The notes under the pieces were generated by a model. The model saw only the letters and a program-made list of their open reading frames with translations. It ran no database searches and had not been told where the DNA came from. DNA of 64,000 bases from contig JAPLTG010000009.1 of the NCBI GenBank assembly GCA_026398255.1, positions 1 to 64,000 on the forward strand, read 5' to 3'. This DNA is from Verrucomicrobiota bacterium. GTDB lineage: Bacteria; Verrucomicrobiota; Verrucomicrobiia; Chthoniobacterales; Terrimicrobiaceae. The position numbers were made by a program, and so were the translations under genes. Positions 1 to 64,000 of the stretch are shown here, piece by piece (the stretch's first letter is position 1; each line of letters starts with the position of its first letter).

Positions 1-802
<802 letters not shown>

Positions 803-1365
803 AAGTTTGCCCCGCATGCGCTAAACACGCGGGAAAGTTTTCTGACTAATCTATTCCACGAAGCCTGTGAGACAGGACATCGGGAAAGACGTCGAAGCTA
901 TAAAAATCAAAATCGACAGGAAACGCACAATTCAGCAATTGCTGTTTGTTGTCATTTCCAATTTTGCGTTCTGAATTTTGCCGATACCGACAAAACCCGA
1001 ATGGGACTCTCAAAAAACTATTTCAATTCGAACCTAGCGCGAATCCAGAATTTTCACCGGATATTTCGGACCTGATTTTTTGGTTCGCTTGAGATCAATT
1101 CCGTCTGACCTGTCGTCAGCGGGAGGGACACAATAGTCAGCGGATTTCAGAGGTCAATAGCTTTTTCAAAAAAAATTCAAAAAAAATTACGGGGCGTTTT
1201 TTGAGGCGTTTTTGAAACGGTGGCGAAATCCCGCCAAGCCAGTATTAAAGGGGCTCTCCAGTCGTTCCAATAATTCACCACCGCGCCAGACGACCACTAC
1301 CAACAATCGAAAAAAAACACGGCGACGGCTTGCGCACACAGCACTCGAGTGAAATTCTTCACCCA
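803..1365. other. Intergenic region upstream of the rRNA gene and of the peroxiredoxin gene
   Basis: About 560 bases with no convincing coding sequence. The stretch is AT-rich with A/T homopolymer runs around 1165-1200. It must contain the leftward rRNA promoter and leader and the rightward promoter of the peroxiredoxin gene. A candidate rRNA promoter is listed separately. I found no clear promoter hexamers for the rightward gene and no obvious tRNA or small RNA. Confidence 0.7.
1130..1157 (-). promoter_or_regulatory. Candidate sigma70-like promoter of the 16S rRNA gene
   Basis: Read on the minus strand there is TTGACC at 1157-1152, a 16-base spacer, and TATTGT at 1135-1130. A GC-rich discriminator (GTCCCTCCC) follows, as is usual for stringently controlled rRNA promoters. 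A transcript from here would have a leader of about 320 bases before mature 16S. The -10 hexamer matches the consensus at only 4 of 6 positions, so this is a suggestion. Confidence 0.35.
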
Positions 1366-1842
1366 ATGAAACACACCTTGCAACCCGGCGATATCGCTCC
1401 AGATTTCCATGCCACCGCAGTGGGCGGACCCCACGGAGAAGGCCAATCTATCAGCCTCTCCAGCCTTCACGGTAAAAGCGTCGTCCTCTATTTCTACCCG
1501 AAAGACGACACACCCGGATGCACCACGCAGGCCTGCGGCGTGCGCGACAACCACGCTTCCATCCTCGCCAAGGGAGCGCTGATTTATGGCGTGAGCATCG
1601 ACTCTCCCGCGAGCCACGCGAAGTTCATCGCGAAGCACCAACTGCCCTTCCCGCTTCTCAGCGACGAGTCCCGCGCCATCGTCGAGGCCTACGGCGTCTG
1701 GGTTGAGAAAAGCATGTATGGAAAAAAATACATGGGCGCGGAACGCACGACATTCGTCATCAGCCCAGACGGCCTGATTCGCGCCATTCACCGAAAAATT
1801 TCTCCGGCGGACCATGTCCCCACCATTCTAAAAGACCTTTGA
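1366..1842 (+). CDS. bcp: Peroxiredoxin, Bcp/PrxQ family
   Basis: Thiol peroxidase of the bacterioferritin comigratory protein (PrxQ) family, which reduces hydrogen peroxide and organic hydroperoxides in the cytoplasm using thioredoxin-type reductants. The 158-residue product has the typical length. The N-terminal motif is GDIAPDF and the active-site segment is YPKDDTPGCTTQACGVRDN. The peroxidatic Cys is followed five residues later by a second Cys, the arrangement of atypical 2-Cys Bcp enzymes. The C-terminal half has the thioredoxin-fold strand GAERTTFVISPDG. A TTG 12 codons upstream is in frame, but the ATG at 1366 aligns with the family N-terminus. The stop overlaps the next start by 4 bases (TTGA), so the two genes are probably cotranscribed. 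Confidence 0.93.
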   Translation: MKHTLQPGDIAPDFHATAVGGPHGEGQSISLSSLHGKSVVLYFYPKDDTPGCTTQACGVRDNHASILAKGALIYGVSIDSPASHAKFIAKHQLPFPLLSDESRAIVEAYGVWVEKSMYGKKYMGAERTTFVISPDGLIRAIHRKISPADHVPTILKDL

Positions 1843-2864
1843 ATCCCGCCCCTCCATCCACCGTTCTCCGGCTCTACGAAAGGCTCTCCGGGCTTTTGGA
1901 AAAACTCCCAGGCGGCCTTCACAAACCCATCCTCCGCGAACTCGAACCCATCCGAGCGATCTTTCTAGGCCAGCGCCCGCCCCGCATCGAACTCGTCGGC
2001 GAAGCCACCACCAGCGTCCCCGCTCTGCTTGCCTCGCTCGGCGCCAGTCATTCCTCAACCGGCGAATCCCACCAAGGTTGGCGTGAATATTCCAACGCCA
2101 CAGGCAGCCGCCTGAAAATCCTCGATGCGCGTGATGAATCCCCCGACTCCCATATCCAGAGCGCCCTCGCCCACGCGCAGCCCGACCTTGTTCTTTTGGT
2201 GTTGGACTCCGAACTCCACACCCCAGCCATGGCCGCCGTGCTTGCCAGAGCCCTCGCTTCCGGCAAGCCAATCATCGCCATCGCATCGACCGATTCTTTT
2301 CTCCCACGCCTCAACGACCTCATCCGCGCGAATCCCCCGCTTGCAGAAAAAACCACCGCGGTCTTTTCGATCACCGACCCCACCTGTCCGGAAATCCTCT
2401 GCGCGACACTCCCTCGAGAGGCCCAGTTGGAATTCGCTCGCTTCACCGCCGCGCGACGGGCGCAAGCCTTCATCGCCTCGCAACTCCTGAAATCCTTCAG
2501 CGCCGTCTGCGGCGTTGTCGGCCTCCAGCCCATCCCCCTCGCCGACCTGCCCGTTCTCCTCGCTCTGCAAAGCCTCATGGTTGGCTTGATCGTCCACACC
2601 TCCGGCCGGCCCGTCGGCCCAAGGCTCGTTGGGGAATTCCTCGCCGCACTCGGCATCAACGCCGCCGCCGGCTTCGCCTTACGCGAAGGCGCCCGCGCAG
2701 CCATCCGCTTTGTTCCCTTCTGGGGCAGCGCCGTCTCAGGCTTCATCGCTGGCGCAGGCACCTACGCGCTCGGCCGCGCCGCCATTGCCTATTTCATCGA
2801 CGACACACCTCTCGAGGAAACCCGCCGTCTTTTCAGAAAAATGCTCCGCCGCCAAAATCCCTAA
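1839..2864 (+). CDS. DUF697 (YcjF-type) membrane protein with degenerate GTPase-like domain
   Basis: 341 residues. Roughly residues 205-330 resemble the DUF697 domain found at the C-terminus of YcjF/GTPase-like proteins: a hydrophobic hairpin region (CGVVGLQPIPLADLPVLLAL) followed by glycine/alanine-rich helices and FVPFWGSAVSGFIAGAGTY. The N-terminal part has alternating strands like a P-loop GTPase. The expected GxxxxGK(S/T) is instead GEATTSVPA, so nucleotide binding is doubtful. No ATG exists near the 5' end. The TTG at 1839 overlaps the bcp stop and is the most plausible start. The function is unknown; the domain call is made by eye. Confidence 0.7.
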   Translation: MNPAPPSTVLRLYERLSGLLEKLPGGLHKPILRELEPIRAIFLGQRPPRIELVGEATTSVPALLASLGASHSSTGESHQGWREYSNATGSRLKILDARDESPDSHIQSALAHAQPDLVLLVLDSELHTPAMAAVLARALASGKPIIAIASTDSFLPRLNDLIRANPPLAEKTTAVFSITDPTCPEILCATLPREAQLEFARFTAARRAQAFIASQLLKSFSAVCGVVGLQPIPLADLPVLLALQSLMVGLIVHTSGRPVGPRLVGEFLAALGINAAAGFALREGARAAIRFVPFWGSAVSGFIAGAGTYALGRAAIAYFIDDTPLEETRRLFRKMLRRQNP

Positions 2865-2868
2865 TCCC

Positions 2869-3321
2869 ATGCCCGCGCCCGATCCACTCTCCGCCGCGAA
2901 ATTCAACGCCGCCCGCCAGGTTCGAAAAATCTACGCCGACCTCGCAGCCCGCCCCCTCGAGCGCTCCTGCGCCCTTCGCACCGACTGCTGCCATTTCAAG
3001 CTCACCGGCAAAACCCCACACCTCACCTACGCAGAAGCCCTCGTCGCCGCCAACGCTCTCCGCGCCACCGGCCGAAAAACCCTCCCCGCCCGCACCGACG
3101 GCGCCTGTCCCCTCCTCGACCCGAAAACCTCCCGCTGCCTCATCTACGAATCGCGCCCCCTCGGCTGCCGCACACATTTTTGCGCCGCGGCCGGAGGCCC
3201 CTACCTCCGCACCCATGTCCTCGACCTCATCCGCCGCCTCGAGGAAATCGACCAAGACCTCGGCGGCGACGGCTCCCACCCCATCGAAAAATCCCTCACT
3301 ACCGCGTTGTCTGATTTTTAA
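2869..3321 (+). CDS. YkgJ-family cysteine-cluster protein
   Basis: 150-residue protein of the YkgJ / CxxCxxCC zinc-or-iron-chelating family. Visible motifs are CALRTDCCHFK near residue 40, CPLLDPKTSRCLIYESRP near residue 85, and GCRTHFC shortly after. These supply the conserved cysteines for a metal or Fe-S site. The RPLGCR motif is the family hallmark. The biochemical role of this family is not established. The ATG at 2869 lies four bases after the previous stop. An in-frame extension upstream to 2629 overlaps the DUF697 gene and has no family similarity, so it is rejected. Confidence 0.85.
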   Translation: MPAPDPLSAAKFNAARQVRKIYADLAARPLERSCALRTDCCHFKLTGKTPHLTYAEALVAANALRATGRKTLPARTDGACPLLDPKTSRCLIYESRPLGCRTHFCAAAGGPYLRTHVLDLIRRLEEIDQDLGGDGSHPIEKSLTTALSDF

Positions 3322-3380
3322 ATTCCCCGCTCCGATGTCTTGCCTAGCGGAAAACTTTGGAAGAGGTCTGTAGCCCCGCG

Positions 3381-3491
3381 ATGCGAATCCTCTTCATCAA
3401 GCTCCGCCACATCGGCGACTCGTTGCTACTCACCCTCTTCGCCGCGCTGGGAGTCATCCTCCGCAAGCAGATCCGCATGCGGGTTTCTTGA
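3381..3491 (+). pseudogene. Truncated GT9 (heptosyltransferase-type) glycosyltransferase remnant
   Basis: A 36-codon frame starts with MRILFIKLRHIGDSLLLT, which is the canonical N-terminus of ADP-heptose:LPS heptosyltransferase-like GT9 enzymes (about 350 residues when intact). Similarity fades after about residue 25 and the frame stops at 3489-3491, directly where the oppositely oriented 639-residue membrane gene ends. A purine-rich GGAAGAGG precedes it. I read it as the left-over 5' end of a GT9 gene whose remainder was lost when the adjoining glycan block was acquired or rearranged. A sequencing or assembly break is an alternative. Confidence 0.6.
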
Positions 3492-3494
3492 ACT

Positions 3495-5414
3495 CTACGG
3501 CTGGGACTCCGTAGATGTCCATCTGTCCGGCCTCACAAAAACCTCGATGCGCCCAAAATAGGTTCCTGCCAATACATATTCATTTGCAATATGTTGATAA
3601 AAAGGCGCCGCCCAGTTTTTGAAGCGGGAGATTTCTGTCTTGTTGATATCGCGGTTGTTGATGACCACAAGCGCTGGTTTGTTTTTTTCAAAATCCGCTA
3701 CGGCTTGCGCTGAAAAATTGGCCGACTCGGTGGCATTATCCACATAGAGCTTGAATTGATAGGAGGGACGCTGCGCCATGATGTTCAAAAGGGGCACATA
3801 GGGGTAAGTGATCAAGAAATCGCCCGGTTGGGAGTGGCGGAGCAAAGCGTCTCTCAAGCCCTCCCAGTCGCGCAATTCAGCAGGCTTGACGCGGAAGTCA
3901 ATGCCTCCAGGCGCATGGAACATCGCCGTCTTTCCCCGTGCGAGGCGAATGCTTCCCGAGCCTTCACGGCCATAGAGCGAATTAAAGGCCACAATGACCT
4001 GCAATCCACAGAGGATGGGCAACACAAGCCCACAGACTCTTCCGATATGAGTTTTGAAATTTTGGAAAATCCACAATCCTGCAAAAGCCGCGCAGGCCAG
4101 CGCGGGATAGAACGGCACCATGAACTCGGCCAGGTGAACGCTGTCCGGACGGAAAAAGAAATACTGCGGAAAAAGACTTAATGCCGTGCCGGTCGTCGTG
4201 AGAAGAAGCAACCCAAAGAATCTCCCCCTTTCATGATTCCGTGTGATGCCAAACAAAAAGAGCAGCCCTCCGGAAAAAGCCAAAATGGCTGATGCCAATA
4301 CAGGAAGATAAATCGAAAGTGTGAAAAACGGCGAACCCTTCCATTTGATCAGTTCGTTTAAATCCGGCCGCCCCCGGCGACCATCGCGACCGGCACTTTC
4401 ACTGTCCTGGGAAACAACTGTGACCGTTGCAACGGGAAGAGGTAATCCCGCCTTGAGAGTTGCACTCCCCTCTGGATGAGCAAATTCTAAATGGACAGCT
4501 CCACGAGCTTTTTGAATCTCCTTCTTCAACTCCCACTGAAAAAGCCCAAAAAACTGCACATACTGGTTCAAAAATTCCCGACCAAACCCTCGTTGATGAG
4601 CATGGACAACAAAGGGGGCGTGCACGGCAGCGAAAGCAACCGGTGCTAGAACCGTGCCTATAACAACCACCTTCAGCCGCCGCACGAATGATCCACGAAT
4701 TCCAATTGGATAAAGAATCACAAGCCCGATCCAAACCACGGCAATCAACAGAGAGGGCTCGATGCGAATCAGAAAGCAAACGCTCAAAGCCGCACCGCAA
4801 AATGCCATCCAAAGGCACTGTCGAAGATGGGTGCTAGCGGGCACTACATAACCAAAAACCAAAGCAAAGGACGCCAATGTGCCGATGAATCCCATGTAGT
4901 TTCGGAACATCGCGCCGGGCATAAGGATCATAAGCCCGCCAGCGAGCAGCGCCAACCACGCTTGCCCTGTGGTTTTTTTCACAAGATGAAACCCCAGTGC
5001 GCCGGTGATGAGGCTGAGGCTCATGAAAAATATCTGCATCGCGAGCATATGAGGACCCGTGATTTTGAACAGGCCCGCTATCGGGTAAAACCACAGCAAA
5101 TTGTAACCGACAAACATGTCAGCGATCGGCCGCCAACCTTCAAGAATTCTTGAAGCAAGCAACGCATTGCTCCCTCCCTCGCCTGACAGAACAAGGCCGG
5201 TATTGCAATAAGCCCCGTAGTAGAGAAGCCCGAAAAGAACCAAAAGAGCGAAGCCCCACCGCTGCAAGAAGGCCTCCGCCGTGGAAGGAAGTGCCTTCAA
5301 TACTTCAAACTTGTGATTCTCACGATTACCAAACACGAAGACGATTCCTACTTTGCCGCTCGCCTCACGGCAAGATTCGCGAAGGTTGACAGGCAATGAA
5401 TCCAGAATGACCAT
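3495..5414 (-). CDS. Large multi-pass membrane protein, probable glycosyltransferase of the ArnT/PMT type
   Basis: 639 residues with about ten hydrophobic segments in the first two thirds, then a soluble C-terminal domain (about residues 470-639). Architecture matches integral-membrane GT-C glycosyltransferases that use polyprenyl-phosphate sugars, but I do not see a decisive catalytic motif. The start is uncertain. The ATG at 5414 overlaps head-to-head with the divergent sulfotransferase start (CATG), which leaves no room for promoters. An internal TTG at 5300 would give 601 residues and still precede the first membrane segment. Composition is AT-richer than the housekeeping genes. It is followed by the GT9 remnant on the other strand. 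Confidence 0.65.
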   Translation of the reverse strand: MVILDSLPVNLRESCREASGKVGIVFVFGNRENHKFEVLKALPSTAEAFLQRWGFALLVLFGLLYYGAYCNTGLVLSGEGGSNALLASRILEGWRPIADMFVGYNLLWFYPIAGLFKITGPHMLAMQIFFMSLSLITGALGFHLVKKTTGQAWLALLAGGLMILMPGAMFRNYMGFIGTLASFALVFGYVVPASTHLRQCLWMAFCGAALSVCFLIRIEPSLLIAVVWIGLVILYPIGIRGSFVRRLKVVVIGTVLAPVAFAAVHAPFVVHAHQRGFGREFLNQYVQFFGLFQWELKKEIQKARGAVHLEFAHPEGSATLKAGLPLPVATVTVVSQDSESAGRDGRRGRPDLNELIKWKGSPFFTLSIYLPVLASAILAFSGGLLFLFGITRNHERGRFFGLLLLTTTGTALSLFPQYFFFRPDSVHLAEFMVPFYPALACAAFAGLWIFQNFKTHIGRVCGLVLPILCGLQVIVAFNSLYGREGSGSIRLARGKTAMFHAPGGIDFRVKPAELRDWEGLRDALLRHSQPGDFLITYPYVPLLNIMAQRPSYQFKLYVDNATESANFSAQAVADFEKNKPALVVINNRDINKTEISRFKNWAAPFYQHIANEYVLAGTYFGRIEVFVRPDRWTSTESQP

Positions 5415-6330
5415 GCCGCGTCCAAGGAGCCAGTCGGCTCAAGACAATGTCGTGAATCGCTACAAACTTCTTTATATCGCCAGCCTTCCTCACTCGGGAT
5501 CTACCGTTTCCAGCCTCATTCTTGGCCAGCAACCCGAGATCATCGGTTTGGGCGGCATCGACCGCGCGGTGACGATCCTTGCAGAAGAACCAGAAAAAGC
5601 CGTTCAGGAGTTTTGTTCCTGTGGGAATAAGGTGCGGGAATGCGAATACTGGTCGCAGGTTTTAGCCAAAGCTGATGCCGTCAAAGGAGCCGGACAGCGG
5701 CAAAGATATGATCTGGCGCTCTCCGTTTTTCAGGGCGTGTTCGGCTTGGATGCCTGGGCCGTGGATTCGTCAAAGCACGCCGAACCGATTGCCGAGCTGT
5801 CCCGTTATTCTGAAATCGACTTGCGAGCCCTCCACCTGTGCCGGGATTATCGTTCGGCTGTTGTTTCCTCGGTAGATCTCAAACGAACCCGAAAAAAGGT
5901 GGCACGCCCAGGTTGGATGATTGGCCTCGAGGCCGGATTGCGTTGGCACAGGGGAAATGCAAAAATACGAGGCATCCTTCTTCAGAATAAGATTCCCTTT
6001 CTGGGTATCGGCTATGAGGAACTCTGCCTCGGCCTCCCACATTTTTTCCAGAAACTCGGTGCATTTTTGAACACCCAGATAAGCGAAGTTCCGGCAACGG
6101 TAGCAGGTTCGCGAAGCCATCTTTTCATTGGAAACGCCATGCGCCGCCAGAAGCAGAAGGAAGCCCTCATGTATGACTACCGCTGGTTCTCGCGCACCGA
6201 TTGGATGGCGGCCTCGTTGCTGATGCCGTGGCTGGCGAAAGGCAACAGGGATTGGGTCTATGGCAACGGGTTCTCCCGCGTTTTCGGCCATGAAAGCGGC
6301 AATAAATGGAACCCTTCGAAATCTGATTGA
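5407..6330 (+). CDS. Sulfotransferase family protein
   Basis: About 307 residues. The N-terminal strand-loop KLLYIASLPHSGSTVSS fits the 5'-phosphosulfate-binding loop of PAPS-dependent sulfotransferases. The segment LHLCRDYRSAVVSSVDLKR fits the 3'-phosphate-binding region (Arg plus Ser). Two Cys pairs (CSCGNKVREC) resemble those of bacterial sulfotransferase-like proteins. It probably transfers sulfate from PAPS to a glycan made by the neighbouring enzymes; the acceptor is inferred. Start candidates are ATG at 5407, ATG at 5413 and GTG at 5452. The first two collide with the divergent gene's start. The downstream glycosyltransferase begins at or just after its stop, so the two are an operon. 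Confidence 0.8.
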   Translation: MTMPRPRSQSAQDNVVNRYKLLYIASLPHSGSTVSSLILGQQPEIIGLGGIDRAVTILAEEPEKAVQEFCSCGNKVRECEYWSQVLAKADAVKGAGQRQRYDLALSVFQGVFGLDAWAVDSSKHAEPIAELSRYSEIDLRALHLCRDYRSAVVSSVDLKRTRKKVARPGWMIGLEAGLRWHRGNAKIRGILLQNKIPFLGIGYEELCLGLPHFFQKLGAFLNTQISEVPATVAGSRSHLFIGNAMRRQKQKEALMYDYRWFSRTDWMAASLLMPWLAKGNRDWVYGNGFSRVFGHESGNKWNPSKSD

Positions 6331-6341
6331 AGAACGCCCTC

Positions 6342-7442
6342 ATGCCGAAAAAGGTTCTCTACATTTACGAAGGAAAACTCACCCGACACGGCATTGATGC
6401 CGTAGTCCGACAGCAACTGCAGGCTCTTGGCGAGCTTGGTCTGCATGTCGATCTGGTCAGTCGAGGCAACCCCGGAATGCCGGGCGTCACATTCCACGGC
6501 ATGAAATGGACGCCCGCAAATGCTCTCTCCTGGCTGCCCCGTAGCATTTACTACCCTGCTCAAAAACGGTTCTTCATGGCCTTGGGCGCACGCCTCGCCA
6601 AGCGCGAAGGGTATTCAAAAATTATCAGCTGGAGGGACCGGGCGCTGCAAAGTTTCCGCATCGGTAAAAAAATGGGAGCCTCCTGCTTTTTGAATCACGA
6701 CTCCATGCACTGGAGTCGATCCACCGCACAAGGTGCGGCTCCGCGCTGGCCAGCATTTTCACGCGAGGAGATGGATGAGGAATACGCATTGGCCAACGCG
6801 ATTTTGCTCCCTTCGGAAAATTCCCGATCGAGCTTCCAAGGGCACGGCATTCCGAACGAAAAACTTTACGTCATCGGCCGCGGTGTTGATACCGACACTT
6901 ATCAACCTTCGCCAGAAACTCGGACGGATGTTTTCCGCCTTGTCTTCTGCGGCCGTGTCGGAGAGCGCAAAGGCATTCGACAAGTCGTCGAGGCTTGGAA
7001 AACGGCTGCATTGCAGAATGCCGAACTTTTGGTGATTGGACAGGTCGATGATGATGTCGCCGACTTGGTCGAGGAGACCCGGGAATCCAACATTCGCTGG
7101 ATGGGGTTCCGCTCCGACTTGGCTCAAATTCTCCCAACATGTCAGGCTCAAATTCTCCTTTCCCGAAATGAAGGCATGGCCAAATCGCTTCTCGAGGGAG
7201 CTGCCTGTGGGCTCGCTACGATCGCAACCATAGACTGCGGTTTTCCATTAAAGGAAGGCATCAACGGATTTTTGGTCGAACGAACCGATGTTCAGGGCGT
7301 TGCCAACTTGCTAAATATGCTCCAAGAGAACCCCTCTCGCTGCGCTGAAATAGGCGAGAATGGTCGTCACACAGTAGTCGCGGAGTATTCTTGGGCTGCC
7401 TTTCGGAAACGCTTCGTCAACGCCCTGAAGCTCTCCGACTAA
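6342..7442 (+). CDS. Glycosyltransferase family 4
   Basis: 366 residues. GT-B fold: an N-terminal acceptor domain (LTRHGIDAVVRQQLQALGELG), then the C-terminal donor domain with VFCGRVGERKGIRQVVEAW and the GT4 E-x7-E-type segment SRNEGMAKSLLEGAACG (about residues 275-290). It transfers a sugar from a nucleotide-sugar donor during surface-polysaccharide assembly; sugar identity cannot be read from sequence. A TTG at 6327 overlaps the sulfotransferase stop (TTGA) and would add five residues. The ATG at 6342 (MPKKVLYIYEG) fits the family better. The stop overlaps by four bases with the convergent gene at 7439. Confidence 0.88.
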   Translation: MPKKVLYIYEGKLTRHGIDAVVRQQLQALGELGLHVDLVSRGNPGMPGVTFHGMKWTPANALSWLPRSIYYPAQKRFFMALGARLAKREGYSKIISWRDRALQSFRIGKKMGASCFLNHDSMHWSRSTAQGAAPRWPAFSREEMDEEYALANAILLPSENSRSSFQGHGIPNEKLYVIGRGVDTDTYQPSPETRTDVFRLVFCGRVGERKGIRQVVEAWKTAALQNAELLVIGQVDDDVADLVEETRESNIRWMGFRSDLAQILPTCQAQILLSRNEGMAKSLLEGAACGLATIATIDCGFPLKEGINGFLVERTDVQGVANLLNMLQENPSRCAEIGENGRHTVVAEYSWAAFRKRFVNALKLSD

Positions 7443-8923
7443 GGCTCCACCTTATTTTCCGACTGAATGGAATAAACCCGGAAAGGCGGTGCGAGGTAGA
7501 GATTGTCTCCAATATCCCATTCCTTGAGAAGCTTGCCTTCTTGGAATAGCTGCTCGTAAAAGTTTTTCATCTGCTCAAACTCCTCTTCATTTCCCTTCGT
7601 GGGCTTGGAGCTTTTTAAAAAGAATCGCCCATAGTGTTTGCTGCTCACAATGATATGGGTAAACCCCTCTCGACGCAGCGAGTCGAGAGTGTCGCTAGGT
7701 TGAATGGAACGATTTTCAAGATTTCGAACACCAGCCTTTGTAACCTCAACCCGTTTATCTTCGACAATCTTGGATTCGCCGGAGATTTCATTTTCTATAA
7801 AAGCCAAGAGTTCCTTCCTGTGATCGTCGGTAAACCCTCGATTAGCCGCAAATAAACGCGGCGCTTGCCACGCCACAGATAGTAAAGTCAAGGCAACCAC
7901 CACGATAAAACCATGGCGGATTTTGAGAACATCCTTCAAGCCAACAGCACTCAAACACGCCAACAGCACAGCGACTGGAAGAAAATACCTGTGGTGAGTT
8001 TTAGGCAGAAAGGAAAGAACAGCAACATACAAGATGGGAAGAAAAATCATCACACGCTCCATCGGGGCAAGCTTCAATCTCCTCTTGAAAACATCGAACG
8101 CATACACCCCGAGTAGTCCAATCAACACGGGCGTTGCCGATTGCCAGTAAATGTTTGAATAAACTCCATGCGGCACACTGCGCGTCGAAATTTTTGACTG
8201 GCCCGTGAGAGAATCGATCTCCCGGTCCAAACTTCCAGAGGCCTTCGCAAGTGCTTCAAAGGCTGGAAAATTGATCAAAAATACACCCGCGCAAAAAAAT
8301 GCCGCTGCAACCGCCAAATCCCTTGGTTTGTTTTGAGAATAAGCCACTAAAAGGTAAACAGCGAATGGGAGGACTATCGCCGCGGAATACTTTGCAGAAA
8401 GTGCCACTGCACATGCCAAACCAACAAATCCAGCCTCTAACACTCTGGGCTTCTCTGAGTAAAGAAGCATGGCAAAAAGAGCAAGCGCAACACCAAACAG
8501 CAGGCAAGGATCCTCTTTGAAATAATGCGCAAGGTCGAAAAGGTGTGGGTTGGAAATCAGGAAAATCCCCGTGGCCACGGCTACCAGCGGCCCATGGAGG
8601 CGACCATTGATGAGAACAAAAAGAAACACTGCCAATGAAGCGTAAATAACGCTTGCCCAACGTCCAGCAAGCATCACAAATGTAAAATCCGCCGCTTTTC
8701 CGGAAAAATCCGCAACAATTCTCGCCGTTCGGATCATCAGCATCGGGTGATGAAAATTGTATTCGTTTTTCGTGATCTGCGCTGCCTTATTAGGTTCATC
8801 CGGATGCGCATACAGATAAAAATCCAAATTGCGCCCGAATAAAATCAAGCTCAACCCAAGAAAAACAAACGCCGCCAATATGGGCCAGCGCACCAGAAAA
8901 GTAGCATTCTGATTTGCAGTCAT
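7439..8923 (-). CDS. Integral-membrane glycosyltransferase, GT39/ArnT-like
   Basis: 494 residues with about ten transmembrane segments in the first 350 residues and a soluble C-terminal tail. The first periplasmic loop carries YLYAHPDEPNKAA, matching the acidic loop (D-E) that serves as the catalytic site in PMT/ArnT-type GT-C enzymes. HYFKEDPCL fits the second acidic loop. Such enzymes transfer sugars from polyprenyl-phosphate carriers on the periplasmic face. It overlaps the LAB_N gene by four bases (8920-8923), which follows a GT2 gene that could make the polyprenyl-phosphate sugar. The gene is clearly AT-richer than trpB/malQ upstream in the same run. Confidence 0.78.
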   Translation of the reverse strand: MTANQNATFLVRWPILAAFVFLGLSLILFGRNLDFYLYAHPDEPNKAAQITKNEYNFHHPMLMIRTARIVADFSGKAADFTFVMLAGRWASVIYASLAVFLFVLINGRLHGPLVAVATGIFLISNPHLFDLAHYFKEDPCLLFGVALALFAMLLYSEKPRVLEAGFVGLACAVALSAKYSAAIVLPFAVYLLVAYSQNKPRDLAVAAAFFCAGVFLINFPAFEALAKASGSLDREIDSLTGQSKISTRSVPHGVYSNIYWQSATPVLIGLLGVYAFDVFKRRLKLAPMERVMIFLPILYVAVLSFLPKTHHRYFLPVAVLLACLSAVGLKDVLKIRHGFIVVVALTLLSVAWQAPRLFAANRGFTDDHRKELLAFIENEISGESKIVEDKRVEVTKAGVRNLENRSIQPSDTLDSLRREGFTHIIVSSKHYGRFFLKSSKPTKGNEEEFEQMKNFYEQLFQEGKLLKEWDIGDNLYLAPPFRVYSIQSENKVEP

Positions 8924-9264
8924 TTCAAATTTTTTCTATGGCTGAAATCCAAATACAAATTGTAAATAGCCACCGACATAGGGAAGAGGTTTGAAAGTAT
9001 CCCAACGGAGTCATTTTTACCAAAAGTGAAATAGCTTAGAAGGCAAAAGCTTCCAGCGATGCTCACATACCAAAAGAGGCGCGGGAGCACGGGCTTCCCG
9101 GATATTTTTGAGGCACCCATCTGCAAAAGCCAACGGGCAGAAAAAAGCAAAGCTCCTAAATAACCTACGACTTTACCCGAATCCACCGATATACCCCAAA
9201 AATGACCCAAGGGGATATTGAAAAAAGAAACCATTTCTGTGTGCAATAGTGAAAAAAAACTCAT
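8920..9264 (-). CDS. Small membrane protein, lipid-A-disaccharide-synthase N-terminal (LAB_N) domain
   Basis: 114 residues with three predicted membrane helices. The core GYLGALLFSARWLLQ, then KPVLPRLFWYVSIAGS and the ending NLFPMSVAIYNLYLDF, match the LAB_N domain. That domain occurs fused to LpxB in some bacteria and as a stand-alone protein beside GT2/GT39 genes. Here it is sandwiched with 4-base ATGA overlaps between a GT2 and an ArnT-like gene. I infer a role with these two, for example in membrane anchoring or in translocating the polyprenyl-phosphate sugar. No biochemical function is established for the isolated domain. Confidence 0.85.
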   Translation of the reverse strand: MSFFSLLHTEMVSFFNIPLGHFWGISVDSGKVVGYLGALLFSARWLLQMGASKISGKPVLPRLFWYVSIAGSFCLLSYFTFGKNDSVGILSNLFPMSVAIYNLYLDFSHRKNLK

Positions 9265-9947
9265 TTTTTAAGCTCCAATGGCCAAAGAATCATTCGTGTC
9301 ATAATCCAACGCACTCCAACCAGATCTATAAGCCCTCGGAGCGCACGGCCATTGATGGTGTATTTGGAAACGCCGGTTTTTCTGGGGCGATGGCCAACTG
9401 GAATCTCTGAAAACTTGAGGCCTGCCCGCTCAAAAAGAGCCGGTAGATAGCGATGGAGACCGTTAAAAGGAATCAACAACTGGACATGCTCACGCTTAAT
9501 GACCTTCAGAGAGCAACCGGTATCCGTGGCGCGATCACCCAGAGCTTTTCTTCGAACAGCGTTTGCCAAGCGCGAGGCAATGCGGCGCTTCCAATCATCC
9601 CGACGAACAGCCCTGAACCCATAGGCCACATCTGCGTTCTCTAAGGCAGCGACAAGACGGGGAATATCTGCAGGATCATTCTGACCATCGCCATCCATCA
9701 TCGCAATGATCTCGCCAGTGGCCGCTTGGAGACCCGCAAAAAGAGCCGCGCTTTGCCCAAGATTGCGAGGAAATGAAACGAGCCTCACCCCATTCAATGC
9801 GGCAATTTTTGCGCCAGTTCCATCCGTGCTTCCATCATCCACCGCAATGACTTCCGCATCGGGAAGGGCTTTTTTTACCTCCATCAGGACATCCTCGACA
9901 GAGCCGGATTCGTTGAAAAAAGGCAGCACGATGGAAAGGGATTTCAT
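9261..9947 (-). CDS. Glycosyltransferase family 2, polyprenyl-phosphate sugar synthase-like
   Basis: 228 residues, GT-A fold. Motifs are SIVLPFFNE, VDDGSTDGT and the metal-binding MMDGDGQNDPADIP, close to the DPM1/ArnC/GtrB type. The length equals soluble DPM1-like enzymes, since C-terminal membrane helices are absent. It likely moves a sugar from a nucleotide donor to undecaprenyl phosphate for the downstream ArnT-like enzyme. The ATG at 9947 gives the family N-terminus. The long upstream in-frame extension overlaps the GT9 gene and is rejected. The stop overlaps the LAB_N start (ATGA). Confidence 0.9.
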   Translation of the reverse strand: MKSLSIVLPFFNESGSVEDVLMEVKKALPDAEVIAVDDGSTDGTGAKIAALNGVRLVSFPRNLGQSAALFAGLQAATGEIIAMMDGDGQNDPADIPRLVAALENADVAYGFRAVRRDDWKRRIASRLANAVRRKALGDRATDTGCSLKVIKREHVQLLIPFNGLHRYLPALFERAGLKFSEIPVGHRPRKTGVSKYTINGRALRGLIDLVGVRWIMTRMILWPLELKK

Positions 9948-9993
9948 GGATGAGCGCGTCATTTTCGGTATAGCTGGGCAGGTGTCAATCTCC

Positions 9994-10986
9994 TCAACTT
10001 CCCGAGAGTGCGGAAACGATGGCCGCCTCGACATTGGCGACAGGAATCTCCTGCATGGATGATTTAGGAAAATTGTGGGGGTAACTGGAAACTCCCGATG
10101 CGCCAACAGCCCTCCCTTGCTCGCCGCGTGGCCCCCAGTGAAGTGGGTTGGTGGCCCCAAAAAGAACAGCGCATGGAATACCAAGCGCATCGGCCATATG
10201 CGCTGCACCGGTATCCACTCCGACATATATCCGGGCCAGCGCGAGTGTGGAGGCAAGAGTATCCAAGGTGGTTTCGCCTGCCAAAGAGAAGATACGCCCT
10301 GATGATCGGGATAGGATATGGCTGATCTGCTCCAGCTCGTCTGAATGACCGCCACCGGTCAGAACAACATCCAGATTGGCTGTGGTTGTCAGAAATTCCG
10401 CCGTGCGAATCCAATTGTCCACGCCCCACATTTTTTCGGAGCGCGCCGCACCAGGATGAATCACGGCGAAATGGGGCCCAACTCCTCGGCTGCTGAGGAA
10501 TTCCCTCATGGCTTGAACCCAGTCCGACGATACGGAGATACCCCTTCGCGCTCCTTCCGTTTGGATTCCCAAGCCTTTCAAGAGATCCAAATGGTAATCC
10601 ACTGTGTGCCGATTTTTGACATCTGATTCAATAAATCGGTTAAAGGCCATGCGGCGGCCTGCTGAGCCCCCGTGCCGCTTATAGGTCGCACGGATCCGCG
10701 CCATGGAAAGCCCAGCAACCAATACCCCGCGATCCGTTCCAGTGAACTCCAGACATAAATCCCAAGGGCTCAAAAAAATTTGCCGCCAGAAGTGGAAATT
10801 CAACCTGCGTTTGTTGAAATACAGCGGCTCTATCCCGGGAAAGAGGGAATCCACCCCGCGGCAAGCGCTATCCATCACCACCGATAGAGTTGCTTTCGGG
10901 AAAGTCGAACGAAGGACATCGAACACAGGAGCGGTGAGAATGACATCGCCGATGCGCTTGTTTTGAATGACAAGGATTCTTCGCAT
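9994..10986 (-). CDS. Glycosyltransferase family 9 (heptosyltransferase-type)
   Basis: 330 residues. N-terminus MRRILVIQNKRIGDVILT, a central VIHPGAARSEKMWG and the donor-site segment GVDTGAAHMADALGIPCAV are all hallmark GT9 motifs, as in WaaC/WaaF/RfaQ. The enzyme transfers a heptose or related sugar onto an LPS-type core in the cytoplasm. ATG 10986 starts exactly at the family N-terminus. The 62-residue upstream extension lies in the preceding gene. It sits 5 bases after the GT4 gene and 46 bases before the GT2 gene. This is the intact counterpart of the truncated GT9 at 3381. Confidence 0.92.
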   Translation of the reverse strand: MRRILVIQNKRIGDVILTAPVFDVLRSTFPKATLSVVMDSACRGVDSLFPGIEPLYFNKRRLNFHFWRQIFLSPWDLCLEFTGTDRGVLVAGLSMARIRATYKRHGGSAGRRMAFNRFIESDVKNRHTVDYHLDLLKGLGIQTEGARRGISVSSDWVQAMREFLSSRGVGPHFAVIHPGAARSEKMWGVDNWIRTAEFLTTTANLDVVLTGGGHSDELEQISHILSRSSGRIFSLAGETTLDTLASTLALARIYVGVDTGAAHMADALGIPCAVLFGATNPLHWGPRGEQGRAVGASGVSSYPHNFPKSSMQEIPVANVEAAIVSALSGS

Positions 10987-10991
10987 GGGCT

Positions 10992-12197
10992 TTATTTCTT
11001 TGCGTGGCCCTCGGCTATGAGGCGTTCGTAAAGGCCTGTGTATTTCAAAGCCACATTTTCCCATGAGAAATTCTGTGCGCGCTCCGCAGCATTGGCTCCA
11101 AGTTGGTGTTTGAGAATGGAGTCGCTGGATACTTTTCTCATGCTCTCGGCCAGCATCTCGGGTGCGCCGCAAGGCGAAAGAAGAGCCTCGCGCCCGTGTT
11201 CCACCTGATCCACAATGCCTGGCGCCGAAGTCGCAATAATGGGCAGCCCCGCTGCCATGGCCTCAAGTAGCGCCGAACTAAATCCCTCCAGCTGCGATGA
11301 GAGAACAAACGCATCCCCCGCACGGTAAAGCTCCACAAGCCTGCTCGGTGGGAGTTCAGGCGGGACTCCCAGAGACGCTTCTGGCGTCAGCTCCATAAGA
11401 TGAACTTGAGATTTAAGGCCCATAGACTCGACAAGCCCCTGCAACAAGGGAACGCCCCGACCGACGATTGCGAGATGGACCGCACCCGGTAAAGAACGAG
11501 CAGCTAGTATCTGGAAAGCCTTGAGCAAAGTGGGCAAATCTTTTTGCGGATGATTCCGCGCCACACAGAGAAAAAGAAAGGCCTCTCGAGGAATTTGGAG
11601 AACATCCCTCGCGGCCATCTTATCGGAGGCCAATGCGAAGCGGAGCTGATCAACCGCATTCGGAATCATCTCAATTTTTTCGGCAGGCACGCCGATTTTT
11701 TTCAGTTGCTCCGACATGTCCCGGGAGAGGGAGACGAGACAACTAGCGCGGGGAATCCAATGGCGAATGAGCCTGTCCATGTGCGGATGGGATTTGACCC
11801 CGGAGACCGCCTGAACATCATCGCCCACCGCGCGGATCAAGCCAGGGATACCGGTATGTGATTGCCAGTTTGCAAAACAAACACCGGCCGGCGAGAGAAC
11901 CACTGTGTGCCAGACATCGAAGCCGTGCCTCCGATGAAGAGCGGAAAGAATACGGCGATTCAGCCAAAAAGCCAAAGGTGCGGAGTATTTGAAATAGCTC
12001 CAGATATTCGCCGGGAAAGGAACTGTCGCGTAGGGGAGGTTCCAGCGCTCCGCGTGAAGACGCCGATGAAGGGAGCGCGGAAGGACAATGATCGGTTCGT
12101 GCCCCATCGCGACAAGGTGACTCGCAAGATTGTGATGAAAAATTTCCGCACCCGAGCACTTCGGCAGAAATGTTGGCGTGAAAATCGCGATCTTCAT
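10992..12197 (-). CDS. Glycosyltransferase family 4
   Basis: 401 residues, GT-B. N-terminal TPTFLPKCSGAEIFHHNLA is the classic GT4 opening (xGGAExxxxxLA-like). The linker IEMIPNAVDQLRF and the donor-domain strand FLCVARNHPQKDLPTLLKAF follow. The C-terminal active-site segment is SSQLEGFSSALLEAMAAGLP with two conserved glutamates. It adds a sugar to a lipid-linked or LPS-type acceptor at the cytoplasmic face of the inner membrane. The start overlaps the previous GT4 stop by four bases (12194-12197), so the pair is translationally coupled. Confidence 0.93.
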   Translation of the reverse strand: MKIAIFTPTFLPKCSGAEIFHHNLASHLVAMGHEPIIVLPRSLHRRLHAERWNLPYATVPFPANIWSYFKYSAPLAFWLNRRILSALHRRHGFDVWHTVVLSPAGVCFANWQSHTGIPGLIRAVGDDVQAVSGVKSHPHMDRLIRHWIPRASCLVSLSRDMSEQLKKIGVPAEKIEMIPNAVDQLRFALASDKMAARDVLQIPREAFLFLCVARNHPQKDLPTLLKAFQILAARSLPGAVHLAIVGRGVPLLQGLVESMGLKSQVHLMELTPEASLGVPPELPPSRLVELYRAGDAFVLSSQLEGFSSALLEAMAAGLPIIATSAPGIVDQVEHGREALLSPCGAPEMLAESMRKVSSDSILKHQLGANAAERAQNFSWENVALKYTGLYERLIAEGHAKK

Positions 12198-13308
12198 GCG
12201 ATTTCACTGTAAATGCGTTTCAAGTGCCGAGCCGCATCGCGGCATGTCGGAATGGCGGCGTTCCTTGCCAGGAGGGCCTCTCGACTGGCTGCATCGGTGG
12301 TCGCAGATGCGATGAGTTCCGCAAGTTTGGCCGAATCATTCGGCTCGAAATAGCCGGCATGATTTTCACCAAGGACCGCTGTGTTTCCTTCGATCCGACT
12401 CACGATAACTGGCAATCGACAGGAAATCGCCTGCAACAACGCGAGCGCCTGGCCTTCCCAAAACGAAGGCAGCACAAAGAAATCCAAGGCCTGAAACCAC
12501 GGGACCGATGGTCGCTGCCGTCCGGCAAAAACAATCTGCTCCCCGACCCCTTGCTCCAGCGCAAAATTTTCGAGCTCTTTGCGCGCGACGCCATCACCCA
12601 CAAAAACGGCTTTGGGCCTCAGGCCTCGGCGACGCAAGATGACCAGTGCTTCAATGGTCGCCTTGTGATTTTTCACAGGATGCAGAGAGGCAACCGTCCC
12701 AAAGAGAATCTCGTCCTCGGGGAGGCCGAGACTTTTTCTGAGAACCCGCTTGTCGTCGACGGTGGGTCGAAAAAGATCGTCATCAATCGCATTTGGCAAG
12801 ACTTCAACCAAACTTGAGGGGATCGAAAATCTTGAACTGATTTCCGCACGCGTCTGCGCAGAAAGTGTGAGAATTTTTTTTGCACCTCTCAAACAGAGCT
12901 GGAACAAAACCCTCTTGCGTAGCGGCATCTCTCCAAGCGTTTTTTGCTGGTGAAGAATCGCTGCGACTCCAGACAACCGCGCAGCAGCGACTCCAAAAAG
13001 ATGAGCATGGTAAGTCTGTGAATGAACCACATCGATCCCCTCGCGCTGAAGCCAACGGGACAACTTCCACACAGCCAGTGGGCTGATGCGTTTCTTGGGA
13101 AAGAGCGGCATTAATTCCACCGGCCAACCCGCCGCCAATGCCTCCTCGCCGAGCATGCCCAATTCACGGAGACATACAAAACGGGCATCCACCTCGGGAG
13201 CGAGGTGGGGATAAACTCCAAGAGCAAAATCCTCCGCCCCCCCCACAGGCATCCCAATAAAGAGGAAAGCGACCTTCAACGCGCGGTGATCTGCGCGAGG
13301 GCGTCTCA

Positions 13309-13312
<4 letters not shown>
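12194..13312 (-). CDS. Glycosyltransferase family 4
   Basis: 372 residues. [20 protein letters not shown] is the GT4 N-terminal glycine-rich acceptor loop. [33 protein letters not shown] and [20 protein letters not shown] complete the GT4 signature with the EGQ...Q variant of the usual E-x7-E, so the second Glu is replaced by Gln. The first codon is GTG overlapping the trpB stop (GTGA), with an ATG immediately after, so translation may start at either. It is the first glycan gene directly downstream of trpB. Sugar specificity is unknown. Confidence 0.88.
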
Positions 13313-14511
<1,199 letters not shown>

Positions 14512-14559
14512 GGAGCCAATGTGGCGAGTTTTGTCATGCCCTGCAATCTGCTAACGGAG

Positions 14560-16281
14560 TCAGGCCGCAGGAACCCGGCCAGTTTTCTGCAGCGCCTCAA
14601 CGCTCAAGAGGACTTGGTTTTTGTAAAGTTGGTCCCATTCCTTGATGGCGCCCTCGATCCGCGTGGTCCAATTCTGATCGCCGATGGCGCCGGGGACATT
14701 GAAGCGGTCGCTCAATCCAAAAATATCGGTGATCATGTGAACGGCCAGCCACGACTCGCAGGCAAAAAGCCCCTCGATGAATGCGGCGTGCACCTCGGGC
14801 GTGAAGCTGCATGGAACCTCGATCTCCCGCCGACCGCAGAAGTCCAAAACAACACGCATTTCGTGAATCGACTTCTCACGGGTCTCGGCTTGCGCGGCGT
14901 CGGCGTTCCAATTTTCCCAATACTGCCGGATCGTCGGGTGATCGTGTGTGGCAAAGGTCGCGAGGCTCAGCCGTTGGTAACTGGATCCCGCCAACAGCGC
15001 GCCATTTTCACCGGTCTCCCAAAATGGAATCTTGAATCCGGGAATCTCGAGCGCTTGGAGGGCGGGACGCACATACGGCGCAACCTCGCCCAAATCCTCG
15101 GCGATGAGCCGGTGCGGGCCGGTCTCCTCCAGAAAAACACGGAAGAGCATTTCGCCCTGGCGGCGGTTGTAGTCGCCGTTCTCGGGCGTGCTGTCGTCGC
15201 GCGGCAGAAAACACGGTAGCGCTCCGCCGGTGATTTCCTTGGCCTGCTCGGGCGAGAGAAAGGTGAAGCGATCGTTCTCTTGCGGACGCCACGGGAAATT
15301 CCAGATTCGAAAAAATCCCAGGGCGTGATCGACGCGCAGCAGGTGGAAAACCTCTCGCGATGCCCGCAGGCGGCGGCGCCACCAGGCGAAATTGTCGCGC
15401 GACATCGCCTGCCAGTTGTAGAGCGGGAAGCCCCAGTTCTGGCCCCAGTGCTCGGTGAACGGATCGGATTTAAAAACCTTCTCGGGCGGGGCGCCGCTCG
15501 AGCGCGTCTTGTCGAAGATCTCCGGCTCGGCCCAGACATCCGCGCTGTAAAGGCTCACACCCACCGGAATGTCGCCCATCAACGCCATGCCAAGCTTGTC
15601 GAATTCCTCACGCACGGCCCGCCATTGCGTCATCGCCACCCATTGGATGTAGTTGAAATAGCGGACGAGCCCGTCAAAGCGGCGCTCATCATTAGAGGTC
15701 AGCGTGCTGTGCCATTCGCGAGAGGCCTCGGGATTTTGGTGCTCGGCGGGCCAGTTGGTGAAAACTTCGTCGTTGTTATTCCACGCGCCTAGAGCGCGGA
15801 AGAGCGCGTAGTCGCGGAGCCACTCGCTCTCCTCCTCCATGAATTTTTCGAACTGCCGGACGCGCGCGCCTTTCGCCTTTTGAAAATTCTCAAACGCGGC
15901 AGCGAGCAGCTCCTGCTTCATCGCCTTGACCTTCGCGTATTGCACCTTCCCCTCGCGGAGCGATTCGACTCCGTGCTTTTTGGTGATTTTTTTAAAATCG
16001 GATTCCGCGAGATCGGGGAGCCAGCGCGGGTTTGTGGCCAGCGTGCAGGGCTCGTAGGCAATCGAGCTGATGAGATTGTAAGGGCTGTTGTCGTTGCCGG
16101 TTTCGTTGACGGGGAGGATTTGGATCAGGCGAAAACCTTTTTTCGCAGCCCATCCCGCGAGTTCCACGAGCGATTCGGTGTCACCAATGCCGATGTCGTA
16201 TTGGCCGCGAATGGCGCTCAGCGGAGTCAGGATGCCGCCGATTTTTTTCTCCGGGGAGAGGAATTGGTTTTCGTTATTCAT
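14560..16281 (-). CDS. malQ: 4-alpha-glucanotransferase (amylomaltase, GH77)
   Basis: 573 residues. It transfers alpha-1,4-glucan segments between maltodextrins in glycogen/maltose metabolism in the cytosol. Visible signatures are GILTPLSAIRGQYDIGIGD, the substrate-binding DIPVGVSLYSADVWA, the nucleophile Asp region LLRVDHALGFFRIW, the acid/base Glu in LIAEDLGEV, and the transition-state Asp in ATFATHDHPT. The start overlaps the hslO stop by 8 bases. No glycogen genes flank it. Confidence 0.95.
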   Translation of the reverse strand: MNNENQFLSPEKKIGGILTPLSAIRGQYDIGIGDTESLVELAGWAAKKGFRLIQILPVNETGNDNSPYNLISSIAYEPCTLATNPRWLPDLAESDFKKITKKHGVESLREGKVQYAKVKAMKQELLAAAFENFQKAKGARVRQFEKFMEEESEWLRDYALFRALGAWNNNDEVFTNWPAEHQNPEASREWHSTLTSNDERRFDGLVRYFNYIQWVAMTQWRAVREEFDKLGMALMGDIPVGVSLYSADVWAEPEIFDKTRSSGAPPEKVFKSDPFTEHWGQNWGFPLYNWQAMSRDNFAWWRRRLRASREVFHLLRVDHALGFFRIWNFPWRPQENDRFTFLSPEQAKEITGGALPCFLPRDDSTPENGDYNRRQGEMLFRVFLEETGPHRLIAEDLGEVAPYVRPALQALEIPGFKIPFWETGENGALLAGSSYQRLSLATFATHDHPTIRQYWENWNADAAQAETREKSIHEMRVVLDFCGRREIEVPCSFTPEVHAAFIEGLFACESWLAVHMITDIFGLSDRFNVPGAIGDQNWTTRIEGAIKEWDQLYKNQVLLSVEALQKTGRVPAA

Positions 16282-17092
16282 GGGAAGATTTGGAGGTGCG
16301 GGCCTCGAGCGCTTCGCGAGTCAGGATGTGCCGGGCGCCGCAGCGCGGACAGAGGATCGAGATCGATGGGTCACCATGGAACAGCTCGTCCGCCTGCCGC
16401 TGAAAAACGGGTGCCATGAAATCCAGCATCCGCTCTTGGTTGCAGCCGCAGCGGAAAGTGAACTGCCGCTTCTCGAGCAGGGACAACTCGACATCGCCGT
16501 CGAGCGTGCGGATCGATTCTTGGGTCAGCCCCGCGAGCCATTCCTCGTCGCAGTCAGGCTGCGCCGCGACCATCACGAGGTCTTCCTCTCCGTGCCAAAA
16601 GAACCGGACCAGGCGCTGCTCGCTCTGCGAATAGAAAATCTCCACCGCGCGAAGGAAGGATTTCTCGCGGAAGTCCACCACACTCCGGCGCGGCGGCTTC
16701 GCGTCCTCCACGACATCGGCATAAAACATCCCCTCCCCGATCGGCTGCAAGTCCGAGGTCTGGAAATTGGCGATAACCGAACCGGTGTGATTGTCGGCAG
16801 CAGCAAAAATATTCAGTCGCGGCTCGGGAAATTTCACCGTCCAGGCACAGGCTTCCTTCCAGGGGCGACTCGCGCTGTGAAGAGTGATCGAGGCAATGGC
16901 TTCTCGGGCGGCATCCTCCATCGCGGCGGGAATTTCGATCCCATGGTCCATGCGGTGGAGATACCACGCGGCGAAAATCTCGGAGAAATCGCCGCGAGAG
17001 ATCAGCGCATTTCGTCCCCTGGCGAAATAAGTCCGCACCTCGATATCGGGATCGCTGGTCGGTTCAGACACGCGTTCGGCCGGCGGGGTCAA
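16274..17092 (-). CDS. hslO: Hsp33-family redox-regulated chaperone
   Basis: 272 residues. The C-terminal zinc site FRCGCNQERM (CxC) plus SILCPRCGARHI (CxxC), about 30 residues apart, is diagnostic of Hsp33, a cytosolic holdase activated by oxidative disulfide formation. The N-terminal domain (RTYFARGRNALISRGDFSEI) is divergent from enterobacterial Hsp33. The start is uncertain: TTG at 17092, ten bases after the fabF stop, or a nearby in-frame GTG. It overlaps malQ by 8 bases and lies in a run fabF-hslO-malQ-trpB. Confidence 0.85.
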   Translation of the reverse strand: MTPPAERVSEPTSDPDIEVRTYFARGRNALISRGDFSEIFAAWYLHRMDHGIEIPAAMEDAAREAIASITLHSASRPWKEACAWTVKFPEPRLNIFAAADNHTGSVIANFQTSDLQPIGEGMFYADVVEDAKPPRRSVVDFREKSFLRAVEIFYSQSEQRLVRFFWHGEEDLVMVAAQPDCDEEWLAGLTQESIRTLDGDVELSLLEKRQFTFRCGCNQERMLDFMAPVFQRQADELFHGDPSISILCPRCGARHILTREALEARTSKSSHE

Positions 17093-17101
17093 AGCAGTGC
17101 T

Positions 17102-18349
17102 CTACTGGTCCAGCGCCTTGAAAAGCAGTGTGGCGTTGTGACCTCCAAACCCGAACGAGTTGCTGAGCACATTGCGCAGCTTGGCCTCGCGCGCGTGGTT
17201 CGGCACGCAATCGAGGTCGCACTCGGGATCTGGATTTTCAAGATTGATGGTCGGCGGGATCACACCGTGCTTGATTGCCATCGCGCAGGCGGCAAGTTCC
17301 ACACCGCCGGCGGCGCCGAGGAGGTGTCCGGTGACGGATTTTGTGGCGCTGACGGCAACTTTTTTCGAGGACTCACCGAGCGCAAGTTTGATGGCCTTCG
17401 TCTCGCAAATATCGCCGAGGCCGGTCGAGGTGGCGTGGGCGTTGATGTAATCGATTTGGTCAGGGGTTACCTTGCCGTGGCGCATCGCGATCGTCATCGC
17501 GCGCGCGGCCCCCTCGCCCTCGGGCATCGGAGCCGTCATGTGGTAGGCGTCCGCCGTGCAGCCATAGCCGCCGAGTTCACAATAGATCGTCGCGCCGCGT
17601 TTTTTAGCGTGCTCGTATTCCTCAAGAACGACAATTCCCGCGCCTTCGCTCATCACAAAGCCGTCGCGGTCCTTGTCAAAAGGACGGCAGGCTTTTTGCG
17701 GTTCGTCGTTTCGGCAGCTCAAGGCCTTCATCGACGCGAATCCCGCGATGCCAAGCGGGGTGATCGTGGCCTCGGCCCCACCCGCGATGAACGCATCGGC
17801 GTCGCCAAATTTGATAATACGCCAAGCCTCACCAATGGAATTGTTGGCCGTCGCGCAGGCCGTGACGATGCACATATTGGGCCCACGAAGGTCGTATTCC
17901 ATCGAGACCATGCCACTGGCCATGTTCGAAATCATCATGGCAATCGTGAAGGGCGACACGCGCGACGGGCCGCGATCCGCAAGGCGGTGCGCCTCTTCTT
18001 CCATGCTGTAAAGTCCCCCGATGCCGCTGCCGATCATCACGCCGAAGCGAGTGCGGTCGATTTTGTCGAGGTCGATGCCGGAGTCCTCGATCGCCAGCTT
18101 CGTTCCGGCCATCGCAAATTGCGTAAAGCGATCGGTGCGCTTGGCGGTCTTGGGATTTTTAAAATGCTTAGCTGGCTCAAAACCCCGGATCTCACCGGCG
18201 ATTTTGCAGTCGAAATTTGTCGAGTCGAACGCCTCAAAACGGCTGATGCCGCTGCGGCCCTCGATGAGGGAGTTCCAAAATGTTTGCAGGTCGTTTCCGA
18301 CCGGACTGATTACGCCGATGCCTGTGACGACGACTCTTCGTTCGTTCAT
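17102..18349 (-). CDS. fabF: Beta-ketoacyl-ACP synthase II
   Basis: 415 residues. It catalyses condensation of malonyl-ACP with acyl-ACP in fatty-acid elongation. N-terminus MNERRVVVTGIGVISPVGND, nucleophile Cys in IVTACATANNSIG, His in NAHATSTGLGD, and the second His in VTGHLLGAAGG are all in the expected order. The NSFGFGGHN glycine-rich segment is near the C-terminus. ATG 18349 matches the family start. The open frame continues upstream through the antisense of the thiC riboswitch, but that part is not coding. No acpP is next to it in this window. Confidence 0.96.
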   Translation of the reverse strand: MNERRVVVTGIGVISPVGNDLQTFWNSLIEGRSGISRFEAFDSTNFDCKIAGEIRGFEPAKHFKNPKTAKRTDRFTQFAMAGTKLAIEDSGIDLDKIDRTRFGVMIGSGIGGLYSMEEEAHRLADRGPSRVSPFTIAMMISNMASGMVSMEYDLRGPNMCIVTACATANNSIGEAWRIIKFGDADAFIAGGAEATITPLGIAGFASMKALSCRNDEPQKACRPFDKDRDGFVMSEGAGIVVLEEYEHAKKRGATIYCELGGYGCTADAYHMTAPMPEGEGAARAMTIAMRHGKVTPDQIDYINAHATSTGLGDICETKAIKLALGESSKKVAVSATKSVTGHLLGAAGGVELAACAMAIKHGVIPPTINLENPDPECDLDCVPNHAREAKLRNVLSNSFGFGGHNATLLFKALDQ

Positions 18350-18533
18350 GTGAAAAATTGGGGCGTCCGCACCGTGCCGACGCGCGCTCTTTGTCCGAGG
18401 ATGGGCTTGTCTTGGCAATGATATTTTTACCCGAGACAGCCAACCCTCCGCGCCTGCGAAAACTTTTCCATCCTCAGACGCTTCCCGCATTTTCCACATT
18501 GACCTCGCGTCCCGACTAACGAACGATCCAAGG

Positions 18534-20641
<2,108 letters not shown>

Positions 20642-20661
20642 ACTGTGATAGATTCCAAATC

Positions 20662-20862
20662 ATGAAAGCGACCCTTGGCGAACCGGAAATCGTGACGCGT
20701 AAAGGCAAGCCCGTCTCTGTCATTCTCCCCATCAAGCATTACGAAGAGCTTTTGGAGCGAGTCGAAGACGCTGCCGATGTAGCAAGCCTGAAGCGCTCGC
20801 GCAAAAAACCGCTCTATTACCGTCCGCTGGAGGATTACCTCGCAGAGCGGAAGAGCAATTAA
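20662..20862 (+). CDS. Antitoxin of a type II toxin-antitoxin pair (Phd/YefM-like)
   Basis: 66 residues. The segment EPEIVTRKGKPVSVILPIKHYEELL resembles the Phd/YefM N-terminal DNA-binding fold, in which a basic hairpin is followed by a helix. The C-terminal tail (LYYRPLEDYLAERKSN) would wrap the toxin. It begins 20 bases after the thiC stop and ends 6 bases before the RelE-like gene, which is the usual antitoxin-first order. The N-terminus is shorter than most Phd proteins. Antitoxin identity rests partly on the neighbour. Confidence 0.75.
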   Translation: MKATLGEPEIVTRKGKPVSVILPIKHYEELLERVEDAADVASLKRSRKKPLYYRPLEDYLAERKSN

Positions 20863-20868
20863 GCAACC

Positions 20869-21123
20869 ATGTATAGCGTCCTGCTCGAACGCGCCGCCGA
20901 AAAAGACTTGGCGCGTCTCTCGGCGGAGATTCACGACAGAGTTATAGACGCCATAAAAGCTCTTGGCAAAAATCCGCGCCCACCTGGTTGCCGCAAACTC
21001 GTCGGCGGCTCGAACGACTGGCGCATCCGCGTCGGAGACTATCGAGTGGTTTATGAAATCGCTGACACAATTTGCATCGTTCGAATTAACCGGGTGCGTC
21101 ACCGCAAAGAAATTTATCGCTGA
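20869..21123 (+). CDS. RelE/ParE-family toxin
   Basis: 84 residues. YSVLLERAAEKDLARLS opens the RelE/ParE fold, and the C-terminal DWRIRVGDYRVVYEI followed by INRVRHRKEIYR is the typical RelE ending with basic and tyrosine residues used for mRNA cleavage on the ribosome. It is paired with the upstream antitoxin gene. It could act as a ribonuclease or as a gyrase-type ParE toxin, and sequence alone favours RelE. It is followed after 6 bases by the DUF4256 gene. Confidence 0.88.
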   Translation: MYSVLLERAAEKDLARLSAEIHDRVIDAIKALGKNPRPPGCRKLVGGSNDWRIRVGDYRVVYEIADTICIVRINRVRHRKEIYR

Positions 21124-21129
21124 CTTCCA

Positions 21130-21678
21130 ATGCGTCCCCAATATGAGCGCGAAGACCTTTTGAAAGTGCTGGAGCTTCGCTTCATCAAAAATATGGCCCG
21201 CCATCCGGATCTCGAATGGCGCGAGGTTCTGGCGAGGTTGCAGGCCGCGCCGGAAAAACTACGGTCGCTCGCAGAAATGGAGCGGACGGGCGGGGAGCCG
21301 AATGTGATCGAGCAGGATGCGAAGTCGGGCGAGATTGTTTTTGCGGATTGCTCGCCGGAGACGCCGAAGGGGCGGGTCAGCGTGTGCTACGACCGCGCCG
21401 GCATGGATTCACGCAAGGAGCACAAACCTACGGACAACGCCATCGACATGGCGACGGCGATGGGGGCGGAGCTTTTGACCGAGGAAGAATACCACCAACT
21501 CCAAAAGCTCGGGGAGTTCGACACCAAAACCTCGAGCTGGCTGAGGACGCCCGACGAAACCAGAAATCTGGGAGGAGCACTATTCGGTGACCGCCGCTAC
21601 GGCCGCGTGTTCATCTACCACAACGGCGCTTCCTCTTACTTCGCTGCGCGAGGCTTTCGCGCTTCGCTTCGGGTCTGA
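21130..21678 (+). CDS. DUF4256 family protein
   Basis: 182 residues aligning end to end with DUF4256 as I know it: ELRFIKNMARHPDLEW-type opening, LAEMERTGGEPNVI, CSPETPKGRVSVCYDRAGM, AIDMATAMGAELLTEEEY and the ending NGASSYFAARGFRASLRV. Function is unknown. The family is scattered across bacteria, often as a single gene. It starts 6 bases after the toxin gene, so it may be cotranscribed with the toxin-antitoxin pair. Confidence 0.85.
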   Translation: MRPQYEREDLLKVLELRFIKNMARHPDLEWREVLARLQAAPEKLRSLAEMERTGGEPNVIEQDAKSGEIVFADCSPETPKGRVSVCYDRAGMDSRKEHKPTDNAIDMATAMGAELLTEEEYHQLQKLGEFDTKTSSWLRTPDETRNLGGALFGDRRYGRVFIYHNGASSYFAARGFRASLRV

Positions 21679-21692
21679 AAATTCCAACTCCC

Positions 21693-22127
21693 GTGACCTC
21701 GCTCCACTTTTCCCACCGCGCCCGCTCGACGCCCTACGAACCGGATCGCCTTGAAAAACTCGTCACCGCCGCCCTCCCCCACTGCCTGCAGATTGCCCGC
21801 AAACACAACGCCGAACTCGCCAGCCTCCCGGCCGTCGAGATTACGGTTCTTGGCGCACGCGCGATGGCGAAAGTCCACCGCGACTTTCTTGGAATCCCCG
21901 GCCCGACGGATGTGATCACTTTTCCCTACGGCGAAATCCTCGTCTGCGCTCCCATTGCCGCGGAACGCGCTCAGGAGTTTGGCCATGACACCATCGCCGA
22001 ACTTGCGCTCTACGCCATCCACGGTCTCCTGCATCTCTCCGGACACGACGACACCACAGCGGAAAAAGAAAAACGAATGGCCACCGCGCAGGAAAAAATC
22101 CTCTCGGCGGTTCTCAAAATCAGCTGA
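21693..22127 (+). CDS. ybeY: Endoribonuclease YbeY (rRNA maturation factor)
   Basis: 144 residues. Metal-dependent RNase involved in 16S rRNA 3' maturation and ribosome quality control. The zinc motif HGLLHLSGHDD (H-x3-H-x5-H) near residue 113 and the preceding DVITFPYGEI are diagnostic. The start is GTG at 21693, 14 bases after the DUF4256 stop; no ATG fits. The 3' end overlaps the convergent TauE-like gene by 8 bases. Confidence 0.95.
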   Translation: MTSLHFSHRARSTPYEPDRLEKLVTAALPHCLQIARKHNAELASLPAVEITVLGARAMAKVHRDFLGIPGPTDVITFPYGEILVCAPIAAERAQEFGHDTIAELALYAIHGLLHLSGHDDTTAEKEKRMATAQEKILSAVLKIS

Positions 22128-22872
22128 GCGCGAGTCGGAGGCTGCCGGCGAGAGCCATGGCGATCAGGAGCCATTCGAAGACCTGCTGATTGATTTTTCC
22201 GAGGAGGATTCGACCTCCGAAAACACCGAAGATCACGGCGGGAGCGAGCGTGGCGTTGAAGACGAGGGTCTGCGGCGTGATCAGGCCCAGCGAGGCGCTG
22301 AAGGGGATTTTGAAAACATTGATCAAAAAGAAAAACCACGCAGCGGTGCCGACGAATTCGTATTTCGGCAGGCGGCAACCTAGGAGGTAGATCGTCATCA
22401 CCGAGCCGGCGGCATTGGCAATCATGGTGGTGAATCCCGCAAGCACGCCCAGCGGCCAGGCGATGGCGGGATGGTCGGCGGCGATCTCCTGCAAGCGCGG
22501 TGAAAATTTTTGCAGAATCGTCAAGCCGATCAGAACCGAGACGATCCAGCCGATCACTGGCGCGAAATATTGGACCGGAATGAGTGGCATCGCCATCCAG
22601 CCAACAATCACGCCGACGACTGCCGCAGGCAGGATGCGCCAAAGCACGCGCCAGACGGCGTGGCTGTGGAAGGCCCGCACGGCGAAAACATCCGCGAGGA
22701 TCAGCATCGGCAGGATCACGCCGGTGGATTCCCGCGCGGGGATGATTTGGGCCATCAAGAGAATGCCAACCATCGCCATGCCGCCAAAGCCGCTTTTACT
22801 CATGCCGAGTCCCAGCGCCGCGAGGGCGGCGAGGGTCCATTGAAATGCGGAGAGATCCGTGAGGTTCGGCAA
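22120..22872 (-). CDS. TauE/SafE-family membrane transporter
   Basis: 250 residues with seven to eight membrane segments. GLGMSKSGFGGMAMVGILLM near residue 20 is the conserved first TauE motif, and the second half-repeat GVLAGFTTMIANAAGSVMTIY carries the matching motif. Members export sulfite, sulfoacetate or related organosulfur anions; the substrate here is unknown. The start appears to be TTG at 22872. Confidence 0.9.
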   Translation of the reverse strand: MPNLTDLSAFQWTLAALAALGLGMSKSGFGGMAMVGILLMAQIIPARESTGVILPMLILADVFAVRAFHSHAVWRVLWRILPAAVVGVIVGWMAMPLIPVQYFAPVIGWIVSVLIGLTILQKFSPRLQEIAADHPAIAWPLGVLAGFTTMIANAAGSVMTIYLLGCRLPKYEFVGTAAWFFFLINVFKIPFSASLGLITPQTLVFNATLAPAVIFGVFGGRILLGKINQQVFEWLLIAMALAGSLRLALS

Positions 22873-23220
22873 AGTGGGATGAGGTGGGGTTCAGCTAAGA
22901 GTCGGGTGGGTTTCGATTGTTACCACGAGGCTTTCAGCGGTGCCCGCGTAATGTGCCCCGCGGAGTTTGTGCCATGCCATGTCCAACCTTGCAGACAAGC
23001 CGAGGCACTGGCCGATAACGGCCGCTGCTGCTCCTAGCCTATTTTGACGGCGATATTTTTCATGGTTCGACTCCCTCGAAGGCTGGTTGAAAGGACCACG
23101 ACTGACAAGCCCGCGAAAAGGGTTCTGATCAGGTGTTTTCCTACAAAAAAACCAAATTCGGCGAACCAAATGAAATATCCTGCTCAACCTCAGAAATCTG
23201 CAATCATTCAAATAAAAATC
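22873..23220. other. Intergenic spacer, no supported gene
   Basis: About 350 bases between the TauE-like gene and the inverted repeat before the DUF4143 ATPase. The right-hand part (from about 23090) is AT-rich compared with both sides. A 111-codon minus-strand frame runs through it, but its residues show no protein-like pattern. A minus-strand ATG near 23060 gives only a nine-codon peptide. It may hold decayed sequence around a transferred gene. Confidence 0.5.
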
Positions 23221-23252
23221 TTGCAAATTGGGATATGTTTACCAATTTGCAA
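23221..23252. repeat. Perfect 11-bp inverted repeat in the DUF4143 ATPase leader
   Basis: TTGCAAATTGG at 23221-23231, a 10-base loop, then CCAATTTGCAA at 23242-23252, ending 4 bases before the ATG at 23257. It replaces the place where a ribosome-binding site would be. It could be a repressor operator (possibly autoregulation) or an RNA hairpin masking the start. There is no U-tract after it, so it is not a terminator. Confidence 0.85.
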
Positions 23253-23256
23253 ATAA

Positions 23257-24426
23257 ATGATCGATCGTTTCTATCGCAAGCTGGTCGCTGGAAAGTTGGA
23301 GAGGTATCCGGCGGTTTCATTGCTGGGGCCCCGCCAATGCGGAAAGACGACACTCGCCAAGAGTTTTGGTGGTCAATATTTCGACATGGAGAGCGAGGGG
23401 GCGGCCCTGCGCTTCGATGCAGAGTGGGATCGGTTGATGCGAGGGGAGGATTTGGTGATAATCGACGAGGCGCAGTGCGCTCCGGAGATTTTTCCGCGAT
23501 TGCGTGGCGCGATCGATGCGGATCGCAAGCGCCACGGAAGGTTTCTCCTGCTGGGTTCGGTTTCTCCCGCCCTCATGCAAAATGTCTCGGAGTCGCTTGC
23601 CGGCCGCATGGGGGTGGTCTCCATGGGGCCTCTCGCTTATTCCGAGGTGGCTGGCCCGCTTGGAACGGATTGTTTGGAGAGTTTGTGGTTGCGGGGTGGT
23701 TTTCCGGATGGCGGGATTCTTGATGCCGGCCCTTTTTCGGAGTGGCAGAAGGATTATTTGGAGTTGCTGGCGACGCGGGATTTGCCGGCCTGGGGTTTTC
23801 CGGCGAAACCCCAGCGCACACGCCGATTGTTGAGTATGCTGGCGGTTGCGAACGCCCAACCGCTGAACGCCTCGAACCTTGCTGGGGCCCTCGGAATCGA
23901 CCACAAGACGGTCATCGGATACTGCGATTTTTTGGAGGAGACCTTCCTGATCCGCCGTCTGCGTCCGTGGTCTGGAAACATCGCCAAACGGATTGTCAAA
24001 ACCCCTCGCCTTTTCTGGCGCGACAGTGGACTCCTTCACGCCCTTCTGAATGTGCAAAACATGGAGCACCTCTACAGCCAACCGTGGGTCGGGCACAGTT
24101 GGGAGGGTTTCGTAATCGAGCAAATCCTCGCCGCGCTGAACTTGGCCGGCATAAGCGCGGAGCGTAATTTTTTTAGAACCTCAGACGGTATTGAAGCCGA
24201 CCTCCTGCTCGACTGGGCGGGAGAGCGGTGGGCGATCGAGATCAAGCTGACCTCAAATCCAACGAGAACGATGATGCAGGGACTCCAAAAAGCCGCCGAT
24301 CTCACCGGGGCCTCTCGTCGAATTCTCATTTGTAAGACAGCAGAGGAAATTCGCTCCGAGGAATTGCTGGTGACCAACCTTCCAAACTTCTTGGACGAGC
24401 TGATGAAAAAGCAAGGCCCCCTTTAG
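23257..24426 (+). CDS. AAA-type ATPase with DUF4143 C-terminal domain
   Basis: 389 residues. Walker A is LLGPRQCGKTTLAKSF (about residues 22-37) and Walker B is LVIIDEAQC (about 70), followed by the sensor segment FLLLGSVSPAL. The C-terminal DUF4143 region has a winged-helix segment (NLAGALGIDHKTVIGYCDFL) and a PD-(D/E)XK-like nuclease-type end (EADLLLDWAGERWAIEIKLT). This family is common, horizontally mobile and of unknown physiological role. It directly follows a perfect inverted repeat and an AT-rich spacer, which fits an acquired gene. Convergent with ccsA, 2 bases apart. Confidence 0.9.
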   Translation: MIDRFYRKLVAGKLERYPAVSLLGPRQCGKTTLAKSFGGQYFDMESEGAALRFDAEWDRLMRGEDLVIIDEAQCAPEIFPRLRGAIDADRKRHGRFLLLGSVSPALMQNVSESLAGRMGVVSMGPLAYSEVAGPLGTDCLESLWLRGGFPDGGILDAGPFSEWQKDYLELLATRDLPAWGFPAKPQRTRRLLSMLAVANAQPLNASNLAGALGIDHKTVIGYCDFLEETFLIRRLRPWSGNIAKRIVKTPRLFWRDSGLLHALLNVQNMEHLYSQPWVGHSWEGFVIEQILAALNLAGISAERNFFRTSDGIEADLLLDWAGERWAIEIKLTSNPTRTMMQGLQKAADLTGASRRILICKTAEEIRSEELLVTNLPNFLDELMKKQGPL

Positions 24427-24428
24427 AG

Positions 24429-26012
24429 TTAAATTTCTTTTTTGGAGACGGCCATCCGATGCCTCCACACGCAGAGGAGGACGAAGAGAACTTCGATCGA
24501 GACAAAGGTGATGGCGCCGGGGAGGCCGCCGCTGCCGAATCCGTAGCTGTGCAAGCCCACACCGAGGATGAAGTTCACACCATACCAGGCCATGATGACG
24601 CTTTGGAAGGCGAGGATGGCGCCGATGGCCATGCCAAATCCTCCCCAGCTTCCGTTGATGCGGCCGTGGAGCAGGAACAGGTAGCCGAGCAACGCGATGA
24701 GCGCCCAGGTTTCTTTGGGGTCCCAATCCCAGAAGCGGCCCCAGGAGTAGTTCGCCCACACGGCGCCGAGGATAGTGCCGACGGCGAGGAGGAGGACGCC
24801 GATCTGGAGGGTGCGGTAAAGGTAGTTGTGAAGCGCGGGGGAGGCTTTGGAGCCGAAGAGGGATTTGCCGAGGATGATGTGGCCCACGCCGAGCGCGAGG
24901 GCGAAGGCGGCGTAGCTGAGCGTGATCGTGAGCACATGCGTGGTGAGCCAGAAATTATCCATCAATACGGGAACGAGCGGGTGGATCGAGCGGTCGAGGA
25001 TGACGGGTTGGGTGTCGGCTAGGATGAGGGAGGCGACGGCCACGGGCACGGCGCCGAGGAGGAAATACCGACTGCGGTAGATCGACTCGAAAATGAGCGC
25101 GAAGAGGATCGTGCCGAAGGCGACCCAGACGACGGATTCATACATGTTCGTCACCGGCGCGCGGCCGGAGATGAGGACGCGGAGGATGATTCCGGCGAAC
25201 TGCATGAGAAATCCGGCGCCAGCGAAAAGCCAGCCGAGCGCGTAGCCCGCGCGGCCGGGAATAGAGAGGAGGGCGATGCCGGCGACGAGATAGAGAATCC
25301 AGGCCCAGCGGGCGGGGTGGAGCTTTTGGTAGGTGAGCTCGAGCGAGATTTTGCCGGGATCGGCTTGGAAGCGGGCCTCCTCGCGGGATTGCTCGGAGAG
25401 GAGAAGAGTCACGCCTTCGTCGAAGAGAGATTGGTCGGACTTTGAAAATCCTTCGCGTAGCTTGGCAAGGGCGGGGTCGTTTTTTCCGAGCGGAGTCCAG
25501 GCGGCGGCGCCGGTGGGGAGCAGAGTGACGAGGTTTCCGCTAGCGATTCCCTCGAAGAGAGCGAGGCGCATGCCGATGTTCGAGGCTTCGCGTTCGAGAG
25601 CGTCGAGCTGGGTTTTGGGATTTTTCGCACGGATGGCGGAGACATTTTCCAATGAGGCGCGGAGAGCGGCGTTGGCGGCGAGTTCGCGGTAGGAGAAAAG
25701 TTTTTTGGCGGGATCGACGCCGATTGCTTCCTTGAATTTTTTATTTCCGATGAGGATGAGCGGTTCGTTTTCCCAGCCTATGGGGGAGAGCCAGAGCGAG
25801 GTAACGACATTCAGGGCGGGGATTTTTTCGTCGTTTTTTTTGTAGCGGGCTTTGCCGGTCATCCCGAGGAGGGATTCCTCGGCGAAGACGAGGAACGGCT
25901 TTTTGCGTCCACCTTCTTGGATTGGGACGGCTTCGAGTTTGGTGAGGTCGAGGGCGCGCGCGGGGGCGGCGAGGACGAAAAGCAGGGCGGCGAGAAGGGC
26001 GATAGGTTTCAT
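24429..26012 (-). CDS. ccsA: Cytochrome c biogenesis protein CcsA/CcmC-like with extra N-terminal exported domain
   Basis: 527 residues from ATG 26012. Residues 1-20 form a signal peptide (MKPIALLAALLFVLAAPARA). Residues about 22-240 are a soluble periplasmic region. The rest has about eight membrane segments with the haem-handling motif WGRFWDWDPKETWALIALLG (WWD domain) and conserved His residues. It is the haem-handling half of a System II cytochrome c synthetase, working with ResB. The exported domain is larger than in textbook CcsA but resembles CcsA-type proteins of Bacteroidetes and relatives. ATGA overlap with the resB stop. The 24-residue upstream extension is not needed. Confidence 0.9.
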   Translation of the reverse strand: MKPIALLAALLFVLAAPARALDLTKLEAVPIQEGGRKKPFLVFAEESLLGMTGKARYKKNDEKIPALNVVTSLWLSPIGWENEPLILIGNKKFKEAIGVDPAKKLFSYRELAANAALRASLENVSAIRAKNPKTQLDALEREASNIGMRLALFEGIASGNLVTLLPTGAAAWTPLGKNDPALAKLREGFSKSDQSLFDEGVTLLLSEQSREEARFQADPGKISLELTYQKLHPARWAWILYLVAGIALLSIPGRAGYALGWLFAGAGFLMQFAGIILRVLISGRAPVTNMYESVVWVAFGTILFALIFESIYRSRYFLLGAVPVAVASLILADTQPVILDRSIHPLVPVLMDNFWLTTHVLTITLSYAAFALALGVGHIILGKSLFGSKASPALHNYLYRTLQIGVLLLAVGTILGAVWANYSWGRFWDWDPKETWALIALLGYLFLLHGRINGSWGGFGMAIGAILAFQSVIMAWYGVNFILGVGLHSYGFGSGGLPGAITFVSIEVLFVLLCVWRHRMAVSKKEI

Positions 26013-27784
26013 GCGTTTTTCGTTTTGGGTTTTCCGTAGAACATGATGGTGATGCCAATGCAGATGCCGAGCGAGCCGATCCATTTCAGCAGCCAGCCTG
26101 GGTCGTAGAGGACTTGGAGCGTGGTTTCACCGAGGTCGCGGGGGTTCCACTCGGCTTGGGAGAATTTGTAGTTGATGCCGGTGAAATTCGCGAAAAGCGT
26201 GCCGGGGAAGCTTGCCGGGTGGTTCATGCGGGCGGTGCCGGTTTTGGTCAAACCTGTGCCGTCTTCTTTGAACTCCACGGTGGCGATGAAGTTCGAGGGT
26301 TTGTCGGTGCCCTCGTAGCGCGGGACTTCAAAATTCACGAGCCGTATGGTGAAGGGCACGGGGCGGAGTTCTAGGCCGTAGCCGATGCGGACGACATTTT
26401 TGCCGTCGGTGATCGAGGTGATGTCACCACTGGCGATCCAGCGTTTCTCCGAGTTCGGGATTTCCGGCGAGACGAGTCGGGCGCGGAAGCCGGGGACGCC
26501 TTGCTCGCCTCTGGGCAAGGGCGGGCCGGGGATCATGGTGCTGACGATGTTCGCCTCGGGGTAGAAGGCTTTCAGCTCCACGCTCCAATCGGCCCAACCG
26601 GTGGAAAACGACTCGCCGACCTTGGCCTCGCCCGAGGCGTAAGTGGCGCCTTGGCGCTGGAATTGGTAGCGGATGCCGTCGGCCGTTGGCGCGAGGAGGA
26701 GAGTGGGCTTGGTATCGGCGGGGTCCGAGGAAGTGGTCTGAACGCGCACGATGGCGGCGGGATTGAGAGGTTGGTCGGACTTCTTGGCGGGCTTGCCGTT
26801 GCGCATTTCAAAGTCCGGCCAGTAATCCTCCACGACGACGGTGGCTCCCATGGTCGGAACCGGTTTGTTCATGATCTCCTCGCGGAGATAGGTGGCTGAG
26901 GCGCCGTCGGGGGGAGTAATGGTGACCTTGCGACCGTCGGCGCTGAGCATGACTTGGACACCGGTGGATTTCTCTCCCTGCACAACGGGTGCGAATTTTC
27001 CAAAGACCATCTGGGTTTCCGCTCCGCCGGGGGCTTTGGGCGGCGGGAGGTCTTTCTGCATAACGATCCGCGCCAGGCCGAAAAAATCCTTCTCCTGCGG
27101 CGCGGAGTTTTCCATCACGAGGGGGACTTCGAGGTTTTGGCCCATGCGGGCGCTGGTGAAGTGGAGAGACACGCCGGGCTGGCGTCCCTCGGCGGGAACG
27201 AGTTTTTCCTCCTTGATCAAATTGTCACTGAACCCGTCGGCGATGATTTCGAGATCGGTCTTGGGAACCTCGAAAACGCGCGGGCGTTTCTCACTCGGGC
27301 GGGCGGTCGAGGCGTCGAACGGCATGACATAGAGCGCGGTGTCGTTCGGGCTTTCGACCTGGATGATGCTGCGGTTGATGGTGAGCTTGCGGACGGGGGG
27401 CTTGTCCTTGTGCAGAGTGACATTTCCCTCGAAGCCAGTCTGGATGCCGATCATCGCGCCGATGAGGAGCGTGATGATGCCGTAGTGGGTGATGATGAAA
27501 CCGGTGTGAGCTTTTGCCCAAGGCCAGCGGGTGATCGTGACGGCAAGGAGGTTGATGCAGAGAACGATCAGCCAAACGATGAACCACGGGGCCTTGTAGA
27601 TATAAACCTGTGCGATTTTGGTGCTGAACTCGGACTCCGCGATGGTGGCGATCGCGCAGGCGGCGGCGATCGTGGAGATGAGGATCAGAGCGAGTTGCAA
27701 CGAGCCCAGCCAATGAATCACGCGCCACACGGCCGAGCGGGCCTTGCGCTTTTCGACGAGGCGCTTGCGCTCGACCGCGGTCAA
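26009..27784 (-). CDS. resB: Cytochrome c biogenesis protein ResB/Ccs1
   Basis: 591 residues. Three membrane segments occur in the first 160 residues (SLQLALILISTIAAACAIAT, FIVWLIVLCINLLAV, FIITHYGIITLLIGAMIGI) and one near the C-terminus (LLKWIGSLGICIGITIMFYG). A large periplasmic domain of about 400 residues lies between them. This is the ResB layout; it delivers and reduces apocytochrome for haem ligation with CcsA in System II. The start is probably TTG at 27784. It is the first gene of a two-gene operon with ccsA. Confidence 0.88.
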   Translation of the reverse strand: MTAVERKRLVEKRKARSAVWRVIHWLGSLQLALILISTIAAACAIATIAESEFSTKIAQVYIYKAPWFIVWLIVLCINLLAVTITRWPWAKAHTGFIITHYGIITLLIGAMIGIQTGFEGNVTLHKDKPPVRKLTINRSIIQVESPNDTALYVMPFDASTARPSEKRPRVFEVPKTDLEIIADGFSDNLIKEEKLVPAEGRQPGVSLHFTSARMGQNLEVPLVMENSAPQEKDFFGLARIVMQKDLPPPKAPGGAETQMVFGKFAPVVQGEKSTGVQVMLSADGRKVTITPPDGASATYLREEIMNKPVPTMGATVVVEDYWPDFEMRNGKPAKKSDQPLNPAAIVRVQTTSSDPADTKPTLLLAPTADGIRYQFQRQGATYASGEAKVGESFSTGWADWSVELKAFYPEANIVSTMIPGPPLPRGEQGVPGFRARLVSPEIPNSEKRWIASGDITSITDGKNVVRIGYGLELRPVPFTIRLVNFEVPRYEGTDKPSNFIATVEFKEDGTGLTKTGTARMNHPASFPGTLFANFTGINYKFSQAEWNPRDLGETTLQVLYDPGWLLKWIGSLGICIGITIMFYGKPKTKNA

Positions 27785-27916
27785 GAAACCGACCTCCGCG
27801 CGGGAAAACGCGCCGGCGCGGGGGAGGTGCGGGCAATGCTGGACGATTCGATTGGCGTCATGGCTGCGTGAAAGCTATTCGCCGCCGAGTTTTTTTCAAG
27901 CTGCACCGGCATCCGA

Positions 27917-28333
27917 CTACTCGCCGATGATTTTTACGAGGACGCGTTTTTTCCGAAGCCCGTCGAATTCGCCGTAGAAAATCTGCTCCCACGGCCCGAA
28001 ATCGAGTTCTCCCGCAGTGACAGCCACCACGACCTCGCGGCCCATGATCGAGCGCTTGAGGTGGGCGTCGGCATTGTCCTCGGCGCCGTTGTGCGCGTAT
28101 TGGGCATGGGGATGTTCGGGCGCGAGTTTTTCCAGCCACTTTTCGAAATCGCGGTGCAGGCCGGACTCGTCGTCATTGATGAAAACACTGGCCGAGATGT
28201 GCATGGCGTTGACGAGGCACAGCCCCTCGCGGATCCCACTCTCGCGCAGGCAGGCCTCGACCTCCGCGGTGATGTTCAGAAACGCACGGCGGCGGGGGAT
28301 TTCGAACCAGAGTTCCTTGCGGTGGGATTTCAT
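27917..28333 (-). CDS. YjbQ/UPF0047 family protein
   Basis: 138 residues, exact family length. Conserved YjbQ motifs are [37 protein letters not shown] and the ending [13 protein letters not shown] plus [10 protein letters not shown]. Homologues have weak thiamine-phosphate synthase activity in vitro, and the physiological role is unsettled. Monocistronic, divergent from the DUF5069 gene 75 bases away. Confidence 0.93.
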
Positions 28334-28408
28334 GGGTGGAACGACTACAACGGCGTCGGGCGGTGGAAAAGCTTCCCGCTCCGATGGGGCTGTTTTATTT
28401 TCCTCTCC

Positions 28409-28822
28409 ATGAAATATCCGCGCTCACCCAAAGACACCGTCGGTGGAATCGTCTACTTCGGACGGATGATCGACAAAATCCGGTTGATGAACGCCGGAGA
28501 GTTGCATCCCGAACTCCACGCGAATCTCGGCAAGGGCTTCGACGAGCGGGCGAGCTCGCTGCTCGGCGTGACCTACGAAAACCTCCGCGCCCGTGTGGGT
28601 GAAGGCGGCTCCGACGACGAAATCCTTACGTGGTGTTTCCAAAACGGCACACAGCCCTCGGAGGAGCAGATCGAAATTTGGAATTGCTTCATGCTGAAGC
28701 GGGGTTGGAACGACGAGTTATCGGAGACGCTGGTGCGGCGAAAAAAGGAGAGCGGCCTAGAGGCACGCGACGACATCCAAACGATGTTTCAATACATCGA
28801 CGCCGACGAGGGGCGGGGCTAA
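28409..28822 (+). CDS. DUF5069 family protein
   Basis: 137 residues. [20 protein letters not shown] followed by [11 protein letters not shown] and the W-C-F-rich segment ILTWCFQNG match DUF5069, a family known to me mainly from Verrucomicrobia, Planctomycetes and similar phyla. Function unknown. The start is the ATG at 28409; the longer upstream frame is antisense to the YjbQ gene. It ends 3 bases from the convergent nucleotidyltransferase gene. Confidence 0.85.
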
Positions 28823-28825
28823 GGA

Positions 28826-29281
28826 CTACTCGCTGACCTTCTTTTTCAGTTTCAGCGTTTGGTTCAGCAGCGGCAGGTGGGCGATATCCTTCGGTCGCTT
28901 GATGTGCTTCTTGCTGGCGATGATTCTTTGGAGAGGTAGAACACGAATCTGGCGTCCATCCCAATCCAGCGCAACGGCGTGGTCATACTCGTCGGCGAAG
29001 GATTTGAGTCCATCGATGCGGTAAAGAAAATTTACGAGCGTGTCATCGGCGAGTGCCACAACAGTTCGAGCTAGGATTTCGGCGCCGAGTTTTTTTGCGA
29101 TATCGAGGGCCTTCACATATCGGCGCTCTGGCAATTCCAGCCAGATGTCGGTGTCCAAGGTGGTCGCGGGGACACCTTGCAGAATAGCGGCCGTCATTCC
29201 GGCGAATTGAAACCGAATGCCTTCCTCTGTGAGCGCGTCAACAAGCCGAGCGAGCGGAGATGGGCTTGGTGCATCGCCCAC
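28826..29281 (-). CDS. Nucleotidyltransferase-fold protein
   Basis: 151 residues. IRFQFAGMTAAILQGVPATTLDTDIWLEL resembles the minimal nucleotidyltransferase core: strand, then a G-[GM]-x-A-helix, HG-like turn replaced by QG, then TxDxD (TLDTDIWL) metal ligands; the segment spans about residues 22-50. RVLPLQRIIASKKHIKRPKDIAHLP is the usual following helix with basic residues and RPKD, seen in AbiEii-like/DUF6036-type proteins. It could be the enzymatic half of a toxin-antitoxin-like pair. The N-terminal 29 codons overlap the 58-residue ORF. A start at 29197 (ATGA overlap) would remove the first core strand. Confidence 0.7.
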   Translation of the reverse strand: MGDAPSPSPLARLVDALTEEGIRFQFAGMTAAILQGVPATTLDTDIWLELPERRYVKALDIAKKLGAEILARTVVALADDTLVNFLYRIDGLKSFADEYDHAVALDWDGRQIRVLPLQRIIASKKHIKRPKDIAHLPLLNQTLKLKKKVSE

Positions 29282-29370
29282 CTTTCGTCGGGTGTTGCGG
29301 AGAGGCTTCGGGCGAACAGGAACCTTTCGTGTTCGCTGAGGCCGGGGACTTTTCTGAGAAGTCTTTCCAT
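29194..29370 (-). CDS. Small 58-residue protein upstream of the nucleotidyltransferase
   Basis: Begins with ATG at 29370 and reads MERLLRKVPGLSEHERF, then LFARSLSATPDERWAMH and QAHLRSLGLLTRSQRK. It is a compact helical, Arg/Leu-rich sequence with protein-like composition, and its stop forms ATGA with an in-frame ATG of the nucleotidyltransferase frame. The overlap with the annotated nucleotidyltransferase is 88 bases. I recall similar small ORFs next to such genes, but I cannot confirm it here. Upstream extension of the frame is antisense to the beta-CASP gene and rejected. Confidence 0.55.
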   Translation of the reverse strand: MERLLRKVPGLSEHERFLFARSLSATPDERWAMHQAHLRSLGLLTRSQRKAFGFNSPE

Positions 29371-29484
29371 GCGCAGCCGTTTTTTTTTCACCTGACGGAG
29401 CCTATGCGCCGTCGGAGGGAGAGTCAACGCGGCGGGGCATTTTTGAATTGAGCTAATGGGCGGGGGGGCGCACCTTCCGCCGGA

Positions 29485-30858
29485 ATGGATTTTGTTAATC
29501 TCACGCGCCACTTGGGAATCGGTGCGAACTCTTATTGGATCCGGGTCGGGGGGAAGAACATTATTCTCGATGCCGGCGCGGACCCGAAGGTCGATGGACT
29601 CGGCACGACGGCGGATTTTTCCAAAGTGCCCGAGGGCTCGGTGGACGCGATCATCATCACCCACGCGCACCAGGACCACATCGGTTCGTTGCCAGTGCTG
29701 ACGCGCCGCGAGCCGCAGGCGCCGGTTTTTATGACCGAGCCGACGGCGCACATTTGCGAGATCATGCTGCACAATTCGGTGAGCGTGATGACGCGCCAGC
29801 GGGAGGAATTGAGCCTGATGGAGTATCCGCTCTTCACGCACCGGGGGGTGGATTTTTGCGAGCAGGCCTGGGTGCGGTGCGGATTGCGCCAGCGCTACAA
29901 CCTCGCGGGCGAGCCGTCGGTGGATGATGACGAGGTGACTTTCGAGTTCTACCACGCCGGCCACATTCTTGGTTCGGCGGGCGTTCTGATTCGGCACAAG
30001 GGGAAGTCGCTCTTCTACACGGGCGATGTGAATTTCGAAAACCAGACGATCATGAGCGGGGCGGCCTTTCCCGAGGGCGGGGTGGATTTTTTGATCATGG
30101 AGACGACGCGAGGCGATGCGCAGACGCCGGCGGGCTTCTCGCGGGCGAGTGAGGAGGAGAGGTTTTCGCGGGCGGTGCGGCGGGCGATCGATGATGGCGG
30201 GACGGTAACGATTCCTGTTTTCGCGCTCGGCAAGACGCAGGAAATCCTGGCGATCCTCTGGAAAATGAGACTCCACGGTGAGATTCCGGCGCTGCCGATC
30301 TACATCGGGGGATTGAGCGTGAAGGTCACGACGGTCTATGACGCGCTAGCTGGAAACTCCACGCGGAGCCATCCCGAGCTGCAGCTGCTCCAAGAAATGG
30401 CGCCGTATGTGCTCTCGGGCCGTGAGATTGTGGATGCGATGCCTCGCAAGAAGGCGATCTACGCTCTCTCCAGCGGCATGATGACGGAGCACACGCTCTC
30501 GAATATTTTCGCAAGGCGGATTCTGAGTGATGCCTCACAGACATTGTTGTTTGTTGGCTATTCCGATCCCGACTCCCCGGCGGCAAAAGTCCGCAAGGCG
30601 GCGCCGGGGGACGAGGTGAAACTCGACAAGGATTTCCCGGCTGTGCCGGTGCGGTGCCGCGTGGAGGAGTTCAGCTTCAGCGCGCACTCGAGCCGGGAGA
30701 TGTTGCGGAACTATGTGCTGGCTCTGAAGCCGGCGAAGATCGTGCTGGTGCATGGCGACGAGCCGGCGATGCAGTGGTTCCAGCTCGAATTTTTCAAGGG
30801 GCTCGAGGGAGCCGAGGTGGTGATTCCGGTGCCGGGACGGAAATACTCGCTCGAGTAG
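29485..30858 (+). CDS. Metallo-beta-lactamase/beta-CASP RNA-processing-type hydrolase
   Basis: 457 residues. The zinc motif ITHAHQDHIGSLP (HxHxDH, about residue 58) is followed by HAGHILGSAG and LFYTGDVNFE, then the beta-CASP domain (VTIPVFALGKTQEIL) and the C-terminal RNA-metabolising segment VEEFSFSAHSSREML plus KIVLVHGDEPAM. This is the architecture of the bacterial/archaeal CPSF73-like ribonuclease family (YsiA/RNase J relatives). It probably acts as a cytosolic endo- or exoribonuclease. It is convergent with the exosortase-operon regulator, 6 bases apart. Confidence 0.92.
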   Translation: MDFVNLTRHLGIGANSYWIRVGGKNIILDAGADPKVDGLGTTADFSKVPEGSVDAIIITHAHQDHIGSLPVLTRREPQAPVFMTEPTAHICEIMLHNSVSVMTRQREELSLMEYPLFTHRGVDFCEQAWVRCGLRQRYNLAGEPSVDDDEVTFEFYHAGHILGSAGVLIRHKGKSLFYTGDVNFENQTIMSGAAFPEGGVDFLIMETTRGDAQTPAGFSRASEEERFSRAVRRAIDDGGTVTIPVFALGKTQEILAILWKMRLHGEIPALPIYIGGLSVKVTTVYDALAGNSTRSHPELQLLQEMAPYVLSGREIVDAMPRKKAIYALSSGMMTEHTLSNIFARRILSDASQTLLFVGYSDPDSPAAKVRKAAPGDEVKLDKDFPAVPVRCRVEEFSFSAHSSREMLRNYVLALKPAKIVLVHGDEPAMQWFQLEFFKGLEGAEVVIPVPGRKYSLE

Positions 30859-30864
30859 CGGGGA

Positions 30865-31512
30865 TCAGGCCGGGCGCTGGGAGAGCGGCGTGTGGAGTTC
30901 GTGCCGGATTTCGTATTGATCGCCGAGGATTTGGGTTTTGCGCCGCACGGGGACTCCGAGGATTTGGCGAAACATCGATTCCTCCAGGGTGTCGGCTTCG
31001 GGGAAGGCCTTGTGGAGCGCGGCTGAGGGGTTGTGGCGTTCGACGATGCGGAAGCCGATCTCGAGAGATGCCATGTAGCCCTCGGAATCCCGCAGGGCGG
31101 TGAGGCGTTCCATTTTTTCCGAGATCGGCAGGCTGGCCGGAATCGAGGCGCGGTATTTTTCGAGGCGTTCTTGGAAGTGGAGGAAGAGGAGCTTCCCGGC
31201 GCTGGCGGAGCCGAAGAGGTTTTGGGCGTGGCGGAGGATGGAGATCGCGGTGGCGTTGTCATTTTCCTCGAACCAAGCTTGGCCTCGGCGCGAGAGGGCG
31301 TAGACGAGCAGCGGTCGGCCGGGGCCCCGGTGGGTATTGCGACTGGCGAGGAGTCCGCGCTTCTCGAGGGCGAGGCAGTGGGATTTCGCGCCCATGTAGC
31401 TGAGGCCAAGCTTTTCGGCGAGGGGGCGGACGGGGAGCGGTCCGGAGGATTTGATTTCGCGGAGGACTTCGTCCTGACGGCAAGTGGCGGACTTTGGGGC
31501 GCCGGGAGGCAT
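30865..31512 (-). CDS. Winged-helix transcriptional regulator (SufR/ArsR-like)
   Basis: 215 residues. The N-terminal winged helix is DEVLREIKSSGPLPVRPLAE with recognition region LGLSYMGAKSHCLALEKRG and a wing THRGPGRPLLVYALSRRG, which recalls SufR-type regulators. SufR keeps a C-terminal Cys set for an Fe-S cluster. Here only two Cys exist, both in the N-terminal third, so a cluster is unlikely. The start is ATG 31512, 4 bases after the TPR gene stop; the longer frame overlaps that gene. Being last in the exosortase operon, it may regulate that locus. Confidence 0.75.
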   Translation of the reverse strand: MPPGAPKSATCRQDEVLREIKSSGPLPVRPLAEKLGLSYMGAKSHCLALEKRGLLASRNTHRGPGRPLLVYALSRRGQAWFEENDNATAISILRHAQNLFGSASAGKLLFLHFQERLEKYRASIPASLPISEKMERLTALRDSEGYMASLEIGFRIVERHNPSAALHKAFPEADTLEESMFRQILGVPVRRKTQILGDQYEIRHELHTPLSQRPA

Positions 31513-31516
31513 GGGG

Positions 31517-33349
31517 CTAATCTGCTGGCAAGAGGGCGCGTTCCTCGGGGCGGAGTTGATCTTTTCTGATCGTGGATGCGATCTCGTCGGCCTCGGATTT
31601 TTTGCCGTTGGCGTAGAGCACGGCGGCGCGGATATTTTTCCAAGGCTCGGGTGCGGTGGACCAAGCGATGAGCTTGTCCTTGTAGATTTCATCGGCTTGG
31701 GCGGGCTCTCCATCCTTTAAGAGAGCAAGCGCGGCGATGCTCATCGCGGCGAGGGAATTTGGAGATTTCTTGAGGTTATCTCTAGCAAGCACGGCCGCAT
31801 CGAATCCGCTCTGGTTCGTGAGGAGTTGCAGGTAGGCACGGTCGCTGCGGGCCTCTTCGAGGTTCGGGAAAACTTCGAGGAATTCGTTATAAACAGGGAT
31901 CAGGTCAATGGCCGGGGAGTTTTTTGGAGTGCATCGGATGATGCCGAGATAGCCTTCCAAGGCCGACTCGCGCCGCCTGGCGAGAACTGTGAAGACCTTG
32001 GCGGCTTGTTCGTTTTCGCCGATCCGCATCGTGTAGGCGGCCACGAAGGAGACGACCTCGGGTTTTTCGTATTGGAGGGAAAGGTGCATCTCGCGCCAGT
32101 TCTTGGCGGCGTTCTCGGAGTCGCCGGATTTTTGCGCAGCGCGTGCCAGGAAGAGCATCCGAATACTTTCAGAAAGGCCCGAAACGGAATTGGCATCGAG
32201 CATGGTGAAAACATCATTCCAGCGGCCGAGTCCAGCGAGGGCGTCGAGGTAGATGAGGAGCCACTCGGTTTTGGCGAGGGCGCGGTCGCGGCCGATAAAG
32301 GCGAGGGATTCTTCTTGGAATTGGCGGGCGGCCAACCATCGCGCGTAGCTGATTTGCTCTTCCTCGTTCTGGGTGGAGAGGCGGGTGGAGAGCTTGGAAA
32401 GGACGGCTCGCTTGGAAGCGGGGTCGTGGAGGATCTGCAGCTGCCCGGCGAGGAAGTAATCGGCGTTGGCGCGAAGCGGGTGGGCTTCGAGGCTTTTCGC
32501 GAGGGCGAGGGATTCGGGGGAGTTTTTGATGCCCTCGTCGATCGTCTGTTTCGCGAGGATGCGAAGGGCGGCGAGGCCGTTTTCGGAATTCTTTTTGGAA
32601 AGAGGAACGAGGATTTGACGACTGACTTCGGGGTTGGATTTCAGAACGAGCTCGGCCGTGGCGAGCAGGATTTTCTCGCCCTCGGCGGGTGGAAAATTCT
32701 GCAACGAAGCGCGGGCAAGGTCCACAGCGGCTTGGGGATTCCCCTCAGCGGCAGTGAGTCGCATCTCGACGATGGTGCGTCGTGCGGAGGGATGGGGCTC
32801 GAGTTTTTTCAGGGCCTCTTTGGTGATGGTGGTCTTGCGAAAAACGAGGGATTGCTCGGCAAGGACGACTAATTCTTCGGGACGGGCCTGGCCTTCAAGC
32901 ATCAGAGCCTCCAGAATCCCAAGCGCGGCCTGGTCCCCGATGCTGGCATTGAAGATTCGGACGCGGCGGAAGATGTCTTCATCCCCCGGAGCAAGGACAA
33001 CGGCCTGCCTCATGAAAACAAACGCCTTTTGGAGATTGCCAGCGGATCCGTATTGCTCGCAGCGATCCATTAAATGACTTGCTCGCAATATTTTGAACTT
33101 TCGGTAAATCGGCAGGGCGGAAAGTGAGACGATAATGCAAAAAATCAGGATGCCCGCGACAATCTGAAAGCGGATGTCGAAGGCGATATTCCGGAGGATG
33201 TGGGTGGGTTGTTTGTGGCCACGGTCGTCATCGTAATCCGGCAGGTGATTGTGATCGGGCAGAGAAGCGGGGCCTGGATTTTCCTCGCTTTCGGGCGGTG
33301 GGGTCACAGAGCGACGACGGGGCGCTTTTTTATCGGACATCCCACTCAT
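31517..33349 (-). CDS. Membrane-anchored TPR protein of the exosortase operon
   Basis: 610 residues. Residues about 1-65 are polar and cytosolic (KKAPRRRSVTPPPE...). A single membrane segment follows (IVAGILIFCIIVSLSALPIY). The rest, about 500 residues, is alpha-helical with TPR-like repeats (AGNLQKAFVFMRQAVVLAPG is typical). The predicted topology places the repeats outside the cytoplasm. Start ATG 33349 forms ATGA with the exosortase stop; a second ATG at 33340 is possible. Similar TPR proteins are found beside exosortases and EPS genes and may scaffold them; role inferred. Confidence 0.8.
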   Translation of the reverse strand: MSGMSDKKAPRRRSVTPPPESEENPGPASLPDHNHLPDYDDDRGHKQPTHILRNIAFDIRFQIVAGILIFCIIVSLSALPIYRKFKILRASHLMDRCEQYGSAGNLQKAFVFMRQAVVLAPGDEDIFRRVRIFNASIGDQAALGILEALMLEGQARPEELVVLAEQSLVFRKTTITKEALKKLEPHPSARRTIVEMRLTAAEGNPQAAVDLARASLQNFPPAEGEKILLATAELVLKSNPEVSRQILVPLSKKNSENGLAALRILAKQTIDEGIKNSPESLALAKSLEAHPLRANADYFLAGQLQILHDPASKRAVLSKLSTRLSTQNEEEQISYARWLAARQFQEESLAFIGRDRALAKTEWLLIYLDALAGLGRWNDVFTMLDANSVSGLSESIRMLFLARAAQKSGDSENAAKNWREMHLSLQYEKPEVVSFVAAYTMRIGENEQAAKVFTVLARRRESALEGYLGIIRCTPKNSPAIDLIPVYNEFLEVFPNLEEARSDRAYLQLLTNQSGFDAAVLARDNLKKSPNSLAAMSIAALALLKDGEPAQADEIYKDKLIAWSTAPEPWKNIRAAVLYANGKKSEADEIASTIRKDQLRPEERALLPAD

Positions 33350-34932
33350 GGCTGGACGGCTGGGGTGCCGACTTCCAAGGATTGCTCCAAGTAGCGTTGC
33401 AAGACCACGCTCGCTTCCGCGACATGATCCGTTCCCCATACGGCGGCTTCCAGTAGACGCTGACCGCGATTCCTGACTCCACTAGCAACGGCAGCCCATC
33501 GTCCCTCGCTCGAGCTGATGCCCGTTTCAGATTCCAACATGGGCGCATTATGAGAATTCGGTTGGCGGTCTGCAATAATCGAATGAAAAACAAGAATTGG
33601 CCGTCCCCTATCGGAAAAAAGATACACATTAAATGGCAAGATGATTCCCTTTGCGCGGATTTCAAGAGGCTCAAGCTGGCGCACCATTTTCATTCCGATA
33701 CTTCCGAGGCAGGTCTCGGGATTATGAATATTGATGGCCTGCGCCGCCGTGCGACCGGCGGGCCAGCGAAAATAGAAAAACTGCCAGGGGCGCTCTTGGG
33801 CATCTCGGAAGGTTTCCGAAAATCCCTCGGGGAAAAATAGAATCCGGCGCGTCTTGTCAGCCACGGGGACGGGCTTCGTTCCGGCCGTGCCTTCGCGGAT
33901 GGTCCAGCCAGCCGAGGAAGGCGACTGGCGTTCATGCAGGCGATACCATGCCTCGGTTCCACCCAGCGAAAGAACCAAGAGCGTGAATCCAAAAAAAGCG
34001 GCCCTCCGGAGCTGACCCGGCACCTCGGGGGTGGGAGGGGGTGGCGGCAGTTTCTGCGGAGGCATGTGGCGAGTCCGCCGGTAGTGGAGGGCATACGAGA
34101 GAAGCCACAGGGAACCAAGGGTGAAAGCCAGCGTCGCGAAGCCAGCGGCGTCATGCCACGACTCCAAAGTGGCCAGGCCCTGCGTGGCAGCGACGAGGGA
34201 GAGCGTGGTGGCACGAATGAAATTCCCAAAGATGGCGAATCCCAGAGCTGAAAAAACCAGCATCCCGCGCGTGAAGATCCCGAACCGGAAAATCTCCCCG
34301 AAAAACAGCGAAGCCATCAGGCCGCTTTGCATGGAGCGCACTCCACTGCAGGCCTCCTCCACGCCAATCAACCCACCTGGCACGGAGATCAAATTTCCGC
34401 GCCGGACGGCTTCGAAACCGCACCAATGCAGGACCTCAAGCGCCGCGATGGCGTTTTTTTCCATGAGAAATCCCATGAACGCCTCCTCCGCGTTGCGCGG
34501 CCAGGGAACGGCGATGAGAAAAAATGTGATCGGGAAAAAAAAGTGCCGCAGCCAAGGCCGACCGCCCAGCGAGTGAACCAACACCAACGAGATCGCCACC
34601 GCACTGATCGCTCCGAACATCCCCGGGATACGCCATTCAGGGTTGGCTTCGAAAAACGGCTGAATTCCCGCAAGGAAAACCAGCGGGGGCAGCGCGAGAA
34701 GGAGGTTCCGCGACAGGTTGGCGGGTGGCGCCGCCGCCGGGCGGTCTCCCCAGCGTTGCAGAAACAATCCCACGCAAAGGAGGGGAACGAGAAAACCGTA
34801 GCTGTATTGCGGATCGATCTCCCAATCAGTCCAAAGCATCCGAATGGCCAGCCACCACACGGCGGCGAGACCGGCAGCGAGGGGCAGAAAGTCCCGGAGG
34901 GGGCTTCGGTTGGCGGAATTTTCGAGTTTCAC
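33346..34932 (-). CDS. Exosortase with fused C-terminal EpsI-like domain
   Basis: 528 residues. The first ~290 residues hold about eight membrane helices with the exosortase catalytic triad in order: Cys in GVEEACSGVRSMQSGL, Arg in GNFIRATTLSLV, and His in WHDAAGFATLAF. Residues about 315-500 are an EpsI-type periplasmic domain (NIHNPETCLGSIGMKMV). Exosortases cleave and transfer proteins bearing PEP-CTERM-like tails at the inner membrane. The fusion is known in some exosortase classes. ATGA overlaps occur on both sides. I find no PEP-CTERM-type substrate in the window. Confidence 0.92.
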   Translation of the reverse strand: MKLENSANRSPLRDFLPLAAGLAAVWWLAIRMLWTDWEIDPQYSYGFLVPLLCVGLFLQRWGDRPAAAPPANLSRNLLLALPPLVFLAGIQPFFEANPEWRIPGMFGAISAVAISLVLVHSLGGRPWLRHFFFPITFFLIAVPWPRNAEEAFMGFLMEKNAIAALEVLHWCGFEAVRRGNLISVPGGLIGVEEACSGVRSMQSGLMASLFFGEIFRFGIFTRGMLVFSALGFAIFGNFIRATTLSLVAATQGLATLESWHDAAGFATLAFTLGSLWLLSYALHYRRTRHMPPQKLPPPPPTPEVPGQLRRAAFFGFTLLVLSLGGTEAWYRLHERQSPSSAGWTIREGTAGTKPVPVADKTRRILFFPEGFSETFRDAQERPWQFFYFRWPAGRTAAQAINIHNPETCLGSIGMKMVRQLEPLEIRAKGIILPFNVYLFSDRGRPILVFHSIIADRQPNSHNAPMLESETGISSSEGRWAAVASGVRNRGQRLLEAAVWGTDHVAEASVVLQRYLEQSLEVGTPAVQP

Positions 34933-36392
34933 CGGCCCTTGCCGAAAAGCATCACATGAAGAGTTTTCAGGATCACGGTGGCGTCGAGGGCGATGGAAAA
35001 ATGCCGGATGTAGTAGAGGTCATACATCAATTTTTCGATCGTATCCTCGATGTTGGCTCCATAGGGGTAATTCACTTGGGCCCAACCCGTGATGCCCGGT
35101 CGGACGAGGTGCCGGAAGTGATAATAGGGAATCGCCTGCTCGTAACGCTCCACGCATTTGATCCACTCCGCGCGTGGCCCAATGAGGCTCATTTCGCCCC
35201 GGAGCACATTCCAGAGTTGCGGCAACTCATCGAGTCGCGTGAGGCGGAGCCAATGCCCGAGACGGGTCACACGGGGGTCACCTTCCACGGTGTAGAGTCC
35301 CTTAAACTCGCTGCCGACCTCCATCGTGCGGAATTTGTGCAAGGTGAAAAGACTGCCGTGCTGACCGACGCGCGTCTGGCTGAAAAAAACCGGGCCGCGT
35401 CTCTCGAGTTTGATCAGCAAGGCGACGAGGGCCATCAACGGGGCCATGATCAAAAGCGTGAGCGAGGCCAGAACGAGATCGAAAATCCGCTTCAGCGAAG
35501 CGAAAGCAGAGTGCTGCACGAGTTGGAACCCCGAATCCAACGGCCAGCTCCGACTGAGCAGGTCGGGTGGCATTTTGTGCCAGAAGGTTTCGTGGAACGA
35601 ATGCATCGTGTAAACCGGCAGTTCGCGGAAATGCACAGCGACCAGCGCCGCGAGGACATCGTTATTCAGGTGGTCCGTGTGCGTGGCGATGACGATGCCC
35701 TCGTGCTCAAAGTTCGAATGCCCTTCCAGATCCTTAATAACCTCGGCGGCCAATCCCTCGTAAACCGGCGTTCCAGGACCTGCGACATTGCGACCGACTT
35801 CCGCGTCGCCCGTGGCAAAAAAGTGCAACTGCTCCCGGAGACCCTTCGCGGCGGAAGTTTTGAAAAACCTCTCACCCGACTCGGCATCGCTAATCACAAG
35901 CAGGCGGCGATTTTCCCTGGCCATGCCCGGGGTCGAGTAAAACAAACGCCGCTGGAAGAGAGAGAAAAGGGTGAAAGCCAGAAACGAACCCGAGAAAATC
36001 GCGCGACTCGAGGCCACCGCGCCACCGAAACTCGCCACCAAGTAAACCGCGAAAGCCGAGAGCAGAAAGGCCGCGAAACAGGTGATCAGATGCTCGCTCG
36101 TGTAGCCCAGGGATTTCATCTCCGATCGCGGGTCGTAGGCTCCGATCAAACTGAGCGTGAATATCGAAATGATCATCGGCAGAAGCACTTCAGCCCACCC
36201 GAATCGGTTAAAATCCCCGGTGAACTCCGACAGGGCCAAGTAAGATCCCGCCCAAGCCGCCGCATCCAGCAGGAGAAACAACAGCATCATCGACCGCTCC
36301 CGAGTCGAGCCCCGGGCAACTTTCAAGCCCGCAGGAAACAAATTCGCCGGACGGGCGGCAAAAATTTCAGGCGTGTGTTCTGTAACCTGCAT
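34929..36392 (-). CDS. Polyprenyl-phosphate glycosyl-1-phosphate transferase (exopolysaccharide initiation)
   Basis: 487 residues with four N-terminal membrane helices, a Rossmann-like middle domain, one more helix near residue 310, and the C-terminal bacterial sugar transferase domain: FFSQTRVGQHGSLFTLHKFR, then LRLTRLDELPQLWNVLRGEM and SLIGPRAEW. This enzyme class (WbaP/WcaJ-like) starts exopolysaccharide repeat units on undecaprenyl phosphate. It is the first gene of the exosortase operon and overlaps the exosortase start by four bases. Its presence supports linkage of sorting with EPS. Confidence 0.95.
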   Translation of the reverse strand: MQVTEHTPEIFAARPANLFPAGLKVARGSTRERSMMLLFLLLDAAAWAGSYLALSEFTGDFNRFGWAEVLLPMIISIFTLSLIGAYDPRSEMKSLGYTSEHLITCFAAFLLSAFAVYLVASFGGAVASSRAIFSGSFLAFTLFSLFQRRLFYSTPGMARENRRLLVISDAESGERFFKTSAAKGLREQLHFFATGDAEVGRNVAGPGTPVYEGLAAEVIKDLEGHSNFEHEGIVIATHTDHLNNDVLAALVAVHFRELPVYTMHSFHETFWHKMPPDLLSRSWPLDSGFQLVQHSAFASLKRIFDLVLASLTLLIMAPLMALVALLIKLERRGPVFFSQTRVGQHGSLFTLHKFRTMEVGSEFKGLYTVEGDPRVTRLGHWLRLTRLDELPQLWNVLRGEMSLIGPRAEWIKCVERYEQAIPYYHFRHLVRPGITGWAQVNYPYGANIEDTIEKLMYDLYYIRHFSIALDATVILKTLHVMLFGKGR

Positions 36393-36490
36393 GGGCTGGG
36401 GTGCTAATCAAATCGAGACAGTGAAAAACAAAGCTCCACATACATAACTGCCTGAAGGGGCGGGGCAATTTATTTTTTGCGGCCCTTCGC

Positions 36491-37186
36491 TTGACGCCCC
36501 CGATCGCCATCGCCAATCTTCGCGCCATTGCCTTGAGCCTTCTCGCCAAATTCCGATTCCCGCTTTTCTTGGTCCTGCTGGGCGTCATTTTGATCCCGGC
36601 CTCTTTTTCGTGGGATCATCCCGTTCGCGAGACGCTCGTCTCGTCGCAGGGACCAAACTGGAAAAAGTCCCCGCTCCGCAAAACCTACGAGACCATTCGC
36701 CGGTGGGGGGACTGGCCTCAACTCATGGTCACCGGAGCGCTGGGGTTTCTGGTTGCAAAATGGAAGGGAAGCCGCAGATGGAGCCGCATTTTCCTGATCG
36801 CGATGGTGGCCTCCACTCTTGCCGGCATGGTGGCCAATGCCTCCCGACTCACCACCGGCCGCACCCGCCCGCGCGAAAGCCCCAAGATCGAGCAGGGATT
36901 CTACGGCCTACAGCATGAAGGCCGGTGGCTCATCGGCGTTCCCGCCTACAATTCCTTCCCCTCGGGTCACACGGCCACCGCCTTTGGCTTTGCCGCTGTG
37001 ATCGTGCTCGCCTCGCCCGCTTGGGGACTCGTGGTCGCCATTCCCCTCGCCGCCTCCATCGCCGGAGCCAGTATCGGCATCGGAGCCCACCATCCCTCGG
37101 ATATTACGGTTTCGATCCTGATTTCCTTCTTGGTGGCTTGGGGCGTGTGGAGGTTTTCCGAAGCCCGCTTCCCAGCCCGACGCTGA
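36491..37186 (+). CDS. PAP2-superfamily phosphatase
   Basis: 231 residues, five to six membrane helices. Motif 1 is represented by TTGRTRPRE, motif 2 by NSFPSGHTATAFG, and motif 3 by GIGAHHPSDITVS. In motif 3 the usual Arg six residues before the His is replaced by Ser, so either the catalysis or the alignment is atypical. Likely acts on undecaprenyl-PP or other lipid phosphates at the periplasmic face, which fits the neighbouring EPS operon. The start is likely TTG at 36491. Divergent from the sugar transferase. Confidence 0.85.
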   Translation: MTPPIAIANLRAIALSLLAKFRFPLFLVLLGVILIPASFSWDHPVRETLVSSQGPNWKKSPLRKTYETIRRWGDWPQLMVTGALGFLVAKWKGSRRWSRIFLIAMVASTLAGMVANASRLTTGRTRPRESPKIEQGFYGLQHEGRWLIGVPAYNSFPSGHTATAFGFAAVIVLASPAWGLVVAIPLAASIAGASIGIGAHHPSDITVSILISFLVAWGVWRFSEARFPARR

Positions 37187-37202
37187 AGAATTTCAAATCC
37201 AA

Positions 37203-38105
37203 TCAGGTGTTTCGCGCGAGGATTTGGCAGGAGATTTTGAGGGATTCGCCGGGGCGGGTGGTTTGCAAGCCGAAGCCGTTGGCGGCCGCATTGGGGAGCG
37301 CGCTCCAGGGCTCGACACAGAAAAAATCGGAGTCTGGCTTTTCGGTCCAAGTCGTCGCGCAATGCCAACTCCCGGACTGTGGCGAGGTATCCTGGAATGA
37401 AATCGTTCGGCCCGTTGAGGTGTGCGCAAGCTGAATCCGGTCGAGGTCAGGCTCGACATGGAGGCGGTCGATCCAATCCGGATTGGAGAGGGCATCGCGA
37501 GCCGTTGCGGGATCACGGAGTTGAATTTCCCCCGTCGAAAAATCCTGCGAAGCCCAATGGCGGCAGGGCAGTTCCAGTTGCCAATCGGCGCGCTCGCTCG
37601 CGGGGATGCCGAAGTAAAAATGGTGCCCAGCAGACCAGGGCAAAGCCTCCTGGCCAGTGTTCGTCACTCGGTAGCAGACCTCCAGCGAATCGACCCCGAG
37701 CCGCAGGGTGACCTCAAATCGGAAATCAAAAGGATATACCGCGCGCGTGGTGTCGTTCGCCTCGAGCCTCATTTCCACCGAGGAGTCGTCTGCCGTCACG
37801 ATCGAAAAGGCCGAATCGCGGGCGAATCCATGCATCGGGGCGGGACGCACGGTGCCGTCCGAGGATTTCCAGAATCCGATTTGGTTGTCATGAAAACTCC
37901 GGGCGATGAAAGGAAATAGGACCGGATTCCCCCCGCGAACTTTCTGCGGCTTGCTCCAATCGGCCGTCTCAGGCCATCGGACGACCTCCCAATCCCCGAC
38001 AGACCAGCGCAGCAATCTCGCGCCATGGGCAGGAGAGACCAGCGCGCGGGACGGCCCGTTTTGCAATTCGATCACCGGCTGACCTTGGAAATTCGTGAGG
38101 CGCAT
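37203..38105 (-). CDS. Aldose 1-epimerase / hexose mutarotase family
   Basis: 300 residues, beta-sandwich galactose mutarotase-like fold. The conserved features include ALVSPAHGARLLRW, GGNPVLFPFIA, the His in MHGFARDSAF and AGHHFYFGIP, and a glutamate in FFCVEPWSALPN. It interconverts aldose anomers in the cytoplasm. It abuts the aldehyde dehydrogenase stop without a gap and is probably cotranscribed with it. Confidence 0.88.
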   Translation of the reverse strand: MRLTNFQGQPVIELQNGPSRALVSPAHGARLLRWSVGDWEVVRWPETADWSKPQKVRGGNPVLFPFIARSFHDNQIGFWKSSDGTVRPAPMHGFARDSAFSIVTADDSSVEMRLEANDTTRAVYPFDFRFEVTLRLGVDSLEVCYRVTNTGQEALPWSAGHHFYFGIPASERADWQLELPCRHWASQDFSTGEIQLRDPATARDALSNPDWIDRLHVEPDLDRIQLAHTSTGRTISFQDTSPQSGSWHCATTWTEKPDSDFFCVEPWSALPNAAANGFGLQTTRPGESLKISCQILARNT

Positions 38106-39581
38106 TCAGGCGAGATTTTTGAACCAACCGAGCGGCTGGGGATTGATGCAGTGGGTGATTTGTTTCACCTCCGTGTAGGCCTCGTAGCCATAGGTGCCAA
38201 GTTCGCGCCCGATGCCGCTCTGCTTGTAGCCGCCCCACGGCGCCTCATTGAATGTCGGGTGGTAACAGTTGATCCAAGTGATGCCCGCACGCAGACCGCG
38301 AACGACGCGCTGGGCACGGGAGGCGTCGCTCGTGAAAACCCCGCCGGCAAGGCCGTAGATTGAGTCGTTCGCAAGGCGGAGCGCCTCCTCCTCGGTGTCG
38401 AACAATTGCACGACGAGCACCGGGCCGAAAATCTCCTCGCGGACGATTCGCATGTCGGGGCGGGCGTTGGTGAAAACCGTCGGCTGGACGAAATTTCCCA
38501 CGGCCCGTTGGTCAGTGTAGACGCCGCCTCCGCACAAAAGCTCAGCGCCGTCTTCGTGGGCAACCCGGATGTAATCGAGGACTTTTTTCTGGTGCGCCCG
38601 GGAGATGAGCGGGCCCATCTCGGTGCCGGCGTCGAGACCGGGGCCAACGACGATTTTTTCGCAAGACGCCGCGAGCCTCGGCAAAAAAGAATTCGCCAGC
38701 GAGCGCTCGAGCAAAAGGCGCGATCCCGCGCTGCACACCTCACCCTGACCCGCAAAAATCCCGAACATCGCGTATTCGAGCGCGAGGTTTTGGTCCGCAT
38801 CGGCAAAGACGATGTTCGGGCTCTTGCCGCCAAGCTCGAGGGTAACTTTTTTGAAGTTCGACGCCGCAGCCGTCATGATCTTGCGCCCCGTGACTCCTCC
38901 TCCAGTGAAAGCGATTTTGTCCACCAGCGGGCTGGCGGCGAGGTATTGCCCGACAGGGTCACCCGCTCCGTAAACCAACTGCACCACGCCCGGCGGAAAG
39001 CCCACCTCGTCGATCAACTCGAACAGCACGGAGACCGACAACGGCGTCAGCTCCGAGGGCTTGAGAATGCAGCAATTCCCCGCCGCGAGCCCTGGAGCGA
39101 GTTTCCACGCCGCCATCAGCAGCGGGTAGTTCCAAGGAATAATCTGGCCGCAAACTCCGATCGGCTCGCGAATCGTTTGGCACACGATGTTCGGATCGCC
39201 CACCTCGAAGGTCTGCCCCTGCGGCTTTGTCGCCAGCCCCGCGTAGTAACGGAAGCATCCCGCCGCATCGGCGACATCGTATTCCGCCTCGCGAAGGGGC
39301 TTGCCGTTGTTTCGGGATTCGAATTCCGCAAGTTGGGCCGCGCGGGAGTCAATCAACGCCGCGAGCTTCAGGAGTTTCGCCGCCCGTTCCTGCGCGGGAG
39401 TTTTTGGCCAAGGACCTTCGTCGAAGGCCTTTCGCGCCGCATGGATCGCCGTTTCCACATCCTCGATCGAGGACTCCGCCACCTGGCCGATCTCTGAGTT
39501 GTCCGCAGGGTTGAGGAATGGCCGCACCGTCGCGTATCGGGACGGAGCAAACCGGCCGTTGATGTAGTTTTTCAGGATCAT
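38106..39581 (-). CDS. NAD(P)-dependent aldehyde dehydrogenase (betaine-aldehyde-like)
   Basis: 491 residues. Catalytic Glu in LELGGKSPNIVFADAD, catalytic Cys in GQGEVCSAGSR, and Asn/Lys region QIIPWNYPLLMAAWKLAP are all in place. The C-terminal block FNEAPWGGYKQSGIGREL is typical of BetB/GbsA-like ALDHs. It oxidises an aldehyde to an acid; the substrate is unknown. ATG 39581 (MILKNYINGRF) is preferred over an upstream in-frame ATG at 39608. Confidence 0.93.
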   Translation of the reverse strand: MILKNYINGRFAPSRYATVRPFLNPADNSEIGQVAESSIEDVETAIHAARKAFDEGPWPKTPAQERAAKLLKLAALIDSRAAQLAEFESRNNGKPLREAEYDVADAAGCFRYYAGLATKPQGQTFEVGDPNIVCQTIREPIGVCGQIIPWNYPLLMAAWKLAPGLAAGNCCILKPSELTPLSVSVLFELIDEVGFPPGVVQLVYGAGDPVGQYLAASPLVDKIAFTGGGVTGRKIMTAAASNFKKVTLELGGKSPNIVFADADQNLALEYAMFGIFAGQGEVCSAGSRLLLERSLANSFLPRLAASCEKIVVGPGLDAGTEMGPLISRAHQKKVLDYIRVAHEDGAELLCGGGVYTDQRAVGNFVQPTVFTNARPDMRIVREEIFGPVLVVQLFDTEEEALRLANDSIYGLAGGVFTSDASRAQRVVRGLRAGITWINCYHPTFNEAPWGGYKQSGIGRELGTYGYEAYTEVKQITHCINPQPLGWFKNLA

Positions 39582-39585
39582 AGCG

Positions 39586-39795
39586 CTAGGGCTTCCATAG
39601 AGCCGCATTCACGCAGGCCCACAAGTGGATGATCCACCCCAGGCTGCCGAAGCTGATGAACCACAACACGCCGGCGCCCATGAAAAAAACGAACGCCACG
39701 AGAATCCGCCCCTGCACCAATTGCCCCAAGCCGGGAATGAACAAACTGCAAAGGGCCGCAATGACATTTCCACCAGATCCAGGTCCTGTGCTCAT
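39586..39795 (-). CDS. Small membrane protein with PGLGQ motif
   Basis: 69 residues with two hydrophobic segments; after a glycine-rich N-terminus comes IAALCSLFIPGLGQLVQGR then ILVAFVFFMGAGVLWFI. The PGLGQ-x2-G-turn is seen in small TM2-like or DUF5683-like membrane proteins. Function is unknown. It ends 4 bases before the aldehyde dehydrogenase start. The upstream 56-residue extension is antisense to the NAD kinase region and is rejected. Confidence 0.7.
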   Translation of the reverse strand: MSTGPGSGGNVIAALCSLFIPGLGQLVQGRILVAFVFFMGAGVLWFISFGSLGWIIHLWACVNAALWKP

Positions 39796-39904
39796 GCCGC
39801 AAATTATTCCCCGCAGCCCATCGCGGCGCAAGCGATTCTCCCGAGGGGCCGACGAGGTTGGCGTTGCTTTCACGGCCGGGGTTTGTCTAACTCCCACCGA
39901 ATTC

Positions 39905-40759
39905 ATGATCGGACTCCATGCCCATGCGGAAAAACCCGCCGCCGCCGAAGTCGTGCGCGCCATGGTGCAGGAACTTGATCTCGCCGGCCTGCCCTACGAA
40001 CTCGATGCCTCCACCGCCCCGCTGGCGGGAAAATCCTCCAGCCTCGATATCGCGGATCTCGCCGGGCGCTGTGAACTCCTCGTCATCATGGGTGGCGATG
40101 GCACGATCCTTCGTGCCGTGCAGAAAATGCGCGACGCCATTCCCACCGTTTTTGGAATCAACATCGGCACGCTCGGATTTCTCACCTGCCTCGGGTCCGG
40201 CGAAGTCCAGCGCGCCGTCGAATGCATCCGGAATCGCGACTACATCGTGAGCCCGCGAAATCTCATGCAGGCCGACCTCGTGGAAAAAGACGGAGCCTCA
40301 AGGAACTTTTTTGCGTTGAACGATGTCGTGGCCAGCCGCGGCGAGCGCTCGCAACTCGTCCAAATCCGTGTCGGCCTCGACGATCTGCCACTCACCGATT
40401 ACAACGCCGACGGCCTCATTGTTTCCACCCCCACCGGCTCGACCGCATATTCGATTTCCGCCGGCGGACCGATCCTCATGCCGGACTGCGGATGTTTCGT
40501 GATCACCCCGATCTGCCCGCATGTGCTCTCGATCCGCTCGGTGGTGATGAGCGACGCCTCGGTCATCAAAATGCAAGTCGCCAAGCCCGGCCAGACCGTC
40601 ACGGTCTCCGTGGATTCCCAAAGCTGCGGCCAGCTTGGCATCGGCGATCTTTTGGTTCTCAAAAAAAGCCCGCGCGTGCTTCCGCTGGCCATGCTCCCCG
40701 AAAGGCCCTTCACCGAGGTGATTCGCCAGAAGCTCAAGTGGACCGGTAGCAATATATGA
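39905..40759 (+). CDS. nadK: NAD kinase
   Basis: 284 residues. ATP- or polyphosphate-dependent phosphorylation of NAD to NADP. The signature GGDGTILRA (about residue 62) and the ribose/adenine site DYNADGLIVSTPTGSTAYSI (about residue 165) are unmistakable. ATG 39905 (MIGLHAHAEKP) matches the family N-terminus; a longer frame runs back to 39629 over the small membrane protein and is discounted. ATGA overlap with the PTS IIA gene suggests coupling. Confidence 0.96.
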   Translation: MIGLHAHAEKPAAAEVVRAMVQELDLAGLPYELDASTAPLAGKSSSLDIADLAGRCELLVIMGGDGTILRAVQKMRDAIPTVFGINIGTLGFLTCLGSGEVQRAVECIRNRDYIVSPRNLMQADLVEKDGASRNFFALNDVVASRGERSQLVQIRVGLDDLPLTDYNADGLIVSTPTGSTAYSISAGGPILMPDCGCFVITPICPHVLSIRSVVMSDASVIKMQVAKPGQTVTVSVDSQSCGQLGIGDLLVLKKSPRVLPLAMLPERPFTEVIRQKLKWTGSNI

Positions 40760-41220
40760 TTTCTCTCTCCGAAATCCTCCTTCCCGAACACATCAACCTC
40801 CAACTCGACGCGCTCGATCAAACCACCGCCGCGGAAGAACTCCTCTTCCCGCTGCGCGGCGATATCCGCATCGGAAATTGGGACACCCTTCGCGCCAGCA
40901 TTCTCGAACGCAACGCACCGGCGGTTTCCACCGACGACGGATTCGGCATTGTCATTGCCCACGGTCGGACGAATGCCGTGAACTCGCTCGTGATGGCCGC
41001 TGGACGCTCGCCGAATGGCTTCCCCTCCCCCGACATCCAGGGGTCGGTGCGGCTTGTTTTCGTGGTCGGCATCCCCACCGCGCTGAATCAAGAATACCTC
41101 CGCGTGGTCGGCACGATCGCCCGCCTGTGCGGCAAGCCGGAGACCCTTCAAAAACTCCTCAACGCTCCGAGTGCCCGTAGTTTTTTGGATCTCCTGCTCG
41201 GCTGGGAAAACAAACTCTAG
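40756..41220 (+). CDS. PTS EIIA-type phosphocarrier (fructose/PtsN-like)
   Basis: 154 residues. The opening LSEILLPEHINLQLDA, the phosphorylatable His in FGIVIAHGRTNAV (about residue 73) and the VVGTIARLCGKPETLQKL C-terminal helix match the PTS EIIA-2 family. No EIIB/EIIC, HPr or EI gene is nearby, which fits a regulatory IIA (PtsN/Ntr-type) rather than a transport component. It is translationally coupled to nadK. Confidence 0.88.
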   Translation: MISLSEILLPEHINLQLDALDQTTAAEELLFPLRGDIRIGNWDTLRASILERNAPAVSTDDGFGIVIAHGRTNAVNSLVMAAGRSPNGFPSPDIQGSVRLVFVVGIPTALNQEYLRVVGTIARLCGKPETLQKLLNAPSARSFLDLLLGWENKL

Positions 41221-41224
41221 CCAC

Positions 41225-41986
41225 TCAGCGCGAGGCACGCGGCGACGCGACGGCGGGAAGTTTCCACGCCCTTGCCAACCGGCGGTATTCCTCCTCCGGC
41301 AACAAAACATAAACCGGATTTTTCGCCGGATCGATCGAGGCGATGAGGCTTCGGAGGTTTGGCTCCGAGAGCACCGTGCAGCCCGCCGACGGCTTCGCGC
41401 CCTCGGCTCGCCAGATGTGGAAAAAAATCGAGCTCCCGGAGCCTGGAACCGCCCCAGGAGAGGGGTTGTGGGCGATGAAGAGTTTCAGCGAGTGCGCGTG
41501 GTCGCCCTGCTTCATCTGCTGTTTTTTCTCCCACGCCGTGCGTGGCTCGGCGGGGAGTTGCAAATGGCGGTTGTAGTCGGGCGAGGCGGGATCCTCCACC
41601 CACAGGTCGCGCGAGGTGATCTGACGATATGGCAGGCTGGGGGTTTTCTCGATCGCCGGCGCGTAGCCGTAGGCACCCCCGAGGGCAAAAACTCCCGCCG
41701 GCGCGCGAAGATCTCCCTCGCGTTTGGCAGCGCCCCCGGTCGGCGCGGGATGCAGACCCAGACCCCAAGCCAGCCCGTTTTTCCCAAGCCTCCCGCTCCA
41801 CGGCCCTGCGGATTGCACCCAGCCGCCGTCTTTTTTTTCAAAGATCCGCACCTCTACATGCGAGGACTTCCAATCCGGAGCCAACCCAAGAATGCACTGA
41901 CGGCAATCTGCGGGCAGCTCGAATGCAGACGCCAGCGCGGCTGACAAAAAGAACGCCAACGCCATCCGGCCAAGGAATCCGTTCAT
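41225..41986 (-). CDS. L,D-transpeptidase/YkuD-family exported protein
   Basis: 253 residues. Signal peptide at about 1-21 (MALAFFLSAALASAFE core). The YkuD active site appears as FFHIWRAEGAKPSAGCTVL, with the expected H-x-x-x-G and S-x-G-C nucleophile. It would form 3-3 cross-links or attach proteins to peptidoglycan, or act on related amides. Downstream of HNH by 3 bases in the same direction. Confidence 0.87.
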   Translation of the reverse strand: MNGFLGRMALAFFLSAALASAFELPADCRQCILGLAPDWKSSHVEVRIFEKKDGGWVQSAGPWSGRLGKNGLAWGLGLHPAPTGGAAKREGDLRAPAGVFALGGAYGYAPAIEKTPSLPYRQITSRDLWVEDPASPDYNRHLQLPAEPRTAWEKKQQMKQGDHAHSLKLFIAHNPSPGAVPGSGSSIFFHIWRAEGAKPSAGCTVLSEPNLRSLIASIDPAKNPVYVLLPEEEYRRLARAWKLPAVASPRASR

Positions 41987-41989
41987 TTC

Positions 41990-42601
41990 CTAATCACCCA
42001 ACTCGACATTCCAATACGCGATATCGAGGAAGTGCTTCCAACTATCATGCGGATTGGTGGAGACGGAAATGTGGATGAATGGACGCCACTTCGGGCGCTT
42101 CGGTTTTCGGATGAGCGCCATGCGAGCCTCGTGCGGGAGGCGGTTTCCCTTGCGCGTGTTGCAGGGGATGCACGAGCAGACAATGTTTTCCCAAGTCGTC
42201 TGCCCGCCCCGATCACGCGGCATGATGTGGTCGAGATTCAGCGAGTCGCGAGAGAAAACTATGCCGCAGTATTGGCAGGTGTTCGCGTCACGCTCGAAGA
42301 CATTGTGCCGCGTGAATTTCACCTCTTTCTTCGGCAAGCGCTCAAACATCAACAGCACGATGATGCGCGGAATTCGGATCTTTATCGAAATGGTCTGCAC
42401 CATCTCGCGATCGGGGTTCTCGTTGGAAAAATCCTGCCAACTCGCGAAGTCGTGGGTCACGAATTCGTTGCCAGGAGCCGTCGAGACCACTTGAGCGTGG
42501 CCTTGATAAAGGAGGGTGAAGGCGCGCTTGGCGCTGCAGGTGTTTACCGCCTGCCAGAGCCGATTCAGAACCAACACAGGTGTTTCGAGAGTCGATTGCA
42601 T
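41990..42601 (-). CDS. HNH endonuclease domain protein
   Basis: 203 residues. The HNH/ββα-metal core is FERDANTCQYCGIVFSRDSL followed by NLDHIMPRDRGGQTTWENIV and the second Cys pair CSCIPCNTRKGNRL. The flanking N-terminal domain (VLNRLWQAVNTCSAKRA) is typical of HNH_5-type proteins, which are common in bacteria and often are not mobile. Target and role are unknown. ATG 42601; it is the first of a two-gene run with the L,D-transpeptidase. Confidence 0.9.
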   Translation of the reverse strand: MQSTLETPVLVLNRLWQAVNTCSAKRAFTLLYQGHAQVVSTAPGNEFVTHDFASWQDFSNENPDREMVQTISIKIRIPRIIVLLMFERLPKKEVKFTRHNVFERDANTCQYCGIVFSRDSLNLDHIMPRDRGGQTTWENIVCSCIPCNTRKGNRLPHEARMALIRKPKRPKWRPFIHISVSTNPHDSWKHFLDIAYWNVELGD

Positions 42602-42776
42602 GGGTAATGCGTCCCGATGGCGGATCCCACGGCTTGAGGCGGGATGCCCCGCAGACGCCGGACACTAAAAGCCCGCCTCGCCGGGTGTCAACTGGCTTCC
42701 CGTGACAGCATTTGTTTTCTGCAAAAAAACCTCCGTGCCTCCGCTCGCCAGTTCGTGAATACTCCCCGACCTTTCC

Positions 42777-43538
42777 GTGAAACCCACACCCGCATCGCTC
42801 CGCGCCTCCAAATCCTCCGGCCGACGCCTCGCCTGGCTGACGGCCTACGATTACCCGACAGCACGGGTGCTCGATGGCTGCGGGTTGGACCTTTTGCTTA
42901 TCGGCGACTCGCTGGGCATGGTCGTCCTCGGCCAACCTGATACGACCCAAGTGACGATGGCCGACATGCTCCACCACACGCGCGCCGTAGCCCGTGGGGC
43001 GGAAAAAACTCTCATCGCCGCCGACCTTCCCGCCGGGAGTTGCGCCACGCCGGAACTCGCGGTGAAAAATTCCCGCCTCCTCCGCGAGGCCGGCGCAGAC
43101 CTTGTGAAAATCGAGGGCGGCCGGGAAATCCTCCCGATGGTTCAGGCGATCATCGCCGAGGGCATTCCCGTCATCGGCCATCTCGGAATGCTTCCCCAGC
43201 GGGTCGTCGAGGAAGGCGGCTACCGGATCAAAGGCAAAAGCGACACCGAGGCCGAGCGCCTCGCGGCCGATGCCCAAGCCCTCGCGGAGTCCGGAGTCCA
43301 GGCCCTCGTGCTGGAACTCGTCCACGCCCCGCTCGCGGCGCAAATCACCCGTGCTGTCCCCTGCCCCACCATCGGCATCGGGAGCGGGAAGGATTGCGAC
43401 GGGAACATCTTGGTCTTCCACGATCTCGTCGGGCTTTTCCCATGGTTCCGCCCCAAATTCGCCACTCCTCGCGCGGACTTGGCGGGCGAGATCGAGCGGG
43501 CTGTCGGCGAATTTGCGCGCGAAGTGCGCGGCGATTAG
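42777..43538 (+). CDS. panB: 3-methyl-2-oxobutanoate hydroxymethyltransferase
   Basis: 253 residues. First step of pantothenate biosynthesis, transferring a hydroxymethyl group from methylene-THF to ketoisovalerate. LTAYDYPTARVLD, GDSLGMVVLG, KIEGG and PVIGHLGMLPQ are the PanB landmarks; the catalytic Glu is in VLELV and the final GIGSGKDCDGNILVFHD segment is conserved. The start is GTG at 42777. Ends with a 4-base overlap with the convergent EEP gene. Confidence 0.97.
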   Translation: MKPTPASLRASKSSGRRLAWLTAYDYPTARVLDGCGLDLLLIGDSLGMVVLGQPDTTQVTMADMLHHTRAVARGAEKTLIAADLPAGSCATPELAVKNSRLLREAGADLVKIEGGREILPMVQAIIAEGIPVIGHLGMLPQRVVEEGGYRIKGKSDTEAERLAADAQALAESGVQALVLELVHAPLAAQITRAVPCPTIGIGSGKDCDGNILVFHDLVGLFPWFRPKFATPRADLAGEIERAVGEFAREVRGD

Positions 43539-44299
43539 ACGAATTCAAAATCCGCCACGATCGCATCATGGTCGGAGGTCGGCGTGGGGAGGACTTGGTG
43601 CGATACCAGACGAAGGGCGGCGTTGCGGAAAATGTGGTCCACCACATACGGGCGGCGCTTCCAAGTCGGCTCGGTTTTTTGAACCGTGGAAAATCCCACC
43701 GCCTCAAACTGCTCCACGAGGTTTTCCTCCGGCGCGGTGTTCATATCCCCGGCAAGAATCGCCGGACCACTCTGCTTGCGGAGTTCCGCCTCGACCAAAT
43801 TCCTCTGATCGGGAAATGCATTACTCAACGCTCCGATCATGAAAAACGCCTGCAGGTGGGTGTTCAGAATCCTGAGACGCGAGCCGTCGATCTCGGTCGT
43901 CGCACCGATCAGCAACCGCGAGGAGGCGTGCCGTTTTTTCCCGCCGAACTCGAACTCGATCGCTGCCGCCGGCAAATCCAGCCGCTCGAAATCCCGCAAC
44001 GGCGTCCTAGAATAAATCGCGAGGCCGAGACCGAAGGGAATCTCGGTGTGGTTCCTTAGGGGATACGAAAAAACCGAGTCGTAGCCGGAGAAAATATCTT
44101 GGAGCCGATTGTGATGCGGTGGCGGCTCGATCTGGCGCCCACCGTCATAACCGCGCTCGACCTCCTGCAGGCAAATGATGTCGGCATTTTGCGCGGCAAG
44201 AAAACGCCCAACGCCATCGAGGTCCACGCGAGGATTGTCGGGATCGCTCGGGTCCCAAGGTTGACCGTTTTGGATATTGAATGTGAGGAGCCGAAACAT
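43535..44299 (-). CDS. Endonuclease/exonuclease/phosphatase family protein
   Basis: 254 residues of the EEP fold. LTFNIQNGQ, ICLQEVERG, ILNTHLQAFF, LAGDMNTAP, VDHIF and the terminal SDHDAIVADFEF are the ordered catalytic motifs (Asn, Glu, His, Asp, Asn, Asp-His). The family covers DNases, phosphodiesterases and phosphatases; no signal peptide is visible, so cytosolic. Substrate cannot be assigned. Confidence 0.9.
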   Translation of the reverse strand: MFRLLTFNIQNGQPWDPSDPDNPRVDLDGVGRFLAAQNADIICLQEVERGYDGGRQIEPPPHHNRLQDIFSGYDSVFSYPLRNHTEIPFGLGLAIYSRTPLRDFERLDLPAAAIEFEFGGKKRHASSRLLIGATTEIDGSRLRILNTHLQAFFMIGALSNAFPDQRNLVEAELRKQSGPAILAGDMNTAPEENLVEQFEAVGFSTVQKTEPTWKRRPYVVDHIFRNAALRLVSHQVLPTPTSDHDAIVADFEFV

Positions 44300-44407
44300 T
44301 CGGGGGCAAGGGTTCTCTGAAAGCAGGCGCAGTTTTCAAGGTTCGCCGAGCCAAGATCAACAACTTTTCTTCCGTTCCCCGGGGAAGGCAGGTGTAGGAT
44401 CGCCTCG

Positions 44408-44962
44408 ATGAAAAAGATTTTGGCAACTCTAGGATTGGCGGCGGCGTTGGCTGGATGCGGTGCTCCGAGTGGCGGCGGCTACCCTGCGGAATTCCAAAAA
44501 GCAGCTGCCACCGCGCCCGGCGTGGATCTTTCCTCCTCGGAGGGCGAGGCGGCGGCCGCGCGCTTTCGCGATTTTTTCCAGAATGTGACGCCGGAAAGTA
44601 TCCGCGAAAAAACCGCCAAACTCTACGCGGAGGATATTTGGTTCAACGACACGCTGAAAACCCTGCGCGGCCGCGCGGCGGTGGAGGCTTATTTTTTAAA
44701 AACGATGGATCATGTCGATTCGTTCCAGACCCAGGTGGACGATGTGGCACGCTCGGGCGGGAATTTTTATGTGCGCTGGACGATGGATGTGGGGTTCAAG
44801 GGCGCGAAGGAACCGGTGCGCACGATCGGGGTGACGCTCCTGCGATTTGACCGCGACGGGCGCGCGGTGCTGCACCAGGATTTCTGGGACACGGCGGCCG
44901 GATTTTACGAGCATTTGCCGGTGCTCGGCGGGGTGATGCGATGGATCAAGTCGAAGATTTGA
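44408..44962 (+). CDS. Lipoprotein with NTF2/SnoaL-like domain
   Basis: 184 residues. A lipobox LAALAGC ends the signal peptide (Cys17 in the translated frame), so it should be lipidated and membrane-anchored. The remainder (FFQNVTPESIREKTAKLYAE, FYVRWTMDVGF) has the alpha+beta cone pattern of NTF2-like proteins. Catalytic or binding role unknown. Its 3' end overlaps the Dus gene by 22 bases. Confidence 0.8.
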   Translation: MKKILATLGLAAALAGCGAPSGGGYPAEFQKAAATAPGVDLSSSEGEAAAARFRDFFQNVTPESIREKTAKLYAEDIWFNDTLKTLRGRAAVEAYFLKTMDHVDSFQTQVDDVARSGGNFYVRWTMDVGFKGAKEPVRTIGVTLLRFDRDGRAVLHQDFWDTAAGFYEHLPVLGGVMRWIKSKI

Positions 44963-45981
44963 ACGGCCGGCGCGAGGCATTCGCGCAGTTGTTCCAGAGC
45001 GGGCGGCCGGTTCTTTCGCTCGCGCCGATGCAGGACATCACAGACTGGCCGTTCTGGCGGTTGATGGCCCGCCATGGCGGTGCGGATTTGTATTTCACCG
45101 AATTTTTTCGGGTTACGCCCGACTATGTGCCGGAGAAATCGATCCTGCGCTCGATTGTCGAAAATCCCACCGGCCGGCCAGCGGTAGCGCAAATCATCGG
45201 CAACGACCTCGTGGCGATGGCCCGCGTGGCGCAGGCTCTGGAAAAGCACCCCGTCGCGGCGATCGATCTCAACCTCGGCTGTCCCGCGCCGGTTGTTTAT
45301 CGCAAGTGCGCCGGCGGCGGGCTCCTCCGGGACCTGCCCCGGGTGGACGAACTCCTCGGCGTTCTGCGCGGCGCGGTGCGGGGTGCGTTTACGGTCAAGA
45401 CGCGCATCGGGTTTGAGAGTCCTGCGGAGTTTGACGCCTTGCTGGAGGTTTTCGCCCGACACCGGCTCGACCTGCTCACAGTCCATGGAAGAACGGTGAC
45501 AGAAAAATACGGCCCACGGGTTCATTTGGATCGGATCGCACAGGCCGTGCGCACTCTGCCGTTTCCCGTGCAGGCGAATGGCAATGTCAGCTCGGCCGCG
45601 AGCGCGATGGAAACCCTGGAAAAAACCGGCGCTGCCGGGTTGATGATTGGACGCGGCGCGATCAGGAACCCTTGGGTTTTTTCCCAAATCCGCAACCGAC
45701 TGGAGGGACGCGAAGCGCGGCTCCCGACTGGGCGCGAGGTTTTGGGTTACATCGCGGAACTCTACGAGGCGGTTTGCACCCCCGGCGTCGCGGAGAAAGC
45801 CCAAGTGCAGAAGATGAAAAAATACATGAACTTTCTCGGCGAGGGTTTGGAGGAGTCCGAGCATTTCCTGCACGCGATCCGGCGCTGCGATTCGCGCGGG
45901 GAGTTTTTTGCCATTTGCTCGCGTCACCTCGAGCACGACCGCCCGATGCCCCTCGAGGCGGCAACAGTCAACCGTGGATAA
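44941..45981 (+). CDS. dus: tRNA-dihydrouridine synthase
   Basis: 346 residues. FMN-dependent reduction of uridine in tRNA D-loops. TIM-barrel landmarks: LAPMQDITDWPF, GCPAPVVYRKCAGGG with the catalytic Cys, VKTRIGF, VHGRT and MIGRGAIRNPW. It is longer at the N-terminus than DusB. The ATG at 44941 overlaps the lipoprotein by 22 bases, giving a likely coupled pair. Subtype (A/B/C) is not assigned. Ends overlapping the convergent permease gene by 14 bases. Confidence 0.94.
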   Translation: MDQVEDLNGRREAFAQLFQSGRPVLSLAPMQDITDWPFWRLMARHGGADLYFTEFFRVTPDYVPEKSILRSIVENPTGRPAVAQIIGNDLVAMARVAQALEKHPVAAIDLNLGCPAPVVYRKCAGGGLLRDLPRVDELLGVLRGAVRGAFTVKTRIGFESPAEFDALLEVFARHRLDLLTVHGRTVTEKYGPRVHLDRIAQAVRTLPFPVQANGNVSSAASAMETLEKTGAAGLMIGRGAIRNPWVFSQIRNRLEGREARLPTGREVLGYIAELYEAVCTPGVAEKAQVQKMKKYMNFLGEGLEESEHFLHAIRRCDSRGEFFAICSRHLEHDRPMPLEAATVNRG

Positions 45982-47818
45982 CGAGCTGGATATTGTCCGG
46001 CAGGCTCGCCGCGACCTGCGTGGCGACATTTCCCTTGAGCACCTTCGCCAAAGAGCCGCGGTGCGAGGCGCCGAGAATCAGGAAATCCGCGCCGATCGTT
46101 GCGGCGGTATCCACAATAAGTGAGGCGGCTTCCGTGGCCGTGGCAAACAGCGGAATCGTCGGGATGTTTCGGGCGTTTCCGATTTGAACGGCTGCGGAGA
46201 GGATGGCATTGGCTTCAGGGTCGTCCTTCCAAGAAACGCGGCCCTTCGAGTTCGCGCCGGGATAGAGAACAGCGATCTCGCGGACATACAGGACATACAG
46301 AGCCGCTTTGCGCAGCTCGGCCTCGTCGAGCGCGAAACTCAACGCCGGAGTCAACCCGCGCACAGAAACGAGGATTTTTTGAGATTCCTGCACGGGCTGG
46401 CGGAGATTTTCGATGACATCGGGCTTCACGATCTTCGCGACCTCGCTGCTCACTGTGAGCGTTGTAATTCCGCTCAGGCGGCGCGAATAAGCCCACAGCG
46501 ACAGACCGACAATCAGCACGCAAACCACGAAGAAAAGCGCGTCGTGTTTCGTGTAGGCAAGGGTGATTTCGACCGCCACGAGGATGAGTGCGGTCACGAC
46601 CATCAGCGTCCGCTCGGGAATCGCCATCTCCAGTTTGAGATTGGTCGCGGAGGATCCCAGGTTGATCGCAATCGCACCCACCACGCCGATCGCGTAGAGG
46701 CCGGCGAGGCTGTCGAAATTATCGGTCATCAACAGAATCAAAATCGGCAACGCGATCGAGATGGCGAGCGGGGCTACGGGAACGCCGGAGGAGTTGAGCT
46801 TGGAGAAGGATTTCGGCATGTCTCCTTCGCGGGACATCATGAAAAGCAAACCCAGCTGCGCCGCCACGGCGGTATTCACCGCACTGAGAAGCAGGAGGGC
46901 GAAAACCACGCCGACGACCAACCCGAAGGCCTGACCGAACAGCGGACCGAAGGCCATCGTGGCATATTGCTCGGCCATGAATCGAAGCATGTCCTCCTTG
47001 CGCTCGACCATTTGGGGAGCAAGTGAGGGCGAGAGTGAAAGCACAGCCCAGCCGAGCAGAAGGGTTCCGAGCGAGACCTCGAGCGCGACCGGAATGATCG
47101 CCTTGGCCGAGGTTTTTCCGACCCGCGGATGGCCGATGGGCGAGTTTTTATCGGGCTTGAGGGTTCCAGTCAGGTTGGCGATGGCCTCCACGCCGCTGAG
47201 TGCGAGGATGACGCCCACGAACGAGACCCAAATGTGGCTCGCGGAGCCGTTCAGGGGCTGGAGATTTTCAAAAGTCAGATGCGGGATCGCCAGCGCGATG
47301 ATGGCGATAATGACCGCGACGGTTGGCAGGGCCAGCGCGACCGCAAAACTGCCGCTGTGTTTTGGCCCGAGATAATTGATCGCGCCGATCAGAAGGATCA
47401 CGCCAATGGTCGAGACCATGATGTAATCCTTAGGAACCCCGAGGTAGCTCAGCGCAGCCCAACCACTCAGAGCCGCCGTGACAGTAAGGTCCGCAACCAG
47501 CAGAAGCGCGGCCACGACAGAGAGGACTTTCCCATGAACCCCGGCCGCGGAATAAACTCCACCCCCGTCCGGGAAGCAGCGGCAAATGACGATGTAGTTC
47601 AGCCCGACCAGCAGGCTCAGGGCGCAGACGGCCGCAATAACGGGCAAAGAGGAAAACCCGGTCGCCGCAAAAGCGAGACCAAGCACATAGGCCTTGCTGG
47701 TTCCCCAATCTCCGTAAAGGAGCGCCGAGGCCCGCTGCCAATCGAGGTTGCGCGGGCGCTGAATGGAAATGTTGTCCAAGAGGCCGTGAATAACATGGCA
47801 GAGGCGGCGCTCGATCAA
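45968..47818 (-). CDS. APC-superfamily permease fused to a universal stress (UspA-like) domain
   Basis: 616 residues. About 12 membrane segments (residues ~40-450), with APC features such as GGGVYSAAG and SGVEAIANLTG. They are followed by a cytosolic UspA-like domain (residues ~470-616, ending ATIGADFLILGASHRGSLA, where the G-x2-G-x-x(S) nucleotide loop is partly present). A member of the amino acid/polyamine transport group. The start is uncertain: TTG at 47818 or TTG at 47779. Confidence 0.88.
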   Translation of the reverse strand: MIERRLCHVIHGLLDNISIQRPRNLDWQRASALLYGDWGTSKAYVLGLAFAATGFSSLPVIAAVCALSLLVGLNYIVICRCFPDGGGVYSAAGVHGKVLSVVAALLLVADLTVTAALSGWAALSYLGVPKDYIMVSTIGVILLIGAINYLGPKHSGSFAVALALPTVAVIIAIIALAIPHLTFENLQPLNGSASHIWVSFVGVILALSGVEAIANLTGTLKPDKNSPIGHPRVGKTSAKAIIPVALEVSLGTLLLGWAVLSLSPSLAPQMVERKEDMLRFMAEQYATMAFGPLFGQAFGLVVGVVFALLLLSAVNTAVAAQLGLLFMMSREGDMPKSFSKLNSSGVPVAPLAISIALPILILLMTDNFDSLAGLYAIGVVGAIAINLGSSATNLKLEMAIPERTLMVVTALILVAVEITLAYTKHDALFFVVCVLIVGLSLWAYSRRLSGITTLTVSSEVAKIVKPDVIENLRQPVQESQKILVSVRGLTPALSFALDEAELRKAALYVLYVREIAVLYPGANSKGRVSWKDDPEANAILSAAVQIGNARNIPTIPLFATATEAASLIVDTAATIGADFLILGASHRGSLAKVLKGNVATQVAASLPDNIQLVIHG

Positions 47819-47879
47819 ATCAATTCTGCCGCCAGTTGAGGGCTTGCGCGACAGAAGCCCCTCGCCTAGCTAGGGATCA

Positions 47880-49667
47880 GTGAATATCTACGCGCGGACG
47901 ATTCGTTATTTCCGGCCCTTCCTTTGGGCCACAGCAGGCGGCGTGGCGCTCACCCTGGCCAGCATCGGCTTCAATCTCCTCAAGCCCTGGCCCTTCAAAT
48001 TCATCGTCGATGGCGTGCTCGACAAAACGGCGGGAACGGCCGACACGCGCGAGCTTTTGCAAAAATGGTTCGGCGAGACTGAGACAGCCACCATGATCCT
48101 CTGGCTCTGCGTCGCCATGGTTTTGATCAGTCTCCTCGGTGGCCTGATCAACCTCGTCTCGAACTACCTTTTCGTTCATGTCGGCCTGCAGGCGCTCTTG
48201 AAACTCCGGACCGATCTCTACAGCGCGCTCCAGGCGTTGCCGTTGAAATTCCACGATTCCCGGCGCAGTGCGGACTCAAGCTTCCGCGTGGCCTACGACT
48301 CGCAGAGCATCCAGACGATTTATAACAAAGGCTTCGCCACCGTGCTGTCCTCGATCGTGATGTTGGCGGCGACTTTTGTCGTGATGGTCCGGATGAATTG
48401 GCCACTCACCCTCGCCTCGCTGGCCATCCTGCCGCCGGTGGTGTGGGCGATTCGTTTTTATGCGGTGAAGGTCCGCCGGCAATCGACTGACATCCACGAG
48501 CGCGAAAGCGATCTTTTGACCATCGCCCAGGAAGGATTGAGCCAAATCCGGATGGTGCATGCGTTCGGGCGCGAGTCGTTCGAGGTCGATCAATTCCGCC
48601 GTCGCGCGTCGAAAAGCCTCGAGGCGAATATGCGGTTGAATATGACCTCGGTAGCGAGCGCGCTGGTGGTCGGCACGCTGATGGCTGCTGGCACGGCGCT
48701 GATGTATTACATCGGCTCGCTGCAGGTGATGAATCCCGCCGCAAATTTCACGCTCGGCGACTTGCTGGTTTTTTCCGCCTACCTGCTGATGCTCTACCAA
48801 CCGCTCGAACAACTCACCTACACCGCTTGGGCGCTGGAGGGCGCGGCGGCCGGGGCGCAACGATGCTTCGAGGTGCTCGACAGCCAGGACGATGTGCCAG
48901 AGGCGCGCGATGCCGAGGATTTCGGCCCGGCCAAGGGGCGGATCGAATTTCGCGGCGTGGCTTTCGGCTACTCCGATGAGCGCCGAGTGCTGGAGGATAT
49001 CAACTTCACGATCGAGCCCGGCCAGACGGTGGCTTTTGTCGGCGGGACGGGAACGGGAAAAAGCACGCTGCTGAGCCTCGTGCCGCGTTTTTACGATCCC
49101 GGAGTCGGCGTGGTATCGCTCGATGGCCGCGACTTGCGGCGGCTGAAAAAGAAAAGCCTGCGCTCGCAGATCGGCATGGTTCTTCAGGACACGCTGCTCT
49201 TTTCCACGACCATCCGCGAAAACATCGCTTACGGAAAACCCGGAGCAACCGAGGCCGAAATCGTCGAGGCCGCGCGCAAGGCGCAGGCGCTCGATTTCAT
49301 CAGCAAAATGCCACAAGGATTCGATAGCCCGGTGGGTGAGCGCGGCGGGCACTTGAGCGTCGGCCAGCGCCAACGCATCGGCATCGCCCGGGCGTTTCTC
49401 AAAAACGCACCGATCCTCCTGCTCGACGAACCAACCAGCGCCCTCGACCCCAGCACCGAGAGCGCGATCATGGGAACGATTTTCGAACTGATGCGCGGTC
49501 GCACGACGCTGATTGTGACGCACCGACTGACGACGGTCCACGGGCTGGGCCGGATCGTGGTGCTCAAAGACGGCCGTATCGCCGAGGACGGCACCGGCCC
49601 GGAATTGGTCGCAAAAAATGGCGTTTACGCGGCGCTCTACCGCGATGCCATGGCGCACGCCGGTTAG
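47880..49667 (+). CDS. ABC transporter, fused permease and ATPase (MsbA-like)
   Basis: 595 residues. Six membrane helices in the first ~320 residues (ABC type-1 exporter fold), then the ATPase: Walker A GGTGTGKSTLLS, signature LSVGQRQRIGIARAF, Walker B ILLLDEPTSALD, H-loop VTHRLTT. It likely exports a lipid or glycolipid. Its 3' neighbour is kdsB, which in enterobacteria sits near msbA, so a lipid A-related role is attractive but unproven. GTG start at 47880. Confidence 0.9.
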   Translation: MNIYARTIRYFRPFLWATAGGVALTLASIGFNLLKPWPFKFIVDGVLDKTAGTADTRELLQKWFGETETATMILWLCVAMVLISLLGGLINLVSNYLFVHVGLQALLKLRTDLYSALQALPLKFHDSRRSADSSFRVAYDSQSIQTIYNKGFATVLSSIVMLAATFVVMVRMNWPLTLASLAILPPVVWAIRFYAVKVRRQSTDIHERESDLLTIAQEGLSQIRMVHAFGRESFEVDQFRRRASKSLEANMRLNMTSVASALVVGTLMAAGTALMYYIGSLQVMNPAANFTLGDLLVFSAYLLMLYQPLEQLTYTAWALEGAAAGAQRCFEVLDSQDDVPEARDAEDFGPAKGRIEFRGVAFGYSDERRVLEDINFTIEPGQTVAFVGGTGTGKSTLLSLVPRFYDPGVGVVSLDGRDLRRLKKKSLRSQIGMVLQDTLLFSTTIRENIAYGKPGATEAEIVEAARKAQALDFISKMPQGFDSPVGERGGHLSVGQRQRIGIARAFLKNAPILLLDEPTSALDPSTESAIMGTIFELMRGRTTLIVTHRLTTVHGLGRIVVLKDGRIAEDGTGPELVAKNGVYAALYRDAMAHAG

Positions 49668-50395
49668 CGCTTCGCGAGGAATTTCTCGGCGGCCTTCAAA
49701 TCTTCCGGCGTGTCGATGCCGGGGCCGGCGGGCTTGGTTTTGATCACGCGGATTTTTGCGCCGTGCTCGAGTGCGCGGAGTTGCTCGAGCTTTTCGGATT
49801 TTTCGAGTAGTGTTTGTTTCCACTTCACGAAATCGAGCAGGAATTTTCGGCGGTAGCCGTAGATGCCGAGGTGGCGGAGGCGCGAGGGATTGGCGTCGCC
49901 ATCGCGGTCGCAGGGGATCGGCGCGCGGGAGAAATAGAGCGCGTTGCCGGCGAGGTCAGTGACGACTTTCACGCAATTCGGGTTCGCGAGATCGGCGGGG
50001 TCGAGCGCGCAGGCGGCAGTGGACATTTCGAGCTTCTTGTCCTCGCGCAGGGCGGCGGCGAGCTTTTCGACCAATGCGGGCTGGATGAACGGCTCGTCGC
50101 CCTGGACATTCAGAACGATGTCGAAACCGACGAGGTTTTTGGCAACCTCCGCGATGCGATCGGTGCCGCTCGGATGGCGCGGCGAGGTCATGGCGACCTC
50201 GGCGCCGAACTCAAACGCCGCCTCGGCGATCCGCATGTCATCGGTCGCGATGATCACCGCATCGACACCGCGAACATTGCTGCAGCGCTCCCAGACATGG
50301 CGAACGAGAGGTTTTCCAGCGAGGGGCAGGAGCGGTTTCGCGGGAAGGCGGGTGGAGGCCCAGCGGGCGGGAATGACGATCGCGGTCTTCGACAT
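49664..50395 (-). CDS. kdsB: 3-deoxy-manno-octulosonate cytidylyltransferase
   Basis: 243 residues. It activates KDO as CMP-KDO for LPS inner core. IPARWASTRLPAKPL, NVQGDEPFIQP and GIYGYRRKFLL are family motifs, as is the C-terminal IDTPEDLKAAEKFL. ATG 50395 is chosen; the 19-residue extension to 50452 is not family-like. This is a strong sign of an LPS-type outer membrane. It overlaps the ABC gene's 3' end by 4 bases and is divergent from moxR. Confidence 0.95.
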   Translation of the reverse strand: MSKTAIVIPARWASTRLPAKPLLPLAGKPLVRHVWERCSNVRGVDAVIIATDDMRIAEAAFEFGAEVAMTSPRHPSGTDRIAEVAKNLVGFDIVLNVQGDEPFIQPALVEKLAAALREDKKLEMSTAACALDPADLANPNCVKVVTDLAGNALYFSRAPIPCDRDGDANPSRLRHLGIYGYRRKFLLDFVKWKQTLLEKSEKLEQLRALEHGAKIRVIKTKPAGPGIDTPEDLKAAEKFLAKR

Positions 50396-50558
50396 GCGGC
50401 GAGGAAATAGATTGGTTTTCCGGCATGCGCCAGCTTGATTCCTGTTCTTCAATCAACAAAGATCACCGGCTCGACCAGCTCGGTGCCCGAGTTGAAATTT
50501 TGAACAAATCGATTTCCAACCTGTCTCAAAAACCCACCAACCAAGCAGCCATCATTCC

Positions 50559-51548
50559 ATGAGTATCAACACCTCCGAGCTCACCCAGCATGTCCAAGAC
50601 AACCGCAAGTGGGTGGAACCCCTCGTCAACGAAGTCTCCCGCGTGGTCGTCGGGCAAAAAGTCCTCGTCCACCGCCTGCTCATCGGCCTCCTTTGCAACG
50701 GCCATGTGCTCCTCGAAGGCGTTCCCGGCCTGGCCAAGACGCTCACTGTCCGCACTCTGGCGAACTCGATCCGCACCGGCTTCCAGCGCCTTCAATTCAC
50801 TCCGGACCTCCTCCCCGCCGACCTCATCGGCACGCTGATCTACAATCCCCGCGACGGCGAGTTCACCACCAAGCTCGGCCCGATTTTTTCGAACCTCATC
50901 CTCGCCGACGAAATCAACCGCGCCCCGGCCAAAGTCCAAAGCGCCTTGCTCGAGGCCATGCAGGAACGCCAGGTCACGATCGGCGAAAAAACCTTCCCGC
51001 TTCCCGATCCATTCCTCGTCCTCGCCACGCAAAACCCGATCGAGCAGGAGGGCACCTACCAACTCCCCGAGGCCCAACTCGACCGCTTCATGCTCAAAGT
51101 CCATGTCGGCTACCCAACCCGTGAGGAGGAGCGCTCGATCCTTGATTCGATGGCCACTTCCTCACCGCGCCTCAGCGTGGATCAGGTCGTCGGCACTGAC
51201 GAAATCATCCGCGCCCGCGGCATCGTGAACGACATCTATGTGGACGACCGGGTGAAGGACTACATCGTCAACATCGTCTGGGCCACGCGCGATCCCGCCT
51301 CTGCGAAGCTCAAGCTCGACGGCATGATCCGCTACGGCGCTTCGCCGCGCGCGACGATCTTCCTCACGCTTGCTGCGAAAGCGAACGCCTTCATTGCCGG
51401 CCGCGGGTATGTCACGCCGCAGGATGTGAAGGGTGTGGGACTCGATATCCTTCGCCACCGCATTGGCGTGAGTTACGAGGCCGAGGCCGAATCGATCACG
51501 ACCGAATCCGTCGTCGAACAAATCTTCGCCGGCGTGCCGGTTCCCTGA
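50559..51548 (+). CDS. MoxR-type AAA+ ATPase
   Basis: 329 residues. Walker A LLEGVPGLAKTLTVR, Walker B LILADEINRAPAKVQ, sensor region LVLATQNPIEQEGTYQLPEA and C-terminal lid (VTPQDVKGVGLDILRHRI) are textbook MoxR. MoxR proteins act with the VWA and DUF58 proteins as chaperone-like remodelers. First gene of the eight-gene moxR/bat cluster; a 163-base divergent region separates it from kdsB. Confidence 0.96.
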   Translation: MSINTSELTQHVQDNRKWVEPLVNEVSRVVVGQKVLVHRLLIGLLCNGHVLLEGVPGLAKTLTVRTLANSIRTGFQRLQFTPDLLPADLIGTLIYNPRDGEFTTKLGPIFSNLILADEINRAPAKVQSALLEAMQERQVTIGEKTFPLPDPFLVLATQNPIEQEGTYQLPEAQLDRFMLKVHVGYPTREEERSILDSMATSSPRLSVDQVVGTDEIIRARGIVNDIYVDDRVKDYIVNIVWATRDPASAKLKLDGMIRYGASPRATIFLTLAAKANAFIAGRGYVTPQDVKGVGLDILRHRIGVSYEAEAESITTESVVEQIFAGVPVP

Positions 51549-51586
51549 TTTTTTCTAGAAAACGGGCGACCCTGTTTTCGAAAGCC

Positions 51587-52474
51587 ATGACGCGCGATCC
51601 CAAGGAAATCCTGAAAAAAATCCGCCGCATCGAGCTGCGGACCCGGCGGTTGGTGAACTCCATGTTCGCTGGCCAATACCACAGTGTTTTCAAGGGCCGG
51701 GGCATGAATTTCGAGGAGGTCCGCGAATACGCGCCGGGCGATGAAATCCGATCGATCGACTGGAATGTCACCGCCCGCATGAACGCGCCCTACATCAAGA
51801 AATACACCGAGGAGCGCGAACTCACCGTCATGCTTCTCGTGGATGTGAGCGCGTCGGGCATTTTCGGCAGCGTCGAGTTGAGCAAGCGCGAACTCGCCGC
51901 CGAGGTCGCGTCGATCCTCGCCTTCAGCGCGATCAACAACAACGACAAGGTCGGCCTGATTCTTTTCACCGACCGGATCGAGCTTTTCATCCCGCCGAAA
52001 AAAGGCCGCCTGCACACGCTCCGCCTCATCCGCGAGATGCTGTATTTCGAGCCCGAGGGCCGCGGCACCGACCTCGCCGGAGCGCTCGACTACCTGAATC
52101 TCGTCGTCAGCCGCCGCTCGGTGGTTTTCATGATCTCGGACTTCCTGGCACCGGATTTCACCAAAGCCCTCACGGTCTCGAGCAAACGCCACGACCTCGT
52201 GGCGATGCCGGTCATCGACAAAGGCGAAAGCGAATTGCCGAATGTCGGAATCATCACGCTCGAGGACGCCGAGACAGGTGAGCAGATCGATGTGAACACT
52301 AGCAGCAAGGCCGTTCGGCAGGCCCTCCGGGAGATCAATGAGGACCGCCTCGCCGACTTGGAATACCTCCTTCGCTCACGCCGGGTGGACATCGTCCGGC
52401 TCACCACCACGGAGGATTATCTCATTTCTCTGCGAAATTTCTTCGAGCAGCGCGAGCGCCGCCAGGCCGCATGA
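51587..52474 (+). CDS. DUF58 domain protein (MoxR/Bat-associated)
   Basis: 295 residues. FKGRGMNFEEVREYAPGDE followed by IRSIDWNVTARM is the DUF58 core. LTVMLLVDVSASGIFGS is a VWA-like MIDAS segment. It probably works between MoxR and the Bat proteins, though this is inferred from the conserved cluster. Starts 38 bases after moxR; ATGA overlap with the next gene. Confidence 0.95.
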   Translation: MTRDPKEILKKIRRIELRTRRLVNSMFAGQYHSVFKGRGMNFEEVREYAPGDEIRSIDWNVTARMNAPYIKKYTEERELTVMLLVDVSASGIFGSVELSKRELAAEVASILAFSAINNNDKVGLILFTDRIELFIPPKKGRLHTLRLIREMLYFEPEGRGTDLAGALDYLNLVVSRRSVVFMISDFLAPDFTKALTVSSKRHDLVAMPVIDKGESELPNVGIITLEDAETGEQIDVNTSSKAVRQALREINEDRLADLEYLLRSRRVDIVRLTTTEDYLISLRNFFEQRERRQAA

Positions 52475-53013
52475 ACCCTTTCAACCAAGGCCCCACCCCG
52501 ACTCCCACGCCCGCCCCGCTCCACGACATCGTCGGGCCGGTCTGGTATTGGCCGTATCCGCTCTGGATGACGATCACCGGCGCGGCTGTGTTGGCCGTCC
52601 TTCTTTTTCTGCTTTTCCAATTGGTGAAAAAACTCCTCGCCCGCAAGGCACCGCCGCTCACCAATCGCCAAAAGGCGCTCGAGGCTTTGGAAAAACTCCG
52701 CTCTGGTGTCTCCGGCGCCGACCCCTACAAATTCGGCGTCAATGTTTCCAACGCCCTCCGCCGATACATCCAAGCGGAATATGGATTGGAGGCCTCCACG
52801 CAGACCTCGATCGAATTCCTCGACACCCTGCGAGAGAGCCCGTTTTTCACCGACCATGAAAAAGACGGCCTCGAGGTTTTCCTCTCGAAGACCGACTTGC
52901 TGAAATACGCCCGCTCCGGTGCGCCGGAGACTGAACTCCTCGACCTTCTCGACATCTCGGCCCGCCTCGTTCGCGGCGAGGCGCAATCACCCGGCAAGGA
53001 GCCCGCCAAATGA
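52471..53013 (+). CDS. DUF4381-like single-pass membrane protein of the Bat cluster
   Basis: 180 residues. A proline/threonine-rich N-terminus (PTPTPTPAP) precedes one membrane helix (MTITGAAVLAVLLFLLFQLV, about residues 30-50) and a cytosolic helical domain with FGVNVSNALRRYIQAEYG. Similar DUF4381 proteins occur between DUF58 and BatA. Specific function unknown. Overlaps both neighbours by four bases. Confidence 0.8.
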   Translation: MNPFNQGPTPTPTPAPLHDIVGPVWYWPYPLWMTITGAAVLAVLLFLLFQLVKKLLARKAPPLTNRQKALEALEKLRSGVSGADPYKFGVNVSNALRRYIQAEYGLEASTQTSIEFLDTLRESPFFTDHEKDGLEVFLSKTDLLKYARSGAPETELLDLLDISARLVRGEAQSPGKEPAK

Positions 53014-54026
53014 GGAACTGGCTCTCCGAATTTTCCTTCGCCCACCCCTGGCTGCTCCTGCTTTTGCTCGGCATCCCGGTTCTGGCTTGGCTGAAAGGCA
53101 AATTCGGCGGCACGGCGGCGGTGACTTTTTCAACAACCTCGATGCTGGCGGAAATCGGCAGCCGCCAGCGCAACCGCGCCGGGGCGTTCCTCGCCGGACT
53201 CAGCTACCTCGCCCTCGCCCTTTTCATCATCGCTCTCGCCCGCCCGCAACTCGGCCGCGTGACGACCCGCGTTCAGGCCACCGGCGTGGACATCATGCTC
53301 GTGATCGATGTCTCGCGCTCGATGCTCGCCGAGGATTTCACCATTGGAAACAGCCGCTCAAACCGCATCGACACGGTCAAACTCGTCACCGAACAATTCA
53401 TCCGCCAGCGCCCGAATGACCGTATCGGCATCGTCGCCTTCGCCGGCCGACCCTACCTCGTGAGTCCCCTCACGCTGGACCACGACTGGCTCATCCGAAA
53501 CCTCGAGCGCTTGCGTATCGGGTTGGTCGAGGACGGCACAGCCATTGGATCCGCGATCGCCTCTGCCGCCAACCGCCTCAAGGACAAGGAGGCGAAAACC
53601 AAGCTCATCGTTCTTCTTACCGACGGCGACAACAATGCCGGCAAGGTCCAGCCCCTCACCGCCGCCGAGGCCGCCAAGGCGCTCGGGATTCGCATTTACA
53701 CGATCGGTGCCGGCACCGAGGGCGAGGCGCCGTTTCCGCTCCAGAACGCCTTTGGCCGGACGATCTATCGAAATGTCCTCGTGAAATTCGACGAGAAGAC
53801 GCTCAGCGAAATCGCCACGATCACGAATGGCCAATACTTCCGGGCGACCGACACCAACTCGCTCCGCAAAATTTTTTCCGAGATCGATAAAATGGAGAAG
53901 ACGAAGATCGAAGTGGAGCGGACGGCGCAATACCGCGACCTCTTTCAATATGTCCTGATCCCCGGCATCGCCTGCCTGCTTCTCGAAATCCTGCTTTCGC
54001 AAACTGTATGGAGACGACTTCCCTGA
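53010..54026 (+). CDS. batA: BatA: von Willebrand factor A protein
   Basis: 338 residues. Two N-terminal membrane segments, a VWA domain (residues ~90-280) with MIDAS DVSRSMLAEDF, metal-contact threonine (LTDGDNNAG), and a C-terminal membrane anchor. This is the BatA arrangement, with the domain in the periplasm. Associated in other bacteria with oxygen tolerance and envelope integrity. 19-base overlap with batB. Confidence 0.94.
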   Translation: MRNWLSEFSFAHPWLLLLLLGIPVLAWLKGKFGGTAAVTFSTTSMLAEIGSRQRNRAGAFLAGLSYLALALFIIALARPQLGRVTTRVQATGVDIMLVIDVSRSMLAEDFTIGNSRSNRIDTVKLVTEQFIRQRPNDRIGIVAFAGRPYLVSPLTLDHDWLIRNLERLRIGLVEDGTAIGSAIASAANRLKDKEAKTKLIVLLTDGDNNAGKVQPLTAAEAAKALGIRIYTIGAGTEGEAPFPLQNAFGRTIYRNVLVKFDEKTLSEIATITNGQYFRATDTNSLRKIFSEIDKMEKTKIEVERTAQYRDLFQYVLIPGIACLLLEILLSQTVWRRLP

Positions 54027-56032
54027 CATTCGGCGCTCCCGACTGGTTCTGGTTGCTGGCGGCGATCCCGCTGGCGGCCATCCTGTTCCTGTGGTCGCAC
54101 CGGCGCGGCCGGGAACTCGTTTCCAAAATCGTCGCCCCCCGACTGCGCGAGCAATTGGCAGGCTCGGTCAGCCCGCTGCGCCGCACGGTTCGCGCCGCCT
54201 TGATGCTGACGGCGCTCGTCTTTGCCGCTCTCGCCCTCGCTCAGCCGCGTTACGGATTCATCGAAAAGGAAACCAAGCAAAAGGGCCGCGATGTCATCGT
54301 CGCCATCGACACCTCGCGGAGCATGATGGCTACCGATGTCTCCCCCACCCGCCTCGCACGCGCCAAACTTTTCACCCAAGACCTCGTGCGCCTCATGCAA
54401 GGCGACCGCGTGGGGCTGATCGCCTTCGCCGGTTCAGCCTTCCTCCAGGCTCCGCTCACGCTCGACTACTCGGCGGTGACGAATTCCCTAGATGAACTCG
54501 ACACAGATTTGATCCCGGTCGGCGGCACGAACCTCGCCGCCGCCATCAATGCCGCGCTGGAGGCGTTTGGCAAGGCTGAGGGAAACACCCGCGCGCTTGT
54601 CGTTCTTACCGACGGCGAGGAATTGGACGCCGACGGCATCGCGGCCGCGAAACGCGCGGCACAGGAGGGAATTCGTATTTTCACGGTCGGCATCGGCTCG
54701 CCCGAGGGGTCGTTGATCCCGATCCGTCTTGATGACGGGCAGCCTGATTTCGTTCGCGACAAGGCCGGCAAGCCCGTCACCTCGAAGCTCGACGAGTCAC
54801 GCTTACGCGAGATCGCCGCAGCGACCGGAGGATTCTTCATTCCGATCGGCCCCGAGGCGGCGCGGGATATTTTTGAGAAGGGCATCGTGCCGATGGAACT
54901 CTCGGAGAACGGGGTTTTCAACGCGCGCCAACCGATCGAACGCTACCAATGGCCGCTGGCCGTGGCGACCATCCTGCTCGCGCTCTCGTTGCTTCCCGGC
55001 GACCGGCGGCGGCGCTTGGCGAAAACCTCGGCCGTGCTGCTGGCCTTTTTGCCAAATGCTCAGGCACAGACTGGCATGGAGGAATTCAACAACGGCCAGT
55101 TCGACAAAGCCGGTGCGGTTTTTGAAAACAAACTCCAAAGCCAGCCTGGTTCCCACGAGTTGCAATTCAACGCAGGCGCCGCCGCCTACAAGACCGGCGA
55201 CCACGAAAAAGCCGCCACCTATTTCACCGAGGCCCTGCTTTCCTCAAACCCCAAGCTCCGCGAAGCGGCGGCCTACAATCTGGCCAACACGCTCGTTCGA
55301 AAAGGCGAGGCCGCGGCGGAGCCCGAAGCCAAGAAAACCAACTGGAAAAACGCCATCGAACAATACGACGAAGCCCTGCAGCTCAATCCCGACAACAATT
55401 TCGCCAAGGAAAACCGCGAGCTGGTTAAGAAACTGATCGAGGACCTCGAGAAACAACAGCAGCAGCAAGAGCAGAAACAGGATCAAAAGCAGGATCAGCA
55501 GCAACAGCAAGACCAGGAAAAGAAGGACGAGCAAAAGAAGGATCAGCAACAACAGCAGCCGCAGGACCATCAGCAAAATCAGGAACAAAAGCCCGAGGAG
55601 CAGGACAAAAAAGACTCCCAGCAAAAGGAACAAGACGGTCAACAGGGGCAGCAAGACCAGCAGGAGAAAGAGGGTAAGGAACCGAAGGACGACGAGCAGA
55701 AAAACAAGGACAAGCCCAAAGAACAATCCGGCCAGCCCGAACAGAAACCCGATTCCGAAAAGAAGAAACAGCCTCAGGCGCACCCCCAGGCCTCGCCCAC
55801 TCCCGGCGACAAGAAGAAGGGCGACATCAAGAGCTCTAACGAACAACCCCAGCCCACCCCGACTCCGGCCAGCGACGCGCAGGGCGTTCCCGCCCAAGCC
55901 GAGGAGGAGCAGGAGGGTCAGATTTCACCCAGCCAAGCCCGCGCCCTGCTCAATGCCCTCCGAGGCGAAGAGGAAAAAGTGAATCTCATGGAAACCCAGC
56001 AATCCTCGCAAGATGTCCTCCGCGACTGGTAG
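54008..56032 (+). CDS. batB: BatB-BatC fusion: VWA, TPR and Gln/Lys-rich tail
   Basis: 674 residues. Two N-terminal membrane segments, VWA domain with MIDAS IDTSRSMMATDV (about residues 85-280), a membrane helix near residue 320, TPR repeats (about 355-475, LQFNAGAAAYKTGDHEKAA), a Gln/Lys/Asp/Glu-rich region (about 480-594), and a short conserved end (ISPSQARALLNALRGEEE). In many genomes BatB and BatC are separate; here they are one reading frame, an arrangement also seen elsewhere. The extended charged region may be flexible. 19-base overlap with batA. Confidence 0.93.
   Translation: METTSLTFGAPDWFWLLAAIPLAAILFLWSHRRGRELVSKIVAPRLREQLAGSVSPLRRTVRAALMLTALVFAALALAQPRYGFIEKETKQKGRDVIVAIDTSRSMMATDVSPTRLARAKLFTQDLVRLMQGDRVGLIAFAGSAFLQAPLTLDYSAVTNSLDELDTDLIPVGGTNLAAAINAALEAFGKAEGNTRALVVLTDGEELDADGIAAAKRAAQEGIRIFTVGIGSPEGSLIPIRLDDGQPDFVRDKAGKPVTSKLDESRLREIAAATGGFFIPIGPEAARDIFEKGIVPMELSENGVFNARQPIERYQWPLAVATILLALSLLPGDRRRRLAKTSAVLLAFLPNAQAQTGMEEFNNGQFDKAGAVFENKLQSQPGSHELQFNAGAAAYKTGDHEKAATYFTEALLSSNPKLREAAAYNLANTLVRKGEAAAEPEAKKTNWKNAIEQYDEALQLNPDNNFAKENRELVKKLIEDLEKQQQQQEQKQDQKQDQQQQQDQEKKDEQKKDQQQQQPQDHQQNQEQKPEEQDKKDSQQKEQDGQQGQQDQQEKEGKEPKDDEQKNKDKPKEQSGQPEQKPDSEKKKQPQAHPQASPTPGDKKKGDIKSSNEQPQPTPTPASDAQGVPAQAEEEQEGQISPSQARALLNALRGEEEKVNLMETQQSSQDVLRDW
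55446..55790 (+). repeat. Low-complexity Gln/Lys-rich coding segment in batB
   Basis: About 115 codons consisting mainly of CAG/CAA (Gln), AAG/AAA (Lys), GAC/GAG (Asp/Glu). It is an irregular, non-periodic repeat and likely to vary in length between strains by slippage. Its mirror image on the minus strand gives a spurious Leu-rich frame. Confidence 0.85.
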
Positions 56033-56042
56033 CCCAACACCG

Positions 56043-57830
56043 ATGATCTCATTCCGAACAGCCCTCGCCCTTCTTTTCGCCTTCGCCCTTGCGGCCACCC
56101 TCCGCGCACAAGAAGCCACTCTCGGCCTCAGCAGCCCCACGACCTCACCGGGCCAACAGGTCGAAATCGTTCTGACTGTCCGTGACGCCCGTTCCGCCGA
56201 TGTTCCGGAAACCCTCAATGTGCCGGGCTTGCAGATTCAGCTTTTCGGCCGCTCGACGCGGTTCGAGATGAATAATTTTCAGATCACCTCGTCGCTCACC
56301 TTCACCTACACGGTCATTCCTGAGCGCACCGGCGAGTTCGACATCCCCCCAGTAGCTGTGCAGGTGGGCGGAAAAACCATTCAAACAAATCCCCTCCGTC
56401 TCAATGTCGTCGATTCGGCGCTGGGAATGCCATCCGCCCAACCCATGCTGCCGCCCGCCACCGATCCCGGCATCGCCCCGCCGACGCCGCAAGGCCAAGC
56501 CGTGCCATTTTTCGGCGAGTTGGTTCTTTCCAAGAAAAAAGCCTGGGTCGGCGAGCCGATCCCCGTCGAGTTGCGCTACTATTTTCTAGGATCGATCGGC
56601 GGCGAGGTCGGTGACCGCCCGAATCTCACCGGCGAGGGATTCACCACCCAAAAGCTCAACAATGTTCCGAAGCGCGAGCAAATCGTGAACGGCGACAACT
56701 ATGTCGTCTTCGCGTTCCAAACCTCGATCACCCCCGCGAAATCAGGAATGCTCGAAATTCCGCCCGCCGCGCTGGAGGCCCGTCTGCAACTCCCCGGCAG
56801 CGTCCCGCCGGGCTTCGACGACTTCTTCCGCAATTTCGGCGGGATGGTTCCGCCCGGCATGTTCACGAATGCGCGGCAGGTCGCCGTTGAAACCCGCCCG
56901 GTCCAAATCGAGGTTTCCCCGTTGCCCAAGCAGGGCCGGCCCGAAAATTTCAGCGGTGCGATCGGGAAATTCAAAATGGAGGCCTCGGTGAATCCCAAAA
57001 AAACCGGCCCCGGCGATCCTGTCACCCTCCGCGTGGTGGTTTCTGGCCAAGGGAATTTCGAGGCGATGGGCGCGCCAGTTCTGACGAGTGACGAAAATTG
57101 GAGAACCTATCCGCCGAGCGAGAAGTTCCAGCCGACCGACGGCGTGAATTTTTCCGGAGAGAAAGTTTACGAGTTCATGCTCGTGGCGCGAACCGACCAA
57201 ACCCAGACACCGGGCGTGACCTTCAGTTATTTCGATCCCGACACCGGAAAATACGAGACGCTCACGCAAGCCCCGCTCGCCGTCGAAGCTCGGGCGGGCG
57301 AGCCTACTCAAGCACCTCCCGCCGCCGCCGAATCCGCCGCTTCCAAATCCGAAATTGGTGCGGACGCCAAAGCAGCGTCGCCCGCTCTGCTGAAACCCGT
57401 CGGGTCCTCGAGTTGGACGCTCCCGATTCTCAATCCGGCGTTCCTCATGGCGAATGCGGCGCTGGGATTGGTTTGGTCGCTGGCCTTGATCATCGTGGTG
57501 GTCCGTTTGATCTCTCGCTCCGAAGGCGGCCTTCGCCGCAAAAAGGCCCGCAAAACCAAAGCCCTTCTCGCCGCGTTGAAAGATTGCCCGGACAAGGAAT
57601 TTTTCTCCCGCGCGGCGGAGTGCCTGCGTTCCCTACTCCATGTTGAAGACCACCCTCTCGAAGCCGACTCGGAGCTGGACAGCCTCGATCTGGACGACGA
57701 CTCGAAAGATGTCTTGCTGGACCTTCTAGCCCGCGACGCGGAGTGCAAATACTCCTTCGGCGCCACCGTCGCCCCCGAGCGCGAAACCCGTTCACGGATT
57801 CTCGAAGCCCTCAAAAAAATGTCCTCATGA
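56043..57830 (+). CDS. batD: BatD: exported oxygen-tolerance-type protein
   Basis: 595 residues. Signal peptide (FRTALALLFAFALAATLRA), then several beta-sandwich domains (for example PGQQVEIVLTVRDARSADVP), a proline/alanine linker, a membrane segment near residues 470-490 (LGLVWSLALIIVVVRLIS) and a cytosolic helical end. BatD partners with BatA/BatB. The start could be 56013 overlapping batB, but ATG 56043 places the signal peptide at the N-terminus. Confidence 0.9.
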   Translation: MISFRTALALLFAFALAATLRAQEATLGLSSPTTSPGQQVEIVLTVRDARSADVPETLNVPGLQIQLFGRSTRFEMNNFQITSSLTFTYTVIPERTGEFDIPPVAVQVGGKTIQTNPLRLNVVDSALGMPSAQPMLPPATDPGIAPPTPQGQAVPFFGELVLSKKKAWVGEPIPVELRYYFLGSIGGEVGDRPNLTGEGFTTQKLNNVPKREQIVNGDNYVVFAFQTSITPAKSGMLEIPPAALEARLQLPGSVPPGFDDFFRNFGGMVPPGMFTNARQVAVETRPVQIEVSPLPKQGRPENFSGAIGKFKMEASVNPKKTGPGDPVTLRVVVSGQGNFEAMGAPVLTSDENWRTYPPSEKFQPTDGVNFSGEKVYEFMLVARTDQTQTPGVTFSYFDPDTGKYETLTQAPLAVEARAGEPTQAPPAAAESAASKSEIGADAKAASPALLKPVGSSSWTLPILNPAFLMANAALGLVWSLALIIVVVRLISRSEGGLRRKKARKTKALLAALKDCPDKEFFSRAAECLRSLLHVEDHPLEADSELDSLDLDDDSKDVLLDLLARDAECKYSFGATVAPERETRSRILEALKKMSS

Positions 57831-58588
57831 TAATGCGCGACCGGATTCTCCGATTCCTTTTGATCCTCTGTGCGGCCTTGGCTGCATCGGGAGGTTTTGC
57901 GCGAGCCGATTTTCTCGCCGATGCCCGCAACCGCGTCGCCCACGGCGAGCACGAATCGGCAATTCCGTATTTTGAAAAACATCTCCAAGCCGCACCGCCG
58001 TCCGCCGCCGCCTACTTCGAGTTCGGCCAAGCCCTCGCGAAGGTCGGCAAGGAGGCCGAGGCTGCGCTGGCCTTCCGCCGCACGCTCATTCTCGACCCCC
58101 GATTCGCGCCCGCCGAAACCGCCCTGCGCGATGCCAACGCCCAACTCGGCCTCACCTCGCCTTCGAGAAATTGGCACAACGCCGTCACCAGCCGGATTCC
58201 CCTCGACGACCTCGCGATCGGCGGCGCCGCCGCATTCTGGCTCGGGGTGTTTTTGTTTTTGGCCGGCTTGATCGCTGCAAAATCCCGCCGCGCCCTCCTC
58301 TCTGCCTCGCTCTTCTTGATTGTCTGCGGCTTTGCCGCGCTGGTCGTGCTGTGGCTTGTCGATCCGCGCGAGGCCGACTCGCGCGACGCGATGATCCTCT
58401 CCACTGCCGGAGCCGTGCTTTATAAAACCCCCTCCGAGGACCCCTCCCAAAAAATCACCAGCCTTGGCCAAGGCAGCGTGGTGAAAATCCTCTCCAAGCG
58501 CGGGCGCTGGGGCCACGGCGAATTGCCCGGCGGACAGCGCGGCTGGTTTTTGTTGGAGGGAACAACGCCAGTCATCCCCGCCGCGTGA
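57827..58588 (+). CDS. BatE-like protein with TPR and SH3-like domains
   Basis: 253 residues. Signal peptide at about 1-27 (RFLLILCAALAASGGFARA), TPR pair (FEFGQALAKVGKEAEAALAF), two membrane helices at about 125-180, and a C-terminal SH3b-like domain (ILSTAGAVLYKTP to GHGELPGGQRGWF). BatE of other bacteria has the TPR and SH3 layout. ATGA overlap with batD. Confidence 0.88.
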   Translation: MIMRDRILRFLLILCAALAASGGFARADFLADARNRVAHGEHESAIPYFEKHLQAAPPSAAAYFEFGQALAKVGKEAEAALAFRRTLILDPRFAPAETALRDANAQLGLTSPSRNWHNAVTSRIPLDDLAIGGAAAFWLGVFLFLAGLIAAKSRRALLSASLFLIVCGFAALVVLWLVDPREADSRDAMILSTAGAVLYKTPSEDPSQKITSLGQGSVVKILSKRGRWGHGELPGGQRGWFLLEGTTPVIPAA

Positions 58589-59439
58589 AGTTTTGGCCGA
58601 GCCTGTTGGCGGTCCTCTCGATCGTCACCGCTCCCAGCCTGCAGGCTTGGCAGGAAACCCTCACTCCCGACCAGATCGGCCCGTTTCCCGAATTCGCTCC
58701 ATTCATCGCCAAATACAAAATTGGCTGGTCTGAAATCGAGGCCGCCCAGGCCCACACGGCTATCACCTACAACGGCACACAAGTCGCCCTCGACACGCGC
58801 GGAGGCACCGAGGGACTCGCCCGTTCGATCTACCAGTTGGACGCGACTTTTCAGGGAACTGTCGATCGCTCGACCCTCCACACGCTCCGCTCCGATCAAG
58901 TGGAAACCTATTCCGACCGCTCACTCACGACCATTGTCACTGGTTCTCACGGCGCGCTTCGCACTTTCAGCGAGACCATCCCTGCCGGGAAAAAAACGCC
59001 GAAATGGAAGGATGTGAAAATCCAGCCCGTGCGGGATCTTTTTGCAGGAATCCTCTTCATCCGCAGCCAACCCCTTGCCCGAGGCGATACCGTGCGACTG
59101 CTGATCTATCCCGGCGGCTCGTCATTTTTTGTGGAAATCCAATCCGCCGGCCCGCGCACGATCCACCTCGCAGACGGCCCGCGCGAGGCACTCCAACTCG
59201 ACCTGAACATCCAACGAGTGAATCACAAAAAAGACCACACGCTCGAGCCGCACTCCAAATTTCGCTCCGGCAAAATCTGGATTTCGAACGATGCCGAGCG
59301 AATCCCCCTCCGCGCCGAGGTGGATATTTTCATCGGCTATGTTTTCGCCGAGATCGTCGATTACCGGCGAACCGGCGAGGTCCCTGCCATGCCGCCCGCG
59401 AAGAACGGCGTTGACAAAAGTCCCGTCGCGGAGAGATAG
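58585..59439 (+). CDS. DUF3108 exported protein
   Basis: 284 residues. Signal peptide (LLAVLSIVTAPSLQAWQE) and a beta-rich region whose sequence IGWSEIEAAQAHTAITY and GKIWISNDAERIPLRAEVDI match DUF3108. Function unknown. GTG start overlaps the batE-like stop (GTGA). It is last in the Bat cluster; no terminator hairpin is obvious before the tRNA. Confidence 0.87.
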   Translation: MKFWPSLLAVLSIVTAPSLQAWQETLTPDQIGPFPEFAPFIAKYKIGWSEIEAAQAHTAITYNGTQVALDTRGGTEGLARSIYQLDATFQGTVDRSTLHTLRSDQVETYSDRSLTTIVTGSHGALRTFSETIPAGKKTPKWKDVKIQPVRDLFAGILFIRSQPLARGDTVRLLIYPGGSSFFVEIQSAGPRTIHLADGPREALQLDLNIQRVNHKKDHTLEPHSKFRSGKIWISNDAERIPLRAEVDIFIGYVFAEIVDYRRTGEVPAMPPAKNGVDKSPVAER

Positions 59440-59476
59440 GTTTAACGCTCAAGCACGGCATTTCGCGCTTTCAGTT

Positions 59477-59552
59477 GGTGGTCGTAGCTCAATGGCAGAG
59501 CTCCAGGTTGTGGTCCTGGCTGTTGCGGGTTCGAGTCCCGTCGATCACCCCA
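59477..59552 (+). tRNA. tRNA-His (GTG)
   Basis: Cloverleaf folds well. The acceptor is GTGGTCG paired with CGATCAC (one G-T), the D-stem is AGCTC/GAGCT, the anticodon stem is CCAGG/CCTGG with loop TTGTGGT (anticodon GTG), and the T arm is GCGGGTTCGAGTCCCGT. The extra 5' G at 59477 pairs with discriminator C (59549), as required for tRNA-His. The CCA is encoded (59550-59552). Confidence 0.97.
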
Positions 59553-60117
59553 ATTTTTGCTCAGCTTCTTTCCACCGCCTACCTTTTGGAATAGCAGGAT
59601 TTCCAGAGTAAATCATTCCGCCTTCGAGTGTTTTTAAAACAACAGAGCCAGCACTGACAACAGCCTCGTCGCCAATATCGACACTTGGCCCCACAAAAAC
59701 CCCTGCACCGACCCAGGCCCCATCACCCACTGAAATCGGCCCGCTGCGAAATGCGAACTCAGGGTCCCGAAAATCATGGTTGCCGGTGCAAAGAAAAGCC
59801 CGCTGCGAGACGCACGCATGGGCCCCAATCCGGACAGAGGCGAAATTCAGGATGAACACCTCCTCGCCAATCCAAGCGTGACTTCCAACCTCGAGCCTCC
59901 AAGGCAGGTGGATATTCACCCGAGGCTTGATGACCACCCCCGTGCCGATCTTTGCGCCGAAGACCCGCAGCAGTCCGCGTTTCAGCCCTGACGGCCAGGG
60001 AATCGCGGAGAGGAAAAACACCATTTTGCAGACATACCACAGCGCCTCCAAAAACACCGACCGGCCGCGGTCGAGATTGCGGGAGGCGTCGAAACGATCG
60101 AGGCGCATTCTGGTCAT
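59545..60117 (-). CDS. WcaF-like acetyltransferase (left-handed beta-helix)
   Basis: 190 residues. Hexapeptide repeats such as IGTGVVIKPRVNIHLPW, IGEEVFILNFASVRIG and VGAGVFVGPSVDIGDEA build the beta-helix; the catalytic His lies in CTGNHDFRDP. It probably O-acetylates a surface sugar. The last codons lie within the tRNA-His acceptor (59545-59552, opposite strand), so the C-terminus is unusual. 52 bases downstream of the GT4 gene. Confidence 0.9.
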   Translation of the reverse strand: MTRMRLDRFDASRNLDRGRSVFLEALWYVCKMVFFLSAIPWPSGLKRGLLRVFGAKIGTGVVIKPRVNIHLPWRLEVGSHAWIGEEVFILNFASVRIGAHACVSQRAFLCTGNHDFRDPEFAFRSGPISVGDGAWVGAGVFVGPSVDIGDEAVVSAGSVVLKTLEGGMIYSGNPAIPKGRRWKEAEQKLG

Positions 60118-60169
60118 GGGATTGTGATCCGGAGACTACTGGCCGGGCACGTCGGCGGGAAATTCAAAA

Positions 60170-61399
60170 TCAGGAGCCCTCAAATAAGCGAAGCAGGGCC
60201 GGCACGCAGCGGGTGTGCAGGTCGAGTTCCTCAATGACCCTCTGCCGTGCCGCCACACGCAAGGGAGCAAATTTCTCCGGCTCCGCGAGCGCCTCGCAGG
60301 CACGGTTGGCGAGGCCTTTGACATCGAAAAAATCCACCAGCAGGCCGTTTTTTTCATGCTCGAGAAATTCGGACACCGGCGGCGTGTTTGAGCCGATCAC
60401 GAGACAGCCGGCGGACATGGCCTCGAGCATCGACCACGAGAGAAAGTAGGGGTAGGTCAGGTAAACATGGGCGCGGGACATTTGCAGGACGCGCACATGG
60501 GCTTCGTGCGTGATTCGCCCGAGAAAATGAACCCGCGTGAGATCGATCCCCGGCCCGATCTCGCGCAGAAGCCGCTCCCGCCAGGTCAGACCGTCTTTGG
60601 GATTGTTGCCGTAGGGTGTCTCGCCTTCGCGACCCACGAGCAACACCCGTGCCTGCGGACGCCGCGCGAGGATTTCCGGCAGGGCGCGCATAAAAATATG
60701 GATGCCGCGATAAGGCTCCATGCCGCGATTGATGAAGGTCAGGATTTCCTCGCCCGCGTGGAAACGCGACCCATCCGGCAACTGAATCTTCGCGCCGGGA
60801 TCGGGTTTGAGTTTTTCCGTATCAATCCCCTCGTGCCGCACCGCCAACCCGCCGCGCAATTCCTCGGGAAAAAGCGAGGCCTGCCAGCGCGTCGGCGTCC
60901 AGCGCATATTGCACTCGGGCCAGGTCAGAAGCGCCGTGGCGTTTTTCGAGCGAACCTCGAGCCGGTTGTCGAGTGTGACGGGAAACTCGGGATCGAAGCC
61001 GATGTCCGCGCCCTCGGGCCGGTAGTAGTATTCGAAGTAGCCGCAAATCCTCGCCTGCGGGAAAACCTCGCGCAGAAAGAGCATATCCCCCCACCCTGTA
61101 TGGCCCGCGATCACATCCGGGCGGAAGCCTTCCTTTTTCAGATTGAGGCAAAGTTGCAGAGTCGCCTGCGCGCGCACGGTGCTGTCCTCGAAAAGCCGCG
61201 CGTAGTGGTGGGCTTTGGAAGCGCGGTTCTTCAACGAATACCCGACAAGTTTGGCCCCGCGCACAAACCCCGCCTGCCGTTTCAGATTTCCCGCCTCGCC
61301 CAGACCCACGACCTCATGCCCCTCGGCAATCAACCGCCTTGCCACATGGAGGAACTGGCCGGGAAAGTTTGGGTGGATCAAGAGGAAATTTCGGGCCAT
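60170..61399 (-). CDS. Glycosyltransferase family 4
   Basis: 409 residues. IHPNFPGQFLHVARRLIAEG is the acceptor-domain start, a central segment has FINRGMEPYRGIHIFMRALP, and the donor site is YFLSWSMLEAMSAGCLVIGS. This layout resembles rhizobial exopolysaccharide GT4 enzymes. ATG 61399 (MARNFLLIHPNF) is preferred; upstream extension to 61519 is not family-like. Paired with the acetyltransferase as a leftward glycan-decorating unit. Confidence 0.9.
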   Translation of the reverse strand: MARNFLLIHPNFPGQFLHVARRLIAEGHEVVGLGEAGNLKRQAGFVRGAKLVGYSLKNRASKAHHYARLFEDSTVRAQATLQLCLNLKKEGFRPDVIAGHTGWGDMLFLREVFPQARICGYFEYYYRPEGADIGFDPEFPVTLDNRLEVRSKNATALLTWPECNMRWTPTRWQASLFPEELRGGLAVRHEGIDTEKLKPDPGAKIQLPDGSRFHAGEEILTFINRGMEPYRGIHIFMRALPEILARRPQARVLLVGREGETPYGNNPKDGLTWRERLLREIGPGIDLTRVHFLGRITHEAHVRVLQMSRAHVYLTYPYFLSWSMLEAMSAGCLVIGSNTPPVSEFLEHEKNGLLVDFFDVKGLANRACEALAEPEKFAPLRVAARQRVIEELDLHTRCVPALLRLFEGS

Positions 61400-61442
61400 G
61401 GAACGATGCTGTAAATAGATCGATAAAGGGCTGGCGGCAAGA

Positions 61443-61470
61443 TTGACAAAATCGAGCGTGGGTCTATTAC
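61443..61470 (+). promoter_or_regulatory. Candidate sigma70 promoter of the RTX-like gene
   Basis: TTGACA (perfect -35) at 61443-61448, a 16-base spacer, and TATTAC at 61465-61470 (4 of 6). The GTG start lies about 105 bases downstream, giving a leader of roughly 100 bases. It also lies within the region upstream of the leftward GT4 gene, where the opposite strand shows no clear hexamers. Confidence 0.45.
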
Positions 61471-61574
61471 GAGAAGTGCGGCTTTTTTTACACCCCAAAA
61501 AATGCGTCAAGATTTCCAAAAAAATGCCGATTCAATTCTTGGTCTCTTGAACCGCATCCTCAAATCCGATTCCC

Positions 61575-64000
61575 GTGATTAGAAACTACACAACAGTTGC
61601 TGATTTTGCGTTGGACAAGTCAACACTGGCAGGTGACTCGGGCTCGGACACCTTGGGCTTTACGGCCGCAGTTGTTTTTAACGATTCAACTCTCGAAGGA
61701 ATGGCCGCTGCTACGGTCAATGGCAACACCAAGATTGAGGTTTTAACACTCTCCGATGCGGTCGGCAACCAAGTGACTTTGGGCGGCAATGCCTCGCTGT
61801 CGGGTTTTCAAACGGTTTTTGGCGGGGCGAGTGCCGACCGGATCATTGCGTCCGATTTTCCGTTGGGGTTTGGGGTTTCGATTTTCGGGGGTGACGGAAA
61901 CGACACTTTAGCCGGAGGAAACGGAGCCGACCGACTAGATGGTGCGGATGGCGATGACAGCTTGTCAGGCGGTAACGGCAATAACACCTTGGATGGCGGC
62001 ATTGGAGTCGACACCATGGTAGGAGGCACTGGCAACGATTCCATCGTAGTGGATGACCTGCTGGACTCCGTGGTTGGCGGAACCGGAACCGATACTGTTC
62101 TTGCCAATGTGAATAGCTATGTTTTGGGTAGCACAAGTGCGGTCGAATGGCTTATTGCCGGTTCGGGCGTAACTAACCTTACTGGAAACGCTTCCGCAAA
62201 CACTTTAGTGGGTTCGTCTGGCAACGACACGCTTGATGGCGGAGACGGCAATGACAGCCTTTTTGGAGGAACTGGAACCGATACCTTGATCGGCGGTAAT
62301 GGCAATGACGCCATCGCTGTTGATAATTTAAATGACTCGGTTAGCGGGGGTTCCGGAACCGACAGCGTCATCGCCAATGTTAACAGCTATGTCTTGACGG
62401 CATCCAGCTCTGTGGAGTGGCTTATTGCCGGAACGGGTATTACCACCCTTTCCGGAAATGCCGACGCTAACACAATCGTTGGAGGGAACTCCTCAGACAG
62501 CTTGGTTGGCGGCGGTGGCGGAGACAGCTTGTCAGGCGGTAACGGCAATAACATCTTGGATGGCGGCATTGGAGTCGATACCGTGGTTGGCGGAACCGGC
62601 AACGATTCCATCGTGGTGGATGACCTGCTGGACTCCGTGGTTGGCGGAACCGGCACAGATACTGTTCTTGCCAATGTTAATAGCTATGTTTTGGGTAGCA
62701 CAAGTGCGGTCGAATGGCTTATTGCCGGTTCGGGCGTAACTAACCTTACTGGAAACGCTTCCGCAAACACTTTAGTGGGTTCGTCTGGCAACGACACGCT
62801 TGATGGCGGCGGTTCGAACGACAGTCTGTTCGGCGGCGCGGGTGATGATTACTATATCGTCGATGTTACAAACGATAATGTTAACGACTCGTCTGGAACG
62901 GATTCGGTTTTAGCCAAAGTCACCGGATACACTCTGGCTGCAACCGCTGATTGGCTTATTCTCGACACCGCTATCGCTGCGGGAACTGGCAACGCTCTCG
63001 CCAACACGCTTCTTGGCAATTCGGTCGCCAACTCTTTGGATGGCGGCGCAGGCGCCGACAGTATCGCCGGCGGAGACGGCAATGACTCCTTAGCGGGAGG
63101 AGCAGGCAACGACACGCTCTTGGGCGAAGGTGATAATGACACCCTCAATGGCGGTGAGGGCAACGACTCCCTCGTAGGCAGCACGGGCGACGATTATTAC
63201 ATCATTGATTCGTCTTTAGATGTGATCAGCGATGGCACGGGAGAGGATTCCGTTCTGGTTCAATTCACCGGTTACACGCTGACCACAGACGCCGACTGGC
63301 TGATTCTGGATTCCATGTCCTCGATTGTCTCCGGAGTTGGCAACGCAGCCGCCAATACCCTCCTTGGCAATTCGGTTGCCAACACGCTCGATGGCGGTGA
63401 CGCTGCCGACAGCCTCGAAGGTGCGGCAGACAACGACACGCTTTTGGGCGGTGCGGGCAACGACACGCTCTCCGGCGGAGACGGCGCGGACAGCCTCGTT
63501 GGCGGCGACGGCAACGACTCGATGGCCGGCGGCGCGGGCAATGATTACTTTATTATTAATTCCACAACAGATGTGGTTAGTGACTCTGCGGGCGTTGACT
63601 CGGTCTTTGCTACTATCACCGGCTACACATTGGGTCTTGGGGCTGATTGGCTCATATTGGATTCCCCCGTCGCCTCAGGAGCCGGGAACTCCATAGATAA
63701 CACTATAGTTGGAAACGCTATAGCAAACACACTCTTCGGGGCTGAAGGAAATGACAGCATTACCGGGGGTGGTGGCAACGACTCCATGATTGGAGGCGCG
63801 GGTGATGATTACTACATTGTAGACTCAACATTGGATGGAGTCTATGAGGATGGTTCATCAGGAATAGATTCCATTCTTGCCCAAGTAACCAACTTTTCTC
63901 TTAATAGTAATACGGAGTGGCTCATCTTAGATTCCACAATTGCAGTTGGAACTGGAAACTCCATTGATAACACTCTCATCGGCAACTCGGTTGCAAACAC
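61575..64000 (+). CDS. RTX-type calcium-binding beta-roll protein, 5' part (continues beyond window)
   Basis: 808 codons are in the window without a stop. The N-terminal ~90 residues (NYTTVADFALDKSTLAGDSG) have no signal peptide. Dozens of glycine/aspartate nonapeptides (for example GGDGNDTLA, GGNGADRLD, GGTGNDSIV) follow, typical of calcium-binding hemolysin-type repeats. Between arrays, seven copies of [E/D]WLI-containing units occur at 62145, 62415, 62712, 62949, 63294, 63645 and 63915 with in-frame spacings of 79-117 codons. A type I secretion route would suit the lack of signal peptide, but the C-terminus and any transporter are outside. GTG 61575 is the only candidate start after an in-frame stop at 61548. 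No Shine-Dalgarno is obvious. Confidence 0.88.
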   Translation, partial: MIRNYTTVADFALDKSTLAGDSGSDTLGFTAAVVFNDSTLEGMAAATVNGNTKIEVLTLSDAVGNQVTLGGNASLSGFQTVFGGASADRIIASDFPLGFGVSIFGGDGNDTLAGGNGADRLDGADGDDSLSGGNGNNTLDGGIGVDTMVGGTGNDSIVVDDLLDSVVGGTGTDTVLANVNSYVLGSTSAVEWLIAGSGVTNLTGNASANTLVGSSGNDTLDGGDGNDSLFGGTGTDTLIGGNGNDAIAVDNLNDSVSGGSGTDSVIANVNSYVLTASSSVEWLIAGTGITTLSGNADANTIVGGNSSDSLVGGGGGDSLSGGNGNNILDGGIGVDTVVGGTGNDSIVVDDLLDSVVGGTGTDTVLANVNSYVLGSTSAVEWLIAGSGVTNLTGNASANTLVGSSGNDTLDGGGSNDSLFGGAGDDYYIVDVTNDNVNDSSGTDSVLAKVTGYTLAATADWLILDTAIAAGTGNALANTLLGNSVANSLDGGAGADSIAGGDGNDSLAGGAGNDTLLGEGDNDTLNGGEGNDSLVGSTGDDYYIIDSSLDVISDGTGEDSVLVQFTGYTLTTDADWLILDSMSSIVSGVGNAAANTLLGNSVANTLDGGDAADSLEGAADNDTLLGGAGNDTLSGGDGADSLVGGDGNDSMAGGAGNDYFIINSTTDVVSDSAGVDSVFATITGYTLGLGADWLILDSPVASGAGNSIDNTIVGNAIANTLFGAEGNDSITGGGGNDSMIGGAGDDYYIVDSTLDGVYEDGSSGIDSILAQVTNFSLNSNTEWLILDSTIAVGTGNSIDNTLIGNSVAN
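61956..62242 (+). repeat. Internal duplication of the RTX-like gene, copy 1
   Basis: 287 bases nearly identical to 62523-62809, offset 567 bases (189 codons, frame preserved). It covers the module from GACAGCTTGTCAGGCGG to the [E]WLI segment and the following ANTL/GNDTLDGG. A few differences remain, mainly in the first 140 bases; the last ~130 bases are identical as far as I can read. Confidence 0.9.
62523..62809 (+). repeat. Internal duplication of the RTX-like gene, copy 2
   Basis: Matches 61956-62242 with only about ten visible differences. The flanking modules (for example the one around 62415) are more diverged, so this pair is a recent duplication or gene conversion. Confidence 0.9.

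Follow-up and report, generated by a model that had tools for sequence, protein, structure and literature searches.

A fused exosortase–EpsI protein and its TPR partner as a candidate C-terminal protein-sorting system in a freshwater-type Verrucomicrobiota bacterium

The locus beside described exosortase systems

Exosortase systems are common, and their helper proteins are poorly defined. The closest described counterpart of the locus analysed here is the XrtA/PEP-CTERM-EPS system of Proteobacteria (EpsH, EpsI, PrsK, PrsR, PrsT; PMC1569441), in which PrsT is an extracytoplasmic lipoprotein that was linked to PEP-CTERM proteins by phylogenetic profile at a proteobacterial locus. For Verrucomicrobium spinosum, the count in the same paper is 65 PEP-CTERM proteins and two EpsH copies, with no PrsT listed. 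Because the paper had already reported an EpsI-EpsH fusion in 2006 (PMC1569441), such a fusion per se is not new. Further comparisons are offered by the exosortase XrtD (VPLPA-CTERM), the regulator SufR, and the TPR protein LbcA of Pseudomonas aeruginosa. The latter is an extracytoplasmic lipoprotein that partners the periplasmic processing protease CtpA, a soluble serine protease.

The window, i.e., the whole stretch of DNA analysed (64,000 nt; G000:C21:1-64000), belongs to a 2.6 Mb genome (completeness score 100%) of a freshwater-type Verrucomicrobiota bacterium of the Chthoniobacterales (Spartobacteria). The exosortase of a sister genome, labelled uncultured Spartobacteria, is 95% identical to that of the window, and 16 genomes of the window's genus were compared, some of them labelled Spartobacteria AMD-G4, Chthoniobacter flavus or Terrimicrobiaceae. 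Four genes lie on the minus strand from 36392 to 30865 in the order GT (34929..36392; polyprenyl-phosphate sugar-1-phosphate transferase for EPS repeat-unit initiation, TIGR03025), XRT-EpsI (33346..34932; exosortase with an EpsI-like C-terminal domain, assigned by PF09721 and conserved residues), TPR (31517..33349; N-terminal TM segment and an alpha-solenoid up to a C-terminal LxPEExxL), and REG (30865..31512; SufR-like winged-helix protein without Fe–S cysteines, an optional neighbour). XRT-EpsI starts with GTG in a 4-base overlap with GT (GTGA), TPR (610 aa) starts at 33349 in a 4-base ATGA overlap with the XRT-EpsI stop, and REG (215 aa) starts at 31512, 4 bases past the TPR stop, which confirms the operon of four overlapping or nearly touching genes proposed in an earlier, sequence-only reading. 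The TPR start was chosen because of the ATGA overlap and the homologues; the longer variants in the list of open reading frames, starting at 33439 (TPR) and 31713 (REG), are less likely. A divergent gene for an undecaprenyl-diphosphatase-like PAP2 phosphatase (36491..37186, plus strand) is regarded as a neighbour and at most as a candidate member of the operon; none was found beside the operon in the remaining genus members. It also adjoins the operon in the sister species.

This system and the XrtA system have in common an exosortase together with EpsI (here an EpsI-like domain), a sugar transferase for EPS, a TPR protein, PEP-tailed exported proteins, and a link to EPS. The window's exosortase differs in falling below the XrtA cut-off and in carrying the EpsI-like part as a fused domain, and its TPR protein is a 610-residue, TM-anchored protein, whereas PrsT is a lipoprotein; no lipobox was seen when the TPR sequence of the window was read by eye. 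The window TPR matched no NCBIfam family at E<0.01 and hence not PrsT (TIGR02917), and among 55 TPR relatives PrsT was the commonest NCBIfam match (32/55, best 1.9e-20). The likeness to XrtD consists of a weak profile match (73.4 bits, residues 37-418) that continues into the C-terminal extension, yet lies far below the cut-off (400 bits), and the tails differ from VPLPA, being PEPET in the host and VPEM/VPEA in one related family. On the best reading, the system is analogous to XrtA/PrsT yet not the same.

The fused exosortase and its TPR partner

The exosortase part of XRT-EpsI (approximately residues 20-280) matched PF09721 with 134.2 bits (gathering score 25.7), and C195, R199, R240 and H260 were invariant across 58 aligned sequences. 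Within NCBIfam, the signature TIGR04178 was the only model passed; TIGR02602 was matched with 84.6 bits (cut-off 105.55), and the score was below the cut-off of every named subtype, the best being XrtA (TIGR03109) with 93.8 vs 208 bits. The EpsI-like part (approximately residues 340-525) holds an invariant HxPxxC motif (H403-x-P405-x-x-C408). The window's domain matched DUF3485 below the cut-off (E=0.026), 13/23 of its relatives matched DUF3485 (best 2.8e-7), and 4 matched TIGR02914 (EpsI, best 0.013). The PF09721 score, the motif, and the DUF3485 matches in relatives support the exosortase–EpsI fusion read from the sequence. The predicted structure (pLDDT 91) has a multi-helix membrane domain. 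A sequence search of solved structures returned no exosortase relative, and structure-search matches (Foldseek/VIA) cover almost solely the EpsI domain. The modelled fold of residues ~340-525 appears to resemble PsbP, Mog1, DcrB and SciW; this likeness is taken as a lead only, because its Z of about 7-8 is within the range of chance arrangements.

Members of the TPR family can be aligned over their full length and share a conserved TM segment near the N-terminus as well as the C-terminal LxPEExxL. Its individual repeats are subthreshold by sequence, and the model of the window protein (pLDDT 91) is a clear TPR-like alpha solenoid plus a single N-terminal TM helix, embedded in a long helix (59-102). 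Fold matches, LapB and LbcA among them (LbcA: Z 12.2, TM 0.46-0.52; LbcA-CtpA, PDB 7rqf, 8sxf), are generic for TPR solenoids, which match many unrelated proteins; as regards function, LbcA offers a helpful analogy.

Gene places were compared in 117 related genomes, using 118 fused exosortase entries (weak and partial matches included) and 62 unfused ones among the matches listed. Among the matches listed, 71/118 fused exosortases had a TPR gene no more than 5 kb away, mostly at a distance of ~0.2 kb, as against 0/62 unfused ones, these counts being uncorrected for relatedness; the 47/118 fused entries without a TPR gene in 5 kb, again among the matches listed, include some that are partial or at contig ends. 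The co-occurrence of the TPR family with this exosortase class, which the sequence-only reading had named as a point to check, was thereby upheld. Looking from the TPR side, 32/40 genes scoring at least 500 bits adjoin a fused exosortase, and five of the remaining eight (in G058, G106, G050, G032 and G100) have a VPEM/VPEA-type tail gene at a distance of 0.16-0.46 kb. One relative locus (L259) has the gene order substrate-TPR-XRT, and other relatives, too, have a tail gene right next to XRT or TPR. In a tree of 117 exosortase domains, 26 unfused domains formed one clade, none with TPR; many unfused loci in this tree have short flanks, and the gene-place comparison is the stronger test. Sister to that clade (midpoint rooting) were four long exosortases (type C) that come from the window's genus and are divergent, all four with TPR. 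Their C-terminal extension, in which the motif HDVxxCYxNxGW was spotted by eye in 3/4, gave no match to the EpsI profile built here.

Judged by these gene neighbourhoods, TPR is a genuine partner of the fused exosortase, and a protein that tracks fused exosortases, or substrates when the two are separated, is a tangible candidate for delivering substrates. The recurrence of the XRT-EpsI/TPR pairing across related bacteria extends a known kind of surface-protein sorting. Within the host genome, a TPR protein at G000:C15 was rejected as a second sorting TPR, as it has no TM helix and adjoins manC and a class I tRNA synthetase gene; a third paralogue is located at G000:C11.

Sorting tails in the host and in related genomes

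In agreement with the earlier statement that the window holds no sorting-tail substrate, a motif-TM-basic scan of its 64,000 nt found no tail. The genome-wide tail search, set beforehand as a test on which the reading could fail, did not refute it and returned at least five tails of the form [VA]PEPET[WY]AT-TM-basic. Three exceed the TIGR02595 cut-off (C4:30527, C4:35797, C39:130022), and two were noticed when repeat-protein C-termini were inspected by eye, one at C42 (L307 1477-6225; VPEPETWATAVILLVGGMVWFLKR) and one at C9 (L310 1-1785; APEPETWATGILLLLGGAVWLWRKR). A further TIGR02595 match (G000:C42:237683) was rejected as a tail, being within a TonB-like protein. The tails have extra residues beyond the basic cluster. 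Four of the five belong to beta-strand-repeat proteins, and TIGR02601 repeats are contained in the tail proteins of C4, C42 and C9; the repeat frames on C4 and C42 span 1583-1890 residues, the frame on C9 is truncated where its contig begins, and the C39 tail lies at a contig end with no repeat part visible. The frame at C4:30348-35267 opens with a signal-peptide-like stretch, and the tail at C4:30527 is in a different frame from the repeats preceding it; 2/5 tails sit in out-of-frame or contig-edge genes. Because the PF09721 search detected no second exosortase in the host genome and the window's XRT is the single detected copy, it would be the obvious enzyme for the predicted removal of the host's PEP tails.

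In related loci, tails occur in which PEP is changed to PEA, PEM, PEV or PES. The proteins carrying them mostly have signal-peptide-like N-termini and adjoin XRT (L137, L152) or TPR (L131, L133), or are small proteins of 106-113 residues encoded directly upstream of XRT (L282, L283). A VPEM/VPEA profile had 1-4 matches per genome in 16 genomes, of which 15 belong to a single soil family, and no match in the window's genus. The VPEM-tailed proteins examined matched no NCBIfam sorting model, and three genomes of the soil family (G058, G106, G115) have a fused exosortase, no TIGR02595 tail at E<=1, and one VPEM/VPEA-type tail each. In this family, VPEM/VPEA tails seem to stand in place of PEP and to go unrecognised by NCBIfam. 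The median number of PEP-CTERM proteins was 3.5 in genomes with fused exosortases only vs 36 in those with unfused ones only, the genomes being related to one another and p-values for the trend therefore not independent; in other genomes, it may be chiefly the unfused class that uses PEP tails. As a rule, that fused exosortases never serve PEP-CTERM proteins was rejected, although the trend is there: the fused-only genomes G090 and G044 have 16 and 40 tails, respectively.

Proposed mechanism and competing readings

The operon is probably a C-terminal protein-sorting system made up of XRT-EpsI and a TPR adaptor, together with the GT polymer and REG as an optional neighbour. Its substrates would be giant, Sec-exported beta-strand-repeat proteins ending in PEP-TM-basic tails, which would halt them in the inner membrane; TPR, as a membrane-anchored adaptor, would bring them to XRT-EpsI, which would cut or transfer at the PEP motif and release the protein towards the cell surface, while GT would make the first lipid-linked sugar of an EPS produced together with the sorted proteins. 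At the sequence level, this proposal is based on gene order, intact catalytic residues, the single detected exosortase, at least five tails, and the conserved TPR pairing. Cleavage or transfer, the adaptor role of TPR, and the use of the GT polymer are inferred from the exosortase literature, PrsT and LbcA.

XRT-EpsI might bypass the PEP-tailed repeat proteins and act on one unrecognised protein, as in the VPEM soil family; the low PEP-CTERM counts in fused-only genomes and the VPEM/VPEA/VPEV-tailed proteins adjoining the system in relatives speak for this, but the window's genus has no VPEM-type tail and no other exosortase was detected in the host for its five PEP tails, and we consider this reading unlikely. 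Evenly poised in our judgement is the proposal of a distinct Verrucomicrobiota exosortase subclass, in which XRT-EpsI and a cognate TPR adaptor would have co-diversified with the tails, with PEP becoming VPEM/VPEA/VPEV in some lineages that have one dedicated substrate or a few. If so, TPR would be a substrate-selecting exosortase subunit; no description of such a TPR partner or of VPEM/VPEA tails was found in the searchable open papers (subscription journals and preprints being outside the scope). The VPEM/VPEA tails suggest drift of the sorting motif, which would make specificity testable by tail swaps between relatives.

The role of TPR can also be read from the GT side, as an EPS polymerisation or export scaffold (AlgK-, PgaA-, BcsC- or LapB-like) that is there for GT, with the exosortase as a separate passenger. 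GT heads the operon, some TPR relatives remotely match PgaA, BcsC or LapB, and LapB is among the fold matches. Yet most relatives with XRT-TPR have no adjoining GT, TPR is found paired with tail genes at sites distant from XRT, too, and no unfused exosortase adjoins TPR among the matches listed, which leaves the scaffold role rather improbable. By profile, GT scores 325.5 bits with TIGR03025 (cut-off 295.55) and stays below the cut-off of TIGR03013. It is kept ahead of XRT throughout two groups, the window's genus and family f13, where it belongs to the unit, and is absent beside XRT from most other related loci. The link between polysaccharide initiation and protein sorting noted earlier thus holds in gene order for the genus and f13 and fails as a general feature. 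Elsewhere in the host, another EPS production gene, encoding Wza, was found over the PF02563 cut-off (G000:C13:78240). The side of the membrane on which the solenoid lies is a separate matter. A cytoplasmic TPR domain, reading the basic tail end or coupling GT to XRT, would be compatible with the adaptor role, and the C-terminal flank of the TM segment, more positive in 36/61 relatives (the N-terminal flank in 14/61), leans towards it. The charged tail of ~58 residues preceding the TM segment of the window protein, hard to translocate, was counted against it and leans the other way, and the proteins closest in function, PrsT and LbcA, are both extracytoplasmic; a cytoplasmic solenoid is considered a real possibility, slightly short of even. 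Of the exported repeat domain in the sequence-only reading, the TPR solenoid stands and the export is putative, with the flank charges in the family and the N-terminal tail of the window protein pointing opposite ways.

As a whole, that reading was supported in the exosortase–EpsI and TPR pairing and not in the dedicated regulator. Its description of REG as SufR-like without the Fe–S cysteines was correct: the SufR_cyano profile (TIGR02702) matched over the winged helix and the C-terminal region (2e-14, 53.8 bits) without reaching the cut-off of 178.8, and the only two cysteines are residue 11 and one in the winged-helix domain, with none of the C-terminal Fe–S cysteines. No suf genes were found among the scanned neighbours of REG relatives. 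REG follows TPR by 4 bases and lies beside it in 8/16 genus genomes (G000, G015, G006, G002, G013, G007, G012, G011), but it is on another contig in G003 and was not found in the other 7/16, some of which are incomplete, and so co-occurrence of the regulator family with the exosortase class was not kept. Distant relatives adjoin htrA (G017, G019, G020) or galE (G018, G024) in genomes that lack the fused exosortase operon. Given this patchy linkage and these neighbours, the role of dedicated regulator was rejected as very unlikely, and REG is regarded as an optional passenger of the operon.

Sorting tails in the window's genome and in relatives

Two C-terminal tails of the PEPET[WY]AT type in the window's genome (L310 1-1785 and L307 1477-6225) were absent from the list returned by the genome search with the PEP-CTERM tail profile TIGR02595, even at E<=10; tail counts obtained with this profile are lower bounds. 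In a soil family, sorting-like VPEM[SA] tails were found on signal-peptide proteins whose genes are convergent with that of the TPR, the membrane-anchored alpha-solenoid partner of the exosortase (L266 12594-13286, L268 13103-13918, and L269 8785-9498, minus strand; L267 4848-5540, plus strand); in several genomes of this family, PEP-CTERM models recognise hardly any tails or none at all. Small proteins of 106-113 residues with a VPEVN-TM-RRR tail are encoded directly upstream of the fused exosortase on two further stretches (L282 8349-8687, plus strand; L283 9529-9846, minus strand).

The EpsI-like domain and its fusion

The predicted model of the EpsI-like domain (window 33349-34008) is similar to PsbP/Mog1/DcrB and to SciW/EagT6, with borderline Z. 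SciW and EagT6 serve as chaperones for effectors, whose TM segments they bind. In the related genome G010 (L046 and L095), the exosortase-EpsI fusion reads as two overlapping frames of 405 and 212 aa, which may reflect either a sequencing error or a real split. In the family of G033, G043, G051, and G059, the EpsI-like region and the exosortase lie in separate frames; they are fused elsewhere in the order.

A divergent exosortase and a TPR relative

The window's genus has a second, divergent long exosortase (type C) with its own TPR (L259 4506-9311; also L256, L257, and L258), and on L259 a VPEPGQ-tailed substrate, the TPR, and the exosortase stand in one row. By eye, the type C extension carries HDVxxCYxNxGW, in three of the four copies, where HxPxxC would stand. 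The L256 copy, from the sister species, has an apparent frame shift close to its end. A TPR relative without TM helix (L252 8999-10783) is a cousin, probably cytoplasmic, of the sorting TPR; its gene adjoins one for a ManC-type sugar nucleotidyltransferase and one for a class I tRNA synthetase.

Other features of the window

An ORF of 151 residues (window 28826-29281), 99% conserved in the sister species, had no Pfam match and no convincing NCBIfam match. GC content is 48-55% in stretches of window 1-12000 and 62000-64000 versus about 60% in the remainder, and these low-GC stretches are possibly acquired segments.
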